From: a virus
Strand: one strand, 5' to 3'
IMG/VR virus record: IMGVR_UViG_3300037560_000135
Location: 1 to 48,448 of that record
DNA: 48,448 nucleotides
In this document: one piece after another, positions 1 to 48,448 of the stretch
Layout: every line of letters begins with the position of its first letter
Position numbering within the stretch: the stretch's first letter is position 1
Position numbers and translations under genes: made by a program
The notes under the pieces: model-generated
The model's input: the letters and a program-made list of their open reading frames with translations, nothing else
Told to the model about the DNA's origin: nothing
The model's database searches: none

Positions 1-127
1 GAGGACAGGATTCGACAACATGTCTATTTTGGGCTTTGCGTGAATTTGATGAAGTGTTCGCAATAGGATTTGATTATGGGCAAAAGCATGTAAAAGAAAT
101 TGAGCAAGCGGCTTTAATTGCAAAAAA
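1..127. repeat. Direct terminal repeat, copy 1 (assembly overlap)
   Basis: These 127 bases are identical to 48322-48448. A perfect overlap of 127 bases is the signature of a circular contig closed by a de Bruijn assembler at k=127, so it is probably not a biological terminal repeat. The genome should be read as circular or circularly permuted, about 48,321 bp long, cut within queC. Confidence 0.95.
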
Positions 128-638
128 AGCTAAGGTTTCTTACAAGGTATTTGACTTAAGAGGAGTATTTCAAGGAAGTAGTCTAGTTGATCACTTAATG
201 GATGTGAATGCAGCACACACAAAAAACCCTGACCTACCAAGCACTTTTACAGCTGGAAGAAATGCTGTTTTCTTGTCTATTGCTTGCGCATACGCGCACG
301 AAAACTATGCTCAAAATGTAGTAATTGGAGTTTGTGAAACTGATTACAGCGGTTATCCTGATTGCCGTCAAGAGTTCGTTACTTCTATGCAAAAAACGAT
401 GCGTTTAGCAATTGAAAATCAAGTTAACATCTTCGCTCCTTTGATGTATATGAGTAAAGCGCAGACTTGGAGACTAGCTAATGAGATGGGTATCTTAGAT
501 ATTATCATTGATCATACGCTGACAGATTATAACGGAGATATGACAAAGAACGAATGGGGATACGGAAAAGAAAACAACCCAGCTACCATTCTAAGAGCAA
601 AAGGATACCGAGAAGCAAAAGAAAAAGGGTGGATTTGA
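1..638 (+). CDS. queC: 7-cyano-7-deazaguanine synthase QueC, 3' part
   Basis: This is the downstream part of queC. The gene starts at the ATG at 48288 and runs through the circular junction, giving 223 residues. QueC uses ATP to convert 7-carboxy-7-deazaguanine, through an amide, to the nitrile preQ0. The PP-loop SGGQDS (residues 11-16) lies at the other end of the window. Here the family motifs FDYGQ, GRN and CETDYSGYPDCR are intact. The C-terminal zinc site is not. Where cellular QueC has TLTC and then CxxCxxC before LRA-G, this protein has TLTD and a cysteine-free loop before LRAKG, so all four zinc ligands are missing. The TTG near base 36 is only the first start-like codon after the cut. 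queF follows after 43 bases. Confidence 0.93.
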   Translation, partial: GQDSTTCLFWALREFDEVFAIGFDYGQKHVKEIEQAALIAKKAKVSYKVFDLRGVFQGSSLVDHLMDVNAAHTKNPDLPSTFTAGRNAVFLSIACAYAHENYAQNVVIGVCETDYSGYPDCRQEFVTSMQKTMRLAIENQVNIFAPLMYMSKAQTWRLANEMGILDIIIDHTLTDYNGDMTKNEWGYGKENNPATILRAKGYREAKEKGWI

Positions 639-681
639 TAACCATATAGAAACGAATTATCTTACACAAAAAACAAACAAA

Positions 682-1107
682 ATGGACGTAACTAACGAAA
701 GCATTGGACAATTGGCAGAGGGAAAAACCTTTGATTTTTTGCCAGAATCAGCTATCAAAACAGAAGAGTTGAAGACTTTCGAATTTGATAGTGAAGGCCA
801 ATTAATCACTACAGAAACTGAAGAATTTACAGCCGTATGCCCGTTCAGCGGATTGCCTGATATTGCTAAATTGACTATTAAGTATAATCCTGTAAGCGGT
901 AAATGTATTGAATTGAAGTCGCTGAAGTATTACTTGCTTTCATTCAGAAACGTAGGTATATATCAAGAAGCAGTCACTAAAAGAATTGCCGCTGATTTAT
1001 TTCACACATTAGACTTGAAATGTAATTTCAATCTTTACGTCAAAACAATATACAATGTGAGAGGTGGTTTCTTGACAACTTGTGAAGAAGGTTACAAGGA
1101 TATATGA
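682..1107 (+). CDS. queF: QueF-type NADPH-dependent preQ0 reductase
   Basis: The 141-residue product is short but has the unimodal QueF core. The CPFSGLPD motif carries the nucleophilic cysteine (C53) and proton-donor aspartate (D60). ELKSLKYY (77-84) matches the NADPH-site signature E-x-K-S-x-K, and Glu96 aligns with the substrate-binding glutamate. The histidine that usually precedes that glutamate is Gln. QueF reduces the nitrile of preQ0 to the aminomethyl of preQ1 with two NADPH. Its position between queC and the dpdA-like gene suggests preQ1, not preQ0, is the base put into DNA. A QueF-like amidinotransferase making an archaeosine-type base is a less likely alternative because the NADPH motif is kept. 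The A-rich leader ends in AAACAAACAAA before ATG. Confidence 0.9.
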   Translation: MDVTNESIGQLAEGKTFDFLPESAIKTEELKTFEFDSEGQLITTETEEFTAVCPFSGLPDIAKLTIKYNPVSGKCIELKSLKYYLLSFRNVGIYQEAVTKRIAADLFHTLDLKCNFNLYVKTIYNVRGGFLTTCEEGYKDI

Positions 1108-1829
1108 AATACTTTTTCAGTAGTCCTGAAGGGTTAAGAAAGACTCTTCAGAAAATGGGTGCAACTAGTTACTTATTATCTTTTGCAGTAGACGCGAAAA
1201 GCTGTGATAAATTCAACGCGCCAGAGAATGACGTAATCATTGACAGCGGAGCTTTTACAGTTTGGAATAAAGGTGGTACGATTAACATTAATGAATATGT
1301 CAATTTTTGCAGAACTAAGCCTGGTGATTGGTCATTCATAAATCTTGATGTGATACCAAAGACCGGGAGCAGCACGAAGGATATAGATTTATGCTGTGAG
1401 CAGAGCTACGAGAACTACCTTTATTTGAGTTCTAAGCTCTCGAATGTTCTTCCGGTCTATCATTACGGAGACAACGAGAAGTGGCTACACAAGTACATTG
1501 AGCACACAGACCATATCGGAATTAGTCCTGCGAACGATACGCACGAAAACGTAAAGCGTGAGTTCTTGAAAAAGTGCTTTGCAGTGACTGGAAAAACAGT
1601 GAAAGCGCACGGATTAGGATATAGCAGTTTAGACGGAATGCTAATGTTTCCGTTTTATAGTGTCGATAGTGTGTCATTCAAGAAGATTCCAGTATATCTT
1701 GGAGGGAAAAACACAACATTCTGGTTTAACTCTAAAATGGAGTTTTTAAATGAACAAAGAATCAAACAATTTTTAGATATGGAAAGATACGTTACAAGAG
1801 TATGGCATGAAAGGGGGGTGTTTTGGTAA
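1104..1829 (+). CDS. dpdA: DpdA-like DNA 7-deazaguanine transglycosylase
   Basis: The 241-residue protein resembles phage DpdA, the DNA-acting relatives of tRNA-guanine transglycosylase, which swap guanine for a 7-deazaguanine base. Visible TIM-barrel motifs are IIDSGAF (45-51, Asp47), NLDVIP (80-85, Asp82), VYHYGD (118-123), GISP, KAHGLGYSS (167-175) and YSVDSVSF (185-192, Asp188). The conserved aspartates are the expected base-recognition and nucleophile residues; which does which cannot be fixed by eye. The tRNA-binding zinc site of bacterial TGT is absent, as expected for a DNA enzyme. ATG overlaps the queF stop (ATGA), so the two are translationally coupled. All precursor genes are present in the phage, which supports the call. 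Confidence 0.82.
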   Translation: MKYFFSSPEGLRKTLQKMGATSYLLSFAVDAKSCDKFNAPENDVIIDSGAFTVWNKGGTININEYVNFCRTKPGDWSFINLDVIPKTGSSTKDIDLCCEQSYENYLYLSSKLSNVLPVYHYGDNEKWLHKYIEHTDHIGISPANDTHENVKREFLKKCFAVTGKTVKAHGLGYSSLDGMLMFPFYSVDSVSFKKIPVYLGGKNTTFWFNSKMEFLNEQRIKQFLDMERYVTRVWHERGVFW

Positions 1830-2314
1830 AAGGAAACTTTAAATATGAGACATTCAACAAAAGAGAATTATCAATTGATATTCCTGACGACTCAATGAAT
1901 CAAATGCTGGTACAATCTGTGATAAGCAACGGATTATTGAGGCCAATATTAATAGCAGACGTTAAAAAAGGAGACAAAATAACAGAAAACATGGTGGTAG
2001 ATGGTATGAAAATACTGGAAATTGCTAACAAAATAGGCATTGAAACTTTCAGAGTTGCTTGGATGGGGACGATGACTGAAGAGGAGTTTACATTGAAATA
2101 TCTCCAGATAAACACGTACAGATTGAATCTTGATTACATTGCAATTTCAAAGATAATTGCAAAGATTTCAGACACATATGGAGCTAATAGCTTGACAAAA
2201 GTACTTCCATATGACATAGATCAGATCAAATCATTAGTGAAATTGACGACATTCGATTGGGATAGTTTTAAGAAGTTAGATGGAGTTGATGAATCACAAA
2301 CAACTATGTTTTAA
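1823..2314 (+). CDS. ParB/Srx-fold protein coupled to dpdA
   Basis: The 163-residue product has a ParB/sulfiredoxin-like N-terminal half: a stretch GLLRPILIADV (about 38-48) then MVVDGMKILEIA, resembling the 'GLLQPI...VVDGHRRLEA' core of ParB-type domains. The C-terminal half is helical. The only usable start is a TTG at 1823, because the frame is closed just upstream; a G-rich stretch at 1812-1818 could act as a rare Shine-Dalgarno site. It overlaps the dpdA end by 7 bases. In the bacterial dpd system the DpdA transglycosylase works with DpdB, a ParB/Srx-type protein, so this may be the phage counterpart. A generic phage ParB-like nuclease is the alternative. Confidence 0.65.
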   Translation: MVKGNFKYETFNKRELSIDIPDDSMNQMLVQSVISNGLLRPILIADVKKGDKITENMVVDGMKILEIANKIGIETFRVAWMGTMTEEEFTLKYLQINTYRLNLDYIAISKIIAKISDTYGANSLTKVLPYDIDQIKSLVKLTTFDWDSFKKLDGVDESQTTMF

Positions 2315-2331
2315 TAATTAATCTTTTTTAG

Positions 2332-2363
2332 TTTGAATATGTTTAAAATTATAAATACATTAG
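2332..2363 (+). promoter_or_regulatory. Candidate promoter before replication genes
   Basis: TTTGAA (2332-2337), an 18-base spacer and TACATTAG (2356-2363) fit the Bacteroidota pattern of a TTTG-like -33 box and TAnnTTTG-like -7 box. It is weaker than the four best promoters of this genome. The next start codon is only 5 bases downstream. Confidence 0.4.
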
Positions 2364-2367
2364 CGAT

Positions 2368-2511
2368 ATGAATTCAACGATTGACGAGTACATTTCAGTA
2401 AAGCAATACGCTCAGGATCACAAGATAAGTGTACAAGCTGTATACCAAGCTATAAACAGAAATTCAATTGATTTTAAAAGACTTGGAAAGGTTATCTTAG
2501 TTAGGCCATAA
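2368..2511 (+). CDS. Small helix-turn-helix (excisionase/MerR-like) protein
   Basis: The ORF has 47 codons, ATG to TAA. The product reads as a single winged-helix-like DNA-binding unit: ISVKQYAQDHKISVQAVYQA, then a short turn and a C-terminal KRLGKVILVRP strand, as in small excisionase-like 'helix-turn-helix domain' proteins that read a DNA site after VK-YA. It lies alone between the modification block and the replication genes, just after a promoter-like site, so a regulatory or origin-binding role is possible but inferred. Confidence 0.65.
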   Translation: MNSTIDEYISVKQYAQDHKISVQAVYQAINRNSIDFKRLGKVILVRP

Positions 2512-2556
2512 TGATTTTTTTTGATTCAAAACTTGAAAATATTAAACAAATAAGTA

Positions 2557-3297
2557 ATGGCTGAGGGTAAAAAATCATGTCTATTCTATGCTGATTGGGG
2601 CGATACTTTCGATGAGTTATCAGATGAAGACGCTGGAAAATTAATAAAGCATTTTTGTGATTATATTAGGGATAAAAACCCGAATACAGATAGCGTTTTG
2701 ATTAAAGCAGTATTTGCAAATATGAAGAGTACACTAAAAAGAGACTTATTAAAATGGGGCAGTATAAAGCAGAAAAGAAGTGATGCAGGGAAAAAGGGAG
2801 GTCTAGCAAAACAAGCAAATGCTAGAAGTGTTAAGCAAAAGCTAGCAAATCAAGCTGTAAGTGTTAATGATAATGTAAGTGTTAATGTAAAAGATACTGT
2901 TATTGTTAATAAAGAAGTAAACGAAATCTGCAATTTCGCTTGGTCTCTTTTTCCAAAAGGAATTAGACCTGAAAAAGAAGAAGTTAGTAAAATGAAATTG
3001 TGGTCTGATACTATAGACAAATTAATCAGAATTGACAACAAAGACCCTACAGAAATAAAAGCAGTTATTACATGGGCTAGAGAAGATGAATTCTGGAAAT
3101 CAAATTTTTTATCAATAGTTAAGCTTAGAACAAAAAAAGACGGAATTAAATACTATGACATATTCAACGAAAACAGAAAAAATGGAAGACAAAGAACCGA
3201 AATCGATACAAAAACTATCTCCAAGTTCGATCCCGACTCCTACGCAGGCTTTAAAGGCTCTAACGCTAGTGATGCAGAGAGCACTAAAAGAAGTTGA
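2557..3297 (+). CDS. DUF6291-like replication initiation candidate
   Basis: The 246-residue protein has an N-terminal module (about 1-75) with the pattern FYADWGD-F--LSDEDAGKLIKHF...LKRDLLKW, which I associate with DUF6291. Next comes a Lys/Ala/Val-rich linker with SVN repeats (about 85-120). The C-terminal module has AWSLFPKGIRPEKEE...WAREDEFWKSNFLSIVKLR, like the DnaD/replisome-organiser C-termini of phages. Its position directly upstream of a DnaC-like ATPase fits an origin-binding initiator that loads the host helicase. The 3' end is overlapped by the next gene in another frame. Function is inferred from domain resemblance and order. Confidence 0.6.
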   Translation: MAEGKKSCLFYADWGDTFDELSDEDAGKLIKHFCDYIRDKNPNTDSVLIKAVFANMKSTLKRDLLKWGSIKQKRSDAGKKGGLAKQANARSVKQKLANQAVSVNDNVSVNVKDTVIVNKEVNEICNFAWSLFPKGIRPEKEEVSKMKLWSDTIDKLIRIDNKDPTEIKAVITWAREDEFWKSNFLSIVKLRTKKDGIKYYDIFNENRKNGRQRTEIDTKTISKFDPDSYAGFKGSNASDAESTKRS

Positions 3298-3991
3298 CGA
3301 AGATAACATTGTATTGGAGTTAATACGCTGTACGGCTGCAATTGAAGTCTTGGTACATGACAAGCAATACCTTGAGCGGATTTCAAAGCCAATTGAATTT
3401 GCTGTATTGTCTGGGAAAGAACTACATTCCTTTTTTGTTGATAATTATCAAAAGTTTAACGGTTATATAATTGATAACAAAGAATGGAATCACTGTGTTT
3501 CTATTATTTCAGAACACATAGCACAAGGTAAACCGATGATAATATACGGTAAAACAGGAGTTGGCAAGACAAGCATCATGCAGTCATTTGGCAGAATATT
3601 GTCAATCTTAAAAAATCCTAATCATCAAGAGTTTATAACAAAACGTGCTCCAGACTTAGTTGATGAATTCAAAAAAGGAATGGATATAAACATGATGTAC
3701 TCAAAGCCTTTAAATACTGGCTTATTCAAAAACGCTGGATTGTTCATTGATGATATTGGGACTGAAGAGATGGGCAATTCGTATGGTAACAAATCGGATG
3801 TTATAGGGGATTTGATACTAGCGATCTACGCAAGACACGACATGAGGGATAGGGTAAGCTTTGCGACTAATCTTAGTGCTGATAAATTAAAATCAAGATA
3901 CGGTGAAAGGGTGTACGGTCGATTGATGGAAATGTGTACTGTTGTCGTTTTTCCTGAATCAATACCAAATTTTAGATTGAATAAAGCATAA
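3182..3991 (+). CDS. DnaC-like helicase loader, AAA+ ATPase
   Basis: The protein has a Walker A motif GKTGVGKTS (about 123-131), Walker B LFIDDIG (188-193), and a C-terminal TNLS...RYGERVYGRLMEM segment with the sensor and arginine-finger arrangement of DnaC/IstB-type ATPases. Such proteins load the replicative helicase; the phage encodes no helicase that I recognise, so the host DnaB is the likely partner. The start is uncertain: ATG at 3155, 3182 and 3272 are all in frame, and I prefer 3182 because it follows an A-rich leader. Any of these overlaps the upstream gene, by 116 bases at 3182. Confidence 0.8.
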   Translation: MEDKEPKSIQKLSPSSIPTPTQALKALTLVMQRALKEVDEDNIVLELIRCTAAIEVLVHDKQYLERISKPIEFAVLSGKELHSFFVDNYQKFNGYIIDNKEWNHCVSIISEHIAQGKPMIIYGKTGVGKTSIMQSFGRILSILKNPNHQEFITKRAPDLVDEFKKGMDINMMYSKPLNTGLFKNAGLFIDDIGTEEMGNSYGNKSDVIGDLILAIYARHDMRDRVSFATNLSADKLKSRYGERVYGRLMEMCTVVVFPESIPNFRLNKA

Positions 3992-4012
3992 CGTGCGTGG
4001 CTAAACAACATT

Positions 4013-4231
4013 ATGAAAACAGCACTAGAAGAGTTTTGTGATTATTGGACTAAATTAATGCCAGAGGAAGATGAGGATTCATCCATAGAGGTAGACTGGT
4101 ATGAAGTCTCGGGTGAATTGTCAGAGCTAATAGAAAAAGAACAGCAAGGCGAACAGTTTATTTGCCAATTAAACGACATTGGTGAGCAAGAAAGATGCGC
4201 TAAACAGTGCGAAGGCTGCTCACATTTATAA
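4013..4231 (+). CDS. Hypothetical acidic protein with C-terminal cysteines
   Basis: The 72-residue protein is strongly acidic (an EEDEDSS run near 20) and ends with a cysteine cluster C-x4-C-x3-C-x2-C (about 57-69) that could bind a metal. I do not recognise the family. It sits between the helicase loader and a NinB-like gene, so a replication or recombination role is possible. It is preceded by TAACGTGCGTGGC directly after the upstream stop, a sequence type that recurs in the genome. Confidence 0.6.
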   Translation: MKTALEEFCDYWTKLMPEEDEDSSIEVDWYEVSGELSELIEKEQQGEQFICQLNDIGEQERCAKQCEGCSHL

Positions 4232-4245
4232 ACACAAAACTGAAC

Positions 4246-4704
4246 ATGGCCGTAAAAAAGAAATTGAGCGTAAAAAACTTAAGTGAAGGAGAACTAATAA
4301 AAGTAGTCCACCAGCTTAGTCTTCTTGATCGTGACAAACCGTACAAAATATATGTGCTCGATGCGAAGAAGTTTAGAACCACAAAACTAAACAGATACTA
4401 TTGGGGTGTTGTACTTGATACAGTGTCAAAAAGAACTGGATATCATGTTGAGGAATTACATGAAATGTTCAAAGCTAAATTTGCATTAAGAACAAGGTTT
4501 TCACTAGATCCAGATATAATGTCAGTCAAGCACGAACGCGCTATAATAGAAGAATATCCTCAAAGCACTAAAATGATGTCAAACATACAATTTATGGAAT
4601 ATTTTGAAAAAATAAGAACATGGTTTGCTGAAGTATTTCAAGAACACATTCCATTACCAAACGAAATGACAGAAGAGCAATACATTGAAGCATACGATAG
4701 ATAA
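4246..4704 (+). CDS. NinB/Orf-like recombination protein candidate
   Basis: The 152-residue product has a Lys-rich N-terminus, then R--KLNRYYWGVVLDTVSKRTGY...ELHEMFKAKF and a C-terminal F-EYFEKIRTWFAE...IPLPNE. This is a common phage protein in replication/recombination blocks and resembles NinB (lambda Orf), which helps load recombinases on SSB-coated DNA. The NR-YWG and ELHE-FK patterns drive the call; similarity is modest. I start it at the ATG at 4246, because the earlier in-frame ATG at 4207 would overlap the previous gene without a leader. Confidence 0.5.
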   Translation: MAVKKKLSVKNLSEGELIKVVHQLSLLDRDKPYKIYVLDAKKFRTTKLNRYYWGVVLDTVSKRTGYHVEELHEMFKAKFALRTRFSLDPDIMSVKHERAIIEEYPQSTKMMSNIQFMEYFEKIRTWFAEVFQEHIPLPNEMTEEQYIEAYDR

Positions 4705-4735
4705 ATTTTTAACCAATTAACAAACAATTAAAATT

Positions 4736-5971
4736 ATGGAACTGATTAAAGTAGATGCCGCAGAGTACAACCTCAAAGAGAAAAAAGCCAAGCAAATTGC
4801 AGCTTTGTATATCCCGATGATTAACACTCTAACTGAATTAGAAGAAGAATTCAACATCATAGTCGATGAAGAAGTCACTGAAGAGGTTTGCATACGAGCA
4901 AAACGTTTAAGGCTTGATATTGGGCAAGTTCGAATAAATGCTGACAAAGCCAGGAAAACAGCTAAAGACGAGTATTTAAGAGCAGGGAACGCAATACAAG
5001 GCGCTTACAATACTTTGCTTTTTGCAGTTAAGTCTAAAGAGGAAAAATTGCTAGACGTTGAAAAGCACTTTGAAACTATGGAAGCTGAAAGGTTGTCGCA
5101 ATTACAAAAAGCCAGAGCGTTACTAGTAAGTGCTTATGTTGAGGAAGGCGATATGCTGCCGGATTTAGCGAATATGGACGAAGCTGTGTTTGAAAACTAT
5201 GTAGCTGGAATGAAAGTAGCGCACGAGGCTAAAATTCAAGCTGAAAAAGAAGCACAAGAAGCAGAAGCAGAAGCTAAAAGGATTGAGGAGTTAAATCAAA
5301 CAAGAGCAAAGCTTTTAACGCCTTATTACGCATTTATGCATGATCCTGACATATTCATCACATTAGGAGAATTGAAAAATGATGAATGGGATAAATTAGT
5401 CACTGATTTAGAGGCTAAAAAAGACGCTTATGACAAAGAGCAGGAGAGAATCAAGCTTGAAAACGAACGACTGAAAAAAGAAGCTGAAGCGCGCGAAAAA
5501 CAAGCAGAAATCGAACGTAAAAAACGTGAGAAAGAAGAAGAGAAACGCCAAAAAGAAGAGCAACTTCGTGAAGCAAAAAGGTTAGATGAAAAGAAAAAGC
5601 TAGAAGCTGAATCTGAAGCTGAACGATTGCTATATGAAAAAGAGCTTCAGGCGGAAAGAGATCGACAACAAAAAATTCAAGCTGAAAAAGCCGCTGATGC
5701 GCAGAAAAGATTGGATGCTGAAAGGGCAGAACGCAAAAAGCTACAAGACGAATTGATAGCTAAGAAAGAAGCTGAAGAAAAAGCAGTACTTGAAGAAAGG
5801 GAGCGCATTCAAGTAGAGCTTTCGAAAGGAGACGCGCAAAAAGTCGATGATTTAATTTCAGATTTAGAAGCACTCAAAACGAAGTACTCCTTCAAATCAA
5901 ATAAATACAAATCGTTATACAACCAAGTTGGAATGCTGATTGACAAAGTTGTTAATCACATAGATAAGTGA
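4736..5971 (+). CDS. Large coiled-coil protein (recombination-block type)
   Basis: The 411-residue protein has a structured N-terminal part (1-165). The rest is a long charged coiled coil (about 165-350, dense in K, E, A and R) with a break around 195-225 and a short helical C-terminus. N-terminal features such as RINADKARKTAKDEYLRAGNAI resemble phage proteins often found beside annealing proteins and nucleases (DUF1351-like). Here the RecT/YqaJ pair lies elsewhere, at 45-46 kb. No catalytic motif is visible. A scaffolding role in recombination is a guess. Confidence 0.55.
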   Translation: MELIKVDAAEYNLKEKKAKQIAALYIPMINTLTELEEEFNIIVDEEVTEEVCIRAKRLRLDIGQVRINADKARKTAKDEYLRAGNAIQGAYNTLLFAVKSKEEKLLDVEKHFETMEAERLSQLQKARALLVSAYVEEGDMLPDLANMDEAVFENYVAGMKVAHEAKIQAEKEAQEAEAEAKRIEELNQTRAKLLTPYYAFMHDPDIFITLGELKNDEWDKLVTDLEAKKDAYDKEQERIKLENERLKKEAEAREKQAEIERKKREKEEEKRQKEEQLREAKRLDEKKKLEAESEAERLLYEKELQAERDRQQKIQAEKAADAQKRLDAERAERKKLQDELIAKKEAEEKAVLEERERIQVELSKGDAQKVDDLISDLEALKTKYSFKSNKYKSLYNQVGMLIDKVVNHIDK

Positions 5972-6108
5972 AAGCAGAAGAGTATATAAGTAAGTATTGC
6001 AAAGTTATTGACGTGTTTTCAGAGAAAAATATATTAATGACTTTGCAGCAACTTACAAGTTTAATGGAAAACTATTCGCAAGTACATGAATCAAATAATA
6101 AACATTAA
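5968..6108 (+). CDS. Small hypothetical protein
   Basis: A 46-codon ORF starts at a GTG that overlaps the stop of the coiled-coil gene (GTGA) and ends inside the 5' end of rusA. The predicted peptide is helical, with a single cysteine and no known motif. The tight coupling on both sides supports translation, but the call rests on position alone. Confidence 0.45.
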   Translation: MKAEEYISKYCKVIDVFSEKNILMTLQQLTSLMENYSQVHESNNKH

Positions 6109-6433
6109 GCCACTGAGTGTGAACGAAGCTTGGAAAGGAAAGAAATTTAAAACAGACAAATACAAGCGTTGGATAAACGATCTGTTATTCCAAATGAAAA
6201 TGACTACAATTCCCGAAGGAAAAGTCACTGTTTTCATACAGCTAGGGTTTAGTAATGCGCTTGCGGATATCGATAATCCTGTTAAAATGATACTCGACAC
6301 AGTTCAAAAGAAAGCAGAAGCAAGAGGGTTAAAATTCAATGATTATCAAGTGTATAAGCTTCTCGTTGAAAAATACATAGTCCCAAAAGGGAAAGAATAC
6401 ATAGCTATTGGTATAAATCCTTTCAAAGACTAG
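6086..6433 (+). CDS. rusA: RusA-type Holliday junction resolvase
   Basis: The 115-residue protein matches RusA in length and motifs. The DIDNPVKMILD block carries Asp61, Asp63 and Asp71 with Lys67, and FNDYQV carries Asp86. These acidic residues bind the metal for symmetrical cutting of four-way junctions. RusA homodimers resolve recombination intermediates and clear branches before packaging. It overlaps the small ORF upstream. Confidence 0.9.
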   Translation: MNQIINIKPLSVNEAWKGKKFKTDKYKRWINDLLFQMKMTTIPEGKVTVFIQLGFSNALADIDNPVKMILDTVQKKAEARGLKFNDYQVYKLLVEKYIVPKGKEYIAIGINPFKD

Positions 6434-6492
6434 AACACCAGTAACTTATAGTATTATTTAGCAATACAAACAATAATTAAACCTCAAAAATT

Positions 6493-6921
6493 ATGAATGA
6501 ATTTATTAACACTGTTCTCAAAGAAGAACCAGAATTGCGTGAAGAACTGTTGAGATCACAAGCGTACAACATCGATCCCGACATGGTTTATAGTCGAAAT
6601 CTCACAGACAGCGAGCTTGGAGTGCTGAAAGAAGATTATATCCAGAACAATATCAAGCATTCATCTTTCAAAGATCAGTTAGACGCGATCAAAGACGAAT
6701 ACAAGCAAAAAATGAGACCGCTTGAGGAGCTTGGAAAGGAAAAGCTCAACCAACTCAAGACTCGACAAATCGAAGAAGAAGGAGAAGTGTTCATGATTGA
6801 CGATCAAGAACAAAAAATGATGTACTATGTAAATAGATTCGCTGAAGTAGTTTCTTCACGACCACTACAACCATCAGAAAGACAATTAACAATTCATAAA
6901 GCAGAAGCGACAAGCAATTAA
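6493..6921 (+). CDS. Hypothetical helical protein
   Basis: This is a 142-residue, charged, largely helical protein with a coiled-coil stretch at about 60-95 (DQLDAIKDEYKQKMRPLEEL). I see no catalytic motif. The leader AAACAATAATTAAAC precedes the ATG, and the next gene starts 3 bases after its stop. The two form a pair before a terminator, so they may act together. Confidence 0.65.
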   Translation: MNEFINTVLKEEPELREELLRSQAYNIDPDMVYSRNLTDSELGVLKEDYIQNNIKHSSFKDQLDAIKDEYKQKMRPLEELGKEKLNQLKTRQIEEEGEVFMIDDQEQKMMYYVNRFAEVVSSRPLQPSERQLTIHKAEATSN

Positions 6922-6923
6922 AC

Positions 6924-7697
6924 ATGAAAGTAGAAGCAAGCGGTTTTGATCAGCCACAAGTGATCACAAGAACAGGAGAAGCGCCAGCAGTTCCAGAGGA
7001 AAAAACAGTACTAATCACAGGAACCTTGAAAGCTCCTTGTGATTACTTAGAACACAAGATGATGTCTGAAATAACTAGACTAGTTCACAGTGAAAAAGGC
7101 TACGAAGAAGTGGAGAGCAAATTGTACGAAATTCAACAAAGCTCTTTACTTGTTGATCGCATAGAAAGAACATTGATTTTAAAGCTTAATCAAAAAAACC
7201 ACACAACAGACGAAATACAAGGTGTGTTGACTGAATTTAAACTGTGGGATGAGCTTAAAGTGAACACTGGACATGCGTGGAGCATTGATGCATTAAGAAA
7301 GTTTTTGAAAAAGATCAAATTTTACTTCAAAGACTGGGAAAAACACGGTGAATTTTTGACAGCGTTGCAAAATTTTGTCGGGAAAGTAGAAAGCAATTAC
7401 AAGGATATTAGCAAAAGTGGAGAATTTGAAATATCGAAAGTTCACAAACTCATGAGCGATCTGCCTATTCCTAGTTTCGCTATTGAAGCACCGATTTACA
7501 ATGGGTATGAAAAGAAAGCTGTTCATGTAGAGGTGTATGCTGACGTATCAGACGCGAGTGTCAAATTCTCTCTTGAAAGCGAAGACTTATTCACACTTCA
7601 AGAAAAGTGTTCAGAAGAGTATATCGATAACGAAATATCAAGGATCAAAAATATTTGTGGAGGAGATACCGAGATATCGATAATAATGATGAGTTAG
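6924..7697 (+). CDS. Hypothetical protein of the replication block
   Basis: The 257-residue protein has a Pro-rich start, then an alpha/beta body with the recognisable phrases LITGTLKAPCDYLEHK (about 29-45) and KFYFKDWEKHGEFLTALQNFVGKV (about 131-154), and a beta-rich C-terminus. Similar long proteins occur in Bacteroidota phages, but I know no function. It is the last gene before a terminator. Confidence 0.6.
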   Translation: MKVEASGFDQPQVITRTGEAPAVPEEKTVLITGTLKAPCDYLEHKMMSEITRLVHSEKGYEEVESKLYEIQQSSLLVDRIERTLILKLNQKNHTTDEIQGVLTEFKLWDELKVNTGHAWSIDALRKFLKKIKFYFKDWEKHGEFLTALQNFVGKVESNYKDISKSGEFEISKVHKLMSDLPIPSFAIEAPIYNGYEKKAVHVEVYADVSDASVKFSLESEDLFTLQEKCSEEYIDNEISRIKNICGGDTEISIIMMS

Positions 7698-7718
7698 GAT
7701 TGTTTGTTTAACTAGACT

Positions 7719-7751
7719 GGGTGTTTGCTGTAAAAAGCAGCACCCTTTTTT
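7719..7751 (+). terminator. Rho-independent terminator ending the replication operon
   Basis: GGGTG-(TTTG)-CTG pairs with CAGCACCC over 8 bases, with a four-base bulge, and is followed by six Ts. It lies 22 bases after the last replication-block gene. Confidence 0.75.
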
Positions 7752-7757
7752 ATTATT

Positions 7758-8279
7758 ATGGAAAAATGGAAAGACATACCTGGATACGAAGGGCTTTACC
7801 AAGCTTCAACAGAAGGCAGAGTTAAGTCGTTGGATAGAGTGGTTGAAGATAGAGACGCGATCAGACGAAGAAAATTCAAAGAGCGAATCTTGAAGCTAAT
7901 ATTAGGTGGTAGCGGTTATTTTCACGTTGATTTGAGTAAAGAAGGAATAGAAAAAAACTTCAAAGTATCGCAATTAGTCGCTATGGCATTTTTAGGTCAC
8001 AAACGCTGCGGTCACAAAATAGTCGTTGATCACATTGATAATAATCGCAGCAACGATTTCGTAGAGAATTTACAGCTCATTTCTCATAGAGAAAACACGT
8101 CCAAAGACAAAAAAAGCTATTCAAGTGAATATACTGGAGTTTGTTGGAGTAAAGCAAGCAAGAAGTGGCATTCACAAATTCAGATAAACGGTAAAATCTG
8201 CTACTTAGGGCAGTTTGAAAACGAACTACATGCCTCTAAAGCATACCAAACTGCGCTGAAAGATGTTTTGCAAGACTGA
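7758..8279 (+). CDS. NUMOD4/HNH homing endonuclease with AP2-like tail
   Basis: The 173-residue protein has a NUMOD4 start (WKDIPGYEGLYQASTEGRVKS, 4-23). The HNH core is FLGHKRCGH..VVDHIDNNRSNDFVENLQLIS, with the His-Asn-Asn pattern near 90-108. The C-terminal segment YTGVCWSKASKKWHSQI reads as an AP2-type DNA-binding domain. This is the architecture of free-standing phage homing endonucleases. It was probably acquired as a mobile gene after the terminator. Confidence 0.85.
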   Translation: MEKWKDIPGYEGLYQASTEGRVKSLDRVVEDRDAIRRRKFKERILKLILGGSGYFHVDLSKEGIEKNFKVSQLVAMAFLGHKRCGHKIVVDHIDNNRSNDFVENLQLISHRENTSKDKKSYSSEYTGVCWSKASKKWHSQIQINGKICYLGQFENELHASKAYQTALKDVLQD

Positions 8280-8721
8280 CGGATGCGAAAATTATTCAGA
8301 GAACGCTTCTACGGACTTCTGCGCTTCTTGCGCTCGCATTGCTCGTAAGAAGCCACGAAAGACGCTTAGGCACAAAATAAACCCTATTAGCGCAAAGAAA
8401 TCAAAGGCTCGGGCTGCTAAGATAGCAACCTATAAAAAAATGGACGACACTCAGGCTCATATTTGTTCTGGCTGCGGAAGTGGTTCATACCCGTTAAGCC
8501 ATAGCCATATTATTCCAGTAGGTCAATTTCCAGAGTTCGAAGCAGAATTGACAAACATCGTTTATGATTGCTTAACGATCGGAGAGCATCTTGGTTGTCA
8601 TGACAAATGGGAGCACGGAACTACTGAAGAAAAACAAGAGCTATTGAACTACACTGAAAGAATGCAAGTAATAAAGACCTTGTCTATACCATACTTAAAA
8701 CGCATTTTACTAAAGATGTAG
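8263..8721 (+). CDS. Zinc-finger HNH-like nuclease candidate
   Basis: The 152-residue protein has an N-terminal C-x4-C...C-x2-C knuckle, a basic linker (about 25-55), and a second half with CSGCG...LSHSHIIP...NIVYDC...LGCHDKWEHG, which resembles the beta-beta-alpha metal site of HNH nucleases. Related proteins occur in Bacteroidota phage recombination regions, where a NinG-like role is possible. It overlaps the preceding homing endonuclease by 17 bases. Confidence 0.6.
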   Translation: MFCKTDGCENYSENASTDFCASCARIARKKPRKTLRHKINPISAKKSKARAAKIATYKKMDDTQAHICSGCGSGSYPLSHSHIIPVGQFPEFEAELTNIVYDCLTIGEHLGCHDKWEHGTTEEKQELLNYTERMQVIKTLSIPYLKRILLKM

Positions 8722-8740
8722 AAAATAAATTGCGAAAATG

Positions 8741-8771
8741 TTTGTAATATCGTTTTGATGTGTTATTATTG
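8741..8771 (+). promoter_or_regulatory. Phage promoter TTTGTA-N17-TATTATTG (P1)
   Basis: TTTGTA (8741-8746), 17 bases and TATTATTG (8764-8771) match copies at 16818, 29395 and 44212. The next ATG is at 8775, so the mRNA would be almost leaderless if transcription begins about 7 bases after the -7 box. Confidence 0.75.
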
Positions 8772-8774
8772 TAT

Positions 8775-8921
8775 ATGACAAACACAGAAACAGAGTACGA
8801 AATATCAAGAAGCGTAATTTTAGGTAGAACATATTTTCTACTTACCTCACCAGACGAGTTGATTGGTAAATTCAGTTCACACAAAGCAGCGTTTAATTTT
8901 ATTAAAATCTTAAATAAGTAA
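8775..8921 (+). CDS. Small hypothetical protein
   Basis: A 48-codon ORF lies directly downstream of a strong promoter-like site. Its C-terminal half (HKAAFNFIKILNK) is helical. There is no recognised domain. Its start codon is so close to the -7 element that translation may be leaderless. It is the first gene of a small accessory operon. Confidence 0.55.
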   Translation: MTNTETEYEISRSVILGRTYFLLTSPDELIGKFSSHKAAFNFIKILNK

Positions 8922-8954
8922 AACAAGTACACCACCTTTAAAGCAAACCAAAAT

Positions 8955-9119
8955 ATGATAGTATTGATAATTGCAATCGTAGCGACATTTTTAATCGCGA
9001 ACATGGGTTCAAAAAGAAGAATTGGTTTTGGATGGTCACTGTTTTGGTGCATCCTTTTATCACCAATATTAGCAATCTTCATAGTGATTTCTTCACCTAA
9101 GAAAAAACGCAAGATATGA
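8955..9119 (+). CDS. Small inner-membrane protein
   Basis: The 54-residue peptide has two hydrophobic segments (about 2-16 and 27-46) separated by a short basic loop SKRRIG, and a KKKRK tail. Both ends are expected in the cytoplasm. It overlaps the next gene by ATGA. Superinfection exclusion or a host-membrane role is possible, but nothing in the sequence shows it. Confidence 0.6.
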   Translation: MIVLIIAIVATFLIANMGSKRRIGFGWSLFWCILLSPILAIFIVISSPKKKRKI

Positions 9120-9310
9120 ACAGCAAGGAAATTAAAAGTAATCTTAAGCACTTCAATAAGCTATTTGAAGAAGAGTTGGATAAAATTAGTGACAAAAGCA
9201 CTAAGAACGATCTTAACAAGATCAAGAGCGAAATCAATAGTCAGCAAGAAAGGCTATTTCGCATGAATCACCACATTGATCATTTGCTGAAAAACAATCT
9301 ACACAACTAA
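9116..9310 (+). CDS. Small coiled-coil protein
   Basis: The 64-residue product is almost entirely charged alpha-helix with heptad-like spacing of Leu, Ile and Phe. It is translationally coupled to the membrane peptide upstream (ATGA). I do not recognise a family. Confidence 0.55.
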   Translation: MNSKEIKSNLKHFNKLFEEELDKISDKSTKNDLNKIKSEINSQQERLFRMNHHIDHLLKNNLHN

Positions 9311-9322
9311 ACAAACAAACAA

Positions 9323-9844
9323 ATGCAGCACTTAAGTAACCAGATACACAAATTCGGTGTATCATTAGTACAAAAATATAGCTTACTCGAAAATCGAGGA
9401 TTCGAAGAGCGAAAAGGACGTGTGATTCCACATTGGATTGAGCACAATAATCCAGCGATGGGTAAGACATCGTTTTACCCGTGTATGATTTTCGTAAAGC
9501 CTCACATTCATTTGTTTGAAACTCAAGTGACAGGGCGGAACATTGTAGCACTTGCGCGAGTGAGAGAAAAAGGGGTTGAACTGAGTAAGCCTGTAATTAT
9601 CATATTCGTAGACGTAAAGTCAGGATTAATATATGCTGATTTTCTTGGCGCTATGATGAAGCCAAAAAGATTAGGCGCGTTATGCTTTCCAAAAGACAAG
9701 ATGTACCACGGGCATAATATCAGATATTTTGCGCTTGATCATCTTCACGTCTTATTTCAAATGAACAGCAAAGACATTACAGTCTTAAAGCAAATGCACC
9801 TGAATAATGGGACAAACGAAAACCAAAAAACAATCTTCGAGTGA
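9323..9844 (+). CDS. Hypothetical protein
   Basis: The 173-residue protein starts after the leader AAACAAACAAACAA. It is a mixed alpha/beta protein with a central hydrophobic strand PVIIIFVDV and several histidines (KPHIHLFE, HGHNIRYFALDHLHV). A nuclease-like fold was considered, but no complete catalytic set is visible. A hairpin starts at its stop codon. Confidence 0.5.
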   Translation: MQHLSNQIHKFGVSLVQKYSLLENRGFEERKGRVIPHWIEHNNPAMGKTSFYPCMIFVKPHIHLFETQVTGRNIVALARVREKGVELSKPVIIIFVDVKSGLIYADFLGAMMKPKRLGALCFPKDKMYHGHNIRYFALDHLHVLFQMNSKDITVLKQMHLNNGTNENQKTIFE

Positions 9845-9866
9845 AGCGTTATTTTCTCCAACGCTT
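9844..9866. repeat. Hairpin AAGCGTT/AACGCTT at stop codon
   Basis: A perfect 7-bp stem with a 9-base loop begins on the last base of the upstream stop codon. The run GCGTTATTTTCTCCAA recurs with one mismatch at 30365-30380, again directly after a stop. It has no T-run, so it is not a standard terminator. Confidence 0.6.
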
Positions 9867-9889
9867 AGTATAAACAAAGTAAAACGAAC

Positions 9890-10105
9890 ATGAGCAAAAC
9901 TATAATAATGGGAGGTGCATTTGTGACAATAGCGGAAAGCAAAGCCGAGTGCCCTCATTGTGAGCGACATATACCATTTGAAGAAATGGAAGCGAAATAT
10001 TGGAAACAGAAAAACCATACTATCAGAATGAAATGCAAATGCAAGCGGTTTATAGGAATAACTATGGATATGCGAGGCGATTTTATAGCATTCAGTTTGA
10101 AGTGA
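9890..10105 (+). CDS. Zinc-ribbon small protein
   Basis: The 71-residue protein has a CPHC knuckle (about 21-24) and a CKC pair (about 49-51), a likely zinc ribbon. It is otherwise featureless. Such small ribbons in phages may contact nucleic acid or host proteins. Function is unknown. Confidence 0.55.
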   Translation: MSKTIIMGGAFVTIAESKAECPHCERHIPFEEMEAKYWKQKNHTIRMKCKCKRFIGITMDMRGDFIAFSLK

Positions 10106-10132
10106 GTTTATTTTGTTTTATACAATGTTATT

Positions 10133-10173
10133 GTGCGTTTTAATGCACTCTAACGCTCTGAATAATAAGCGTT
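10133..10173. repeat. Tandem hairpins in intergenic spacer
   Basis: Two adjacent stem-loops: GTGCGTT/AATGCAC (10133-10148, 7 pairs including one G-T) and AACGCT/AGCGTT (10152-10173). They lie between two small ORFs and belong to the TAACG-type hairpins of this zone. Confidence 0.5.
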
Positions 10174-10216
10174 GAGGTACGAAATGATTTTTATTTAATG
10201 TTATAAATTGGTTATT

Positions 10217-10441
10217 ATGGAATGTGAAAGAATGGTTGAATGGGAAAATAGTTTAGGAATGCCTTCATATAGTAAATGTGGAAGAAAAGTAAAATATCAC
10301 GCAAAATATAAGGATGGTATGAAAGGGAATATTAATGAAGAAAATGTTTGCGGTATCCATATTAACTCTTTAAAGAAATGGAGCAAAAGATTGATGAAAA
10401 TATTGAATTATGACACTGAGTTAATAATAACTGATTTATAA
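10217..10441 (+). CDS. Small cysteine-containing protein
   Basis: The 74-residue basic protein starts at the ATG at 10217, in preference to an in-frame TTG 9 bases upstream. It contains three cysteines (residues 3, 19 and about 42) and a CGIH motif that may bind metal. It has no recognised family. Its stop codon is the TAA of a TAACGGCTGG sequence, like other stops in this zone. Confidence 0.5.
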   Translation: MECERMVEWENSLGMPSYSKCGRKVKYHAKYKDGMKGNINEENVCGIHINSLKKWSKRLMKILNYDTELIITDL

Positions 10442-10492
10442 CGGCTGGAATAAGATGAGTTAAGCAACTCAAACACTTGAATAAATGTACAA

Positions 10493-10529
10493 GCCTAACA
10501 TGCTTTATTCATTTTATTTATTGTTAGGC
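10493..10529. repeat. Inverted repeat GCCTAAC...GTTAGGC
   Basis: GCCTAACA (10493-10500) pairs with TGTTAGGC (10522-10529) around an AT-rich loop of 21 bases. The outer boxes match the core-site patterns RYYYAAC and GTTRRRY of integron attC sites, but no inner L boxes are seen and the element is short. A T-rich stretch follows, so a terminator is equally possible. Most of the gap 10442-10549 is this element. Confidence 0.5.
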
Positions 10530-10549
10530 ATCTTTTAAAGCGATTTGAA

Positions 10550-10696
10550 ATGCGACCTTTTACCAAAGTAAATAAAGCCTGCAATGATGAAGACCTACGC
10601 AGCAACTGGAGAGGTAATAAAAATTACCACAGAAAGAAAAAAGATAGACCATTTAAAAAGAAAATGCGCCAATGGTTAAAGCGTAATTGTGCCTAA
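10550..10696 (+). CDS. Very basic small protein
   Basis: A 48-codon ORF encodes a peptide with about 40% Lys/Arg and several aromatic residues, suggesting nucleic-acid binding. Its stop codon lies inside the left arm of the 20-bp inverted repeat at 10692. There is no A-rich leader except GATTTGAA, so translation is uncertain. Confidence 0.4.
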   Translation: MRPFTKVNKACNDEDLRSNWRGNKNYHRKKKDRPFKKKMRQWLKRNCA

Positions 10697-10817
10697 CGCT
10701 CGGTGTAAATGTGACACATTCGCTTTACATTATGTTAGTGTTACGTTGACTGAGGAACAGATTAAGAAATTGAATAGCAGTATCGTTCAATGTGGTGCAT
10801 TTACACCGAGCGTTAGG
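10692..10817. repeat. Perfect 20-bp inverted repeat with 86-bp interior
   Basis: cctaacgctcggtgtaaatg at 10692-10711 is the exact reverse complement of 10798-10817. The interior contains a smaller TTACATTATGTTAG segment and one short open frame running GTG 10689 to TAA 10823. The element fills the space between two small genes (10697-10850). It could be a large RNA hairpin, an attC-like recombination site or a miniature inverted-repeat insertion. Confidence 0.75.
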
Positions 10818-10850
10818 GCTTAATTAGTATAACGAGAACAATTAGAAATT

Positions 10851-11099
10851 ATGGTTAAAAAACAACGGGAGACATTAGCTAAACTATATGATTACTCAGA
10901 AAAAATTGGCAACCATAAGCCTAATTTTAATACTAAATTTTGGAAATATAGAGATGCTGTTAAGGTGTTTTCAAAAATATTGATTGCCAATTTTGGTGCT
11001 TGGGATAACAAAAATGATTACCAAGAAGAGGATCAGCTTGATATTTCTGAGGGGTTTAAAGAATTAGATGAAATAATAGTTAACCTAGAAGATGAATAA
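10851..11099 (+). CDS. Hypothetical protein
   Basis: The 82-residue protein has a basic N-terminus and an acidic C-terminus, is mostly helical, and contains an aromatic core (TKFWKYRDAVKVFSKILIANFGAW). There is no known domain. It is flanked by hairpin elements on both sides, like a gene cassette. Confidence 0.5.
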   Translation: MVKKQRETLAKLYDYSEKIGNHKPNFNTKFWKYRDAVKVFSKILIANFGAWDNKNDYQEEDQLDISEGFKELDEIIVNLEDE

Positions 11100-11153
11100 T
11101 TTTTCTTTTTGTGAAGTTATACGGCCGAAGGCAATTAAGCCCTAACGCTATGG

Positions 11154-11182
11154 CTAAAAGGCGTTTTTCTATGCCTTTTTAG
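11154..11182 (+). terminator. Hairpin with T-rich arm
   Basis: CTAAAAGGC (11154-11162) pairs with GCCTTTTTAG (11173-11182), with one T bulged. The T-rich 3' arm could end transcription, although the run lies inside the stem. The preceding CCTAACGCTATGGC links it to the other TAACG elements. Confidence 0.45.
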
Positions 11183-11221
11183 GTGATGTTATATTTTAGT
11201 ACGGATTTAAACAACAAAATA

Positions 11222-11419
11222 ATGGAAAATTGTAATTACAACAAAACAGGAGAAGCTAAACACATGGCTACTTATGATGTTAGACAAGAGTATAAAACCG
11301 ATTGCGGTATAAGGCATGTAAATCTGCAAGAGCATGTATGGAACGGGATAGAAGGCATAAGAATAAAACCAAATGGTAGCTGTATCTACTGCAAAAAACC
11401 AATAGAGGTGGTGGAGTAG
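11222..11419 (+). CDS. Small zinc-ribbon-like protein
   Basis: The 65-residue product starts at the ATG at 11222; an upstream in-frame ATG at 11183 lies in the hairpin and lacks a leader. It has a C-terminal CIYCKKP knuckle and Cys residues at 4 and about 32, possibly four metal ligands. Function is unknown. Confidence 0.5.
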   Translation: MENCNYNKTGEAKHMATYDVRQEYKTDCGIRHVNLQEHVWNGIEGIRIKPNGSCIYCKKPIEVVE

Positions 11420-11427
11420 TATTAAAT

Positions 11428-11482
11428 ATAACGTTTTGGCTATGTGGCGTGGTTTTTACCATGACATCATAGGTAGTGTTAT
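11428..11482. repeat. Multi-stem hairpin ATAAC...GTTAT
   Basis: The outer ATAAC/GTTAT pair encloses CTATG/CATAG and CGTGGT/ACCATG with a T4 loop, giving three coaxial stems with small internal loops in 55 bases. This is the most attC-like shape in the zone, although the core boxes are not perfect. It follows the stop of a small gene by 8 bases. Confidence 0.5.
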
Positions 11483-11567
11483 CTATTGCTTTTCGATTTA
11501 TTTACTAAATAGCTTGTTTTGTATTGTATTTGTATATACATTTATAATACATTAAAACTTTAAGATT

Positions 11568-11762
11568 ATGACACTTTCAGAAAACAAAGATTACACTTTC
11601 CTATTAAATGTTTATGGCGTAGGAGAAAATGCAACTAGCATGGTTAGCGTGTATCAAGCTATAAATGGTAAATATGCTCACGCATTTAAGAACGAACTAT
11701 TTTCTAGTTTAGAAGATGTTGTAAAAGATGCTTCAAATATTGCTAACGGTACTCATATATGA
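11568..11762 (+). CDS. Small protein paired with an RHH protein
   Basis: The 64-residue product is a compact alpha/beta protein (LNVYGVGENATSMVSVYQAINGKY). It has no recognised domain. It is coupled by ATGA to a ribbon-helix-helix protein, and the AT-rich leader contains TTTTGTA and TATAATAC elements. The two-gene layout resembles toxin-antitoxin modules, but this product does not match a known toxin. Confidence 0.5.
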   Translation: MTLSENKDYTFLLNVYGVGENATSMVSVYQAINGKYAHAFKNELFSSLEDVVKDASNIANGTHI

Positions 11763-11896
11763 AAAAGCCAATAAGCGCAAGGATTGACGAAAATATCCTT
11801 GAAGAAGCTAAGAAACAAGCGGACAAAGAAAATAGATCCTTCAATAACCTACTGGAGACTGCCTTGAAAAACTACTGCAAGAAAAGTGGTAGATAA
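11759..11896 (+). CDS. Ribbon-helix-helix (CopG/Arc-like) DNA-binding protein
   Basis: A 45-residue protein with a short strand, ISARID, followed by two helices (ENILEEAKKQADKENRS and NNLLETALKNYCKK). This is the classical RHH layout of CopG/Arc-type regulators and antitoxins, which bind operators as dimers. It probably represses its own operon. It overlaps the upstream gene by ATGA. Confidence 0.75.
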   Translation: MKKPISARIDENILEEAKKQADKENRSFNNLLETALKNYCKKSGR

Positions 11897-11945
11897 CAAG
11901 CGGCTATCAACCATTCAATAATTGCACCACTTTAAAACGCTAGAA

Positions 11946-12206
11946 ATGGACATTTTACCTATAAATCAACAAAGTGAACGTAATCGAACAGTGCAAAAAT
12001 TGCACCTTAGAGATGTGATGGAGTTTATTATTGATTCAAAAGAGGATGTGCAAAAGCAATTGATAACATTGTTAGCTTACGAGCTAAAAATAACGCCAAT
12101 TTCAAAGGCAAAAGACATATTAGGGCGGTCTTATAACGGAGTGAAGCAATTCGGGAACGTTGTTAAATTAGGTGATAAATTATTTGCAATACTTAAACAA
12201 CTATGA
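11946..12206 (+). CDS. Hypothetical HTH-like protein
   Basis: The 86-residue protein starts at the ATG at 11946. It is helical, and the segment ELKITPISKAKDILGRSYNGVKQFGN could form a helix-turn-helix. Bacteroidota phages and mobile elements encode similar small proteins near regulators. It is coupled to the next gene by ATGA. Confidence 0.5.
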   Translation: MDILPINQQSERNRTVQKLHLRDVMEFIIDSKEDVQKQLITLLAYELKITPISKAKDILGRSYNGVKQFGNVVKLGDKLFAILKQL

Positions 12207-12421
12207 AAGCAGGAGATATTTGGATATGTTCAATATGTAAAACTGAAATTGTATGTGATGACTGGGGGGTAAAACATAGCGTTCCTGGTCATTCGATCAA
12301 CTTTCGCAAAGAGCATGCAGGGCACAGAGATAGCGCAAAGCAAATAGGATTTTCGAAGCAAGAATTTGACGCTATTCAACTAGTAAAATCAAAAGACAAA
12401 CAACAAACGAGTATGTTTTAA
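12203..12421 (+). CDS. Small zinc-finger protein
   Basis: The 72-residue protein has a CSIC knuckle (about 9-12), a third cysteine at 18, and several histidines (KHSVPGHS, KEHAGH), compatible with one zinc site. The C-terminus ends in KQQTSMF. It is the last plus-strand gene before the convergent tail-chaperone genes; the stop codons of the two strands overlap. Confidence 0.5.
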   Translation: MKAGDIWICSICKTEIVCDDWGVKHSVPGHSINFRKEHAGHRDSAKQIGFSKQEFDAIQLVKSKDKQQTSMF

Positions 12422-12804
12422 ATCGGTGAAATAGGAGTTTTTGGTTTCGTGCTGTTTTTGAGTTTTCGTTCAATATTATTCTTGAAAGTGTAGAACTTGA
12501 TTATACTTATTTCATACACATTTACGCTGTAATGCGTTTGTATTTCTGCGAACATATCAGCGATGTTTTGTTCATAAGTATTCGTGAAGCTATCTGGATC
12601 GTGAGGGCTGAAGCTTATGACATTGTCAAATTCAGACAGCTTTTTTTCAATCTGCCCCATTGTTAATATAAGACTTTTGCGCTTTTTCTCGTCTTCTTCG
12701 ATCATTAAAGAGCCGATACAAATTATATATTGCTGTCTAACGTTGTATATTTCTTCAGAATTGTCAATTTTTAAGAGCTTTCGCTTACGAAGTTGGGCAT
12801 CAAT
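12418..12804 (-). CDS. Frameshift extension of the tail assembly chaperone (gpT-like)
   Basis: On the minus strand a -1 shift on the A10 run at 12813-12804 moves the ribosome from the upstream gene into an open frame that runs, with no stop, for 128 codons to 12418. It includes the ORF that would otherwise start at the ATG at 12705. The predicted fusion is about 262 residues. The C-terminal segment VYEISIIKFYTFKNNIERKLKN resembles gpT-like extensions. Lambda gpG/gpGT and many siphoviruses use the same device at the same place next to the tape measure gene. The slippery tract and the open -1 frame are seen; expression is inferred. Confidence 0.75.
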   Translation of the reverse strand: MDAQLRKRKLLKIDNSEEIYNVRQQYIICIGSLMIEEDEKKRKSLILTMGQIEKKLSEFDNVISFSPHDPDSFTNTYEQNIADMFAEIQTHYSVNVYEISIIKFYTFKNNIERKLKNSTKPKTPISPI

Positions 12805-13205
12805 TTTTTTTTTACTGCATTTATAACGGGCGTTAAATGCTCTAATCTTAAACCTTTTTCCTTCAGTTCTTTGATTCTTTTAGTTATCGCAATGTCTGAA
12901 TAATCAGTGATCACTTGGTCATCAATCGAGTAGAACAAAATAGATAGACATGGAGAAGCTAAATCCACATTGTTGAGCGCATTGTGAAATGCTATTTGCA
13001 TGTTCCTAACTTGAGATAATGCATCCTCTTTATTCCCTCTGCTTATTTGTTGCGCTAGACTTGAGAAGTAAAGCGGTAAGTTATCAACAGTAATGCCAAT
13101 GCATAATGTGAATAAGTATAAAAACCTGAACCATCTTTCCGCGGGTAGTTGGTCAGCATTGTCGATGACTTGAATCGTTGTCTTTTCTAGCTTAATTGTG
13201 TACAT
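12771..13205 (-). CDS. Tail assembly chaperone (gpG-like)
   Basis: This is a 144-residue helical protein on the minus strand. The order of motifs (AERWFRFLYLFTLCIGI, then a segment like NKEDALSQVRNMQIAFHNAL) matches the short gene upstream of tape measure genes in Bacteroidota siphoviruses. Such proteins coat the tape measure during tail assembly. Near its 3' end ten A residues in the coding strand allow a -1 shift into the 12418-12804 frame. The orientation is odd: it is divergent from the tape measure gene instead of co-directional. A promoter-like site faces it at 13266-13235. Confidence 0.7.
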   Translation of the reverse strand: MYTIKLEKTTIQVIDNADQLPAERWFRFLYLFTLCIGITVDNLPLYFSSLAQQISRGNKEDALSQVRNMQIAFHNALNNVDLASPCLSILFYSIDDQVITDYSDIAITKRIKELKEKGLRLEHLTPVINAVKKKLMPNFVSESS

Positions 13206-13234
13206 AATTTTGTAAATTACCGTTTGTTATGGTG

Positions 13235-13266
13235 CTAAGTTAGTACGATCTAAAAGTAAATACAAA
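13235..13266 (-). promoter_or_regulatory. Minus-strand promoter for tail chaperones
   Basis: Read on the minus strand: TTTGTA (13266-13261), 18 bases and TAACTTAG (13242-13235). The box order and spacing match the plus-strand family. The leader before the chaperone ATG contains AACAAAC. Confidence 0.5.
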
Positions 13267-13271
13267 AAAAC

Positions 13272-16200
13272 ATGCCAGAAGAAAAGCCGTTTGATTTTGA
13301 TGAGATCATGCTAATTGGTGATGGAGTCCGGAAAGCAATAGCAGAATTTACCAAGCTAGAAAAAGCAGTTGATAAAAGTGTCAGCAATATATCTACTTCT
13401 CTGGGTAAGTTTGTAAAAGACATGGAGTCTATAAAAAGCGAAATAAGCGAGAATATAGAAGAAACTAAGAAGCTTAGTAAATTCACAGACCAACAAAACA
13501 CTAAGTTAAATCAAGCGTCAACAGATGTTAGCAAACTCAGTAAGGAGTATAATGATAATTCAAAAGCACAAAAAGAGGCTAAAATTGCAGTTGATACGCT
13601 TAGTAATAGCTTGAAAGATCAGAAGGAAAAAGTTAAGATACTTCAGAAGGAATACGAAGAACTTGATCCAGCTATTGATGGCAACGAGCAAAAAATGAGG
13701 CAATTGTCTAAGCAAATTGTACGGACGAGAGTTGATATCAAAAAGATGAGCGATGCTACTAAGCGCATGAACGCCACGTTCGATGATTCAGAAGGTAGCT
13801 ATAATCGATTAATAGCATCTAACAAAAGAATTAAGGAAATACTCCGCAAACTTCCGCCTGAGTTCATTGAGACTAACAAGAGAGCACAGCAACTTAAAAA
13901 GACATTCAATGAAAATAGTGATGCCCTCAAGAAATTTGACAAATCATTGGGCGAGAATTTTAGAAACATAGGAAACTATGGAACTGCGCTTGACAAGATG
14001 AATGGATTAGCTGTAGGAAGTATAAAAGCATTAGGCGCGCTAGGATTAGCGGGTGCGTTTGCAGCAGGCGCGAAAGCAATATTTGACCAAACTAAGCAGT
14101 TAGAGAAAAACAAAGTTGTTTTAGCAAAATTAACAGGAGCGGGAGGCAAGGATTTAGACGCTTATGCAGCGAAAGCAACTGCGGTCGCTAAAGTGTTTGA
14201 CGCTGAATTTACAGAAGTAGCGCGAGCAACAAACGTATTAATGGAGAGTTTTGGCGAAAGCGGTTCGAACTCACTTGACATAATAGAGCAGGCTTTGATA
14301 AGAGGGGCAGACGTTCAAGACGATTTCCTCGAACAGATAATAGAATATTCATTATTCTTCAAAGAAGCGGGCTTGAATGCTCAAAATATGGTTGATGTTC
14401 TTATTGCAGGCGAAGATAAAGGAATCTTCAGTGATAAAGCACTCGACACAGTGAAAGAAGCTTCTATCAGAATAAGAGAGATGCCGCAAAGTACAAAAGA
14501 CGCTATTGATGCGCTCGGCATAAGTTCTGACCAATTGCAGAGAGATTTGGCAAACGGTAGTAAAACAGTATTTGAAGCCATCCAAGAAGTTTCAACCGAG
14601 ATGGGTAAGCTACCTGAGCAATCAGCTACAGTCGGAACAGCGATAGCAGACATATTTGGTGGAGCGGGTGAAGATGCAGGATTAGCGTTTATCTTAACGC
14701 TTAAAGACATCACGAACGAAACCGACAAATGGAAAGACAGCTTAACTGACACACAGAAAGCCACAATGGCTCTAATTGACAGCGAAGAGAATTTAAACGC
14801 TGAATTGATCGCGCTCGGGACATCGTTCAACACTACTGGGAACGTGATTAAAGCAGCGTTCAACAATATACTAGCAGGAACGCTCAGTTTGTTAGCCGAC
14901 ACTATTGACGCATTTACAAAAACAGAAAACGTATTAGACTCATTTAAAAAGGAATTAGCCAAAACTGGTGATATTGCTATTCTGACAGCGGAATTGGTTA
15001 AGCTTAAAAAAGAAGTTAACGATCCAAGTGCGTTTGACAGGTTCAAAACTGGATTCATTGCAGCATTTGGCGGGGTTTCAACAGTCGCGAAGGGAGCAAT
15101 AGAAGACATATTGAAAATAAAAGCATTACAAGACCGTATAGCTGAAGTAAACGAAGAGGCAGCAAAAGCGGAAATTAAGTTATCGAAAGAAGTTGCGGCA
15201 GCTAAAGGAAAAGACGCTCAGGACGTGGCGAGAAGACAAAGACAAGCAGCGCGAGATTTGGCGCAATTTCAATTGGAGCAGCAAATCAGGCTATTAGAAG
15301 AAACGAAAACGAATGAGGAAAACTCAATCAGCGAGCGTATCGCAGCCGCTAATCTTATAGTCCAAAAACAAATAGAAATAGCCGAACTAGGTAAAGAAGG
15401 TCAATTGGATGTAGCTAAAAAGTTCTTTAAGGAAGAAAAAGACTTAATTGACGCTCAATTGGAGGATACAGTGATGCAAGCAGAGAAGGCAGGCGAAGAC
15501 TTCGCCAACGCGCTGTTTGATTCTGCCAAAATAGCAGCGGCAGAAGGTGATTTCGCTCAAATACTAGGACAACGTAAAGCAATTCAATTAGATGTCATAG
15601 AGACTGCTAAAAATGAGGAATTGAAGCTAATTGAAGAGAGCAACATGAGCTTCCGAGAAAAAGAGCAGGAGCGTTTTGATGTTGAAGAAGAATTCAGACG
15701 TAAATCACTAGAAAGGGAGCTATTCTTCCTTAAAAAACAATTAGCATTAGCTAATATCAGCACTGTTGAACGTGTCTCGATAGCTAAAGAGATCAGCGCG
15801 GTTGAATTAGAGCTTTCAAGAGACACAAACGAGCAAAAAACCATTGACGTTCGAGCATTTGTAGACGCTGCAATATCAATCCAAGAAGCATTATTTGAAT
15901 CTTCTCAATTACAGCTTGAGAGAGAGATTGAAGCACTTGACATGAAGATGGAGCGGAATGAAGCGGCACTTGATAGAGAGTTGGAACTGGCGGGTGACAA
16001 CGAAGCAGCTAAAGCACTCATTAAACAGCAATTTTTCGAAGAAGAGAAGAAGCTAGAAAAAGAGAAGAAGAAATTGCTCCGAGAAGCAGCACAAGCGCAA
16101 AAGAAAGCGAGTATTTTTGCTGCGGTTATCAACATAGCGCAAGGTGTTACGGCAGCATTAGCCTCCTCTCCTCCACCATTTAACATCATATTAGCAGCTA

Positions 16201-16787
16201 TAACAGGAGCAGCGGGAGCGATACAAATAGGCACTATATTATCAACACCATTGCCAGCATTTGCAGAAGGCGTGAAATCAGCGCCAGGCGGAAAATCAAT
16301 CGTTGGAGAAAGAGGAACGGAATTGTGGGTTGATAAGAAAAAAGGAGAAGCTGGTTTAACACCAAGCGTAGCTACAGTTGTAGACTTACCAAAAGGGGTT
16401 GAAGTGTTTGACGCTCAAACCACAAAGCGCATGCTTCAGAATCCAGAACAACTCGAATCTAGTATATCAGCGAGTGAGTCAAGCAAGACAGCGAGTAAAG
16501 AAAATGCGATGCTTAGTCATTATAAAAAGAAGTACTTAGAAAGCCGAGTAGCACAACCGCCACAACAGCAACAAATTGATTATGACCGATTAGGGAAAGC
16601 AGTTGCCAGAAACCTACCCCCTACTCAAATATGGGAGATAGGGAACGATAATCGAGTCAAATTCAAAACTAGAGATAGCAGCGGTAATACAACTGAATTG
16701 AAGCATAAAGAAACTGACTTCATTCACAAGAAAAACCCAATAGTTCAAAGATTATCAGAGATAGAGAAAGAATTAAAGATTAAATAA
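13272..16787 (+). CDS. Tail tape measure protein
   Basis: The 1171-residue protein sets tail length, which suggests a tail of roughly 170 nm by the usual 1.5 Å per residue. An N-terminal coiled coil (about 20-200) leads to a PhageMin_Tail/TP901-like domain (about 230-500; SLDIIEQALIRGADV, then GTAIADIFGGAGEDAG). Long coiled coils follow (about 620-960). A hydrophobic region (about 945-990: IFAAVINIAQGVTAALASSPPPFNIIL) may insert into the membrane during DNA injection. The C-terminus is Gln/Lys-rich. It is transcribed away from its chaperones. Confidence 0.92.
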   Translation: MPEEKPFDFDEIMLIGDGVRKAIAEFTKLEKAVDKSVSNISTSLGKFVKDMESIKSEISENIEETKKLSKFTDQQNTKLNQASTDVSKLSKEYNDNSKAQKEAKIAVDTLSNSLKDQKEKVKILQKEYEELDPAIDGNEQKMRQLSKQIVRTRVDIKKMSDATKRMNATFDDSEGSYNRLIASNKRIKEILRKLPPEFIETNKRAQQLKKTFNENSDALKKFDKSLGENFRNIGNYGTALDKMNGLAVGSIKALGALGLAGAFAAGAKAIFDQTKQLEKNKVVLAKLTGAGGKDLDAYAAKATAVAKVFDAEFTEVARATNVLMESFGESGSNSLDIIEQALIRGADVQDDFLEQIIEYSLFFKEAGLNAQNMVDVLIAGEDKGIFSDKALDTVKEASIRIREMPQSTKDAIDALGISSDQLQRDLANGSKTVFEAIQEVSTEMGKLPEQSATVGTAIADIFGGAGEDAGLAFILTLKDITNETDKWKDSLTDTQKATMALIDSEENLNAELIALGTSFNTTGNVIKAAFNNILAGTLSLLADTIDAFTKTENVLDSFKKELAKTGDIAILTAELVKLKKEVNDPSAFDRFKTGFIAAFGGVSTVAKGAIEDILKIKALQDRIAEVNEEAAKAEIKLSKEVAAAKGKDAQDVARRQRQAARDLAQFQLEQQIRLLEETKTNEENSISERIAAANLIVQKQIEIAELGKEGQLDVAKKFFKEEKDLIDAQLEDTVMQAEKAGEDFANALFDSAKIAAAEGDFAQILGQRKAIQLDVIETAKNEELKLIEESNMSFREKEQERFDVEEEFRRKSLERELFFLKKQLALANISTVERVSIAKEISAVELELSRDTNEQKTIDVRAFVDAAISIQEALFESSQLQLEREIEALDMKMERNEAALDRELELAGDNEAAKALIKQQFFEEEKKLEKEKKKLLREAAQAQKKASIFAAVINIAQGVTAALASSPPPFNIILAAITGAAGAIQIGTILSTPLPAFAEGVKSAPGGKSIVGERGTELWVDKKKGEAGLTPSVATVVDLPKGVEVFDAQTTKRMLQNPEQLESSISASESSKTASKENAMLSHYKKKYLESRVAQPPQQQQIDYDRLGKAVARNLPPTQIWEIGNDNRVKFKTRDSSGNTTELKHKETDFIHKKNPIVQRLSEIEKELKIK

Positions 16788-16798
16788 TAAAACAATCG

Positions 16799-16820
16799 AA
16801 AATATTATGTGTAATATTTT
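16799..16820 (+). terminator. AT-only hairpin overlapping the next promoter
   Basis: AAAATATTA (16799-16807) pairs perfectly with TAATATTTT (16812-16820) around TGTG. It ends in T4 and overlaps the -33 box of the following promoter by 3 bases. With no GC pairs it may be a weak terminator. Confidence 0.5.
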
Positions 16821-16848
16821 GTAAGTAACAAGATGTTTACTATTATTG
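16818..16848 (+). promoter_or_regulatory. Phage promoter TTTGTA-N17-TATTATTG (P2)
   Basis: TTTGTA (16818-16823), 17 bases and TATTATTG (16841-16848) give a perfect match to the family. The leader after it contains ACAACAAACAA. Confidence 0.8.
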
Positions 16849-16866
16849 TACAACAAACAATTTAGC

Positions 16867-17076
16867 ATGATTCTAACCATAGAAACCAAGTATAATATTG
16901 GTGACATAGTGTATCTAAAGACTGATCCAGAGCAATACGCAAGACTCGTATTCGCGCTTCAAATACTTCCTGGTAGCAATATTGCATATATTTTAACGCT
17001 AGGAGATTTTACCAGCTCTCACTATGCTGTTGAAATATCAAGCAAAATCAATGTTGAACTTAAAACTAGAAGTTGA
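16867..17076 (+). CDS. Hypothetical small beta-rich protein
   Basis: The 69-residue product starts at the ATG at 16867; an earlier in-frame TTG lies inside the promoter. The phrase YNIGDIVYLKTDPEQYARLV suggests a small barrel of a type widespread in Bacteroidota phages, without a known role. It is the first gene of an operon that runs through the tRNA region, and it overlaps the next gene by one base. Confidence 0.6.
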   Translation: MILTIETKYNIGDIVYLKTDPEQYARLVFALQILPGSNIAYILTLGDFTSSHYAVEISSKINVELKTRS

Positions 17077-17372
17077 TGGCTACTAGAAGAGACCAGCTAA
17101 AATCACAAGACTTGATAAAAAACGAGCCGCTAGAATGCATAAACTGCCATTCTTATATGACACTAGAAAAACGGTTGAAGAACGGGAAGGGAAGACATGG
17201 TCCGCACAGAAAAAGAAGGTTTGTGTGTGAAGAATGCGGTCACAGTGAGTTAATACATGCAGAAGGCAATAAAGATTTAGGAATTTATAAGAAACAAGAG
17301 CGAGAGCTTAAACAAGACATGAAAGCTCAATTGTTCGATTATGATGGACATAAAAAAAAGCAATTAACATGA
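17076..17372 (+). CDS. Zinc-ribbon protein
   Basis: The 98-residue basic protein contains two CxxC knuckles (CINC, about 22-25; CEEC, about 51-54) separated by a Lys/Arg/His-rich loop. This is a probable zinc ribbon binding nucleic acid. It is coupled to the upstream gene by one base and to the next by ATGA. Confidence 0.6.
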   Translation: MATRRDQLKSQDLIKNEPLECINCHSYMTLEKRLKNGKGRHGPHRKRRFVCEECGHSELIHAEGNKDLGIYKKQERELKQDMKAQLFDYDGHKKKQLT

Positions 17373-17584
17373 CAGATTTCAGCCCTAAAAGAGTCCGTAT
17401 ACAAGTGTATGATCACACAGTCTCAAAATTCAAGAGCGAGCTAATGAAAAACGGCTTTATAGCAAGTTCAAAACCATTCACGAAAGATACTAGCTATGTC
17501 ACAATCCTTACACGTGCTGATAAGATAGAGTTGCTTAAGAAGATTTGCATGAAATGTGAAATAGATGTAAAACAGAAGAATTAA
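17369..17584 (+). CDS. Hypothetical protein
   Basis: The 71-residue basic alpha/beta protein (strand RVRIQVYDHT, then helix) has two C-terminal cysteines (ICMKCE). No family is recognised. It overlaps its neighbours on both sides, so it is translated within the operon. Confidence 0.55.
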   Translation: MTDFSPKRVRIQVYDHTVSKFKSELMKNGFIASSKPFTKDTSYVTILTRADKIELLKKICMKCEIDVKQKN

Positions 17585-17751
17585 TGAGTGAACAAACAGC
17601 AAAAATAAAATTTAAACTAGGTTTAGCAGCAGGCCAATTGATTTTAATGATGGAAAAAAACAAAGAAGAAATGAGTAACCTGCAAGGGATAGCTAAATCA
17701 GCAGGCTTTATTATTAATGAAATCACTGGTGAAGTAACCGAGCGTGATTAA
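17584..17751 (+). CDS. Hypothetical small helical protein
   Basis: A 55-residue protein whose ATG shares one base with the stop upstream. It is mostly helical (KFKLGLAAGQLILMMEKNKEEM) with a short final ITGEVTE hairpin. No known motif. The tRNA-like gene starts 7 bases after its stop. Confidence 0.55.
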   Translation: MSEQTAKIKFKLGLAAGQLILMMEKNKEEMSNLQGIAKSAGFIINEITGEVTERD

Positions 17752-17757
17752 ACAAAT

Positions 17758-17837
17758 AGTGTGGTGGCGCAACTGGAGACGCTTTAGCTGATCCCTAAAA
17801 TTCGTAAGAAATGCAGGTTCGAGTCCTGCCCATACTA
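17758..17837 (+). tRNA. tRNA-like gene with a long variable arm, anticodon unclear
   Basis: Acceptor AGTGTGG pairs with CCATACT (7 pairs, one G-T). The D stem is GCG/CGC, the anticodon stem TTTAG/CTAAA around CTGATCC, the variable arm about 13 bases, and the T arm GCAGG-TTCGAGT-CCTGC. By the U33 rule the anticodon reads GAT (Ile), but base 37 is C and no base 26 separates the D and anticodon stems, both unusual. The variable arm suggests a Leu/Ser-type (class II) molecule. No CCA is encoded. It is either a divergent phage tRNA or a decaying one. Confidence 0.7.
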
Positions 17838-17852
17838 CAAACTTAGAAGGAA

Positions 17853-17913
17853 GGGAGAAACAACATTCATTTGTTCCTCTTGATCGATCATTGTAACGAT
17901 GATAGTTTCTCCC
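17853..17913 (+). ncRNA. Structured RNA element after the tRNA
   Basis: GGGAGAAAC (17853-17861) is perfectly complementary to GTTTCTCCC (17905-17913). The 43-base interior can form AACA/TGTT and ATCAT/ATGAT hairpins, giving a three-way or four-way branched shape of 61 bases. There is no T-run afterwards. It may be a small RNA, a processed tRNA remnant or a 5' UTR control element for the gene at 17934. Confidence 0.5.
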
Positions 17914-17933
17914 GTAATGATTAAACAAACAAT

Positions 17934-18146
17934 ATGGAAAACGCAATTGAAGTACTACAAGAAGAAATATTCAAGCGCATTGGTAAAACAGTCGCTATAA
18001 AAGAGCAAGACGTTACCGATGCCGTGAAGTCTCACATGACTGAAGTGTGGCAAAAAGAAGCTAACGGATTCTCTAAAGCTATTGAAGCTATTCAGAATGC
18101 ACAAGAGCCAAAAGAGCCAAAGTCAAAAATAATCACTATGTCATGA
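17934..18146 (+). CDS. Hypothetical small helical protein
   Basis: The 70-residue protein is mostly helical and ends in EPKEPKSKIITMS. The leader is TTAAACAAACAAT. It overlaps the next gene by ATGA. I do not recognise it. Confidence 0.55.
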   Translation: MENAIEVLQEEIFKRIGKTVAIKEQDVTDAVKSHMTEVWQKEANGFSKAIEAIQNAQEPKEPKSKIITMS

Positions 18147-18358
18147 GCACTGAGAAAAAGCATGTAGCTATTATCACTCCATCATTCAGACACTTTAACG
18201 AATGGGTTAAAGAAAACGCAGTTGAAGGAGAACGGTACACTATTGTAAGAAACATCGCTGATGTATTTGGACGCGAATTTGATCTGATTAGGTACGGAAT
18301 CAAACACGGACAAGTTGATGAAGATGTAATTGAAGCAGCAAAACGAAGACTAGTATGA
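18143..18358 (+). CDS. Hypothetical small protein
   Basis: The 71-residue alpha/beta protein contains HVAIITPSFRHFNEWV and IADVFGREFDLIRYG. The pattern recurs in flavobacterial phages but has no assigned role that I know of. It is coupled to both neighbours by 4-base overlaps. Confidence 0.55.
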   Translation: MSTEKKHVAIITPSFRHFNEWVKENAVEGERYTIVRNIADVFGREFDLIRYGIKHGQVDEDVIEAAKRRLV

Positions 18359-18540
18359 AAAAACCAACAAACAAAACGTTTGAAAACGACATCGAAAAGC
18401 GCATACACCGATCTGAAGACGAAGGATTAGATGAATTAATCGAGTCATACGAGAAAAGAGGTCGAGAAGGTCTTTTAGTGCTGTGTGCATTACTTGGAGC
18501 CGCTGTATACGCTGTGTTGCATCATTTCATAGTTCATTAA
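18355..18540 (+). CDS. Small tail-anchored membrane protein
   Basis: The 61-residue protein has a charged N-terminal helix (1-38) and one C-terminal membrane segment (about 39-58, LLVLCALLGAAVYAVLHHFI), so it is probably anchored in the inner membrane with the charged part in the cytoplasm. Function is unknown. Confidence 0.6.
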   Translation: MKKPTNKTFENDIEKRIHRSEDEGLDELIESYEKRGREGLLVLCALLGAAVYAVLHHFIVH

Positions 18541-18551
18541 ACAAACAAACA

Positions 18552-18734
18552 ATGAGTGAAAATAAAAAGACAATATACAACTTAGAGTTGCACGAATGTT
18601 TAGACACTGGATTCGGCATGTGTATAATGAGAGTCGCGAGTGGATGGCTTTACGATTGTTGGGACTATGATAATGATTGTCCTCAAAAAGGAACATTTGT
18701 ACCATTTGACAATAAATTTCAAAGCGATGAGTAG
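18552..18734 (+). CDS. Hypothetical small phage protein
   Basis: The 60-residue protein starts at the ATG after AAACAAACAAACA. It contains GWLYDCWDYDNDC and a closing GTFVPFDNKFQ, a conserved-looking beta-rich pattern seen in Bacteroidota phage small proteins. Four cysteines may bind metal. It overlaps the YopX-like gene by 8 bases. Confidence 0.6.
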   Translation: MSENKKTIYNLELHECLDTGFGMCIMRVASGWLYDCWDYDNDCPQKGTFVPFDNKFQSDE

Positions 18735-19140
18735 AGAAATCAAATTTAGAGCGTGGGACACTAAAGCAAACAACCCACAAGGAAGAGGCTTAAAAGGCGT
18801 GATGCTTTGCGATGAGTGGTTGAAAGATCATCCGAAAACACTCATGTACCTTATGAAAGTCGAGACTAATGAAACGTATTTAATGCAATTCACTGGACTC
18901 AAAGACAAGAACGGGGAAGAGATATACGAAGGGGATATATTATTAGTAAAAGGAAACGCTAAGATTACTAAAAAAGAATATCTAAATCAAAAATACAATG
19001 TAGAATGGGATAAAACTCATGGTAATTGGTTTATGAAACCACACAAACGAATGCCCGACAACTCAATATTTATCCCTCATATAAGTTTATATGCTGAAGT
19101 AATCGGAAACATACACCAAGACCCTCAACTACTTAAATGA
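18727..19140 (+). CDS. YopX-like protein
   Basis: The 137-residue product starts with the YopX hallmark REIKFRAWD and has the second hallmark LMQFTGLKDKNGEEIYEGDILL (about 59-80) and an AEVIGNIHQDPQLL end. YopX proteins are very common in phages of Gram-positive bacteria and Bacteroidota. Their role is not known. The ATG at 18727 is chosen because the conserved domain begins there. Confidence 0.85.
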   Translation: MSREIKFRAWDTKANNPQGRGLKGVMLCDEWLKDHPKTLMYLMKVETNETYLMQFTGLKDKNGEEIYEGDILLVKGNAKITKKEYLNQKYNVEWDKTHGNWFMKPHKRMPDNSIFIPHISLYAEVIGNIHQDPQLLK

Positions 19141-19301
19141 CGTATTTACAATTAACGCATCTTGCCAGAATCTACAGAGCTAAGTACTACCATTATAAAG
19201 AGAGAGGATTAGGATCTATTGCTTATTGCTTTGGAGCTAAACTTCTCAAAACAGTTAATGAGCTTAGAGAGATGGATAAGCAAATTGGAATGCACACTTA
19301 A
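19137..19301 (+). CDS. Small basic protein
   Basis: A 54-codon ORF overlaps the YopX-like stop by ATGA. The peptide is basic and helical with Tyr clusters (RIYRAKYYHYKERG). No family is recognised. Confidence 0.5.
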   Translation: MTYLQLTHLARIYRAKYYHYKERGLGSIAYCFGAKLLKTVNELREMDKQIGMHT

Positions 19302-19321
19302 TTAACACCAATATCAACATT

Positions 19322-19939
19322 GTGATAGAATTAACAAACGAAGACAATATGCAACTAATGGCTAGATACGAAGATAATCACTTTGATCTAGCTATTGTTG
19401 ATCCTCCTTATGGGATAAATATAAATATAAGTATGGGTAGAAGAAAAGGCAACAAAAAAAGTGGTTATCATAAATTTGCTGGAAGTGATTCATGCATACC
19501 GTCTACAGATTATTTCAAAGAACTAAAAAGAGTATCTAAGAATCAGATAGTATGGGGGGGTAACTACATGACAGAACATTTAGAGCCTAGTCCATGTTGG
19601 ATTCTTTGGGATAAAGGATTCTCTGAAGATGTCACTTTTGCTCAGTTTGAAATGGCTTGGACTTCTTTTAAATCAAGTGCAAAGAAATACGATAAGCACC
19701 CTAGCCAACAACATAGAATACACCCAACACAAAAACCTGTAAATCTATACGAGTGGACTTTGGATAAGTACGCCAAAGAAGGCGACAAGATACTCGACAC
19801 TCATTTAGGCTCAGGAAGCATAGCAATAGCATGCCACAACCGTAAGTACGATTTAACAGCGTGCGAACTAGACAAGGAATATTTCGACTTGAGTATTAAA
19901 AGGTATGAATTAGTTACTTCGCAAAAGAGATTATTTTAA
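19322..19939 (+). CDS. Orphan DNA adenine-N6 methyltransferase (beta class)
   Basis: The 205-residue enzyme has motif IV DPPY (27-30) before motif I DTHLGSGS (159-166), which is the beta-class order. HPTQKP (134-139) is typical of these enzymes. They transfer a methyl group from S-adenosylmethionine to the N6 of adenine (less often N4 of cytosine). No restriction nuclease adjoins it, so it probably protects phage DNA or marks it. The start is a GTG at 19322. It is a second modification system beside the 7-deazaguanine genes. Confidence 0.88.
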   Translation: MIELTNEDNMQLMARYEDNHFDLAIVDPPYGININISMGRRKGNKKSGYHKFAGSDSCIPSTDYFKELKRVSKNQIVWGGNYMTEHLEPSPCWILWDKGFSEDVTFAQFEMAWTSFKSSAKKYDKHPSQQHRIHPTQKPVNLYEWTLDKYAKEGDKILDTHLGSGSIAIACHNRKYDLTACELDKEYFDLSIKRYELVTSQKRLF

Positions 19940-20017
19940 TAGCCACAAACATTGACTACTCATAAACATTAGCAGCACACTAAATACCAACACTATAAAC
20001 ATTTCCACACTAATCAA

Positions 20018-20048
20018 TATGTAAATAGAATCAAATAAGCTATTTTTG
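20018..20048 (+). promoter_or_regulatory. Candidate promoter for the tail operon
   Basis: TATGTA (20018-20023), 17 bases and TATTTTTG (20041-20048). The -7 box fits TAnnTTTG exactly and the -33 box differs from TTTGTA by one base. The rest of the 129-base gap (19940-20068) shows no gene. Confidence 0.6.
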
Positions 20049-20068
20049 TTTCAAACAGACTCAATAGC

Positions 20069-22612
20069 ATGCCTGAAACTATTTACAGCCAAAAAGATGC
20101 CTTTTTCCTCGAAATAGACGGATTTGACTTGAAAATAAGAGAACCACAGCTATGGAGTAAGGTCGAAGCGTCAATTTCAAGGAACTTGAAGACTCATGGT
20201 GTAGATGTCAATTTTCCTTCCAAAGATAGCCCTCTTGAATACTCAGATGACCCCGATGAAGAGTCTGGATTAAGATCAAAAACCCTCATTGACAACGTAT
20301 TTAACACTAAAGGCCCTGATGGAGACATAGTGATCAAGTTTGGTACTTGGGATGGTGTAACGTTCACAGAAATTACCAGACAAAAGATTGATCTCAGCAA
20401 GGGATACGAGAACGGTTTACATCTCACAAAAGCTAGCGTCACAAATCTATCAGCTAAACAGCGTATTTTAGATCACATTGACACACCAGTCAACTTAGAT
20501 GACATAGAAGATATTCTGGGCGTTACTTTGTCAGGGGCACCAGCACCACTACCACAAGAGAATATTAATCTACACAGCCAAGTATTAATTAAAATCACAG
20601 AGCAGACTAATCCTAACCAAACTATATCTGACGGTATTGAATATGACATAAATGATGGTTCTTTTGGTGATTTTAAGACATATTTCTTGCAATACGCGTT
20701 TCAAGACAAAATTAAATCAGATGGATTTGAAGATTTTAACATCCCTAACGGCATAAGTGCATTAGACCCTATTGCTAACCTTAAAGCTAACTTTAGAGCA
20801 GAGGTGTCTGGAACGATCACAATCAACGCCCCAACTTCGTTAAAAGCTTTGTTGAATCTTGATATTGGTGTTGGGTTTAATGTAATTGGTAATTATACAA
20901 CATATATTAAAGTAGGTACACAAGCTAATCAACGTGAATTTATAATAGGTTCAGGGGCTATCAATATTATAACGTCAGCAGCCATAGAAACAATAAATAC
21001 TCAAGCAGAGGTTGACACTGATTTTGAAATACCGTATGTGGTTAAAGGTGATTATGTATGGATATACACATTGGTAGATATATCAGGAGGGTCTGGTGCT
21101 AAAGTGTCGTCAGTTCAGTTTCGACACGGATTTTTTAAAGTACCCCCTACCGCTCCATTTGATAAATTTCATGACCAACAAATACAAATGACATTTGATA
21201 CTTATGCTTCTGCAAGTGTTAACCCTGCATACAGATTAGTAGATGCGATAAGATACATGTTTTATGTGCTCACAGGCGACAACGATACCTTTAAAGTTGA
21301 TAGCTTTTTTGATTCGTTAGGCGCTGGATACGACTTTCACTTTTTAAACGGTTATCTTCTTAGATCGATAAACACACAGAACAAGCGACCATCAATCAAT
21401 GCAGAAGAATTGTTCGAGTCTGTGAACATGATGTGGGGATTAGGGCAAAACATAGAAATCGACAATGATGGGAATGTGAATGTGGTGTGGGAAGAGGTTG
21501 AGCATTTTTACCAAGACCACGAAGTGCTCGACTTATCAGATAATACGTGGAATTTCAGGATAGTATCAAATAAAGAATCTTCGATCAATACAGTTAAATT
21601 TAGTTATCCTCGACTAAGTGTAAGGGAGACAGACGGAGGTGGATCGATTGACGCTATCAATACAGAGATACAATCATCGCTGCCACTTGAGACAGGACGT
21701 AAAAAATACAGTAAGCGCAATAACTTAAGAACGGAAGGATATGAAATTGAATCAGCAAGACGTACATCAGTAATTGACAAAGAAAGTGTAAACACAGATG
21801 AAGACGGATTTGTGATTAATACTAAAGAGTTGTTTACGTTTGCGACTATTGTCACATTCAACGAAGAGTTTAAACAAATCACCATACCAGAGTCGGCATT
21901 TGAGTTCTTCAGAAGAGTAGGACGATTAGATATCACAGGCACAGCAAGCAATAATATCACAATCACGTATGACATTGATAATCTAGTAGTCGAATCAGGC
22001 CCTATTCTAAAGATAGTTGTGAATGAAGACTTAGTGGATGAAGTTAATATCAATTCAACATTCACTGCTACTGGTTCACTTAGTAAGCAAAATGAAGACT
22101 TTGATAAGACTGTATTCGTAGATGGATTGACAGAAACAGCTAAAGACGATAATTACAATGTCATCTTACAGCCAATGCGAACACTGATTCAGCATAGTAA
22201 ATGGGTGAATCAAGCAGTGGTACAAAAAGTCAAAACGCTATTGTACAAGACATTGAAGCACTTGAACGCTGATAACTTCAGGTCACAGCTAAACGTTGGT
22301 GCTACACACGTATATGGAGACATAGGGAGAGTTGAAGTGTCACCGCAAGACAGTATCGCTATAGAAGATTGCTATGAGGGTAAGTCAATTATAACCAATC
22401 GCAGATTTATGTTTAGTGCAGAGATATCAAGAGAACAGTTTGCACTATTGACAGAATCACAGAGAGGGCAAGGAGCGACTCCTTACGGCTATATTAGCAC
22501 ACGTAACAATGACGGTGAGAAAGTGTCCGCGTGGATTATAGATGTATCTGGCGAGCCGAACGAAAACACTTATGATTTAATACTAGCAGAGAAAGGAGAT
22601 TTTTATGGCTAA
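20069..22612 (+). CDS. Large tail/baseplate protein
   Basis: The 847-residue product is rich in beta strands, and lies between the tape measure region and a receptor-type protein. The order resembles that of the tail-associated baseplate-hub (Tal-like) protein of Bacteroidota siphoviruses. The N-terminal part (1-150) has the EIDGFDLKIREPQLWSKVE style of hub domains, and a middle helix-strand zone (about 370-460; YMFYVLTGDNDTFKVDSFFDSLG) follows. I see no catalytic motif. It overlaps the next gene by 8 bases. Confidence 0.6.
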   Translation: MPETIYSQKDAFFLEIDGFDLKIREPQLWSKVEASISRNLKTHGVDVNFPSKDSPLEYSDDPDEESGLRSKTLIDNVFNTKGPDGDIVIKFGTWDGVTFTEITRQKIDLSKGYENGLHLTKASVTNLSAKQRILDHIDTPVNLDDIEDILGVTLSGAPAPLPQENINLHSQVLIKITEQTNPNQTISDGIEYDINDGSFGDFKTYFLQYAFQDKIKSDGFEDFNIPNGISALDPIANLKANFRAEVSGTITINAPTSLKALLNLDIGVGFNVIGNYTTYIKVGTQANQREFIIGSGAINIITSAAIETINTQAEVDTDFEIPYVVKGDYVWIYTLVDISGGSGAKVSSVQFRHGFFKVPPTAPFDKFHDQQIQMTFDTYASASVNPAYRLVDAIRYMFYVLTGDNDTFKVDSFFDSLGAGYDFHFLNGYLLRSINTQNKRPSINAEELFESVNMMWGLGQNIEIDNDGNVNVVWEEVEHFYQDHEVLDLSDNTWNFRIVSNKESSINTVKFSYPRLSVRETDGGGSIDAINTEIQSSLPLETGRKKYSKRNNLRTEGYEIESARRTSVIDKESVNTDEDGFVINTKELFTFATIVTFNEEFKQITIPESAFEFFRRVGRLDITGTASNNITITYDIDNLVVESGPILKIVVNEDLVDEVNINSTFTATGSLSKQNEDFDKTVFVDGLTETAKDDNYNVILQPMRTLIQHSKWVNQAVVQKVKTLLYKTLKHLNADNFRSQLNVGATHVYGDIGRVEVSPQDSIAIEDCYEGKSIITNRRFMFSAEISREQFALLTESQRGQGATPYGYISTRNNDGEKVSAWIIDVSGEPNENTYDLILAEKGDFYG

Positions 22613-25600
22613 TTTTGTATTACTAAAAAACCTAGTAAGCAATCCGAACGTATCTGGAGAGCTTAATAATGGATTCAGTTGGATTCAGAAAAACAATGAA
22701 GTCTGGTGCAGTGAGAAAGGGCGCATAAATTACTCTAGTGATTTCGGTGTGTCTTTCATCAATGTATACAATACTGACTCAGTTAGTCCTGGTAGTAAGG
22801 ATGAAGACATTTGGCTGTATGAGCACAACGATGAAATTTTTTCAACAGGGAATGAAGTAAAGACGGGCAATGAATACCATTTTAGAAAGTGGAATACGTT
22901 CACGTTTGATAATTTGCTCGAAGTTGTAGTTGCCAATGCGCCGATAACTTATCTCGCTAATGTCGAATTCAGCTCAAAGCATTATATAGTCGTACTAGAA
23001 CTAGGCACTACAAATGATATCAAGATATACGAGCAGTCAGGCGATACGATCAGTTTACTGCAAACGATAGTAGGTGCGGGCGCTAGTGTTCCAGTTATAG
23101 CAATCTTTGAGTTTCAAAACGATCTGTATTTGTTGTACCAGATCGGGTTTACTGATTCAGAAATGTTCAAGCTCGTAGGAGCTAGTTTTGTGTCTCAATT
23201 TACAACAGGAGGGATATTATTTGCAGCTGGTGAGTTTGGTGCTGATGCTTATTACTACGAAAGAAGCTCAAGAGACATCGGAACGATCAATATGGTCACT
23301 GGTGCATTGACACCTATTACAACAATTGCAGAAGCCGCACAGAGCTTTGAACGATCATACTTTAGAGAAGTATCAGGAGATTTTAATTTGATCATTGGTA
23401 CAGCGGTAAATATAGGTGCTGGATCAAGAGTTTACGTGTATGCGTTCAACGGAGCTATATTCACTAAGACGTATGAAAAGACAAATAGCCAAATTGGTGA
23501 TGCAGTTGAAACGGCAAGTAAAATAATCATAGGGCAGATAGGCAATGAGTTCTTTGAAAATGAGTGTAACATCTTTTATGAAGGATTTAGCTCGACTAAC
23601 GAAACTAATGCAAACACTGATGATGGAACGATCACTCATGATGTTAATACAGATAATGCGGTCGGAACTGTAGAATACAGGTTGCTAGATCAATTTGAAG
23701 TTGAAGTTGTAACATGGCAAGTGGCAGCACTATTTGAGAACCTTGTACCAGGCGTGTATTTGCTTGAAGCACGTGATGACGATTGTTCTACGAGGTTCAG
23801 CGTACAAGTAAGCATATTAGAGTTTCAATCTAGTCCACTTGAACAGCAAGCGTCAAGAAGTAGAGACTATCTCAACAGTCCAAACTTCACTAGGTATCGT
23901 CAAATATTTGGCATGACGTTGAGCGACTTTCAAGCGTTGAATGGTGAATTACCACCACCAATAGACGAGGTGCTACCTGTAATTCCTGAAACATTTGTTT
24001 ATTCAGTGACAGTTGGTGCTGCGGAAACAATCTCATTGCCGATGTTAAGTGGTGATGATTCACTATATGATTTTACAGTGAATTTCGGAGACGGAACAGG
24101 AGACAAAACAGTAACCGCCTACGCTGACCCTGATAGACAACATACTTATGCAGGTGCAGGGACTTTTGATATAATTGTTAAAAGAGTGTTTGATTACATA
24201 TTATTTGCTGATTCACCTGATTCAATCGTAGAATTGAAATCTTTCAATCCAGCTGGAGTAGGAGAAGATTCGTTTTTAGATTGCTCAAATCTTATTAAAA
24301 TAAGTGCTATTAATATTCCTTCCCTCATTCGCTTGAACAATTTGAATGGATGTTTTATGAACTGTTCCGCATTAGTCGTTGTAAACATATCTATAAACAG
24401 TTGGAACGTTAGCGCGGTGACTGATATGGCGTCAATGTTTGATGGTGCAACATTTTTTAATCAAGCTGTAGATGGATGGGATGTAGGTGCAGTTACTACT
24501 ATGAGTAGTATGTTTAGAAATGCTTCAGCTTTTAATCAATTATTGAATTCATGGAATGTTGCTGCCGTTACGAATATGAGTAGCATGTTTAGATTCACAA
24601 GTGCATTTAATGGAAATATAATATCTTGGAACGTTGGATTAGTTACTACTATGTCTAATATGTTTGAAGGTGCAACAGTATTTAATCAAAATATTGATTC
24701 TTGGAACGTTGGAGCAGTGACTAACATGTCAACCATGTTTAGTGACGCGACACTATTCAATAGGAACATAGGCTCTTGGAACGTTGGAGCGGTTACGAAT
24801 ATGAGTGTGATGTTCGATGGCGCAATAGCGTTCAATCAATCGCTTAATTCTTGGGATGTGAGCGCAGTTATTAACATGAGCATTATGTTTAGAAATGCCA
24901 ATGCTTTTAATGGAGCAATTGGCGCATGGGTTGTGAGCGCAGTTACCAACATGTCAAGTATGTTCGATGGCGCAGATGTGTTCAATCAATCATTAAATTC
25001 ATGGGATGTCAGCATAGTGACTAATATGGGTATTATGTTCAGAAGTTGCCCATTATTCAATGGAGACATTAGCAGTTGGAACGTTGGCGCAGTAACCAGC
25101 ATGGCTTCAATGTTTAGATTTTGCACAGTATTTAATGTAGACATAAGCTCTTGGAATGTTGGAGCTGTGACAATAATGTCAAACATGATTGAAAGTTGTA
25201 CCGCATTTAATCAAGACATTAGCGGTTGGAATGTGGGTAATGTAACAACAATGGCTTCTATGTTTGCTAACGCCACCGCGTTTGATCAAGATATTAGCTC
25301 TTGGAATATTACGTCCATAACAACAATGGCGAGCATGTTCCTTAATGTGACATTATCGACACTTAATTATGATGCGATTTTGGATGTTAATACGGGTTGG
25401 CCGTCTCAAGCTGTTTTAAGTAGCGTTTCTTTTCACGCTGGTAACTCAACATACACACAAACTGCCGTTGATAGCGGAACTACAGACGCGACAACAGCGA
25501 ATAAACTAGTAGATAGTACACAGAATTTCTTAACTACTGTTTCAATTGGAGACATAGCACACAATACAACTGATGGAACATTTGGCAAAGTCACAGCTAT

Positions 25601-25745
25601 TGATTCAGACACGACATTATCAGTAAGTAATGATGTATTCCCAACAGGAAAAGCATATGTGATACAAAGTTCTGATGCTGCAAAAGGAAGATTTGAATTA
25701 AGCGATACAAATAGTTGGACAATAACAGATGGAGGAGCAGTTTAA
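22605..25745 (+). CDS. BspA/DUF285-repeat tail surface protein
   Basis: The 1046-residue protein has an N-terminal beta-rich domain (about 1-320), a PKD-like domain (about 465-530; VNFGDGTGDK...HTYAGAGTFDIIVKR), then 13 tandem 25-residue repeats (about 598-923) of the form SWNV--VT-MS-MF--A--FNQ-I. These are BspA-like/DUF285 repeats, known from surface adhesins of Mycoplasma, Bacteroidota and Firmicutes. A C-terminal region (about 925-1046) closes it. In a phage the likely role is host or surface binding at the tail tip. Repeat number is a natural site for expansion and contraction. Confidence 0.82.
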   Translation: MANFVLLKNLVSNPNVSGELNNGFSWIQKNNEVWCSEKGRINYSSDFGVSFINVYNTDSVSPGSKDEDIWLYEHNDEIFSTGNEVKTGNEYHFRKWNTFTFDNLLEVVVANAPITYLANVEFSSKHYIVVLELGTTNDIKIYEQSGDTISLLQTIVGAGASVPVIAIFEFQNDLYLLYQIGFTDSEMFKLVGASFVSQFTTGGILFAAGEFGADAYYYERSSRDIGTINMVTGALTPITTIAEAAQSFERSYFREVSGDFNLIIGTAVNIGAGSRVYVYAFNGAIFTKTYEKTNSQIGDAVETASKIIIGQIGNEFFENECNIFYEGFSSTNETNANTDDGTITHDVNTDNAVGTVEYRLLDQFEVEVVTWQVAALFENLVPGVYLLEARDDDCSTRFSVQVSILEFQSSPLEQQASRSRDYLNSPNFTRYRQIFGMTLSDFQALNGELPPPIDEVLPVIPETFVYSVTVGAAETISLPMLSGDDSLYDFTVNFGDGTGDKTVTAYADPDRQHTYAGAGTFDIIVKRVFDYILFADSPDSIVELKSFNPAGVGEDSFLDCSNLIKISAINIPSLIRLNNLNGCFMNCSALVVVNISINSWNVSAVTDMASMFDGATFFNQAVDGWDVGAVTTMSSMFRNASAFNQLLNSWNVAAVTNMSSMFRFTSAFNGNIISWNVGLVTTMSNMFEGATVFNQNIDSWNVGAVTNMSTMFSDATLFNRNIGSWNVGAVTNMSVMFDGAIAFNQSLNSWDVSAVINMSIMFRNANAFNGAIGAWVVSAVTNMSSMFDGADVFNQSLNSWDVSIVTNMGIMFRSCPLFNGDISSWNVGAVTSMASMFRFCTVFNVDISSWNVGAVTIMSNMIESCTAFNQDISGWNVGNVTTMASMFANATAFDQDISSWNITSITTMASMFLNVTLSTLNYDAILDVNTGWPSQAVLSSVSFHAGNSTYTQTAVDSGTTDATTANKLVDSTQNFLTTVSIGDIAHNTTDGTFGKVTAIDSDTTLSVSNDVFPTGKAYVIQSSDAAKGRFELSDTNSWTITDGGAV
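24399..25373 (+). repeat. Thirteen 75-bp coding repeats
   Basis: Thirteen units of about 75 bases encode the 25-residue DUF285 repeats. Nucleotide identity between units is partial, with TTGGAACGTTGG and ATGTTTAGA phrases recurring. They are in phase with the reading frame and therefore are protein repeats, not CRISPR. Confidence 0.85.
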
Positions 25746-25755
25746 ATAAGTAGTT

Positions 25756-26547
25756 ATGGGAGTAGTAACAACAGCAATAAAACAACTACCAAGCAGACAC
25801 AGGAGAAATGTCCAGTGCCAGTTGCGCGAGTATAAGCCTGTGTTGAGTGAGGGTGAGCATTATGCCAACATGCTGAACACAGAAGAGTTGATCGATATCA
25901 CGCTAGTCAATAGCTTCAAGCTTTCTATACTGAATAATCGAGGTGTGCTGGTAGCGGAAGATATAGCTACGTTCACAACGTATGATGAAGACGGATTCGG
26001 ATTGGGTCGCATTGCTTGGGATATTGCAGTGTTTCCAGTTCTCAAGCCTGGCAAAGTTCGTATAATTATTTATGAGGAAGTTCAAAACAAATTATCTTTC
26101 GCTAGTAATTTACATGAAGTGATTAATGACAGTAAAACGCTTCAAGACAAAACAGCTTATTTCAAATATCGCCATACAACCAATATCTACCGATTCGGGT
26201 ACGAAAGCGATCCAGAGTTGTTTATACGTGCGAGACTTCACATTAATGCGCTTGAGCAGTCAGAAACGTTTGACGTTATAGAGTACGAAGAAGTATCTAC
26301 GGGATTGAGTCAAAACCCAAGATTCGATGTTGATTTAGCGATTGAAATTGAGACAGAGAATTATGATATGGAAGCACATAAGGCATTCGGTACGTTTTTA
26401 GCTCACAAGAGCAAGGAGATAAATAACTTGATTTATGTGTTACAGAATGGATCGAAGTACGTGAAAGAAGGCGATATCAATAGCTATTTAAAGAATGGCA
26501 AAGTAACTTTATTGCAACAAGATTTTTCAACTATAAACAAACAATAA
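25756..26547 (+). CDS. Hypothetical tail-region protein
   Basis: The 263-residue mixed alpha/beta protein follows the repeat protein and precedes the terminase genes. Its conserved-looking parts (AWDIAVFPVLKPGKVRIIIYEE and ETFDVIEYEEVSTGLSQNPRFDVDLAIEIE) suggest a structural protein. No known domain is visible. Its stop shares one base with the next start. Confidence 0.55.
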   Translation: MGVVTTAIKQLPSRHRRNVQCQLREYKPVLSEGEHYANMLNTEELIDITLVNSFKLSILNNRGVLVAEDIATFTTYDEDGFGLGRIAWDIAVFPVLKPGKVRIIIYEEVQNKLSFASNLHEVINDSKTLQDKTAYFKYRHTTNIYRFGYESDPELFIRARLHINALEQSETFDVIEYEEVSTGLSQNPRFDVDLAIEIETENYDMEAHKAFGTFLAHKSKEINNLIYVLQNGSKYVKEGDINSYLKNGKVTLLQQDFSTINKQ

Positions 26548-26951
26548 TGGCACGAGAATTACTGAAGCTGTTTATCATGTTTTGGGTTGCAGCGTTTTTC
26601 TGGATACGTGCTAAGTTGGTTTATGTTGGTAGAAGCTTATGGTTTTGGCGCAAGCATGAAATAAGAACGCCTATTCCGCGAGGACATAGACTGTATATGT
26701 TTGATCCTAGAACTGGAATACTCGAAGAGCAAGAAGCACTAAAGACAGTCAAGACCATAACTTTAAATAATAGAAAGTACAAGGTGAAAGACTTTAAGAT
26801 CAAAAAAGGATGTGTTGCAGTTGTAGCACTCAACGATAAAAATGCTATTAAGGTAGCAATGCGAAATGTAAAACGTGGAAAAACCCAGCCAGATGAAAGA
26901 GGAATCAAAATCACAAGAGCCAAAGACAGGCAATCAAAAACCACCGCCTAA
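26547..26951 (+). CDS. Membrane-anchored basic protein
   Basis: The 134-residue protein has one N-terminal membrane segment (about 6-29, KLFIMFWVAAFFWIRAKLVYV) and a basic C-terminal domain. It precedes terS and overlaps it. It could be a membrane-attached accessory of DNA entry or packaging, but that is inference from position. Confidence 0.55.
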   Translation: MARELLKLFIMFWVAAFFWIRAKLVYVGRSLWFWRKHEIRTPIPRGHRLYMFDPRTGILEEQEALKTVKTITLNNRKYKVKDFKIKKGCVAVVALNDKNAIKVAMRNVKRGKTQPDERGIKITRAKDRQSKTTA

Positions 26952-27546
26952 GTCTTCCAGAACAGGCAATAAGCGTGACACATCAAAAATGTCACCTATA
27001 GAGCGCGCACGTGAAGCATGCACAATCCAGCAACAAAGATTTTGTGAAGAATACATTATTGATGGTAATGGTAGTAGATCAGCGAAAGAAGCAGGATATA
27101 GCGAGCGATCCGCTGCCGCAATAGCAAATAATTTGCTAAAAACCAATCCGAAAATACAGGAGTATATAAACCAACTTAGAATAGCTCAACAAAGAAGAAC
27201 CGATTCCGATGCTGACAAAGTAGTCGAAGAATTATCTAAACTCGGATACGCTAATATTGCAGACTACTACGATAAAAAAGGCGCATTGATTGAGGTAAAA
27301 AAATTACCTAGTTACGCATCAGCCGCCATTCACTCAATCAAAGAAACAGAATTCAAGATGACTGAAGGAGCTTCTAAGATTGTGAGAGAATACAAACTAC
27401 ATGATAAGCTGGGAGCGTTGAGAGAGCTATTACAGCACCACGCCAACGAACAAGGAGACGGAAGCGGTAAAGATATCAAAATCAACATTGTTATAAACAG
27501 AAAGAAAAACGCGGGTCACAAAAATATTGAGGATGAACCAAGTTGA
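26893..27546 (+). CDS. terS: Terminase small subunit
   Basis: The 217-residue protein carries the terminase_2 signature: QQRFCEEYIIDGNGSRSAKEAGYS followed by SAAAIANNLLKTNPKIQEYI, an N-terminal helix-turn-helix DNA-binding domain (about 43-93). It recognises the packaging site and stimulates the large subunit. I choose the ATG at 26893; a GTG at 26875 is also possible. It overlaps both neighbours. Confidence 0.88.
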   Translation: MKEESKSQEPKTGNQKPPPKSSRTGNKRDTSKMSPIERAREACTIQQQRFCEEYIIDGNGSRSAKEAGYSERSAAAIANNLLKTNPKIQEYINQLRIAQQRRTDSDADKVVEELSKLGYANIADYYDKKGALIEVKKLPSYASAAIHSIKETEFKMTEGASKIVREYKLHDKLGALRELLQHHANEQGDGSGKDIKINIVINRKKNAGHKNIEDEPS

Positions 27547-28699
27547 TTTTAATTTCGAATGCACAGAAGTATTTGAACGCAATTATGACGCTAGTGCTCG
27601 GATTGTTGTTAATCGTGGTGGTACGAGATCGAGCAAGACAGTGAGCCTGAACCAGCTATGGTTGATCAAGTCATTCGAAGAGCACAACAAAAAGATACTA
27701 GTCACACGGAAGACATTCCCTTCTTTGCGTTTATCAGCAATGCGCGATTTTACAGACATGGTATATTTGTCTGAAGTTGGACATTTATTTCACCACAACA
27801 GGAGTTTCAATTACTTCCGTAACAAAATCACTGGGACAGAGATACACTTCCACTCAAGCGATAACCCGCAAAAAGTAAGATCACAGAAATGGGATTATAT
27901 ACACTTAGTAGAAGCTAACGAACTTGAGTATGAAATATTCAGACAATACATACTACGATCACCAGGGCAAATATTCATAGACTTTAATCCGAGTGAAGAA
28001 GATATCTGGATTAATACAGAAGTCGAGCAAAAGCGTAATGACGTGCAAGTCATACAATCGAGCTACCTGGACAATCCGTACCTTGAGCCTGAGATCATCA
28101 AAGAGATTGAATATTTGCGCGACACTGACGCGAATTACTGGCAGATATACGGACTGGGAGAATACGGAACAGTAAGGCACAAAGTCTGGACAGGCTGGAA
28201 GTTCATTGATCCGGTTGAATACGACCGCGCCCCTGCTTTAGATGTGTTCTATGGATACGATGACGGTTATGTCTCTCCTCGTGCTCTTGTCGAGCTTAAA
28301 TGGTATAATGAGATACTTTACATTCGTGAGAAGTTTTACAAGAGCTATACGAAAGTGGATGAGTGTATCGAAGTTATGAAGCAAGACAAAGTCGATGAAA
28401 ACAATCCTATTTATTGCGACACTGAAAACCCACAAGCGCGGGCAGATATGAGCAGCGCAGGATTTGCAGCATACAAAGCGAATAAGAAAGTAAAGTTTGG
28501 ACTTGGTTATGTGCGTAGATTCAAAGACGTGCGAGTGTGTACCTCAAGCGTAAACGTTAAGAAGGAGTATAACAAATACAAATACCGAGAAGATCCAAAC
28601 GGAAAACCAATGGAAGAGCCTGTGAAGTTCGATGATCATTTAATGGACTGCGTACGTTATGGCGTTGTTTCGCACTTACACCACGTTTTTAGTGTTTAG
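27533..28699 (+). CDS. terL: Terminase large subunit
   Basis: The 388-residue protein has Walker A GGTRSSKT (29-36), Walker B IHLVEANE (123-130; the usual aspartate is Glu) and a C-terminal RNase H-like nuclease with acidic residues in YGYDDG (Asp243/244), YCDTENP (Asp296) and DDHLMDC (Asp367/368). This is the Terminase_3 type. It cuts concatemers and pumps DNA into the prohead. ATG at 27533 is preferred to an in-frame TTG at 27527. It overlaps terS by 14 bases. Confidence 0.95.
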   Translation: MNQVDFNFECTEVFERNYDASARIVVNRGGTRSSKTVSLNQLWLIKSFEEHNKKILVTRKTFPSLRLSAMRDFTDMVYLSEVGHLFHHNRSFNYFRNKITGTEIHFHSSDNPQKVRSQKWDYIHLVEANELEYEIFRQYILRSPGQIFIDFNPSEEDIWINTEVEQKRNDVQVIQSSYLDNPYLEPEIIKEIEYLRDTDANYWQIYGLGEYGTVRHKVWTGWKFIDPVEYDRAPALDVFYGYDDGYVSPRALVELKWYNEILYIREKFYKSYTKVDECIEVMKQDKVDENNPIYCDTENPQARADMSSAGFAAYKANKKVKFGLGYVRRFKDVRVCTSSVNVKKEYNKYKYREDPNGKPMEEPVKFDDHLMDCVRYGVVSHLHHVFSV

Positions 28700-28729
28700 T
28701 TGCAATAACGTATGTTTTGCATTAACTTG
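28700..28729 (+). promoter_or_regulatory. Candidate promoter of the HNH gene
   Basis: TTGCAA (28700-28705), 17 bases and TAACTTG (28723-28729) fit the -33/-7 spacing. The HNH gene would have its own short transcript. Confidence 0.45.
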
Positions 28730-28742
28730 CAAAAAAAACATT

Positions 28743-29378
28743 ATGGATCGCGATTTTAAAATTCAAGTAAGAGACGATGGTACAGTTTTTCAAACAGCGT
28801 ATGGTAGAACTTACAATCTTCCGGCAGGTGAAACCTATTTTCAAATGGGTGAATCAATGCACAGAGAAGTCTATGTGAAAAACTTCGGTGATATTCCAAA
28901 AGGATTTCATGTTCATCATAAAGACTTCAACCCTTGGAACAACCGCCCAGAGAATTTACAAGCGATGCTAGCGAGTAAGCATATTGCGATGCACGCAAAA
29001 AAACGATTTAAAGACAATGTAGAATGGTTTAAAGGCTTTCAGAAAAAAGGAGTCGAAGCGTCAAAAACATGGCACAGCTCAAAAGAAGGAATAGAGTGGC
29101 ATAAGCAACACGCTAAAAACAGCAACTTCAGTAAGCATGACTTTGGGGAAGCGGATTGTGTCGTCTGCTCAACACCTTTTAAGAAGTATCAAAAAAAGCA
29201 AACAATCTGTTCTCCAAAATGCGTATCAAAACACAGGCGTGATTCAGGAGTTGACAATGAGAAAAGAGTGTGTATTAACTGCAAAAAACCCTTTACAGTT
29301 AATAAATACAGCGCAGCAAAAAACTGTTCAAAGAGTTGCGCCCAACGTTTTCTCAGTATAACACAAAATATATTATAA
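28743..29378 (+). CDS. HNH endonuclease with C-terminal zinc fingers
   Basis: The 211-residue protein has a homing-type HNH core (FHVHHKDFNPWNNRPENLQAM, about 57-77; the His-His, Asn and Asn are in place). The C-terminus has two zinc modules of the C-x2-C...C-x3-C form (CVVC...CSPKC and CINC...CSKSC). A 5'-proximal VRDDGTVFQTAYGRTY segment may be a NUMOD. It separates terL from the downstream small genes, as free-standing homing genes often do in terminase regions. Confidence 0.85.
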   Translation: MDRDFKIQVRDDGTVFQTAYGRTYNLPAGETYFQMGESMHREVYVKNFGDIPKGFHVHHKDFNPWNNRPENLQAMLASKHIAMHAKKRFKDNVEWFKGFQKKGVEASKTWHSSKEGIEWHKQHAKNSNFSKHDFGEADCVVCSTPFKKYQKKQTICSPKCVSKHRRDSGVDNEKRVCINCKKPFTVNKYSAAKNCSKSCAQRFLSITQNIL

Positions 29379-29385
29379 ATATATT
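29367..29385 (+). terminator. AT-only hairpin before promoter P3
   Basis: AATATAT pairs with ATATATT around TATAA, including the HNH gene's stop codon. It has the same terminator-before-promoter arrangement as at 16799, but weak and without a T-run. Confidence 0.3.
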
Positions 29386-29394
29386 GCGCATTGT

Positions 29395-29425
29395 TTTGTA
29401 GTTTACAAAACATGTTGTATTATTG
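29395..29425 (+). promoter_or_regulatory. Phage promoter TTTGTA-N17-TATTATTG (P3)
   Basis: TTTGTA (29395-29400), 17 bases and TATTATTG (29418-29425), followed by TGATGAACAAACAATAA and ATG at 29447. The match to the family is perfect. A palindromic GTAGTTTAC lies in the spacer. Confidence 0.8.
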
Positions 29426-29446
29426 TGATGAACAAACAATAAGGAA

Positions 29447-29635
29447 ATGGCATTTAATGTAAAATTTAAAGTACACAATGACGGTTATGTAAGCGTGTAT
29501 CTTGAAAATAAAAGAGTAGGCAGGATTGTAAGAGTAGCAGGAGGATTTCAATATCGACAACAAGGGAAGAAAAACCCTTCTTCTTATGGAGATGTCTTTC
29601 CTACTATTTCTGACTGTAAGCAATCTCTGATATGA
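29447..29635 (+). CDS. Hypothetical small beta-rich protein
   Basis: The 62-residue protein contains VSVYLENKRVGRIVRVAGGFQYR and SYGDVFPTISDCKQSL, a conserved-looking phage small protein without known role. It is the first gene after promoter P3. Its stop overlaps the next start (ATGA). Confidence 0.6.
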   Translation: MAFNVKFKVHNDGYVSVYLENKRVGRIVRVAGGFQYRQQGKKNPSSYGDVFPTISDCKQSLI

Positions 29636-29805
29636 TATTTGATAACATAGAGCTTACAATGTTGCGCGATGCACTGAACAACAGTGAGCTAACGCTAGAC
29701 ACATGCAAAGGTAGCGTAGTTACATTGTCAAGGACTAAAGCTGATCGTGTTGTCATGCTCACTAAAATAAATGATGCACTAAACCTACCACAAAATGACG
29801 GTTGA
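29632..29805 (+). CDS. Small hypothetical protein
   Basis: A 57-codon ORF overlaps the upstream stop by ATGA. The product is a small alpha/beta protein (IELTMLRDALNNSELTL). No family is recognised. Confidence 0.55.
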   Translation: MIFDNIELTMLRDALNNSELTLDTCKGSVVTLSRTKADRVVMLTKINDALNLPQNDG

Positions 29806-29980
29806 AGGAACAGTTGAAGAGCTCAAAGACTTGCAAGCATTAATCGCAAAATCGAGATGCGCAAACATACACGAACGAATTATCAAAACCAATTATAGTG
29901 AGTTGATCAGTGACGCTATCAAAGACGCTGCATTCGAAAACCACCGTAATTATCTATTCACTACAACAGAGGATTTCTAA
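29795..29980 (+). CDS. Small hypothetical helical protein
   Basis: The 61-residue helical protein overlaps the previous gene by 11 bases. Its stop is the TAA of TAACGTGCC, a sequence recurring after other small genes (also at 3989). No function is visible. Confidence 0.5.
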   Translation: MTVEGTVEELKDLQALIAKSRCANIHERIIKTNYSELISDAIKDAAFENHRNYLFTTTEDF

Positions 29981-30006
29981 CGTGCCATCGTGTAAACGCT
30001 GGACGG

Positions 30007-30360
30007 ATGAAGGAATTTAAAATTAAAACTATGGAAATATTTGTAATAATAATGAGCTATTTAATAACATTTAGTTTCGGCTGGAAACTGAGCTATGATA
30101 TTAATTTTAAACATTCCGAGAATACGGAAGGTGTTTCAAATGATACTGATGAGTCTGGCGTTTTACACGGTGTTGGAGATAGTCACGTAAGCGAGCCTAC
30201 CGATAAGGATAACCAATCATTTGTCGATGGCACGTTGGAGATAAGAACTGATGGAGAAAATGAATGTAAACACTCATATAGATTTAATTACAGGAAAGCT
30301 AGAAGAGAATGCGTTAAATGTAAAAAGAGATGGCGTAAATCATTCATGTATCCAGCATAG
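30007..30360 (+). CDS. Single-pass membrane protein with a C-terminal cysteine motif
   Basis: The 117-residue protein has one N-terminal membrane segment (about 10-28, IFVIIMSYLITFSFGW), a Ser/Asp/Glu-rich middle and a basic C-terminus with C-x15-C-x2-C (about 86-105) that may bind a metal. The ATG at 30031 is an alternative start. Function is unknown. Confidence 0.55.
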   Translation: MKEFKIKTMEIFVIIMSYLITFSFGWKLSYDINFKHSENTEGVSNDTDESGVLHGVGDSHVSEPTDKDNQSFVDGTLEIRTDGENECKHSYRFNYRKARRECVKCKKRWRKSFMYPA

Positions 30361-30364
30361 CGCA

Positions 30365-30430
30365 GCGTTATTATCTCCAAAGAGCGGCTAAAAGTAAGTG
30401 TTAAACGACCGAAGGTTACTTTTTAGCCGC
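30365..30430. repeat. Long hairpin GCGGCTAAAA...TTTTTAGCCGC
   Basis: GCGGCTAAAAGTAA (30384-30397) pairs with TTACTTTTTAGCCGC (30416-30430), 14 pairs with one T bulged, around a loop containing GACCGAAGG. It follows a stop and shares GCGTTATTATCTCCAA with 9846-9861. No T-run follows. It is the strongest stem of the TAACG-type family. Confidence 0.7.
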
Positions 30431-30469
30431 ATGTTAGCAATAGTACAGATTTGAAAAAGACAAAAAACA

Positions 30470-30592
30470 ATGTCAATAGTAGTCTACATTTATTTCATCA
30501 TAGTATTATCAGCATACGGTTACTGTGGTGCTGAATGGATTTGTAGGAATACAGAACACTTACTATTTTTTAACCACAAAGATAGTTCGTAA
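30470..30592 (+). CDS. Small membrane peptide
   Basis: A 40-codon ORF with a leader AAAAAACA encodes a peptide with one hydrophobic N-terminal segment (about 3-19) and a short charged tail. It lies just upstream of queD. Expression is plausible but unproven. Confidence 0.4.
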   Translation: MSIVVYIYFIIVLSAYGYCGAEWICRNTEHLLFFNHKDSS

Positions 30593-30616
30593 CTAGCATA
30601 AACAAACAATACAAAC

Positions 30617-31177
30617 ATGCAATACATTACAAGGAAAGGAAATTTCGATAGCGCGCACCGCGTTATGAATGAGAAAATGAAGTGCTTTCAGATCCACGGG
30701 CACACATACTTATTTGAATTAACATTTGAGTTTGAATCAATTTCAACGATTGGTTACGCTATTGATTTCAAAGAGATTAAGCGTGTAGCATGTCAGTGGA
30801 TTGATGACTTACTAGACCATGGAGTCATTTGTAATCCGCATGACGACATTATGATTAAAGCGGCAAAGGATTTGAAGTCTAAAACGTGGGTCATGTCTTT
30901 AAATGGTATAGGGCAATATTGTAATCCAACTGTTGAGAACATTGTGAAAGAAATATTCTTAGCTATGCGGGTATTATTTGAAAACAATTATGTTGAAAGC
31001 GGGTTAAAAATCCATCACGTCAAATTGTATGAAACACCAAACTGTTGGACTGATTGCTATTATGAGTCAATCAATGAGTCAGAAGAAAAAAACTTCAACA
31101 TAATGCGCAGGCCATTAGTCCTTAGATACGCTGAGGAGAAAGGCATAGTTGATTACAGCGATTCATCAAGCCAATAA
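30617..31177 (+). CDS. queD: 6-carboxytetrahydropterin synthase QueD
   Basis: The 186-residue protein has the QueD/PTPS core. Zinc ligands are His14 (FDSAHR) and His27/His29 (CFQIHGH), the catalytic cysteine is Cys23, and LDHGV (66-70) carries the catalytic His68. The C-terminal KLYETPNCW has the substrate-binding glutamate. QueD turns dihydroneopterin triphosphate, made by FolE, into 6-carboxytetrahydropterin, the substrate of QueE. It lies about 16 kb from queE/folE/queC, between terminase and head genes. The length is above the usual 120-130 because of an insertion after the HGH motif and a C-terminal tail (about 155-186). Confidence 0.9.
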   Translation: MQYITRKGNFDSAHRVMNEKMKCFQIHGHTYLFELTFEFESISTIGYAIDFKEIKRVACQWIDDLLDHGVICNPHDDIMIKAAKDLKSKTWVMSLNGIGQYCNPTVENIVKEIFLAMRVLFENNYVESGLKIHHVKLYETPNCWTDCYYESINESEEKNFNIMRRPLVLRYAEEKGIVDYSDSSSQ

Positions 31178-31190
31178 AAAACACCAAACG

Positions 31191-31222
31191 TTTGTAACAT
31201 ACCATTATCTTTTGTTAAATTG
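31191..31222 (+). promoter_or_regulatory. Promoter of the head gene operon
   Basis: TTTGTA (31191-31196), 18 bases and TTAAATTG (31215-31222). The spacing equals that of P4 and the -7 box differs from TATTATTG at three positions. A GC-rich stem AGCC-GCGCG-GGCT (31234-31246) follows in the leader. Confidence 0.55.
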
Positions 31223-31271
31223 CTAATCAATAGAGCCGCGCGGGCTGATTGAACGCAAAAAATCACTAATA

Positions 31272-31928
31272 ATGGATGTTATTGAATTAATAGGAAATTG
31301 CCCCGCTGAGATACAGCCTGACTCAATGCAACTGCAAAAATGCTTTGACTCAATCAAAGACGTTAGCAGAATTGTATTAAAAGACCCTGACGGAGTTGAT
31401 CCGTTTAATGATGCAGCTGTCACCATAGCTGGAACTCAAGCAGCTTTGAAACTTAATTTTGAAGATAAAGCAATATGGGATGCTGCTATCGCTTTAATCG
31501 ATATCGACAAAATCACTTTGACGCCTGGTATCCAAGATGCACAAAGGCCAAAAACTTTAATTGAGCCAGTAGAACTTGCTGACTCCACTAGAATTCTTCC
31601 TGGAACGCTACCCGACCAACCAGCTATATATACCGCCTTTGGTATAAGTTCAGCCAACCACGTTCTTTTGTTAGCTATGGCAGGTTTACAAAGAGACTTC
31701 CTCTTGATTGATAAATCTGGACAAGTTATTTATAAGAACCTTGAAGATGCAGAAATTACCAATGGCGATTCACCTTGGTTTGACGCTAAATTATTTAACG
31801 TTAGCACAAGAGAGGTACTGACTGGATCGGGTAATGTTGACAATATGGATATGCAAATATTCTCTCCTTTCGGAGATCTTGATAGATACGCAATAGGCGC
31901 TACTGGTGCATTTGGTTTAATCTTATAA
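31272..31928 (+). CDS. Hypothetical head-region protein
   Basis: The 218-residue protein is the first gene after the head promoter. The middle (about 115-140; IYTAFGISSANHVLLLAMAGLQRDF) is hydrophobic and could sit in a virion shell; the C-terminus is Gly-rich. A minor virion role is inferred from position only. Confidence 0.5.
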   Translation: MDVIELIGNCPAEIQPDSMQLQKCFDSIKDVSRIVLKDPDGVDPFNDAAVTIAGTQAALKLNFEDKAIWDAAIALIDIDKITLTPGIQDAQRPKTLIEPVELADSTRILPGTLPDQPAIYTAFGISSANHVLLLAMAGLQRDFLLIDKSGQVIYKNLEDAEITNGDSPWFDAKLFNVSTREVLTGSGNVDNMDMQIFSPFGDLDRYAIGATGAFGLIL

Positions 31929-31937
31929 ATAATTATC

Positions 31938-32156
31938 ATGGGTAATGAAACAAAAGAGTCTATCCCTTCTATTGAAGAAGCGCAGAAAGACGAAAAAGTA
32001 ACTGGTATTATTCTTCAAAGTAAGTCTCTCGTTACTAAAGAGAATAAAGAAGGAACTAAGGAATATCCTAAAGAGCAAGCTGTACGAATGTTGAAAAACC
32101 AAAAGAAACAAAAAGGTTTTCATACTCAGTACAAGATTGTTAAGGTTGTTCGATAA
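31938..32156 (+). CDS. Hypothetical small charged protein
   Basis: The 72-residue protein is Lys/Glu-rich, with a basic C-terminal KNQKKQKGFHTQYKIVKVV. It lies between two head genes. It resembles small internal head or recruitment proteins in composition only. Confidence 0.45.
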   Translation: MGNETKESIPSIEEAQKDEKVTGIILQSKSLVTKENKEGTKEYPKEQAVRMLKNQKKQKGFHTQYKIVKVVR

Positions 32157-32198
32157 TAAACCAAGACATGGTAAAACATTGTCGCAGCCCTATCAAGG

Positions 32199-33983
32199 AT
32201 GAGAATTGTATTAAGCAAAGAACAAATACGCGCGCTTATCCAGAAATCGGCTCATGAAAGTTTATTGAAAGAAGCTCGTGAAAACGAAAATCTATTACAG
32301 CAATTCTACGATAACAGTCATCCAGAACTTGTTTTCAATGAAGTTAAACCTTTATTGACAGGGCAAAAATTCAATAAGTTCAAAGTCGTTTATAAGAATC
32401 ACGCTCAAACTTTAGTAGATAGAATCAAAAAACATTACCAGAGGGTTTTTACATCTTCTGGTAAGAGCATGACTTATGACTTCGGAATGAACGAAGACAT
32501 AAGATCAGCTTTTTTGATTGAAAAGCAAACTATGTTTGAAGGCACTAGTGATGGCGAATACTTTTCAGAAACCGGAAGCAAACTCGCGCTCACTCAACCG
32601 AACAGTATTTATGTAGTTGGTTCTGGAGAAGATGAAAACGGAGAATTAAAAATCAAAGTAAAGCACATCCCTTTAGATAGTATTCACGACATAAAAGCGA
32701 GTATCAAAGGGATTCGTTATTGTATCATAAAGCAAAAAGTAAGCGGTGAGAAAGGTGTTAACTTCAGATTTTGGGTATATGACGATGTGTTTTTCAGCGT
32801 TTGGATAGAAGGTGCTAATGGAATAACTATAGACCCTGCTTTCGGAACTGAAATGATTCCACATAATAACTCTGTTTGTCCAGCTACTTGGGTCTATGAC
32901 GACAACATGACGACAACAGAGAATGTCTCCAAAAAGTCCGTGTATAACGATAGCACGAAAGACTTGATGGAATACAACATCATTAAAACGTTCTATCAAA
33001 ATTACAGATACTTTGGCGCGTTCGGGAAAGAAGTCATGCCAGAGACAAGGTGTAGTTTTAAAGACACTGGCGCTAATGTCAAGTGTAATGGTACTGGAAC
33101 GCTTTCACAAATCGATCCTGGATTGGCTTTTCAATTCCCTTTGAAAACATCAGATTGCCCAAGCTGTAAGAATAAGAACAGTGGAGTGATGGGAGAAATA
33201 TTTAAAATCCCAATACAGCAACAAGGTAATGTCGAGTTGATGAACAATTATTCTAAATTGAATTTTAGAATAGATGCTGATAGCAAAATACTTGAATTCC
33301 ATAAAAGTGATATTTCTGAGTTTAAGCAGTCGATACTTGTAGATTCTATCGGAGATGGATATGGCGACACGTATGTTAACCAAGCTATTAATCAAGATCA
33401 AGTAGCTAGTAATTTTGATACTCAAGAAACCAATTTGAATTATTTTAAGCACAGAATAGAAAAACCGTGGCAATTCTGTTTAGAAAGGGCGGCTGAAATA
33501 TTCGCGCCTGAAAGCTTCGAAAGAATCATTATAAAGCTCGGCAATAAATATTTCTTAAAGACTATCGCCCAGCTTTATGATGAGTTGGTATTGCTATACA
33601 AAGGGACTAACAACTCCGCGCTAATAGAGCAAAAGCAATTTGAAATATTAATGACTGAAAACAAAAACGACATTCAGACTATTAAGCGGTTCGAATTAGT
33701 CAGAGTGTTAAAGCCTTTCAGTTCTTTTCCGCTTGAATACATAACAGACAACCGTCAAGCTTTGCAGCAATCGCAACCTACAGCCATTGCTATGTTTGAC
33801 AACTTTGACCAAGTGCTCGCTATTTGGGAGATAGAAAACGGGAAGATTGAGAGCATGATAATGGACGAAGTAAACACTGGTTTGTTAATTAAAAAGCTTA
33901 TCGCTAAATTTAAAGAAATATTGACAAAAATAAACCCAATTCAAGATGTCCCAGACACCACAAACACCACAGGAGAAAGCTGA
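32199..33983 (+). CDS. Portal protein
   Basis: The 594-residue protein is of portal size and lies upstream of the scaffold and capsid genes. Its N-terminal half is beta-rich. A zinc-knuckle-like insertion (CSFKDTGANVKCNG...CPSCKNKN, about 287-325) is unusual. A helical C-terminal region (about 410-560) contains DGYGDTYVNQAINQDQV, typical of Bacteroidota phage portals. It forms the dodecameric DNA gate. The C-terminus overlaps the next gene by 38 bases. Confidence 0.75.
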   Translation: MRIVLSKEQIRALIQKSAHESLLKEARENENLLQQFYDNSHPELVFNEVKPLLTGQKFNKFKVVYKNHAQTLVDRIKKHYQRVFTSSGKSMTYDFGMNEDIRSAFLIEKQTMFEGTSDGEYFSETGSKLALTQPNSIYVVGSGEDENGELKIKVKHIPLDSIHDIKASIKGIRYCIIKQKVSGEKGVNFRFWVYDDVFFSVWIEGANGITIDPAFGTEMIPHNNSVCPATWVYDDNMTTTENVSKKSVYNDSTKDLMEYNIIKTFYQNYRYFGAFGKEVMPETRCSFKDTGANVKCNGTGTLSQIDPGLAFQFPLKTSDCPSCKNKNSGVMGEIFKIPIQQQGNVELMNNYSKLNFRIDADSKILEFHKSDISEFKQSILVDSIGDGYGDTYVNQAINQDQVASNFDTQETNLNYFKHRIEKPWQFCLERAAEIFAPESFERIIIKLGNKYFLKTIAQLYDELVLLYKGTNNSALIEQKQFEILMTENKNDIQTIKRFELVRVLKPFSSFPLEYITDNRQALQQSQPTAIAMFDNFDQVLAIWEIENGKIESMIMDEVNTGLLIKKLIAKFKEILTKINPIQDVPDTTNTTGES

Positions 33984-34707
33984 AGAAGCAGCTAAAAAAG
34001 TAGAAGCCGAGAAGAAGGTGAAAGCTGAAAAAGAAGCGGAATTGAAAGCTGAAAAACTAGCTGAGGAGAAAGCTACAAAACTAGCTGAGGAGAAAGTCAA
34101 AGAGCTAGAGGCTCAACTTGAAAATCAACGTAAAGAAAACGAAAGGTTGAAGAAATCGAGTGAAGTCAAGAAAGATGAAAAGCCAGTTGAAAAAAAGAAG
34201 AAAAGAGAAGTTGTGGTGGGTAGCGTGGATTCTAAATATGAAGTTCCTGAAGGTGAGGAAGGCTTAGTGCATTTTGTTCTTGAAGACTACGCGTCTCCTA
34301 GATCAAAAGACATGACGAAAGTCCATAAGCCTCAAACTCGCACTGTTAAATCAACTCCTAGAATGTTTGTCATGCAATTTGCAGACAATTTCAATGCAGG
34401 AGACGCTTTCAGAGATGTAGCTACTCCTGGTCAAATTGTTAGTATGATGATGAATGTCACCAAAGCGCATATTGCAGACGCTTTTATGGAGCAAATTATT
34501 TCCGCTACAAAAGGTAATGCAAGACAAAAAGCAACTTGGGTAAATAACAAGCTTGATAAAATGAAGAGATTGAACCTCGTTGGCGGAAATCAGATAATCC
34601 CAACAGACGGAATTTTGCATATTCCAAACGTTGACGGATATCCTTTCGATGCTGAAGAGCTTAAAAAATTCCCTCAAGAATGTATACATGACGGAGAGGA
34701 TTACTAG
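33946..34707 (+). CDS. Hypothetical head protein with an N-terminal coiled coil
   Basis: The 253-residue protein has an extremely charged Lys/Glu/Ala coiled coil (about 10-85), then a compact domain (about 90-253) with MFVMQFADNFNAGDAFRD. Position between portal and scaffold suggests an assembly or internal head protein. It has no recognised family. Confidence 0.5.
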   Translation: MSQTPQTPQEKAEEAAKKVEAEKKVKAEKEAELKAEKLAEEKATKLAEEKVKELEAQLENQRKENERLKKSSEVKKDEKPVEKKKKREVVVGSVDSKYEVPEGEEGLVHFVLEDYASPRSKDMTKVHKPQTRTVKSTPRMFVMQFADNFNAGDAFRDVATPGQIVSMMMNVTKAHIADAFMEQIISATKGNARQKATWVNNKLDKMKRLNLVGGNQIIPTDGILHIPNVDGYPFDAEELKKFPQECIHDGEDY

Positions 34708-34751
34708 AAAAATATTTTAATAAATTAGTGTAATAATAAACAATTACAGAT

Positions 34752-35717
34752 ATGGATTTTACTCCAGAACAAGAAACCGTAATAAAGGGACGCATTGAAA
34801 CCGATGTCGCGACTGCATTAGAAAATCACAAACCAGAAATCACAAACGCGCTTGCCCAAGATTTTTTGAAAAATCAAGGCATTAATACGTTTAAATCAAA
34901 AGGGGATTATAATGATGATATCGTTAAGACTATGACTAGTATTACGAGCGGTAGCAGAATTGAAAATCCGAACGAATTAGAAAAGGCAGTATTGACTTTC
35001 AAATCAAATCTTGCTGGTGAAGTATTGAGCCCTGTTGATCAAGTGTTCAAGAATTTGACTGGTCATGATAAGCTTGAGAAAGAAAAAACGCGTGAGTATA
35101 TTACTCGTGTTTTGCCTTTACTAGAAAAAGGAGGATCAGGTGATCTTGCGCAGCTTAACGCTCTTGAAGCTAAATTAGTAGAAGCTAACAAGCTTACTTC
35201 TAATTCTGTTGGCGAGTTGAAAAAAGTGCAAAACGAGTTGTTTTCGAGAGATAAGAACGCGCTGATATCAAAAGGGCTTCCAGACAACTTGGACTATTCA
35301 GCCCAAGAAATGGAGTTCATGTTACCTGGCATAATTGCTCAATTTGAAGCTAAATACAACCTTGAAAAAGATGATAAAGGCTTCAGAGCAGTTGATATAC
35401 TTACGAATACGCAAGTATCATTAGCTGATGGTATCAGAAAGCCTGTACAAGATGTGTTCAAGGAGTTTATAACAGCTATGCCAAATCTTAGATTGAAGTT
35501 AGAAGACGGAAAGCCGCGTGATGGCGCAAGGTTGCCAGGAGACCTACCAGCAAAAACTCCAGAACAAGAAAAAGAGCTAAACGATAAATTCATCAAAGCG
35601 TTAGCTGAAAAAAACTTATTCGGTCACGAAAAAGAATCTTGGTTGTTACGTAAAGATATGGGCATGCCTATACCTGAAAAAGCAATCAAGCAATGGCCTG
35701 AATTAAAACCACAATAA
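34752..35717 (+). CDS. Scaffolding protein candidate
   Basis: The 321-residue protein is mostly helical, charged and without cysteines, and lies immediately upstream of the capsid gene, the usual place of the scaffold. The middle (about 135-170; LAQLNALEAKLVEANKLTSNSVGELKKVQ) is a coiled coil and the C-terminus is basic, as in capsid-binding scaffold tails. Confidence 0.6.
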   Translation: MDFTPEQETVIKGRIETDVATALENHKPEITNALAQDFLKNQGINTFKSKGDYNDDIVKTMTSITSGSRIENPNELEKAVLTFKSNLAGEVLSPVDQVFKNLTGHDKLEKEKTREYITRVLPLLEKGGSGDLAQLNALEAKLVEANKLTSNSVGELKKVQNELFSRDKNALISKGLPDNLDYSAQEMEFMLPGIIAQFEAKYNLEKDDKGFRAVDILTNTQVSLADGIRKPVQDVFKEFITAMPNLRLKLEDGKPRDGARLPGDLPAKTPEQEKELNDKFIKALAEKNLFGHEKESWLLRKDMGMPIPEKAIKQWPELKPQ

Positions 35718-35721
35718 AATC

Positions 35722-37035
35722 ATGAAAAAAATTAACTTTATAAACTTAGCTTTTGCGGTATTGCTTACCGCATTCTGTGTATCTGTATTTCATCAAGCCA
35801 CCGGCATCCACCCTGTAGTAATTACAGCGGTCGGAATTGGAGTTGGATACTTTGTACAAATCCCGAAAGGGTCTTTAGCTTTCATTTCTTTTGCTACTCA
35901 GTTGTTGCGTGATGTGATTCGAGATCATTCAACCCTTGACATGAATAAGGGACAGCAAACATTTGAAATGCGTACTAATCAAGTCGCTGTGATGAATGCA
36001 TACTACAGCCAACGTCAACGAACGCTTTCACCGCAAGATATCACGATGATAGAAAACCTTAGACAGACTATTCAAGCAATAGACTTGTACTTGTACAATA
36101 AACGCGCGCTTGGAGTTGGTGCTGGAAGGGTTAGAAAAGGATCAGGGAGTTCAACAATTGCAACCGTTACCCCTACGTTCTTCACCACGATCCAAGAAGG
36201 CTTGGATATGAGCTTTGTAAACAATTCGATTAGACAGTACGGTTCAGAAGGGGCGGATAAGAAAGCTATTATAGCAAAAGCTTATCAAGATCATATGATG
36301 AAAGAATTGCCGCAAGTGTTCAGAAACATCTATACAAGAGCGAATAAACAATTTGTTGCACATCTTGACGCTAATAAATGGGTACTAACTGGAACCGCTG
36401 ATGCAGGAACTATTTATACTACTGTAACAGGAGACGCTAAGAACGTTCCTAACACGGTGCCTTTCATTGAGATCCTTCAAAACATCCAAATAGAAGCAGG
36501 TCAAAACAACTTCTTAGAACTTGGAAATGGTGTACCGACATTGATTACTAGTCCTACGGCTGCGATAATCATAAACGAGTACTTAGCTAGAGGGTCTCAA
36601 AATGAAGTTGATGTGAAACAGTTCTTAAACTGGTTTGCATGGATGACAGATAACGAGATCATTGATGCGGTTGGAGATTCAGCAACTTTGTATGAGGTTC
36701 CTGATGCTTCATTAGCTGGTTATAGTCGAGTGTTCCCTTGGTCATCTCATCCAGATGCTGTAAACGGAGTCGTTAACACTGGCGAAGATGAATGGAGTAA
36801 TTTAACGATCGGTGGTCCGGACACGAATATGTTCTCTGACGTTCCACCAATCAATCTCGAAGTGAAAACATTCAGAGGGTTTGAAGATACGAGTGCAACT
36901 GTGACTGGTAATCCAGATGAAGCTGTAATCGATATCGTTGAAAACTTCTCTTTTGTAACTCAATTCGGAGCGATTACTTCTTACGAGTCAGACGCTAATA
37001 TCAAACCAATCCTTAAGTATATCGTTAAAACTTAA
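35722..37035 (+). CDS. Major capsid protein with a hydrophobic N-terminus
   Basis: The 437-residue protein fits a HK97-fold major capsid protein by position (after scaffold, before a terminator) and by its beta-rich body, with FLELGNGVPTLITSP (about 254-268) as a typical capsid phrase. The N-terminus is odd: two hydrophobic segments (about 6-22 and 29-46) look like membrane segments or a cleaved delta-domain. I have seen this feature in capsid genes of Bacteroidota prophages. A capsid maturation protease was not found. Confidence 0.75.
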   Translation: MKKINFINLAFAVLLTAFCVSVFHQATGIHPVVITAVGIGVGYFVQIPKGSLAFISFATQLLRDVIRDHSTLDMNKGQQTFEMRTNQVAVMNAYYSQRQRTLSPQDITMIENLRQTIQAIDLYLYNKRALGVGAGRVRKGSGSSTIATVTPTFFTTIQEGLDMSFVNNSIRQYGSEGADKKAIIAKAYQDHMMKELPQVFRNIYTRANKQFVAHLDANKWVLTGTADAGTIYTTVTGDAKNVPNTVPFIEILQNIQIEAGQNNFLELGNGVPTLITSPTAAIIINEYLARGSQNEVDVKQFLNWFAWMTDNEIIDAVGDSATLYEVPDASLAGYSRVFPWSSHPDAVNGVVNTGEDEWSNLTIGGPDTNMFSDVPPINLEVKTFRGFEDTSATVTGNPDEAVIDIVENFSFVTQFGAITSYESDANIKPILKYIVKT

Positions 37036-37054
37036 GTTGTTTGGCTAATAAATC

Positions 37055-37085
37055 AAAGGCTGTGCATATGTACAGCCTTTTTTTT
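37055..37085 (+). terminator. Terminator after the capsid gene
   Basis: AAAGGCTGT (37055-37063) pairs perfectly with ACAGCCTTT (37072-37080), followed by a run of Ts. This is a classical rho-independent terminator 20 bases after the capsid stop. Confidence 0.9.
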
Positions 37086-37086
37086 G

Positions 37087-37094
37087 TATTATTG
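37087..37094 (+). promoter_or_regulatory. -7-like box between two terminators
   Basis: TATTATTG followed by TG, as in the main promoters (TTTGTATTATTGTG also occurs at 44232-44245). No TTTGTA is found 17-18 bases upstream, so it could be a partial or regulated promoter. Confidence 0.35.
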
Positions 37095-37138
37095 TGTTCT
37101 ACTTAGTGCATGTTCAGTACTATAAAATTGTTTGTTTA

Positions 37139-37167
37139 AAAAGCCGCTACTAGTTAGCGGCTTTTTT
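37139..37167 (+). terminator. Second terminator upstream of the connector genes
   Basis: AAAAGCCGCTA (37139-37149) pairs with TAGCGGCTTTT (37155-37165), 11 pairs, followed by Ts. It lies 18 bases before the next ATG, an unusual place for a terminator, and overlaps a spurious ORF extension. Confidence 0.85.
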
Positions 37168-37185
37168 GTTATCTTTAAACAAAAA

Positions 37186-38493
37186 ATGACTACGTACGAC
37201 ATCCATAAGACCGCAGCTTTATTGATTCCAAAAGTAGGATTCCGACAAACAGTAGCTAAAAAAGAATATTTAGACCTTGATTCAAGCTTGATTCCAGACT
37301 TAACAAAGTCGCAAATATTTGTGAATTCTGTTTCTGAAATGTTCTTGAGCGTTGAGCAAATGAGTAATGGCTTAATGTTTGATGAAGGATTTGATGTTGA
37401 TACTTGGCTAGTAACGACTTCGTATCTAAAAGGCGATAGAGTTAGCAAAGTTATAAACGATAGAACGTTTGTTTGGGTAGCTAAGATCGATAACACCGGA
37501 AACGATCCTGAAACAGATGACGGAACGAACTGGAAGACATCTTTAAGCGATCGATTAGAAAAGTACCGCGAGTCTGCTGCGCTAGAAACGATCAGTGGAG
37601 CGATATCAAGTCAAGCTAATGAAGTGTACGCGACAGAGCTAAGAGCGAGCACAACGGCTTATTTTGAGTCAGCATCAGCGGTTGCTAGTCAGTTGCAAGA
37701 TAGATTTATCGGTGTGTGTATAAAATCGACCAGTTCAGCTTTAAACAAAGTGTTGGAGATCAATAAAATTGGTCTCCATATAACTGGTGCAGCGGCCGAT
37801 GTGAACATATATGTCTACCATAGCAGTAGACTTGATGAAGCAATACAAACGTTTGTGATTAAAGTCGCTGATTTACGCTTAGAATCTTATAAGAATTATG
37901 ATCTATTAGATTCAGACGGAAATCCAGTCATAATTGATTTATTCAATGAAGATTACAATCAAGGCGGGATATTCTTGATTGGATTCTTCGAAAGTGAATT
38001 GTTAGCAAACGCACAATCTTATAGCTTCAGAAGATCGAGATTTACAAGAGACGTTTTGGGATTCATGTATTCTGATGAAAACTTTTTCATGAATGCAGTT
38101 GAGATAGCAAACGATAAGCTGAATGGAGTCCAACTGCCTACGCTTGGAGAATATTATGACTCGTTAACTTATAACGATGAAATACCATTCAATTTGTCAT
38201 TCAAAATAAACCAGAGCTATTTCCCGCAATTCGAAAAGAATATCATGACACTACAAAAGACGTATCAATATGTTCTGGCGTTCATGATATTAAGTACAAT
38301 GCTTCAGAATGATAGAATAAATACAGCCGCAGATAACGAGCAAGCGAAAATCCACGAGCTATTGTATGGTGATTCTGCGAACGAAAATGATAGAGGATTG
38401 CAGTTTGTAAAAATGATTCACTTCAAAAAGCTCAAAAAAGACATGGGTTCTATGTTTGATAGTTTTGAAGGAATGTATCAAGGAGCGATATGA
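37186..38493 (+). CDS. Structural protein, head-tail connection region
   Basis: The 435-residue protein starts at the ATG at 37186; an in-frame ATG at 37132 lies upstream of the terminator stem and is rejected. It is alpha/beta, with a central YHSSRLDEAIQTFVIKV and a helical C-terminus. A neck or virion protein is inferred from its place after the capsid gene. It overlaps the next gene by ATGA. Confidence 0.6.
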   Translation: MTTYDIHKTAALLIPKVGFRQTVAKKEYLDLDSSLIPDLTKSQIFVNSVSEMFLSVEQMSNGLMFDEGFDVDTWLVTTSYLKGDRVSKVINDRTFVWVAKIDNTGNDPETDDGTNWKTSLSDRLEKYRESAALETISGAISSQANEVYATELRASTTAYFESASAVASQLQDRFIGVCIKSTSSALNKVLEINKIGLHITGAAADVNIYVYHSSRLDEAIQTFVIKVADLRLESYKNYDLLDSDGNPVIIDLFNEDYNQGGIFLIGFFESELLANAQSYSFRRSRFTRDVLGFMYSDENFFMNAVEIANDKLNGVQLPTLGEYYDSLTYNDEIPFNLSFKINQSYFPQFEKNIMTLQKTYQYVLAFMILSTMLQNDRINTAADNEQAKIHELLYGDSANENDRGLQFVKMIHFKKLKKDMGSMFDSFEGMYQGAI

Positions 38494-38930
38494 CAGCTAT
38501 TTCAAAAGTAATAAAAGGTCTTAAGTTTATAGAATCGCATCAGCAATCTATTCTAAGGGAAATACTGATCGAAAATTCCGAAGAGATTGAAAAGCTACAA
38601 ACAGACCAATTGCTTCGAGGGAAGACGAACGAAGGGAAGAACATTTCGCCAAAATATCGCAATAAGAGATATGCTAATAAAAAGCAAGCTATGAATCCAA
38701 AGCCACCAAAAGGTGTTCCAGATTTGAAGCTCACAGGTAAATATCACAAAGGGTTTAAAGTCAAGATCGGAACGGATTCTGGAAAGTTTGTAAATACTGA
38801 TCCTAAAGACAAACGATTGTCTAAGAAGTATGAAAAAATCAAGGGATTATCGCCAGTTAGTATAGGTGAGTTGCGACAAATAGCACTGATTGAATTTAGA
38901 CGAAGAACTAAAAAAGCAATATTCGCATGA
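38490..38930 (+). CDS. Putative neck/tail completion protein
   Basis: The 146-residue basic protein has GKNISPKYRNKRYANKK (about 49-65) and GVPDLKLTGKYHKGFKVKI (about 75-93). Bacteroidota phages have a comparable head-tail gene with a 'LTG-F-KG' phrase. By order it should be a head completion or tail-terminator-type protein. It is coupled to both neighbours (ATGA on each side). Confidence 0.6.
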   Translation: MTAISKVIKGLKFIESHQQSILREILIENSEEIEKLQTDQLLRGKTNEGKNISPKYRNKRYANKKQAMNPKPPKGVPDLKLTGKYHKGFKVKIGTDSGKFVNTDPKDKRLSKKYEKIKGLSPVSIGELRQIALIEFRRRTKKAIFA

Positions 38931-40138
38931 GCAAAATACTGCCAGTATTCGTAAACCCGGGAAATCCAGTAGGTCTTGATAAGCAAATCATCGAGTTGCA
39001 GCAAGTGATCGCACAAGCTACGTTCATTAATGATCAAAACACGGAAGAGTTATATTTTGACCAAGGGTTGTTATTGCCATTAGCACTGAAAAGCGAATCT
39101 AATAGTTCTCCAATTGTTTATTGGACAGACAAAGAATATTTTCCAGCTAAACCAACTGATCAGTTCCGTATCACGAGCTTTTTCTATCAAGAAGACTCAG
39201 CGAATTTCGTGTCTCAAAATGAAGTTAGATATACAGTTAATTTAGTTGTGTGGTTCAATCAAGATAAATATGCTAGGAACAAAGGATACCAGATAAAACA
39301 ATTTCTTAATACAGAATTGTTAACCCTGTTGAGGGAGCATTTGAGCATGGAAGACACGATCACTCTTCAGTCATTTACTGAGAATGAGAATATTTTTAGC
39401 AATTACACGCTATCTGAAGAACAAAAAACAAGGATGAAATATCCTCACCAAGCATTAAGAATCCGATTCCAATTATCTGCGGAATTTGATTGTGGTGACG
39501 AGGCTAAATTCAATGTAGATCAAGCTCCATTACCGCCTCTACCAATACCTTGTGATCCTCCTCAAACGTGGGACGAGTTAGTCGCGTTAATTGGAAGGGG
39601 CTACAACTTTCCTATACCAGATGGTCAAACAACAGTTTACAGAACAGGGGATGCAGCAGACATAGAAGCAACCATATTTGCACCGATCAGAGCAACGAAC
39701 ACACTGAAGGCTCACAATGGATTATCTAGTTGGGATACATTAATTAACAATAATATTTTTGGTAATTTAAATAGGTTTACAGACCAGAACGGATTGCAGG
39801 TTTATGGAGATTTTTATAAAATAGACCATGCTTCAGGGATGGGATGGCACATAGTGGGAGCAGGTAGTGCAAATTTTGATGACGCGATTGATGCGGGCTT
39901 AGCGTTTAATAGCGCAGGATTCAGTGATTTTTTTCTAGCGTCAAGAAGGCAGTTAGAAAGTATTAATAAAGCAACAGGCAACTTTGGATTTCCTGATATT
40001 CTTAATAATGCATTAGGATCATCTACAACTGTAGATAATAACACCTCTCAAAGATATACCACCAACACAAATAATAGAGTATTAAATACACCTAAAACCG
40101 ATGTCTTTTTAAATAGTTTTTGCCGTAAACACTTTTAA
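38927..40138 (+). CDS. Tail protein fused to a DUF1566-like domain
   Basis: The 403-residue protein has two parts. Residues 1-195 are a compact tail-completion-type domain ending in LRIRFQLSAEFDC. Then a proline-rich linker (PLPPLPIPCDPPQTW, about 203-217) leads to a C-terminal domain with YKIDHASGMGWHIVGAG...GFSDFFLASRRQLESI (about 300-345), a DUF1566/Lcl_C-like pattern seen in bacterial surface proteins. A degraded copy of the end of the first domain lies downstream at 40509-40576. This suggests the second domain was added by recombination. It may decorate the virion surface. Confidence 0.7.
   Translation: MSKILPVFVNPGNPVGLDKQIIELQQVIAQATFINDQNTEELYFDQGLLLPLALKSESNSSPIVYWTDKEYFPAKPTDQFRITSFFYQEDSANFVSQNEVRYTVNLVVWFNQDKYARNKGYQIKQFLNTELLTLLREHLSMEDTITLQSFTENENIFSNYTLSEEQKTRMKYPHQALRIRFQLSAEFDCGDEAKFNVDQAPLPPLPIPCDPPQTWDELVALIGRGYNFPIPDGQTTVYRTGDAADIEATIFAPIRATNTLKAHNGLSSWDTLINNNIFGNLNRFTDQNGLQVYGDFYKIDHASGMGWHIVGAGSANFDDAIDAGLAFNSAGFSDFFLASRRQLESINKATGNFGFPDILNNALGSSTTVDNNTSQRYTTNTNNRVLNTPKTDVFLNSFCRKHF
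39454..39517 (+). repeat. Copy A of the duplicated tail-protein sequence
   Basis: The coding sequence for LRIRFQLSAEFDC is about 75-80% identical to 40509-40568. The two copies are 1,055 bases apart and bracket the DUF1566 domain and the 101-residue gene. Confidence 0.8.
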
Positions 40139-40140
40139 TC

Positions 40141-40446
40141 ATGAGTAACATACTGAAAAAATACAAAAAAGAGGGAATAATCGAAATAGGAACCGATAAA
40201 AGAAAACTAGACTCTCCGGAACATGAAACTATTTTCATTGGAATGGACTTTGTTGCCAAGAAGGTAAGCGTACTTATTAAGCATGACGCTATGCAGGGGA
40301 CGCTTAAGAACCCTCACGAACGAACGATAGATGTAGAGTTTAGTAACTTGCCCTCATCCGTTAAAGCGGCTGGGAAAGCGTTCTTTGATGCGATTGAAAT
40401 AGAAAGATTAAAGCGACCTGAATACGTGGGGAGTACAGAGGTATAA
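40141..40446 (+). CDS. Hypothetical protein between fibre and tail genes
   Basis: The 101-residue protein starts 2 bases after the preceding stop. It has a strand-rich N-terminus (EGIIEIGTDKRKL) and ends RLKRPEYVGSTEV. It is a small virion-associated or assembly protein by position. It lies inside the stretch bracketed by the duplication, so it may have arrived with it. Confidence 0.5.
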   Translation: MSNILKKYKKEGIIEIGTDKRKLDSPEHETIFIGMDFVAKKVSVLIKHDAMQGTLKNPHERTIDVEFSNLPSSVKAAGKAFFDAIEIERLKRPEYVGSTEV

Positions 40447-40505
40447 TGATTTTATTATACCAAGAGTTTTTAAATGCACAACAAAAATTGTAAATTAACA
40501 CGCAA

Positions 40506-40577
40506 ATCATTAAGAATCCGATTTCAACTGTCTGCATAATTTGATTGCAGAGATAATGCACGATTAAATCTTTCATA
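40506..40577 (+). pseudogene. Remnant C-terminus of the ancestral tail protein
   Basis: Read in one frame from TCA at 40506, this gives SLRIRFQLSA, an amber-free TAA stop, then FDCRDNARLNLS and a final TAA at 40575-40577. It repeats the end of the first domain of the 38927 gene with substitutions, including the stop that replaces the Glu codon. It is not expressed as a gene; it marks where the ancestral short gene ended. The next ATG follows 2 bases later. Confidence 0.75.
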
Positions 40578-40579
40578 AA

Positions 40580-42469
40580 ATGTCAAAAATAATAAACAAT
40601 TTACCTGCTTCTGTTGAATTTGTTGATAGTAATGGGGATGAACAATCGTTTCCAAAAAACTTAAGTCATACTGAATTTGTCAATTCTATTGTAAAAATCA
40701 CGTCTAGCGCATTCTCAATATCTGTAACAGATATTACGCAAATTACGTCAATAGACGATGATGGAACCCCGGTTGCTGTGCCTGCTGATCTTTCTGGATT
40801 ATATGATGTATTAAAGGGTTTTTTTTTTCGTGATTTAGTAGCACCAGCACCCGGTATGCCTTTAAATGTCGTAGAGGTATTTACTGAGGCTAATTTCGGT
40901 ATTGTTGATCCTGGTGTAAAAATTGATGTCACTCCAGACGTGCGATTTAAATTAATGAATCCGGTTACAGTAACGCTACCTAATATAATAGCTACTGGTG
41001 CCAACATGGAAATCGTCACAACTAGTCGATCAGAAAATTTTATAACCTATACAAATGTAAGCGAGCCGATGTTTCAAGGGGTAGATATTGGAACCCTTGC
41101 CGTGTTTGACACTGTTATAGAAGGAAATAATACGGGATCACTTCTTGATATTGATGGCGGTGTGATTAGTTTTAAATTCCCTGATTTTAATGGTTGGGAC
41201 AATCTGGGCACAGTTAAAAATCTTACTGACTTTTTCGCTCCTGGCGTTGTTTTTGATACTATTAATGGAGGTCTTAGTTTGACAGACTGTGAGAGCGCGA
41301 CTATTGTAGATTGTTTAATATTCGCGGCATCAAATACATTTAACTTTTTTGAAATAGCTGGCAGAAATTCAGGGAATATTCAAATCTATGATAATATCAT
41401 GATTCATGATGCTCTTACTAAATTTTGCCGTTTAGATCCTGGGTTTAATAGTCTTGCTAGATTTGTAATGCGGGGCAATAATGTGAGGCCGGGGCAACTT
41501 TTTGATGTATCAGGTGCTACAGGTACATTTACAGCAGTGGCAGATAATTCAATCGGCGCCACAGGTATAACGAGTGTAAGCGATTCAAGTGGTATAGCTC
41601 AATTTAATCATGCTGGCACCTCTCCTTTGCTTGGCTCAACAGTGACAATATCAGGATTTATTACCAATACCTCATATAATATAACCGGTATCGTATCAGT
41701 TACAGGAGCATCTTCTTTTGAATTAAAAGGCCTGGCATTCGGAACTGATGAAGCAACGGGAAGTTATCTCATGAACGGTATAACGGTAACCTCTGCGGCA
41801 CACGGGCTATCTAATGGTGAAGGTGTAGTTTTAGATGTTGATGGATCAACAGATTATAATGATGGTGGGCACGTAATTTATAATGTACAAACTAATACAT
41901 TTGATGTTGCTGAAGTGTTTACATCAACTCATACGGGTGATTGGAGTACTGAAGGATTAGACCAAAGTAATCAACGAGTATTTTCGGTTAATAATCCAGA
42001 TCAAGACAATACTAAATATGTGGCTACGGCTTTTGTGAACAATAATGCTACAGTAAATGGTGCAATTGTAAATAATACCTTTAGGGACATAACATTTGGA
42101 ACGGGTGGTTCTGCTTTAATTGCAGGATCAACCATGGAAAGATGGAAGCTTATTGATGAAGTTATAGGCATTTTTGAATACACAGGAAATGAACCGTTTT
42201 CAGGGCGTATTACATTTGATGTTACTAGTTTAAGTTCAGGAGGAACTGTAGATTTCCGTTATAAATGGGTACATGATGTAGGTGCCGGCTTTATTGATTT
42301 AGATGATAGTGTAGAGGTAGTACAAAGCGTTGGAGCTTCTTCGGCTAATGCATCGAAAACATTCCCGTTAAACGCAGTTAAAGGAGATCAAATAAAACCG
42401 CAAATTACCAGAAATTCAGGATCAAGCTCGATTACAACACAATATTCAAGCATTTTCATAACCCAATAA
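40580..42469 (+). CDS. Beta-rich virion appendage/fibre candidate
   Basis: The 629-residue protein is rich in Gly, Asn, Thr and Ile with repeating strand patterns (about 110-345 suggests a parallel beta-helix). The middle (about 345-440) has Ig-like segments, and a C-terminal region (about 500-629) resembles a trimerising or virion-attachment domain of beta type. A receptor-binding or surface decoration role is inferred. Host specificity may be set jointly with the BspA-repeat protein. Confidence 0.6.
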   Translation: MSKIINNLPASVEFVDSNGDEQSFPKNLSHTEFVNSIVKITSSAFSISVTDITQITSIDDDGTPVAVPADLSGLYDVLKGFFFRDLVAPAPGMPLNVVEVFTEANFGIVDPGVKIDVTPDVRFKLMNPVTVTLPNIIATGANMEIVTTSRSENFITYTNVSEPMFQGVDIGTLAVFDTVIEGNNTGSLLDIDGGVISFKFPDFNGWDNLGTVKNLTDFFAPGVVFDTINGGLSLTDCESATIVDCLIFAASNTFNFFEIAGRNSGNIQIYDNIMIHDALTKFCRLDPGFNSLARFVMRGNNVRPGQLFDVSGATGTFTAVADNSIGATGITSVSDSSGIAQFNHAGTSPLLGSTVTISGFITNTSYNITGIVSVTGASSFELKGLAFGTDEATGSYLMNGITVTSAAHGLSNGEGVVLDVDGSTDYNDGGHVIYNVQTNTFDVAEVFTSTHTGDWSTEGLDQSNQRVFSVNNPDQDNTKYVATAFVNNNATVNGAIVNNTFRDITFGTGGSALIAGSTMERWKLIDEVIGIFEYTGNEPFSGRITFDVTSLSSGGTVDFRYKWVHDVGAGFIDLDDSVEVVQSVGASSANASKTFPLNAVKGDQIKPQITRNSGSSSITTQYSSIFITQ

Positions 42470-42491
42470 TTAAAAATCATATACTATTATT

Positions 42492-42860
42492 ATGATCACA
42501 ATACTAATGGCACTATTACAAGCAACAAAAGCTATTCAACAAGGAATTAATCCTCAAATATTTCAAATGATCATGTTTATTGTAGGTGTGATTTTTACTA
42601 TCATAGGTTATTTAATAACTGCTAATCTTAAACAGATGAAGACTGATGCTAAGGAAAAGAACGATGTACAAGATAACCGTTTGAATTCTCATAGCGCGGA
42701 TCTAAAACAACTCAATTCGGAAGTTGTGAAAAACGCTACAGCACTACAAGCTAACAAAGAAAATGATATTTCAAGTAGAGAAATGTTCAAAGAACTTTTG
42801 AAGGCAGAATTGAAACCGATTCATAACGATTTAATGGAACTTAAACGAAGAATAAAATGA
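42492..42860 (+). CDS. Membrane protein with a coiled coil, XhlA-like
   Basis: The 122-residue protein has one membrane segment (about 24-45, FQMIMFIVGVIFTIIGYLIT), then a long coiled coil (about 50-122). This shape matches XhlA-like lysis accessory proteins, and the endolysin follows. It may assist the holin. A structural membrane role is an alternative. Confidence 0.6.
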   Translation: MITILMALLQATKAIQQGINPQIFQMIMFIVGVIFTIIGYLITANLKQMKTDAKEKNDVQDNRLNSHSADLKQLNSEVVKNATALQANKENDISSREMFKELLKAELKPIHNDLMELKRRIK

Positions 42861-42938
42861 AAAGGGGAGACTTGGGAATTTACAGAGATACGTTTACTTT
42901 GATAAGATAAAAGAATTTTTCATTAGCGTACTACATTT

Positions 42939-43562
42939 ATGAAAAGCGAAGATAAAGGATATTTATGGTTACTAGATCCTGGTCACGGAGGCATTGATGC
43001 GGACGGAAATTACACCACTGGATTGAAAAAAATGTATGATCATGGTGATTTCAAGATTTATGAAGGTAATATTAATCGAGTGATTACGAAGATTTTAGTT
43101 AAAATGCTGAAGCAAGCTAACATAAGGCACGTAGTTATTCCTGATCCAATACAAGACACGCCCTTGAAAAAACGTGTTGATATTGCTGATGAATATTACA
43201 GACTCAATAAGGATGCTATATTTTTATCAATACATAGTAACGCGGGCGGTGGGCATGGAAATGAAATCTACACGTCACCAGGTCAAACTAAAAGCGACAA
43301 AGTAGCACAAATTTTCTGTGAGATGTATAGAAAAATGTTGCCTTACATACGTTTTAGAAACGACTTTAGCGACCATGACGATGATAAAGAAGCTCCTTTT
43401 TATGTTCTAAGAAAAACGGATTGTCCAGCAGTGTTGGTTGAAAATGGATTTTTTGACAATAGAAAAGAAGCTGATTTTCTACGTAGTACAAAAGGACAGA
43501 TTGCATATGCTGAAGTGTTATTCGAATCGATTAAATCAGTAGAAGAACTTAAACCAATATAG
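42939..43562 (+). CDS. N-acetylmuramoyl-L-alanine amidase (endolysin)
   Basis: The 207-residue protein is an Amidase_3 domain alone. The zinc ligands and catalytic residues are in place: LDPGHGG (His16), YEGNIN (Glu42), LSIHSNA (His99) and LVENGFF (Glu168). It cuts the bond between N-acetylmuramic acid and L-alanine in peptidoglycan. No signal peptide is visible, so it needs a holin for export. Confidence 0.92.
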   Translation: MKSEDKGYLWLLDPGHGGIDADGNYTTGLKKMYDHGDFKIYEGNINRVITKILVKMLKQANIRHVVIPDPIQDTPLKKRVDIADEYYRLNKDAIFLSIHSNAGGGHGNEIYTSPGQTKSDKVAQIFCEMYRKMLPYIRFRNDFSDHDDDKEAPFYVLRKTDCPAVLVENGFFDNRKEADFLRSTKGQIAYAEVLFESIKSVEELKPI

Positions 43563-43564
43563 TC

Positions 43565-43762
43565 ATGTATGAACGATTATTTAAAAGCAAGAAGTCAACA
43601 GCTATTGCAGTAGGTGTTTTACTATCGTGTTTGGCGTTAGTGTACTTTGAAAAAGCAACATTCGACCAGGTCGTTTATGGTGCTCCTGTTATTTTATTTT
43701 TCTTATTCAAAAAAGATGTTACGAAACCTGATAATTCTGACGATTACATTTCTCCTAAGTAG
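43565..43762 (+). CDS. Holin candidate
   Basis: The 65-residue protein has a short basic N-terminus and two hydrophobic segments (about 11-27 and 36-49), and a charged tail, consistent with a small class II-type holin. It directly follows the endolysin and overlaps the putative spanin. The call rests on size, topology and context. Confidence 0.6.
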   Translation: MYERLFKSKKSTAIAVGVLLSCLALVYFEKATFDQVVYGAPVILFFLFKKDVTKPDNSDDYISPK

Positions 43763-44180
43763 CTGTTCCGTTAACCAACATTTAAAGAGATCAAAAAGGC
43801 AGCTGGACAAAGCTATTGAAAAAGGCTATGTTCTGAAGATAGATAGCGTGTATGTAAACGATACTACTTACATACCTAAAATTGAGCACGACACGACTTT
43901 TTTGTTCAAACGAGGTGATACTATCGAAGTTGAAAGAGAGCGTCTCAGATACAAAATAATACGCGATATACGAACAGATTCTATCTTCATTGATGTTGAG
44001 TGCAAAGCTGACACGATAATCAAAGAAGTGCTAGTGGAAGTTATTTGTGACCCGATCTACATAAAAGAGACATTGCTTGAGCATTTCGGAATCAAAAAGA
44101 CTTGGCAAAAAATACTATTCTTCATTACGATCATAGGGTTTATTATAATCTTGCTCGTGCGTAATATACGATCAAAGTAA
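43716..44180 (+). CDS. Unimolecular spanin candidate (lipoprotein plus C-terminal membrane segment)
   Basis: The 154-residue product starts at the ATG at 43716; an in-frame ATG at 43647 would put a second hydrophobic stretch before the signal. It has a lipoprotein signal ending LLSSC (Cys17), a periplasmic beta/coil region with many acidic residues (about 20-125), and a C-terminal membrane segment (about 132-149, ILFFITIIGFIIILLV). An outer-membrane lipid anchor and an inner-membrane span in one chain is the hallmark of u-spanins such as T1 gp11, which fuse the two membranes at lysis. It overlaps the holin gene by 47 bases. Confidence 0.72.
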   Translation: MLRNLIILTITFLLSSCSVNQHLKRSKRQLDKAIEKGYVLKIDSVYVNDTTYIPKIEHDTTFLFKRGDTIEVERERLRYKIIRDIRTDSIFIDVECKADTIIKEVLVEVICDPIYIKETLLEHFGIKKTWQKILFFITIIGFIIILLVRNIRSK

Positions 44181-44211
44181 CAAGTAAATCTAAAAATATA
44201 TTCTACATAGT

Positions 44212-44243
44212 TTTGTATTTGATGTAAAACCTTTGTATTATTG
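44212..44243 (+). promoter_or_regulatory. Phage promoter TTTGTA-N18-TATTATTG (P4)
   Basis: TTTGTA (44212-44217), 18 bases and TATTATTG (44236-44243), followed by TGTCGAACAAACAAACAATAATC and ATG at 44267. It drives the early block recT-yqaJ-queE-folE-queC-queF-dpdA, for which no other promoter is seen. Confidence 0.8.
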
Positions 44244-44266
44244 TGTCGAACAAACAAACAATAATC

Positions 44267-44983
44267 ATGGTAGGTATCGAACAATTGAAAAAGGATGATG
44301 AAATATTGATTTCATTTCCACCAGGATCGCCACACGTAGCGCGTAAATTCATCAAATCCAACAAAGACAAAACAAAAGTTCAAGTTAGAGAAGAGAAAGG
44401 ACGCTTGATGTGGTACAGTGCTGAATTTATTAGTGAAGAAACTAATGAATCTAGCATTGATGACAGAGAAAAATTATGGGATGGCGTTCCTCTTGAGCAA
44501 CCATCACTCGATAAAGAGTCTGAAGCAGCGCAAAAAGAGCTAGACAAAATCAAAGAGCTAAAGAACAGTGACAACCACGTCAAAAAGAAAGTCACTAAAA
44601 AGCATCAAATCATTTCGCTAATCAAAGAAGCGAAATCGAATAAAGAAATTTGCTCGAAAGTTGGATGTGATTCTGGCTATGTTAGCGATGTTAGATTAGC
44701 ACTTCACAAAGCAGGTGAGATCAGTGATGAAATATACAACGTTAGACATGGCGGAAAATCAGTGTCTTATGAATTCGACTATAAGAAAGGCGATAAAGTA
44801 AAAGTATTTGCAGACGGAGAAGAGCGAATCGGATATGTTGCTCCTCATGAAAAGCGAAGTAGCAAAATTCAATTCTTTGTACGAGTAGTCGGATTTACAG
44901 AATTGTTTCTCTTCAGTAGATCGACTGGAATTGTAAAAGAGCACAACGCGGAAGAGGTTTACTTAATCACTAGCAAAAAATAA
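44267..44983 (+). CDS. DNA-binding protein with HTH-like middle domain
   Basis: The 238-residue protein has an SH3-like or Tudor-like N-terminal barrel (about 12-50; ISFPPGSPHVARKFI), a Lys/Glu-rich linker, an HTH (about 113-150; KKHQIISLIKEAKSNKEICSKVGCDSGYVSDVRLAL) and a C-terminal barrel (about 175-235; KKGDKVKVFADGEERIGYVAPHEKRSS). The HTH suggests regulation of, or recruitment to, DNA. It is the first gene after P4, next to recombination genes. Confidence 0.6.
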   Translation: MVGIEQLKKDDEILISFPPGSPHVARKFIKSNKDKTKVQVREEKGRLMWYSAEFISEETNESSIDDREKLWDGVPLEQPSLDKESEAAQKELDKIKELKNSDNHVKKKVTKKHQIISLIKEAKSNKEICSKVGCDSGYVSDVRLALHKAGEISDEIYNVRHGGKSVSYEFDYKKGDKVKVFADGEERIGYVAPHEKRSSKIQFFVRVVGFTELFLFSRSTGIVKEHNAEEVYLITSKK

Positions 44984-44984
44984 A

Positions 44985-45806
44985 ATGGCAGATTTAACAA
45001 AAAACGACATTATTGAAAATGTCGTGAAGAAGCTTTCGAAATACAACAATACTCACGTAAACTCATATGGTGGTTATTTGATTAAATTACTCGAGGAAAA
45101 AGACAGAGATGGCGTGTTGAAAAACAAGTGGATGTTCTACAAAACAGCATCAAATTTAGTTCACTTGTTTGAAGCTGTAAACGCTGAAGGGCTAGTATTT
45201 GACGGTAAGCACGTCACTTTAATTGCAAGAGGTATAAACTACGATTATGTAGCGTATAAAAACAAGATGCTTGCAACCTACCCTGAATCACAAATTGACG
45301 TGTCATTAGTGTATAAAGGCGACACATTTAGCTTCAGAAAAGAAAGCGGGAAAGTGATTTATACGCACAAGATCAAAGACCCTTTTGTCAACTTAGATAA
45401 AGAGATTATAGGAGGTTACTGTGTGATCAAAAACAGTAGAGGCGAGTTTCTTACAAATATGTCTTTGGCTGAAATCAACAAAAGCAAGGCAATTGCCCAA
45501 ACTAAAGATATATGGGATAAGTGGTTTCCTCAAATGTGTAAAAAAACAGTAGTGAAAAAAGGTTGCTCAGATCATTTTGACGATTTATATAAAGGAATCA
45601 ATGAGATGGACAACGAGCAAAACGATATCACTATAGATCCAAACCTCTCTCCAGAGAAGCTAGTAATGGACAGAGTGATTGAAGCACTCGATTTGTATCA
45701 AGGCGAAGACTTGGAAGAGATTCGAACAATGTGTAACGATAAAGCGAAAGCGAAAGAATTTACTGTTGAGTTTGGCGAAAACATCTTAAAACAATTAGGA
45801 GTATGA
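44985..45806 (+). CDS. recT: RecT-type single-strand annealing protein
   Basis: The 273-residue protein matches RecT/RedBeta-superfamily order: VSLVYKGDTFSFRKESGKVIYTHKI (about 106-130), GGYCVIKNSRGEFLTNMSLAEINKSK (about 144-169), and WDKWFPQMCKKTVVKKGC (about 178-195). It anneals single strands in phage recombination. It is coupled to the YqaJ exonuclease downstream (ATGA). Confidence 0.9.
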   Translation: MADLTKNDIIENVVKKLSKYNNTHVNSYGGYLIKLLEEKDRDGVLKNKWMFYKTASNLVHLFEAVNAEGLVFDGKHVTLIARGINYDYVAYKNKMLATYPESQIDVSLVYKGDTFSFRKESGKVIYTHKIKDPFVNLDKEIIGGYCVIKNSRGEFLTNMSLAEINKSKAIAQTKDIWDKWFPQMCKKTVVKKGCSDHFDDLYKGINEMDNEQNDITIDPNLSPEKLVMDRVIEALDLYQGEDLEEIRTMCNDKAKAKEFTVEFGENILKQLGV

Positions 45807-46423
45807 TCATTCACGAAATGGATCAAGGATCGGACGAATGGAGAGAAGTTCGAATGGGTAAAATTACCGCTTCAATTGTTTCAACTCTTCTAGTAAACGG
45901 AAAATCAAACATTCTAGGAGTTGGAGCATATACTGAAATGAGGAAGTTGGTTGAAGAGCGTATTACAAAGGTTCCTAGAAAAAGCTTTAAAGCAGCATCA
46001 ACAGATTGGGGTCATGACAACGAGCCTCTAGCAAGAAAGCACTATGAAAGATTGAACTTTCAAAAAGTTGAAGAAGTTGGATTCTGTGAAATGAATGAAT
46101 GGATTGGTTGCAGTCCTGACGGATTAGTTGGTAGAAAGAAAGGGACAGAAATCAAGTGCCTGCCAACACAGCATATTGAAATACTAGATACTGGAGCATG
46201 CAAAGACCTTGATAAATTCAAGATCCAATGCCAATTTAGCTTATGGGTTACTAAATATTTAGTGTGGGATTTGTGTTTCTATCATGATAGTTTTCCAGAT
46301 CACTTGAAAATGATCATCATGCCTCAATATCCTGACAAAGCACTACACGCTAAATTCGAAGAGCGTACAGATATTTTTATAAAGGAAGCTCTTCAAATGG
46401 AGAGCAGATTACTTAATAGATAA
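45803..46423 (+). CDS. YqaJ-type 5'-3' exonuclease
   Basis: The 206-residue protein has the YqaJ/lambda exonuclease layout: QGSDEWREVRMGKITAS (8-24), GHDNEPLARKHYE (about 69-81), then the active-site SPDGLVG...GTEIKCLP (Asp about 108, Glu about 118, Lys 120). It resects DNA ends to give the single strands used by RecT. It overlaps recT. Confidence 0.92.
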   Translation: MIIHEMDQGSDEWREVRMGKITASIVSTLLVNGKSNILGVGAYTEMRKLVEERITKVPRKSFKAASTDWGHDNEPLARKHYERLNFQKVEEVGFCEMNEWIGCSPDGLVGRKKGTEIKCLPTQHIEILDTGACKDLDKFKIQCQFSLWVTKYLVWDLCFYHDSFPDHLKMIIMPQYPDKALHAKFEERTDIFIKEALQMESRLLNR

Positions 46424-46427
46424 GACG

Positions 46428-46823
46428 ATGGATGAGAAAGAATTAAAAGCGCAGATAAGAAAGAAATTCAAGAGCGTAGAACGGTTTTGTATAATTGTTA
46501 GAATGAAGTATAACAAGTTCCAAAACATGCTCAGAGACGACAACGATGTGAAGCGGAAGTCTAACATAATGGAGTTGGAATCATTGTATTTGAGCACAAA
46601 CAATGAGACGTTACCAAATGAAATTGATGACGACTTACGGAAGCTCATCAAAACAAAAATCTACACTAAATATGATAACGTGAAAGATTTTTCAGACTCT
46701 TCTGGAATATCTACTACGATTGTAAGCAATATCATAAGGAAAAAATCGGTGTATTTTACAGAATCAACGAGGAAAATATGTTCAATTTTAAATATTGCCT
46801 ATGACCACGAGACAACTTCATAA
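46428..46823 (+). CDS. XRE-like HTH regulator
   Basis: The 131-residue protein has two helical parts of similar size (about 8-50 and 68-118). The second reads as an XRE-type HTH (IKTKIYTKYDNVKDFSDSSGISTTIVSNIIRKKSVYFTE). A duplicated or dimer-like repressor is possible. It overlaps the next gene by 23 bases. It may control the P4 operon. Confidence 0.6.
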   Translation: MDEKELKAQIRKKFKSVERFCIIVRMKYNKFQNMLRDDNDVKRKSNIMELESLYLSTNNETLPNEIDDDLRKLIKTKIYTKYDNVKDFSDSSGISTTIVSNIIRKKSVYFTESTRKICSILNIAYDHETTS

Positions 46824-46983
46824 CATAAGGAGTGTGCTAGAATCTCACACTTCAAAGAAATCAAGCAAAGCACACCTTAAAAGCTTGCGCGATGTGTACA
46901 CAGAAATAATGATTAGGAATAGAGTAGAAACTAAATTTTTCAATTTAAACAAACAATTTAATGAACCAACTGAAAATCAGTGA
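46801..46983 (+). CDS. Small basic protein
   Basis: The 60-residue basic helical protein starts at the ATG at 46801. It overlaps queE by 23 bases. No family is recognised. Confidence 0.5.
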   Translation: MTTRQLHNIRSVLESHTSKKSSKAHLKSLRDVYTEIMIRNRVETKFFNLNKQFNEPTENQ

Positions 46984-47710
46984 AAGCTTTTACAGCATTC
47001 AGGGCGAAGGAAAAACTGTAGGCGTGCCGGCTTATTTTTTACGGCTTACAGACTGTAATTTATTGTGTGGAGGTAAAGGAACGATCCAAGACAAACACCT
47101 TCATGACGGAGCTAAATGGCGCTGTGATAGTATTGAATCTTGGACAAAAGGTGGACTAATTACCTATGCTGATATTATCGAATATTTTGGCGAATTATTT
47201 TTGCCATCGCTAGAATCTCGTCACGCTCATTTAGTGATTACGGGAGGGGAGCCGCTTATGCAGCAAAATCAATTAATCTCTTTTTGTAAAATAATTATGT
47301 CACTAACAAACAGAAGAGCGTTTATTGAGATTGAAACAAACGGTACAATCACGCCTTTTGAAGATTTAGCTTTTTATGTTTCGCTGTGGAACGTGAGTCC
47401 AAAGCTTTCTGGTAGCGGAATGCGGGAAAATGTACGATTCAAAAAAGATGTTATTATGACTTTTAACTACCTACCTTCTATAATGAAATTTGTAGTGAAC
47501 GACAACGAGGATATGAAGGAGTTATTAAACACTTATTGGCCTTTGCTTAATACTGAATTAAGGAAAAATACGTACTTAATGCCTGGCGTAGATCAACAAG
47601 ATGAATATGCTGAAATAAGCCAATGGGTAATTGAGCAATGCAAAACGCTTAGGGTCAATTATGGAGCTCGTCTTCAAATAGCTATTTACGACCAAACAAC
47701 AGGAGTGTGA
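46961..47710 (+). CDS. queE: 7-carboxy-7-deazaguanine synthase QueE (radical SAM)
   Basis: The 249-residue protein has the QueE start ISESFYSIQGEGKTVGVPAYFLRLTDCN and VITGGEPL (92-99). QueE uses S-adenosylmethionine and a [4Fe-4S] cluster to turn 6-carboxytetrahydropterin into 7-carboxy-7-deazaguanine. The cluster cysteines are Cys32 and Cys36, but the third is at 55, spaced CX3CX18C, not CX3CX2C. An insertion of about 16 residues (GGKGTIQDKHLHDGAKWR) thus lies in the cluster loop. Its start ATG follows TTTAAACAAACAATTTA. The stop overlaps folE. Confidence 0.9.
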   Translation: MNQLKISESFYSIQGEGKTVGVPAYFLRLTDCNLLCGGKGTIQDKHLHDGAKWRCDSIESWTKGGLITYADIIEYFGELFLPSLESRHAHLVITGGEPLMQQNQLISFCKIIMSLTNRRAFIEIETNGTITPFEDLAFYVSLWNVSPKLSGSGMRENVRFKKDVIMTFNYLPSIMKFVVNDNEDMKELLNTYWPLLNTELRKNTYLMPGVDQQDEYAEISQWVIEQCKTLRVNYGARLQIAIYDQTTGV

Positions 47711-48264
47711 TGATAAACGAAGAAGCAGCCGAAAAGGCAATCAGAGACTTTTTACAAGCAATAGGAGAAGATGTTGATCGAGACGGATTAAAAGATACTC
47801 CAAAACGATATGTTAAGTTCATGAAGGAGTTTCTAAATCCTCCTGACTTCAGTATGACAACATTCGATCAAGAGAAGTACGGAGGGATTGTGATAAGTTC
47901 AAATATTCCTTTCTTCTCATTATGCGAACATCATATGGCGCCGTTTTTTGGTCATGCTCACATTGCATATATTCCTGATCCTGAAAAAAAGAAGATAATC
48001 GGAATTAGCAAGCTGCCAAGAACGCTCGATAAATTCGCGCGAGGTCTTCAGAATCAAGAGCGTATCACTGAAGGATGTGCTCAATATCTTATGAATAAAC
48101 TCGAAGCTAAAGGGGTGGCTGTGATCATAAAAGCGCGTCACTTATGCCAAGAAATGAGAGGTGTGAAAAAGCATGACGTTTACACAACCACATCAACTAT
48201 GAAAGGTGAATTCATGGAAGATACGGCAGCACGACAGGAATTATTTCAATTAATTAAACTATAA
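47710..48264 (+). CDS. folE: GTP cyclohydrolase I
   Basis: The 184-residue protein has the FolE core: zinc ligands Cys72 and His75 in SLCEHHM and Cys146 in RHLCQEMRG, the GISKLPR motif (about 98-104) and the C-terminal R-EFL-like end ([10 protein letters not shown]). It makes dihydroneopterin triphosphate from GTP, the first step to 7-deazaguanine. ATG at 47710 is preferred to GTG at 47707. It shares one base with the queE stop, and queC follows after 23 bases. Confidence 0.95.
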
Positions 48265-48287
48265 TGGATTTTAAATATTTTATAAAT

Positions 48288-48448
48288 ATGAAAAAAAGAA
48301 AAGCAGTAGTCCTTCTATCGGGAGGACAGGATTCGACAACATGTCTATTTTGGGCTTTGCGTGAATTTGATGAAGTGTTCGCAATAGGATTTGATTATGG
48401 GCAAAAGCATGTAAAAGAAATTGAGCAAGCGGCTTTAATTGCAAAAAA
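48288..48448 (+). CDS. queC: 7-cyano-7-deazaguanine synthase QueC, 5' part
   Basis: This is the start of queC, at ATG 48288 after a short AT-rich leader. It carries the ATP-binding PP-loop SGGQDST (11-17). The gene continues at bases 3-638 of the window across the circular join, and the overlap 48322-48448 repeats bases 1-127. See the other part for the rest. Confidence 0.95.
48322..48448. repeat. Direct terminal repeat, copy 2 (assembly overlap)
   Basis: Identical to bases 1-127; see copy 1. Removing one copy makes the queC frame continuous. Confidence 0.95.

Follow-up and report, generated by a model that had tools for sequence, protein, structure and literature searches.

The window, by which we mean the whole stretch of 48,448 nucleotides analysed here (virus record IMGVR_UViG_3300037560_000135), begins and ends with the same 127 bp, bases 1-127 being identical to bases 48322-48448, so that it probably represents an entire phage genome, joined as a circle. 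Its unique length is about 48.3 kb and its GC content 37%. The queC gene was found to span the contig join, running from an ATG at 48288 to a stop codon at 638 with no frameshift and encoding 223 aa. The original prediction had placed queC at 1-638, which is correct for the stop codon but includes only the 3' part of the gene. The pathway genes and the features of queC are as follows.

48288..48448, + strand: 5' part of queC, with the ATG at 48288 and the SGGQDS PP-loop (127-bp identical ends; intact frame across the join; PF06508 matches at both ends)
1..638, + strand: 3' part of queC, encoding the greater share of the 223-residue Cys-free protein; bases 1-127 are also found at the window's end (PF06508, 220 bits; TIGR00364, 215.5 bits)
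525..587, + strand: former zinc loop of queC, residues 187-207, with Cys replaced by Asp187, Lys201, Asn204 and Thr207 (alignments)
627..632, + strand: C-terminal Gly221-Trp222 tail of QueC, conserved only in the Cys-free clade described below (clade alignment)
682..1107, + strand: queF, preQ1 synthase (nitrile reductase), QueF-II type (PF14489, 5.8e-18; TIGR03139, 91.5 bits, cutoff 86.9)
1104..1829, + strand: DpdA-like DNA transglycosylase, which probably inserts the base into DNA (phrog_887, queuine tRNA-ribosyltransferase, 1.1e-44; 60% identity to phi47:1 gp52)
1823..2314, + strand: ParB-like nuclease/partition protein accompanying the dpdA gene (phrog_16545, 4e-10; same neighbour in phi47:1)
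30617..31177, + strand: queD, distant from the other pathway genes (PF01242, 5.4e-27)
46961..47710, + strand: queE, radical SAM (phrog_2076, 2e-46)
47707..48264, + strand: folE, GTP cyclohydrolase I (PF01227, 2.6e-60)

The predicted gene set of this phage comprises all of the preQ0 genes together with QueF and a DNA inserter. QueF is placed in QueF-II by a score above the TIGR03139 equivalog cutoff, by the E(S/L)K(S/A)xK NADPH motif, and by its catalytic Cys and Asp, which align with those of B. subtilis QueF (4f8b; CPFSGLPD, ELKSLK). It carries Gln instead of the B. subtilis His before Glu97, a replacement common to many QueF partners of bacterial Cys-free QueCs. For the DpdA-like protein, no DpdA match was found in NCBIfam or PADLOC.

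A zinc-sparing operon was considered and rejected. FolE and QueD of the window retain their Cys/His zinc ligands, as judged by eye, and the pathway as a whole is therefore not zinc-free. In several related phage contigs (L003, positions 7761-8600; L004-L007; L095-L098) FolE is extended at its N-terminus by a domain of ~100 aa, in which the sequence VIVDDIIDSGET resembles a phosphoribosyltransferase motif, in line with a weak family match. Elsewhere in the window, a large protein with four stretches of DUF285 repeats (412 bits) is encoded among the structural genes at 22605-25745, and an N6/N4 DNA methyltransferase, present besides the 7-deazaguanine pathway, at 19322-19939. There are two HNH endonucleases (7758-8279 and 28659-29378), one with NUMOD4; the second gene overlaps the end of the terminase gene.

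Replacement of the zinc ligands in QueC

The claim that QueC of this phage lacks all four zinc cysteines was borne out by alignment of the intact protein with cellular and phage homologues, as had been proposed. With B. subtilis QueC (3BL5, E 9e-58) and Cys-containing phage QueCs as references, the four positions are occupied by the residues listed above, and the part corresponding to CxxCxxC aligns free of gaps. The PP-loop, SGGQDS, is intact as had been stated, and YGQKHxxE, GRN, YPDCR and Tyr188 are kept; in the VPxRN motif VP is changed to TA, while the Asn and the essential Arg are retained. The score against TIGR00364 is above the QueC equivalog cutoff of 150.3 bits, whereas none of the four zinc ligands is present (D/K/N/T). 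As no zinc ligand is left, the protein was classed as a zinc-free variant and not as canonical QueC.

Because the contig ends cut queC, a frameshift, an assembly error or decay of the gene had to be considered as the cause of the missing cysteines. The original prediction had named a frameshift or sequencing error as a possible refutation. The frame is, however, intact across the identical ends, the exact pattern DY[ND]GDMTKNEWG recurs in nine other viral contigs (motif scan; some near-identical to one another), a related motif occurs in bacterial chromosomes, and the catalytic motifs are fully conserved in the clade to which the protein belongs. The chance that error or decay explains the observation is thus practically nil.

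A maximum-likelihood tree of QueC was built without the columns of the zinc loop. Thirty Cys-free QueCs, from the window, phage contigs and bacteria, formed one clade with support of 99/95, and the Cys-free label requires two changes on the tree. To judge from these sequences, the loss of the cysteines has a single origin within the 30-member clade. The first cysteine position is Asp and the third Asn in all members (30/30 each), the fourth is Ser or Thr (30/30) and the second is variable; the compared Cys-containing set has Cys in 74/74. The C-terminal tail has Gly in 30/30 and Trp in 29/30 members, and is a gap in 70-71 of the 74 Cys-containing QueCs. SGGQDS, Y37/Q39/H41/E44, R98/N99, Y130-R134 and Y188 are invariant across the clade, and in its phage members TA or TS stands in place of the VP of VPxRN. 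For E. coli QueC, passages of a 2026 survey of the family (PMC13329287) name Y35, R99, Y131 and Y189, in that protein's own numbering, as essential.

The proposal that the enzyme may be zinc-independent is supported by the sequences: none of the ligands remains, the clade has acquired no invariant Cys or His of its own, and the loop is predicted to be well folded without cysteines. Since the window gene spans the join, the structure modelled was that of QueC from phage L003, a 57% identical relative. The AlphaFold2 model had a pLDDT of 93.7 overall and 91-98 over the loop and tail (93.7 for a Cys-containing control), and its best PDB matches in Foldseek were 3bl5 and 2pg3, the two solved QueCs. 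This model fits a self-supporting loop, though such models do not test metals. An alternative metal site, formed by Asp187/Asn204/Thr207 or by the clade-enriched His76/Asp79/His84, would find some support in the invariance or near-invariance of Asp187, Asp/Asn203 and Asn204 and in the enrichment of His76 (24/30) and His84 (25/30). These histidines are, however, not invariant, and a search of the 30-member alignment for an alternative invariant Cys/His site found none. An Asp/Asn/Thr set would make a poor zinc site, and the loop is predicted with confidence in a model that holds no metal and is blind to metals. Retained metal binding is hence considered unlikely.

Bacterial carriers and the product of the reaction

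A scan of bacterial genomes returned Cys-free QueC as its ten best matches, and the best matches include Planctomycetaceae, Poribacteria, Rhodothermus, Adhaeribacter aerolatus, Cesiribacter andamanensis and Myxococcota. A pattern scan of the phylum to which Cesiribacter belongs detected Cys-free QueC in 16 of 396 genomes, and the Cys-free C-terminus is present in 14 of 90 genomes of one class of that phylum. Among 24 bacterial carriers, several of them incomplete assemblies, the Cys-free form is the sole intact QueC in 23. QueF above the cutoff was found in 23/24 of these carriers, QueA in 24/24 and TGT in all ten tested, and in 15 genomes QueF lies ≤ 0.9 kb from the Cys-free QueC. Genome G013 has an additional, broken copy of the same kind. 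Genome G296 has a canonical QueC together with a Cys-free copy in a prophage-like region (L216; G296:C17:41000-58000) which, as read by eye, also contains queD, queE, folE, a DpdA-like gene, a ParB-like gene and probable packaging genes. The sole carrier without QueF is Adhaeribacter aerolatus. In this organism (L113:5470-11877) QueD, Cys-free QueC, PDC-M57A (a PADLOC candidate-defence protein), NurA, HerA and a DpdA-like protein form one block, a possible DNA-modification/defence island of unusual composition.

These data bear on the suggestion that QueC without cysteines might stop at the amide (ADG), in which case the phage DNA would contain dADG and QueF would be idle or would act on preQ0 made by the host. 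In passages of the family survey, C(x)8CxxCxxC does count as a hallmark of the canonical enzyme, whose function is said to require zinc (PMC13329287), and the operon QueF is missing from several related phage contigs (L004-L006, L095-L098). Raw PF14489 counts in viral contigs mislead, as FolE also scores; among these contigs a true QueF stands beside QueC in L003 and L007 only. Yet bacteria with the Cys-free form as their only intact QueC retain QueF, TGT and QueA, and the QueF of the window exceeds the curated preQ1-synthase cutoff. An enzyme stopping at the amide would deny its carriers a pathway that requires the nitrile and that they keep, which does not support this suggestion. Moreover, all four cysteines are present in QueC from CP20 and CJLB-14, two Campylobacter phages, and CP220 and CPt10, of the same group, reportedly carry 100% dADG (cited in PMC8306585). 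Taken with the bacterial QueF/QueA context, this indicates that cysteine loss and an amide product are not coupled. A halt at the amide is accordingly regarded as quite improbable, and the coexistence of queC and queF, presented in the original prediction as a puzzle, ceases to be one, as QueF accompanies Cys-free QueC in bacteria.

A QueC-like enzyme with another job, such as QatC/Cap9-type protein deazaguanylation or sulfur transfer, was weighed because Foldseek also returned Cap9 (TM 0.70) and LarE/TtuA. The top sequence and fold matches are nevertheless canonical QueC, the TIGR00364 score is above the cutoff, and queC is grouped with folE, queE, queF and dpdA; the likelihood of a different function is very small.

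With the ATP and substrate residues intact, Cys-free QueC most likely performs both steps. It is highly likely that the window QueC is a phage member of a zinc-free QueC lineage which also supplies the chromosomal QueC of many bacteria, and that its pathway leads to the DNA base dPreQ1. In this lineage Asp, a variable residue, Asn and Ser/Thr have jointly taken the place of the four cysteines, and the Gly-Trp tail has been gained. We infer that polar contacts and packing by these substitutes, in place of zinc, keep the loop and its essential Tyr188 in position. Cys-free QueC would then convert CDG to ADG and ADG to preQ0. QueF reduces the nitrile, here presumably yielding preQ1 from preQ0. The DpdA-like protein is predicted to transfer this base to the DNA of the phage, which would then contain dPreQ1.

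Relation to known systems

The window QueC shares with canonical QueC (TIGR00364 / PF06508 cluster 1; B. subtilis 3BL5, E. coli) the fold, the PP-loop, YxQxHxxE, RN, YPDC and the essential Tyr, as well as a position in the preQ0 pathway beside QueF, QueE and FolE. The Cys-free clade differs in having D/x/N/S-T for the cysteines and the extra Gly-Trp tail, and its phage members in the altered VP of VPxRN. The bacterial Cys-free QueCs (Rhodothermota/Bacteroidota, with a Rhodothermus MAG and Cesiribacter andamanensis; single Planctomycetaceae, Poribacteria and Myxococcota MAGs) belong to the one clade with the window and have the same kind of replacement and the tail. Unlike the window gene they are chromosomal, often adjoin QueF for tRNA queuosine and usually keep VP of VPxRN.

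The gene cluster of Cellulophaga phage phi47:1 shares FolE, QueF, the DpdA-like and ParB-like proteins, QueC, QueD and QueE with the window, and its QueF (62% identity) and DpdA-like protein (60%) are the closest matches of the window proteins. In phi47:1, however, QueC has all four cysteines, the gene order is different and QueD is not displaced, while QueC, QueE and FolE of the window are closer to those of the Cys-free phage L003 (57%, 43% and 56%). As a zinc QueC in phi47:1 and a zinc-free QueC in the window feed related QueF and DpdA-like proteins, the same downstream pair appears to work with either form.

A further group, the Immutovirus-type QueC (Flavobacterium phage immuto, L083, and many contigs among L014-L082), is also without all four cysteines. 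Its loss is independent of that in the window clade on the tree, with the replacement TSYKP...SDYKSASSVER and no Gly-Trp tail. The one member tested is below the TIGR00364 cutoff, and QueF was found in 5/8 and QueD in 8/8 records of this type. Loss of the zinc site in one form of a protein is likewise known from zinc-free paralogs, namely zinc-free ribosomal proteins and FolE2; these are usually Zur-regulated backups beside the zinc form (PMC6103462), whereas Cys-free QueC is usually the only copy.

No zinc-free canonical QueC is described in the above passages of the 2026 survey (PMC13329287), and a literature search of partial coverage found no report of a Cys-free QueC subfamily. We consider it likely that the zinc site of QueC is dispensable for the carboxylate-to-nitrile chemistry and that it was lost at least twice, in the ancestor of the bacterial-plus-phage clade and in a large phage group, the cysteine set being swapped each time for a distinctive polar set. 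The result would be a natural metal-free form, usually the sole copy and not a backup for zinc starvation.

QueC is among the few enzymes that convert a carboxylic acid to a nitrile, and the Cys-free form would offer a metal-free scaffold in which this reaction may be studied or used. With a natural clade that has no zinc ligand, the zinc motif is unfit as a reason to reject QueC function, and for annotators the absence of zinc cysteines does not mean the absence of preQ0. The findings further suggest that phage DNA-modification operons exchange zinc and zinc-free QueC ahead of the same QueF and DpdA.

Follow-up and report, generated by a model that had tools for sequence, protein, structure and literature searches.

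A tail assembly chaperone gene of the Bacteroidota siphophage family phrog_8914, very probably slipping at an A10 tract and encoded on the strand opposite to its tape measure gene

The window analysed here is the whole 48,448-nt stretch of IMG/VR record IMGVR_UViG_3300037560_000135. A 127-bp direct terminal repeat (window 1-127 and 48322-48448, inside queC) indicates a complete circular genome of approximately 48,321 bp. Searches of viral contigs with the tape measure, terminase and fused chaperone sequences recovered no close relative of the window, and a megablast comparison of 10 kb of it with phages gave no match. On the minus strand, at 12418-13205, lies a real tail assembly chaperone (TAC) gene that very probably contains a slippage site (Table 1). 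The 72-codon ORF that converges on it has no family match.

Table 1. Features in and around the chaperone gene (window coordinates)
Feature	Position	Strand	Basis or remark
Zero-frame ORF, short form of TAC, 144 aa, gpG-like	12771..13205	-	ORF; phrog_8914
-1 frame extension, 128 codons + stop, C-terminal half of long form (262 aa, gpG-T-like)	12418..12804	-	phrog_8914; alignment; codon usage
Slippery A10 tract, GT-A10-TTGATG	12804..12813	-	sequence; same codon as A8-A11 of relatives
Possible hairpin GCATTTAACG-CC-CGTTATAAATGC, 24 nt, ending 3 nt before the tract	12817..12840	-	position corresponds to family hairpin
Convergent neighbour ORF, 72 aa	12203..12421	+	stop overlaps chaperone stop by 4 bases
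Divergent intergenic region, 66 bp, between chaperone and tape measure starts	13206..13271	.	promoter-like match 13266-13235 (-)
Tape measure protein gene, divergent from chaperone	13272..16787	+	PF10145 PhageMin_Tail, 1.3e-12; several tape-measure PHROGs

Around the tract the coding strand reads ...GCA GTA AAA AAA AAA TTG ATG..., and both the letters and the position of the ten adenosines (12813-12804) agree with the preliminary description of this DNA. The zero frame begins with an ATG at 13205 and stops at 12771, about 11 codons beyond the tract, and the -1 frame runs uninterrupted from 12879 to its stop at 12418. The two frames are joined by one extra A or by a -1 shift; a +1 shift encounters a TGA at once, such that both frames that do not yield the long form terminate soon after the tract. 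The claim that the -1 frame stays open for 128 codons, counted from the tract, is borne out and can be extended, as an open stretch of that length has a probability of about 0.0002 under a Markov model of the same base composition. In addition, the -1 part resembles the phage's genes in its choice of codons (+0.12 per codon, versus -0.38 and -0.58 for the other two frames). The 250-aa family phrog_8914 matches the zero-frame part over profile positions 1-138 (E 2.5e-19) and the -1 part over positions 121-248 (E 0.007), and this succession across both frames indicates a single gene whose reading passes from one frame to the other. The rarity of the A10 tract was dropped as evidence, because chance alone should produce about two such runs: the window has two A/T runs of ten, compared with 2.2 expected under a second-order Markov model. 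The second of these is a T10 at 40819-40828, in a 629-aa ORF (40580-42469) where it encodes Phe-Phe-Phe; it may slip or be a chance occurrence.

By its sequence matches, the gene is the TAC of Bacteroidota siphophages represented by phrog_8914. Matches found by tblastn include proteins of the Croceibacter phages P2559Y and P2559S, and Parabacteroides phage PDS1, and the "tail assembly chaperone" of Elizabethkingia phage TCUEAP2. Joined across the tract, the 262-aa protein can be aligned over its entire length with relatives encoded by a single ORF, at 18-24% identity and with an invariant KK at the junction, and it occupies a very long branch on the tree. Depositors have labelled the relatives tail assembly chaperone, virion structural protein or hypothetical, mostly the latter two. 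Wherever a phrog_8914 homologue was examined, the tape measure gene comes immediately after it. The homologue in phage phiB124-14 is ORF23. The virion proteome of that phage detected only ORF38, 39 and 42 (PMC3338817), and the absence of ORF23 from this set is in keeping with a chaperone that does not remain in the particle. AlphaFold2 models of the short form from the window (pLDDT 84) and of a full-length relative (pLDDT 95) yielded no match in the PDB, and no Pfam family matched the chaperone gene. Thus, the term "chaperone" is based on position, size, two-frame coding and the annotation of relatives rather than on fold, and the window gene probably has the corresponding function.

About 90 further loci of the chaperone family were taken from IMG/VR, and nearly all carry exactly A10 at the same codon, with a range of A8-A11 across the family; the relatives that retain the slippery run include many phages of gut and marine Bacteroidota. 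Family statistics were computed on 43 diverse relatives at less than 70% identity. The tract occupies the same codon in all 43, and each reads AAA AAA AAA there, compared with 51% AAA among lysine codons elsewhere in the same genes (naive log10 P -46, kinship ignored). The codon before the tract never ends in A among these relatives. In most relatives it is GTC or GTT, which places the long protein (247-263 aa) in one frame and makes slippage a truncating event. Stops close behind the tract are correspondingly common: a stop occurs within five codons in the +1 frame in 41 of the 43, compared with 26 expected with synonymous codons and equalled by none of 1000 synonymous sets (kinship ignored), and in the -1 frame in 32 of the 43. 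The preliminary description had held that relatives with the same proteins and no open -1 frame would speak against a chaperone pair. Such relatives are in fact the majority, and yet the tract is kept at the same codon; with A10 retained and the shifted frames closed by stops soon afterwards, a slip would still yield two products, with their roles reversed.

The opposite phase, GT-A10-T, in which the short form is in frame and the long form requires a -1 shift, is found in the window, in the contigs L062 and L063 and in an isolate, Flavobacterium phage 1/32, for which a joined TAC was annotated on deposition (KJ018210, F132_37 / F132_38). Also out of frame are P2559S (A8), L065 (A9), L137 (A9) and BF8P1 (A11). 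On the tree the phase label takes five changes, at least four of which are forced by well-supported branches, and every member of the clade formed by P2559S, L065, L062 and L063 is out of frame (support 100/100). L062 and L063 are 86% identical. Before the tract they differ by 10, 8 and 35 changes at the three codon positions of the zero frame; after it, the corresponding counts in the -1 frame are 13, 5 and 32, so that third positions dominate in each case, a pattern of purifying selection on both frames in this sequence pair. The out-of-frame chaperone of L137 (6001-6725 of that contig) lies on a contig binned as Bacillota, a label that is doubtful because its relatives are Bacteroidota phages.

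These comparisons bear on whether the split in the window could be an assembly or sequencing indel, with a true A11 that would leave the gene as one ORF, the state of the FPSV phages, whose isolates carry GT-A11-TC in frame. The tract is evidently prone to error or to variation, given that the FPSV-D22 record is cut within it and that BF8P1 and BF10P1 are one A apart. Nevertheless, an indel of this kind, which had been named earlier as a way in which the pair could be spurious, is unlikely: the same GT-A10-T phase recurs in the isolate 1/32 and in L062 and L063, and a well-supported clade is uniformly out of frame, so that an assembly error is improbable as a general explanation even though tract length varies. 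Moreover, the family evidence indicates that the tract would slip even if the true length were A11. As to the records themselves, FPSV-D22 (L119/L127, MK764439) is a circular record that ends inside the A tract, so that each end carries A10 and the annotated TAC is truncated; its apparent A20 was rejected as an artefact, the other FPSV isolates having A11. The Bacteroides phage isolates BF8P1 (L140, A11) and BF10P1 (L141, A10) differ in little else over 1.9 kb, and are annotated with two ORFs in one isolate and one ORF in the other.

Immediately upstream of the tract, most in-frame relatives display a hairpin that goes beyond what the protein requires. Over the 36 nt before the tract, the 43 in-frame relatives have a mean folding energy of -9.9 kcal/mol, versus -5.6 for synonymous versions and -6.4 for the best of 200 synonymous sets, and ten control positions show nothing comparable. 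The stem abuts the tract, as in GACCGC...GCGGTC-A10, GATCGGGTT...GACTCGATC-A10 and GACGGGATT...GATTCCGTC-A10. Its positions are paired in 73.6% of cases, compared with 19-41% when the partners are slid, and covary at 0.301 compared with 0.213 after shuffling (reached in 1 of 500 shuffles). Across the family, the sequence downstream of the tract is no more structured than expected, and in the window (z +1.3) no pseudoknot or stem was found that could act as a stimulator. The possible hairpin of the window has a predicted energy of -5.5 kcal/mol and a dinucleotide z of -2.4, and is matched in stability by 12% of synonymous versions, so that it is not significant alone. Hairpins are weaker overall among the out-of-frame members (p 0.0006 for raw energy, marginal at 0.04 after composition correction, n=6). 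Conceivably, a gene whose default product is the short form calls for little slippage, and one in which that form has to arise from slippage calls for much.

Programmed ribosomal frameshifting with a fixed product ratio has its textbook example in tail chaperones. For the present gene, the preliminary description had proposed a gpG/gpG-T pair made as in lambda; a TAC gene with two predicted products joined at A10 is well supported by the evidence above, whereas the ribosomal mechanism is the part toward which the family evidence does not lean. Classic -1 frameshifting by tRNA-Lys at A AAA AAA, as in lambda G/GT and with no part for the polymerase, is a real possibility that falls well short of probable. 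The window and phage 1/32 have its canonical arrangement (short form in frame, long form by -1), pairs of AAA codons are slippery for tRNA-Lys, ribosomal frameshifting operates in the TAC genes of many phages (PMC5009743, PMC3711429), and the window hairpin is weak. However, a downstream stimulator is missing from both window and family, and the long form is the zero frame in most relatives, where +1 stops are enriched that a -1 ribosomal shift would not need. In addition, the conserved structure lies upstream and abuts the tract, at a point where the ribosome would already have melted the stem. A covarying hairpin against the tract, combined with the absence of a downstream stimulator, points instead to slippage by RNA polymerase in the style of Thermus dnaX, which we favour at the level of the family. 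The weakness of the hairpin in the window and its near absence from L062 and 1/32 nonetheless suggest that the ribosome may be what slips within the GT-A10-T group.

The explanation that we consider probable as a whole is that of a single TAC gene in which slippage at A10 gives two products, through a hairpin-A10 element shared by the family and acted upon by RNA polymerase, the gene having been flipped in place in the window. Slippage would produce two proteins sharing 134 residues: the short 144-aa form from the zero frame and the 262-aa form either from a -1 shift of the ribosome or from an mRNA to which RNA polymerase has added one A. The lambda gpG/gpGT pair suggests possible roles for them: coating of the tape measure protein for the short product, and recruitment of tail-tube subunits for the long one. 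The unit conserved across the family would be the hairpin followed by A10, in which a hairpin in the nascent RNA, abutting the 9-10 bp RNA:DNA hybrid, would promote slippage of the polymerase. Both products would then be made whichever frame the DNA encodes, and the reading phase of the DNA would be free to drift, since slippage in the mRNA would feed both frames.

Several described systems share parts of this arrangement. The TAC of Flavobacterium phage 1/32 is the most similar, belonging to the same family and phase and having both a short and a joined long product annotated, but it is on the same strand as its tape measure gene and is only about 20% identical in protein sequence. The phrog_8914 proteins of phiB40-8, phiB124-14, PDS1, P2559Y, TCUEAP2 and the FPSV phages are homologous over their full length and have A8-A11 at the same codon; in contrast to the window, they usually encode the long form in frame, most have a strong abutting hairpin, and none of those examined is inverted. 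Lambda gpG/gpGT (Xu, Hendrix and Duda) likewise has a shared N-terminal part, a long product made by frameshifting and a position beside the tape measure gene, the window products being predictions from sequence. These searches detected no kinship to it in sequence or fold, and the window family differs in its slip element, an A10 homopolymer preceded by a hairpin in most relatives, as the window does in its inverted strand. In Thermus thermophilus dnaX, transcriptional slippage occurs at A9 within a long ORF, and both alternative frames are closed by stops (PMC5009743); most relatives have the same combination of a long product in one ORF, a homopolymer and flanking stops, and A10 is long enough for this type of slippage, which requires at least nine A or T. 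The gene there is a different one, with no hairpin described, and the phase in the window is reversed. The hairpin finds its counterpart in the transposase of a Roseiflexus IS, where a structure immediately 5' of the slip motif exemplifies a layout that promotes RNA-polymerase slippage (PMC5009743), although the motif there is T5C5, the hairpin is essential and the gene is a transposase.

The chaperone gene of the window occupies the expected place just upstream of the tape measure gene, but is inverted. All other window ORFs with a family match in these searches are on the plus strand, like the tape measure gene. The earlier assertion that the pair lies on the strand opposite to the tape measure gene, unlike in nearly all siphoviruses, withstood a comparison of gene order: TAC and tape measure are on one strand in all 85 relatives with enough downstream sequence. 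This uniformity, and the lack of any close relative that could confirm the flip, would also be expected if the strand change were a misassembly and the chaperone were really co-oriented with the tape measure gene. That explanation is very unlikely, given that the record closes into a circle through its terminal repeat, that strong inverted repeats, which might have misled an assembler, are absent around the gene, and that the junctions are those of ordinary neighbours, with overlapping stops on the convergent side and a divergent gap of unremarkable length. Inversion by way of flanking inverted repeats was also considered and rejected, as there are only weak, chance-like pairs around the gene.

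Because the whole gene is flipped in place, the chaperone and tape measure genes cannot lie on one transcript, and the dose of the chaperone relative to the tape measure would thus be set separately, as follows logically from the strands. A candidate promoter, TTTG-N20-TAACTTAG, differs by one mismatch from the pattern of Bacteroidota promoters; it is one of 11 loose matches to that pattern in the genome. A scan of the 66-bp intergenic region for sigma-70 promoters or terminators found none.

A more general proposal, which we advance tentatively and rate a little short of probable, is that there is a class of Bacteroidota siphophages that make their chaperone by polymerase rather than ribosomal slippage at a hairpin-A10 element, with a DNA phase that is free to drift (at least four switches), and that in the window, where the gene has left the strand of the tail operon, the ratio of chaperone to tape measure is set by two transcripts. 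This kind of gene is already known, and the frameshift itself is already annotated in phage 1/32. Neither a conserved hairpin-A10 element with free reading phase nor an inverted tail chaperone was found reported in the literature searched, which lay mostly outside subscription journals. If the proposal holds, the slip site is kept while the default product is flipped, and an upstream hairpin makes the product ratio settable at transcription; it would also explain why the gene is annotated in gut phages as a single "hypothetical" or "virion structural" ORF, with the second product hidden. The inverted copy, for its part, offers a natural experiment on whether the chaperone and the tape measure need a common transcript.

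Other features of the genome are of separate interest. Between the tape measure gene and the next tail gene (16846-19939) are small ORFs, a tRNA-Ile(GAT) at 17758-17837 and a DNA-methylase-like ORF. Further along the tail region, 22605-25745 encodes a 1046-aa protein containing arrayed DUF285 repeats (PF03382, E 1.9e-125), perhaps a receptor-binding or host-surface protein. Elsewhere, the ORFs at 3-638, 682-1107, 30617-31177, 46961-47710 and 47707-48264 comprise QueC, QueF-like and GTP cyclohydrolase I proteins, identified by Pfam, and QueD-like and QueE-like proteins, recognized by eye; they outline a 7-deazaguanine pathway, possibly serving DNA modification.
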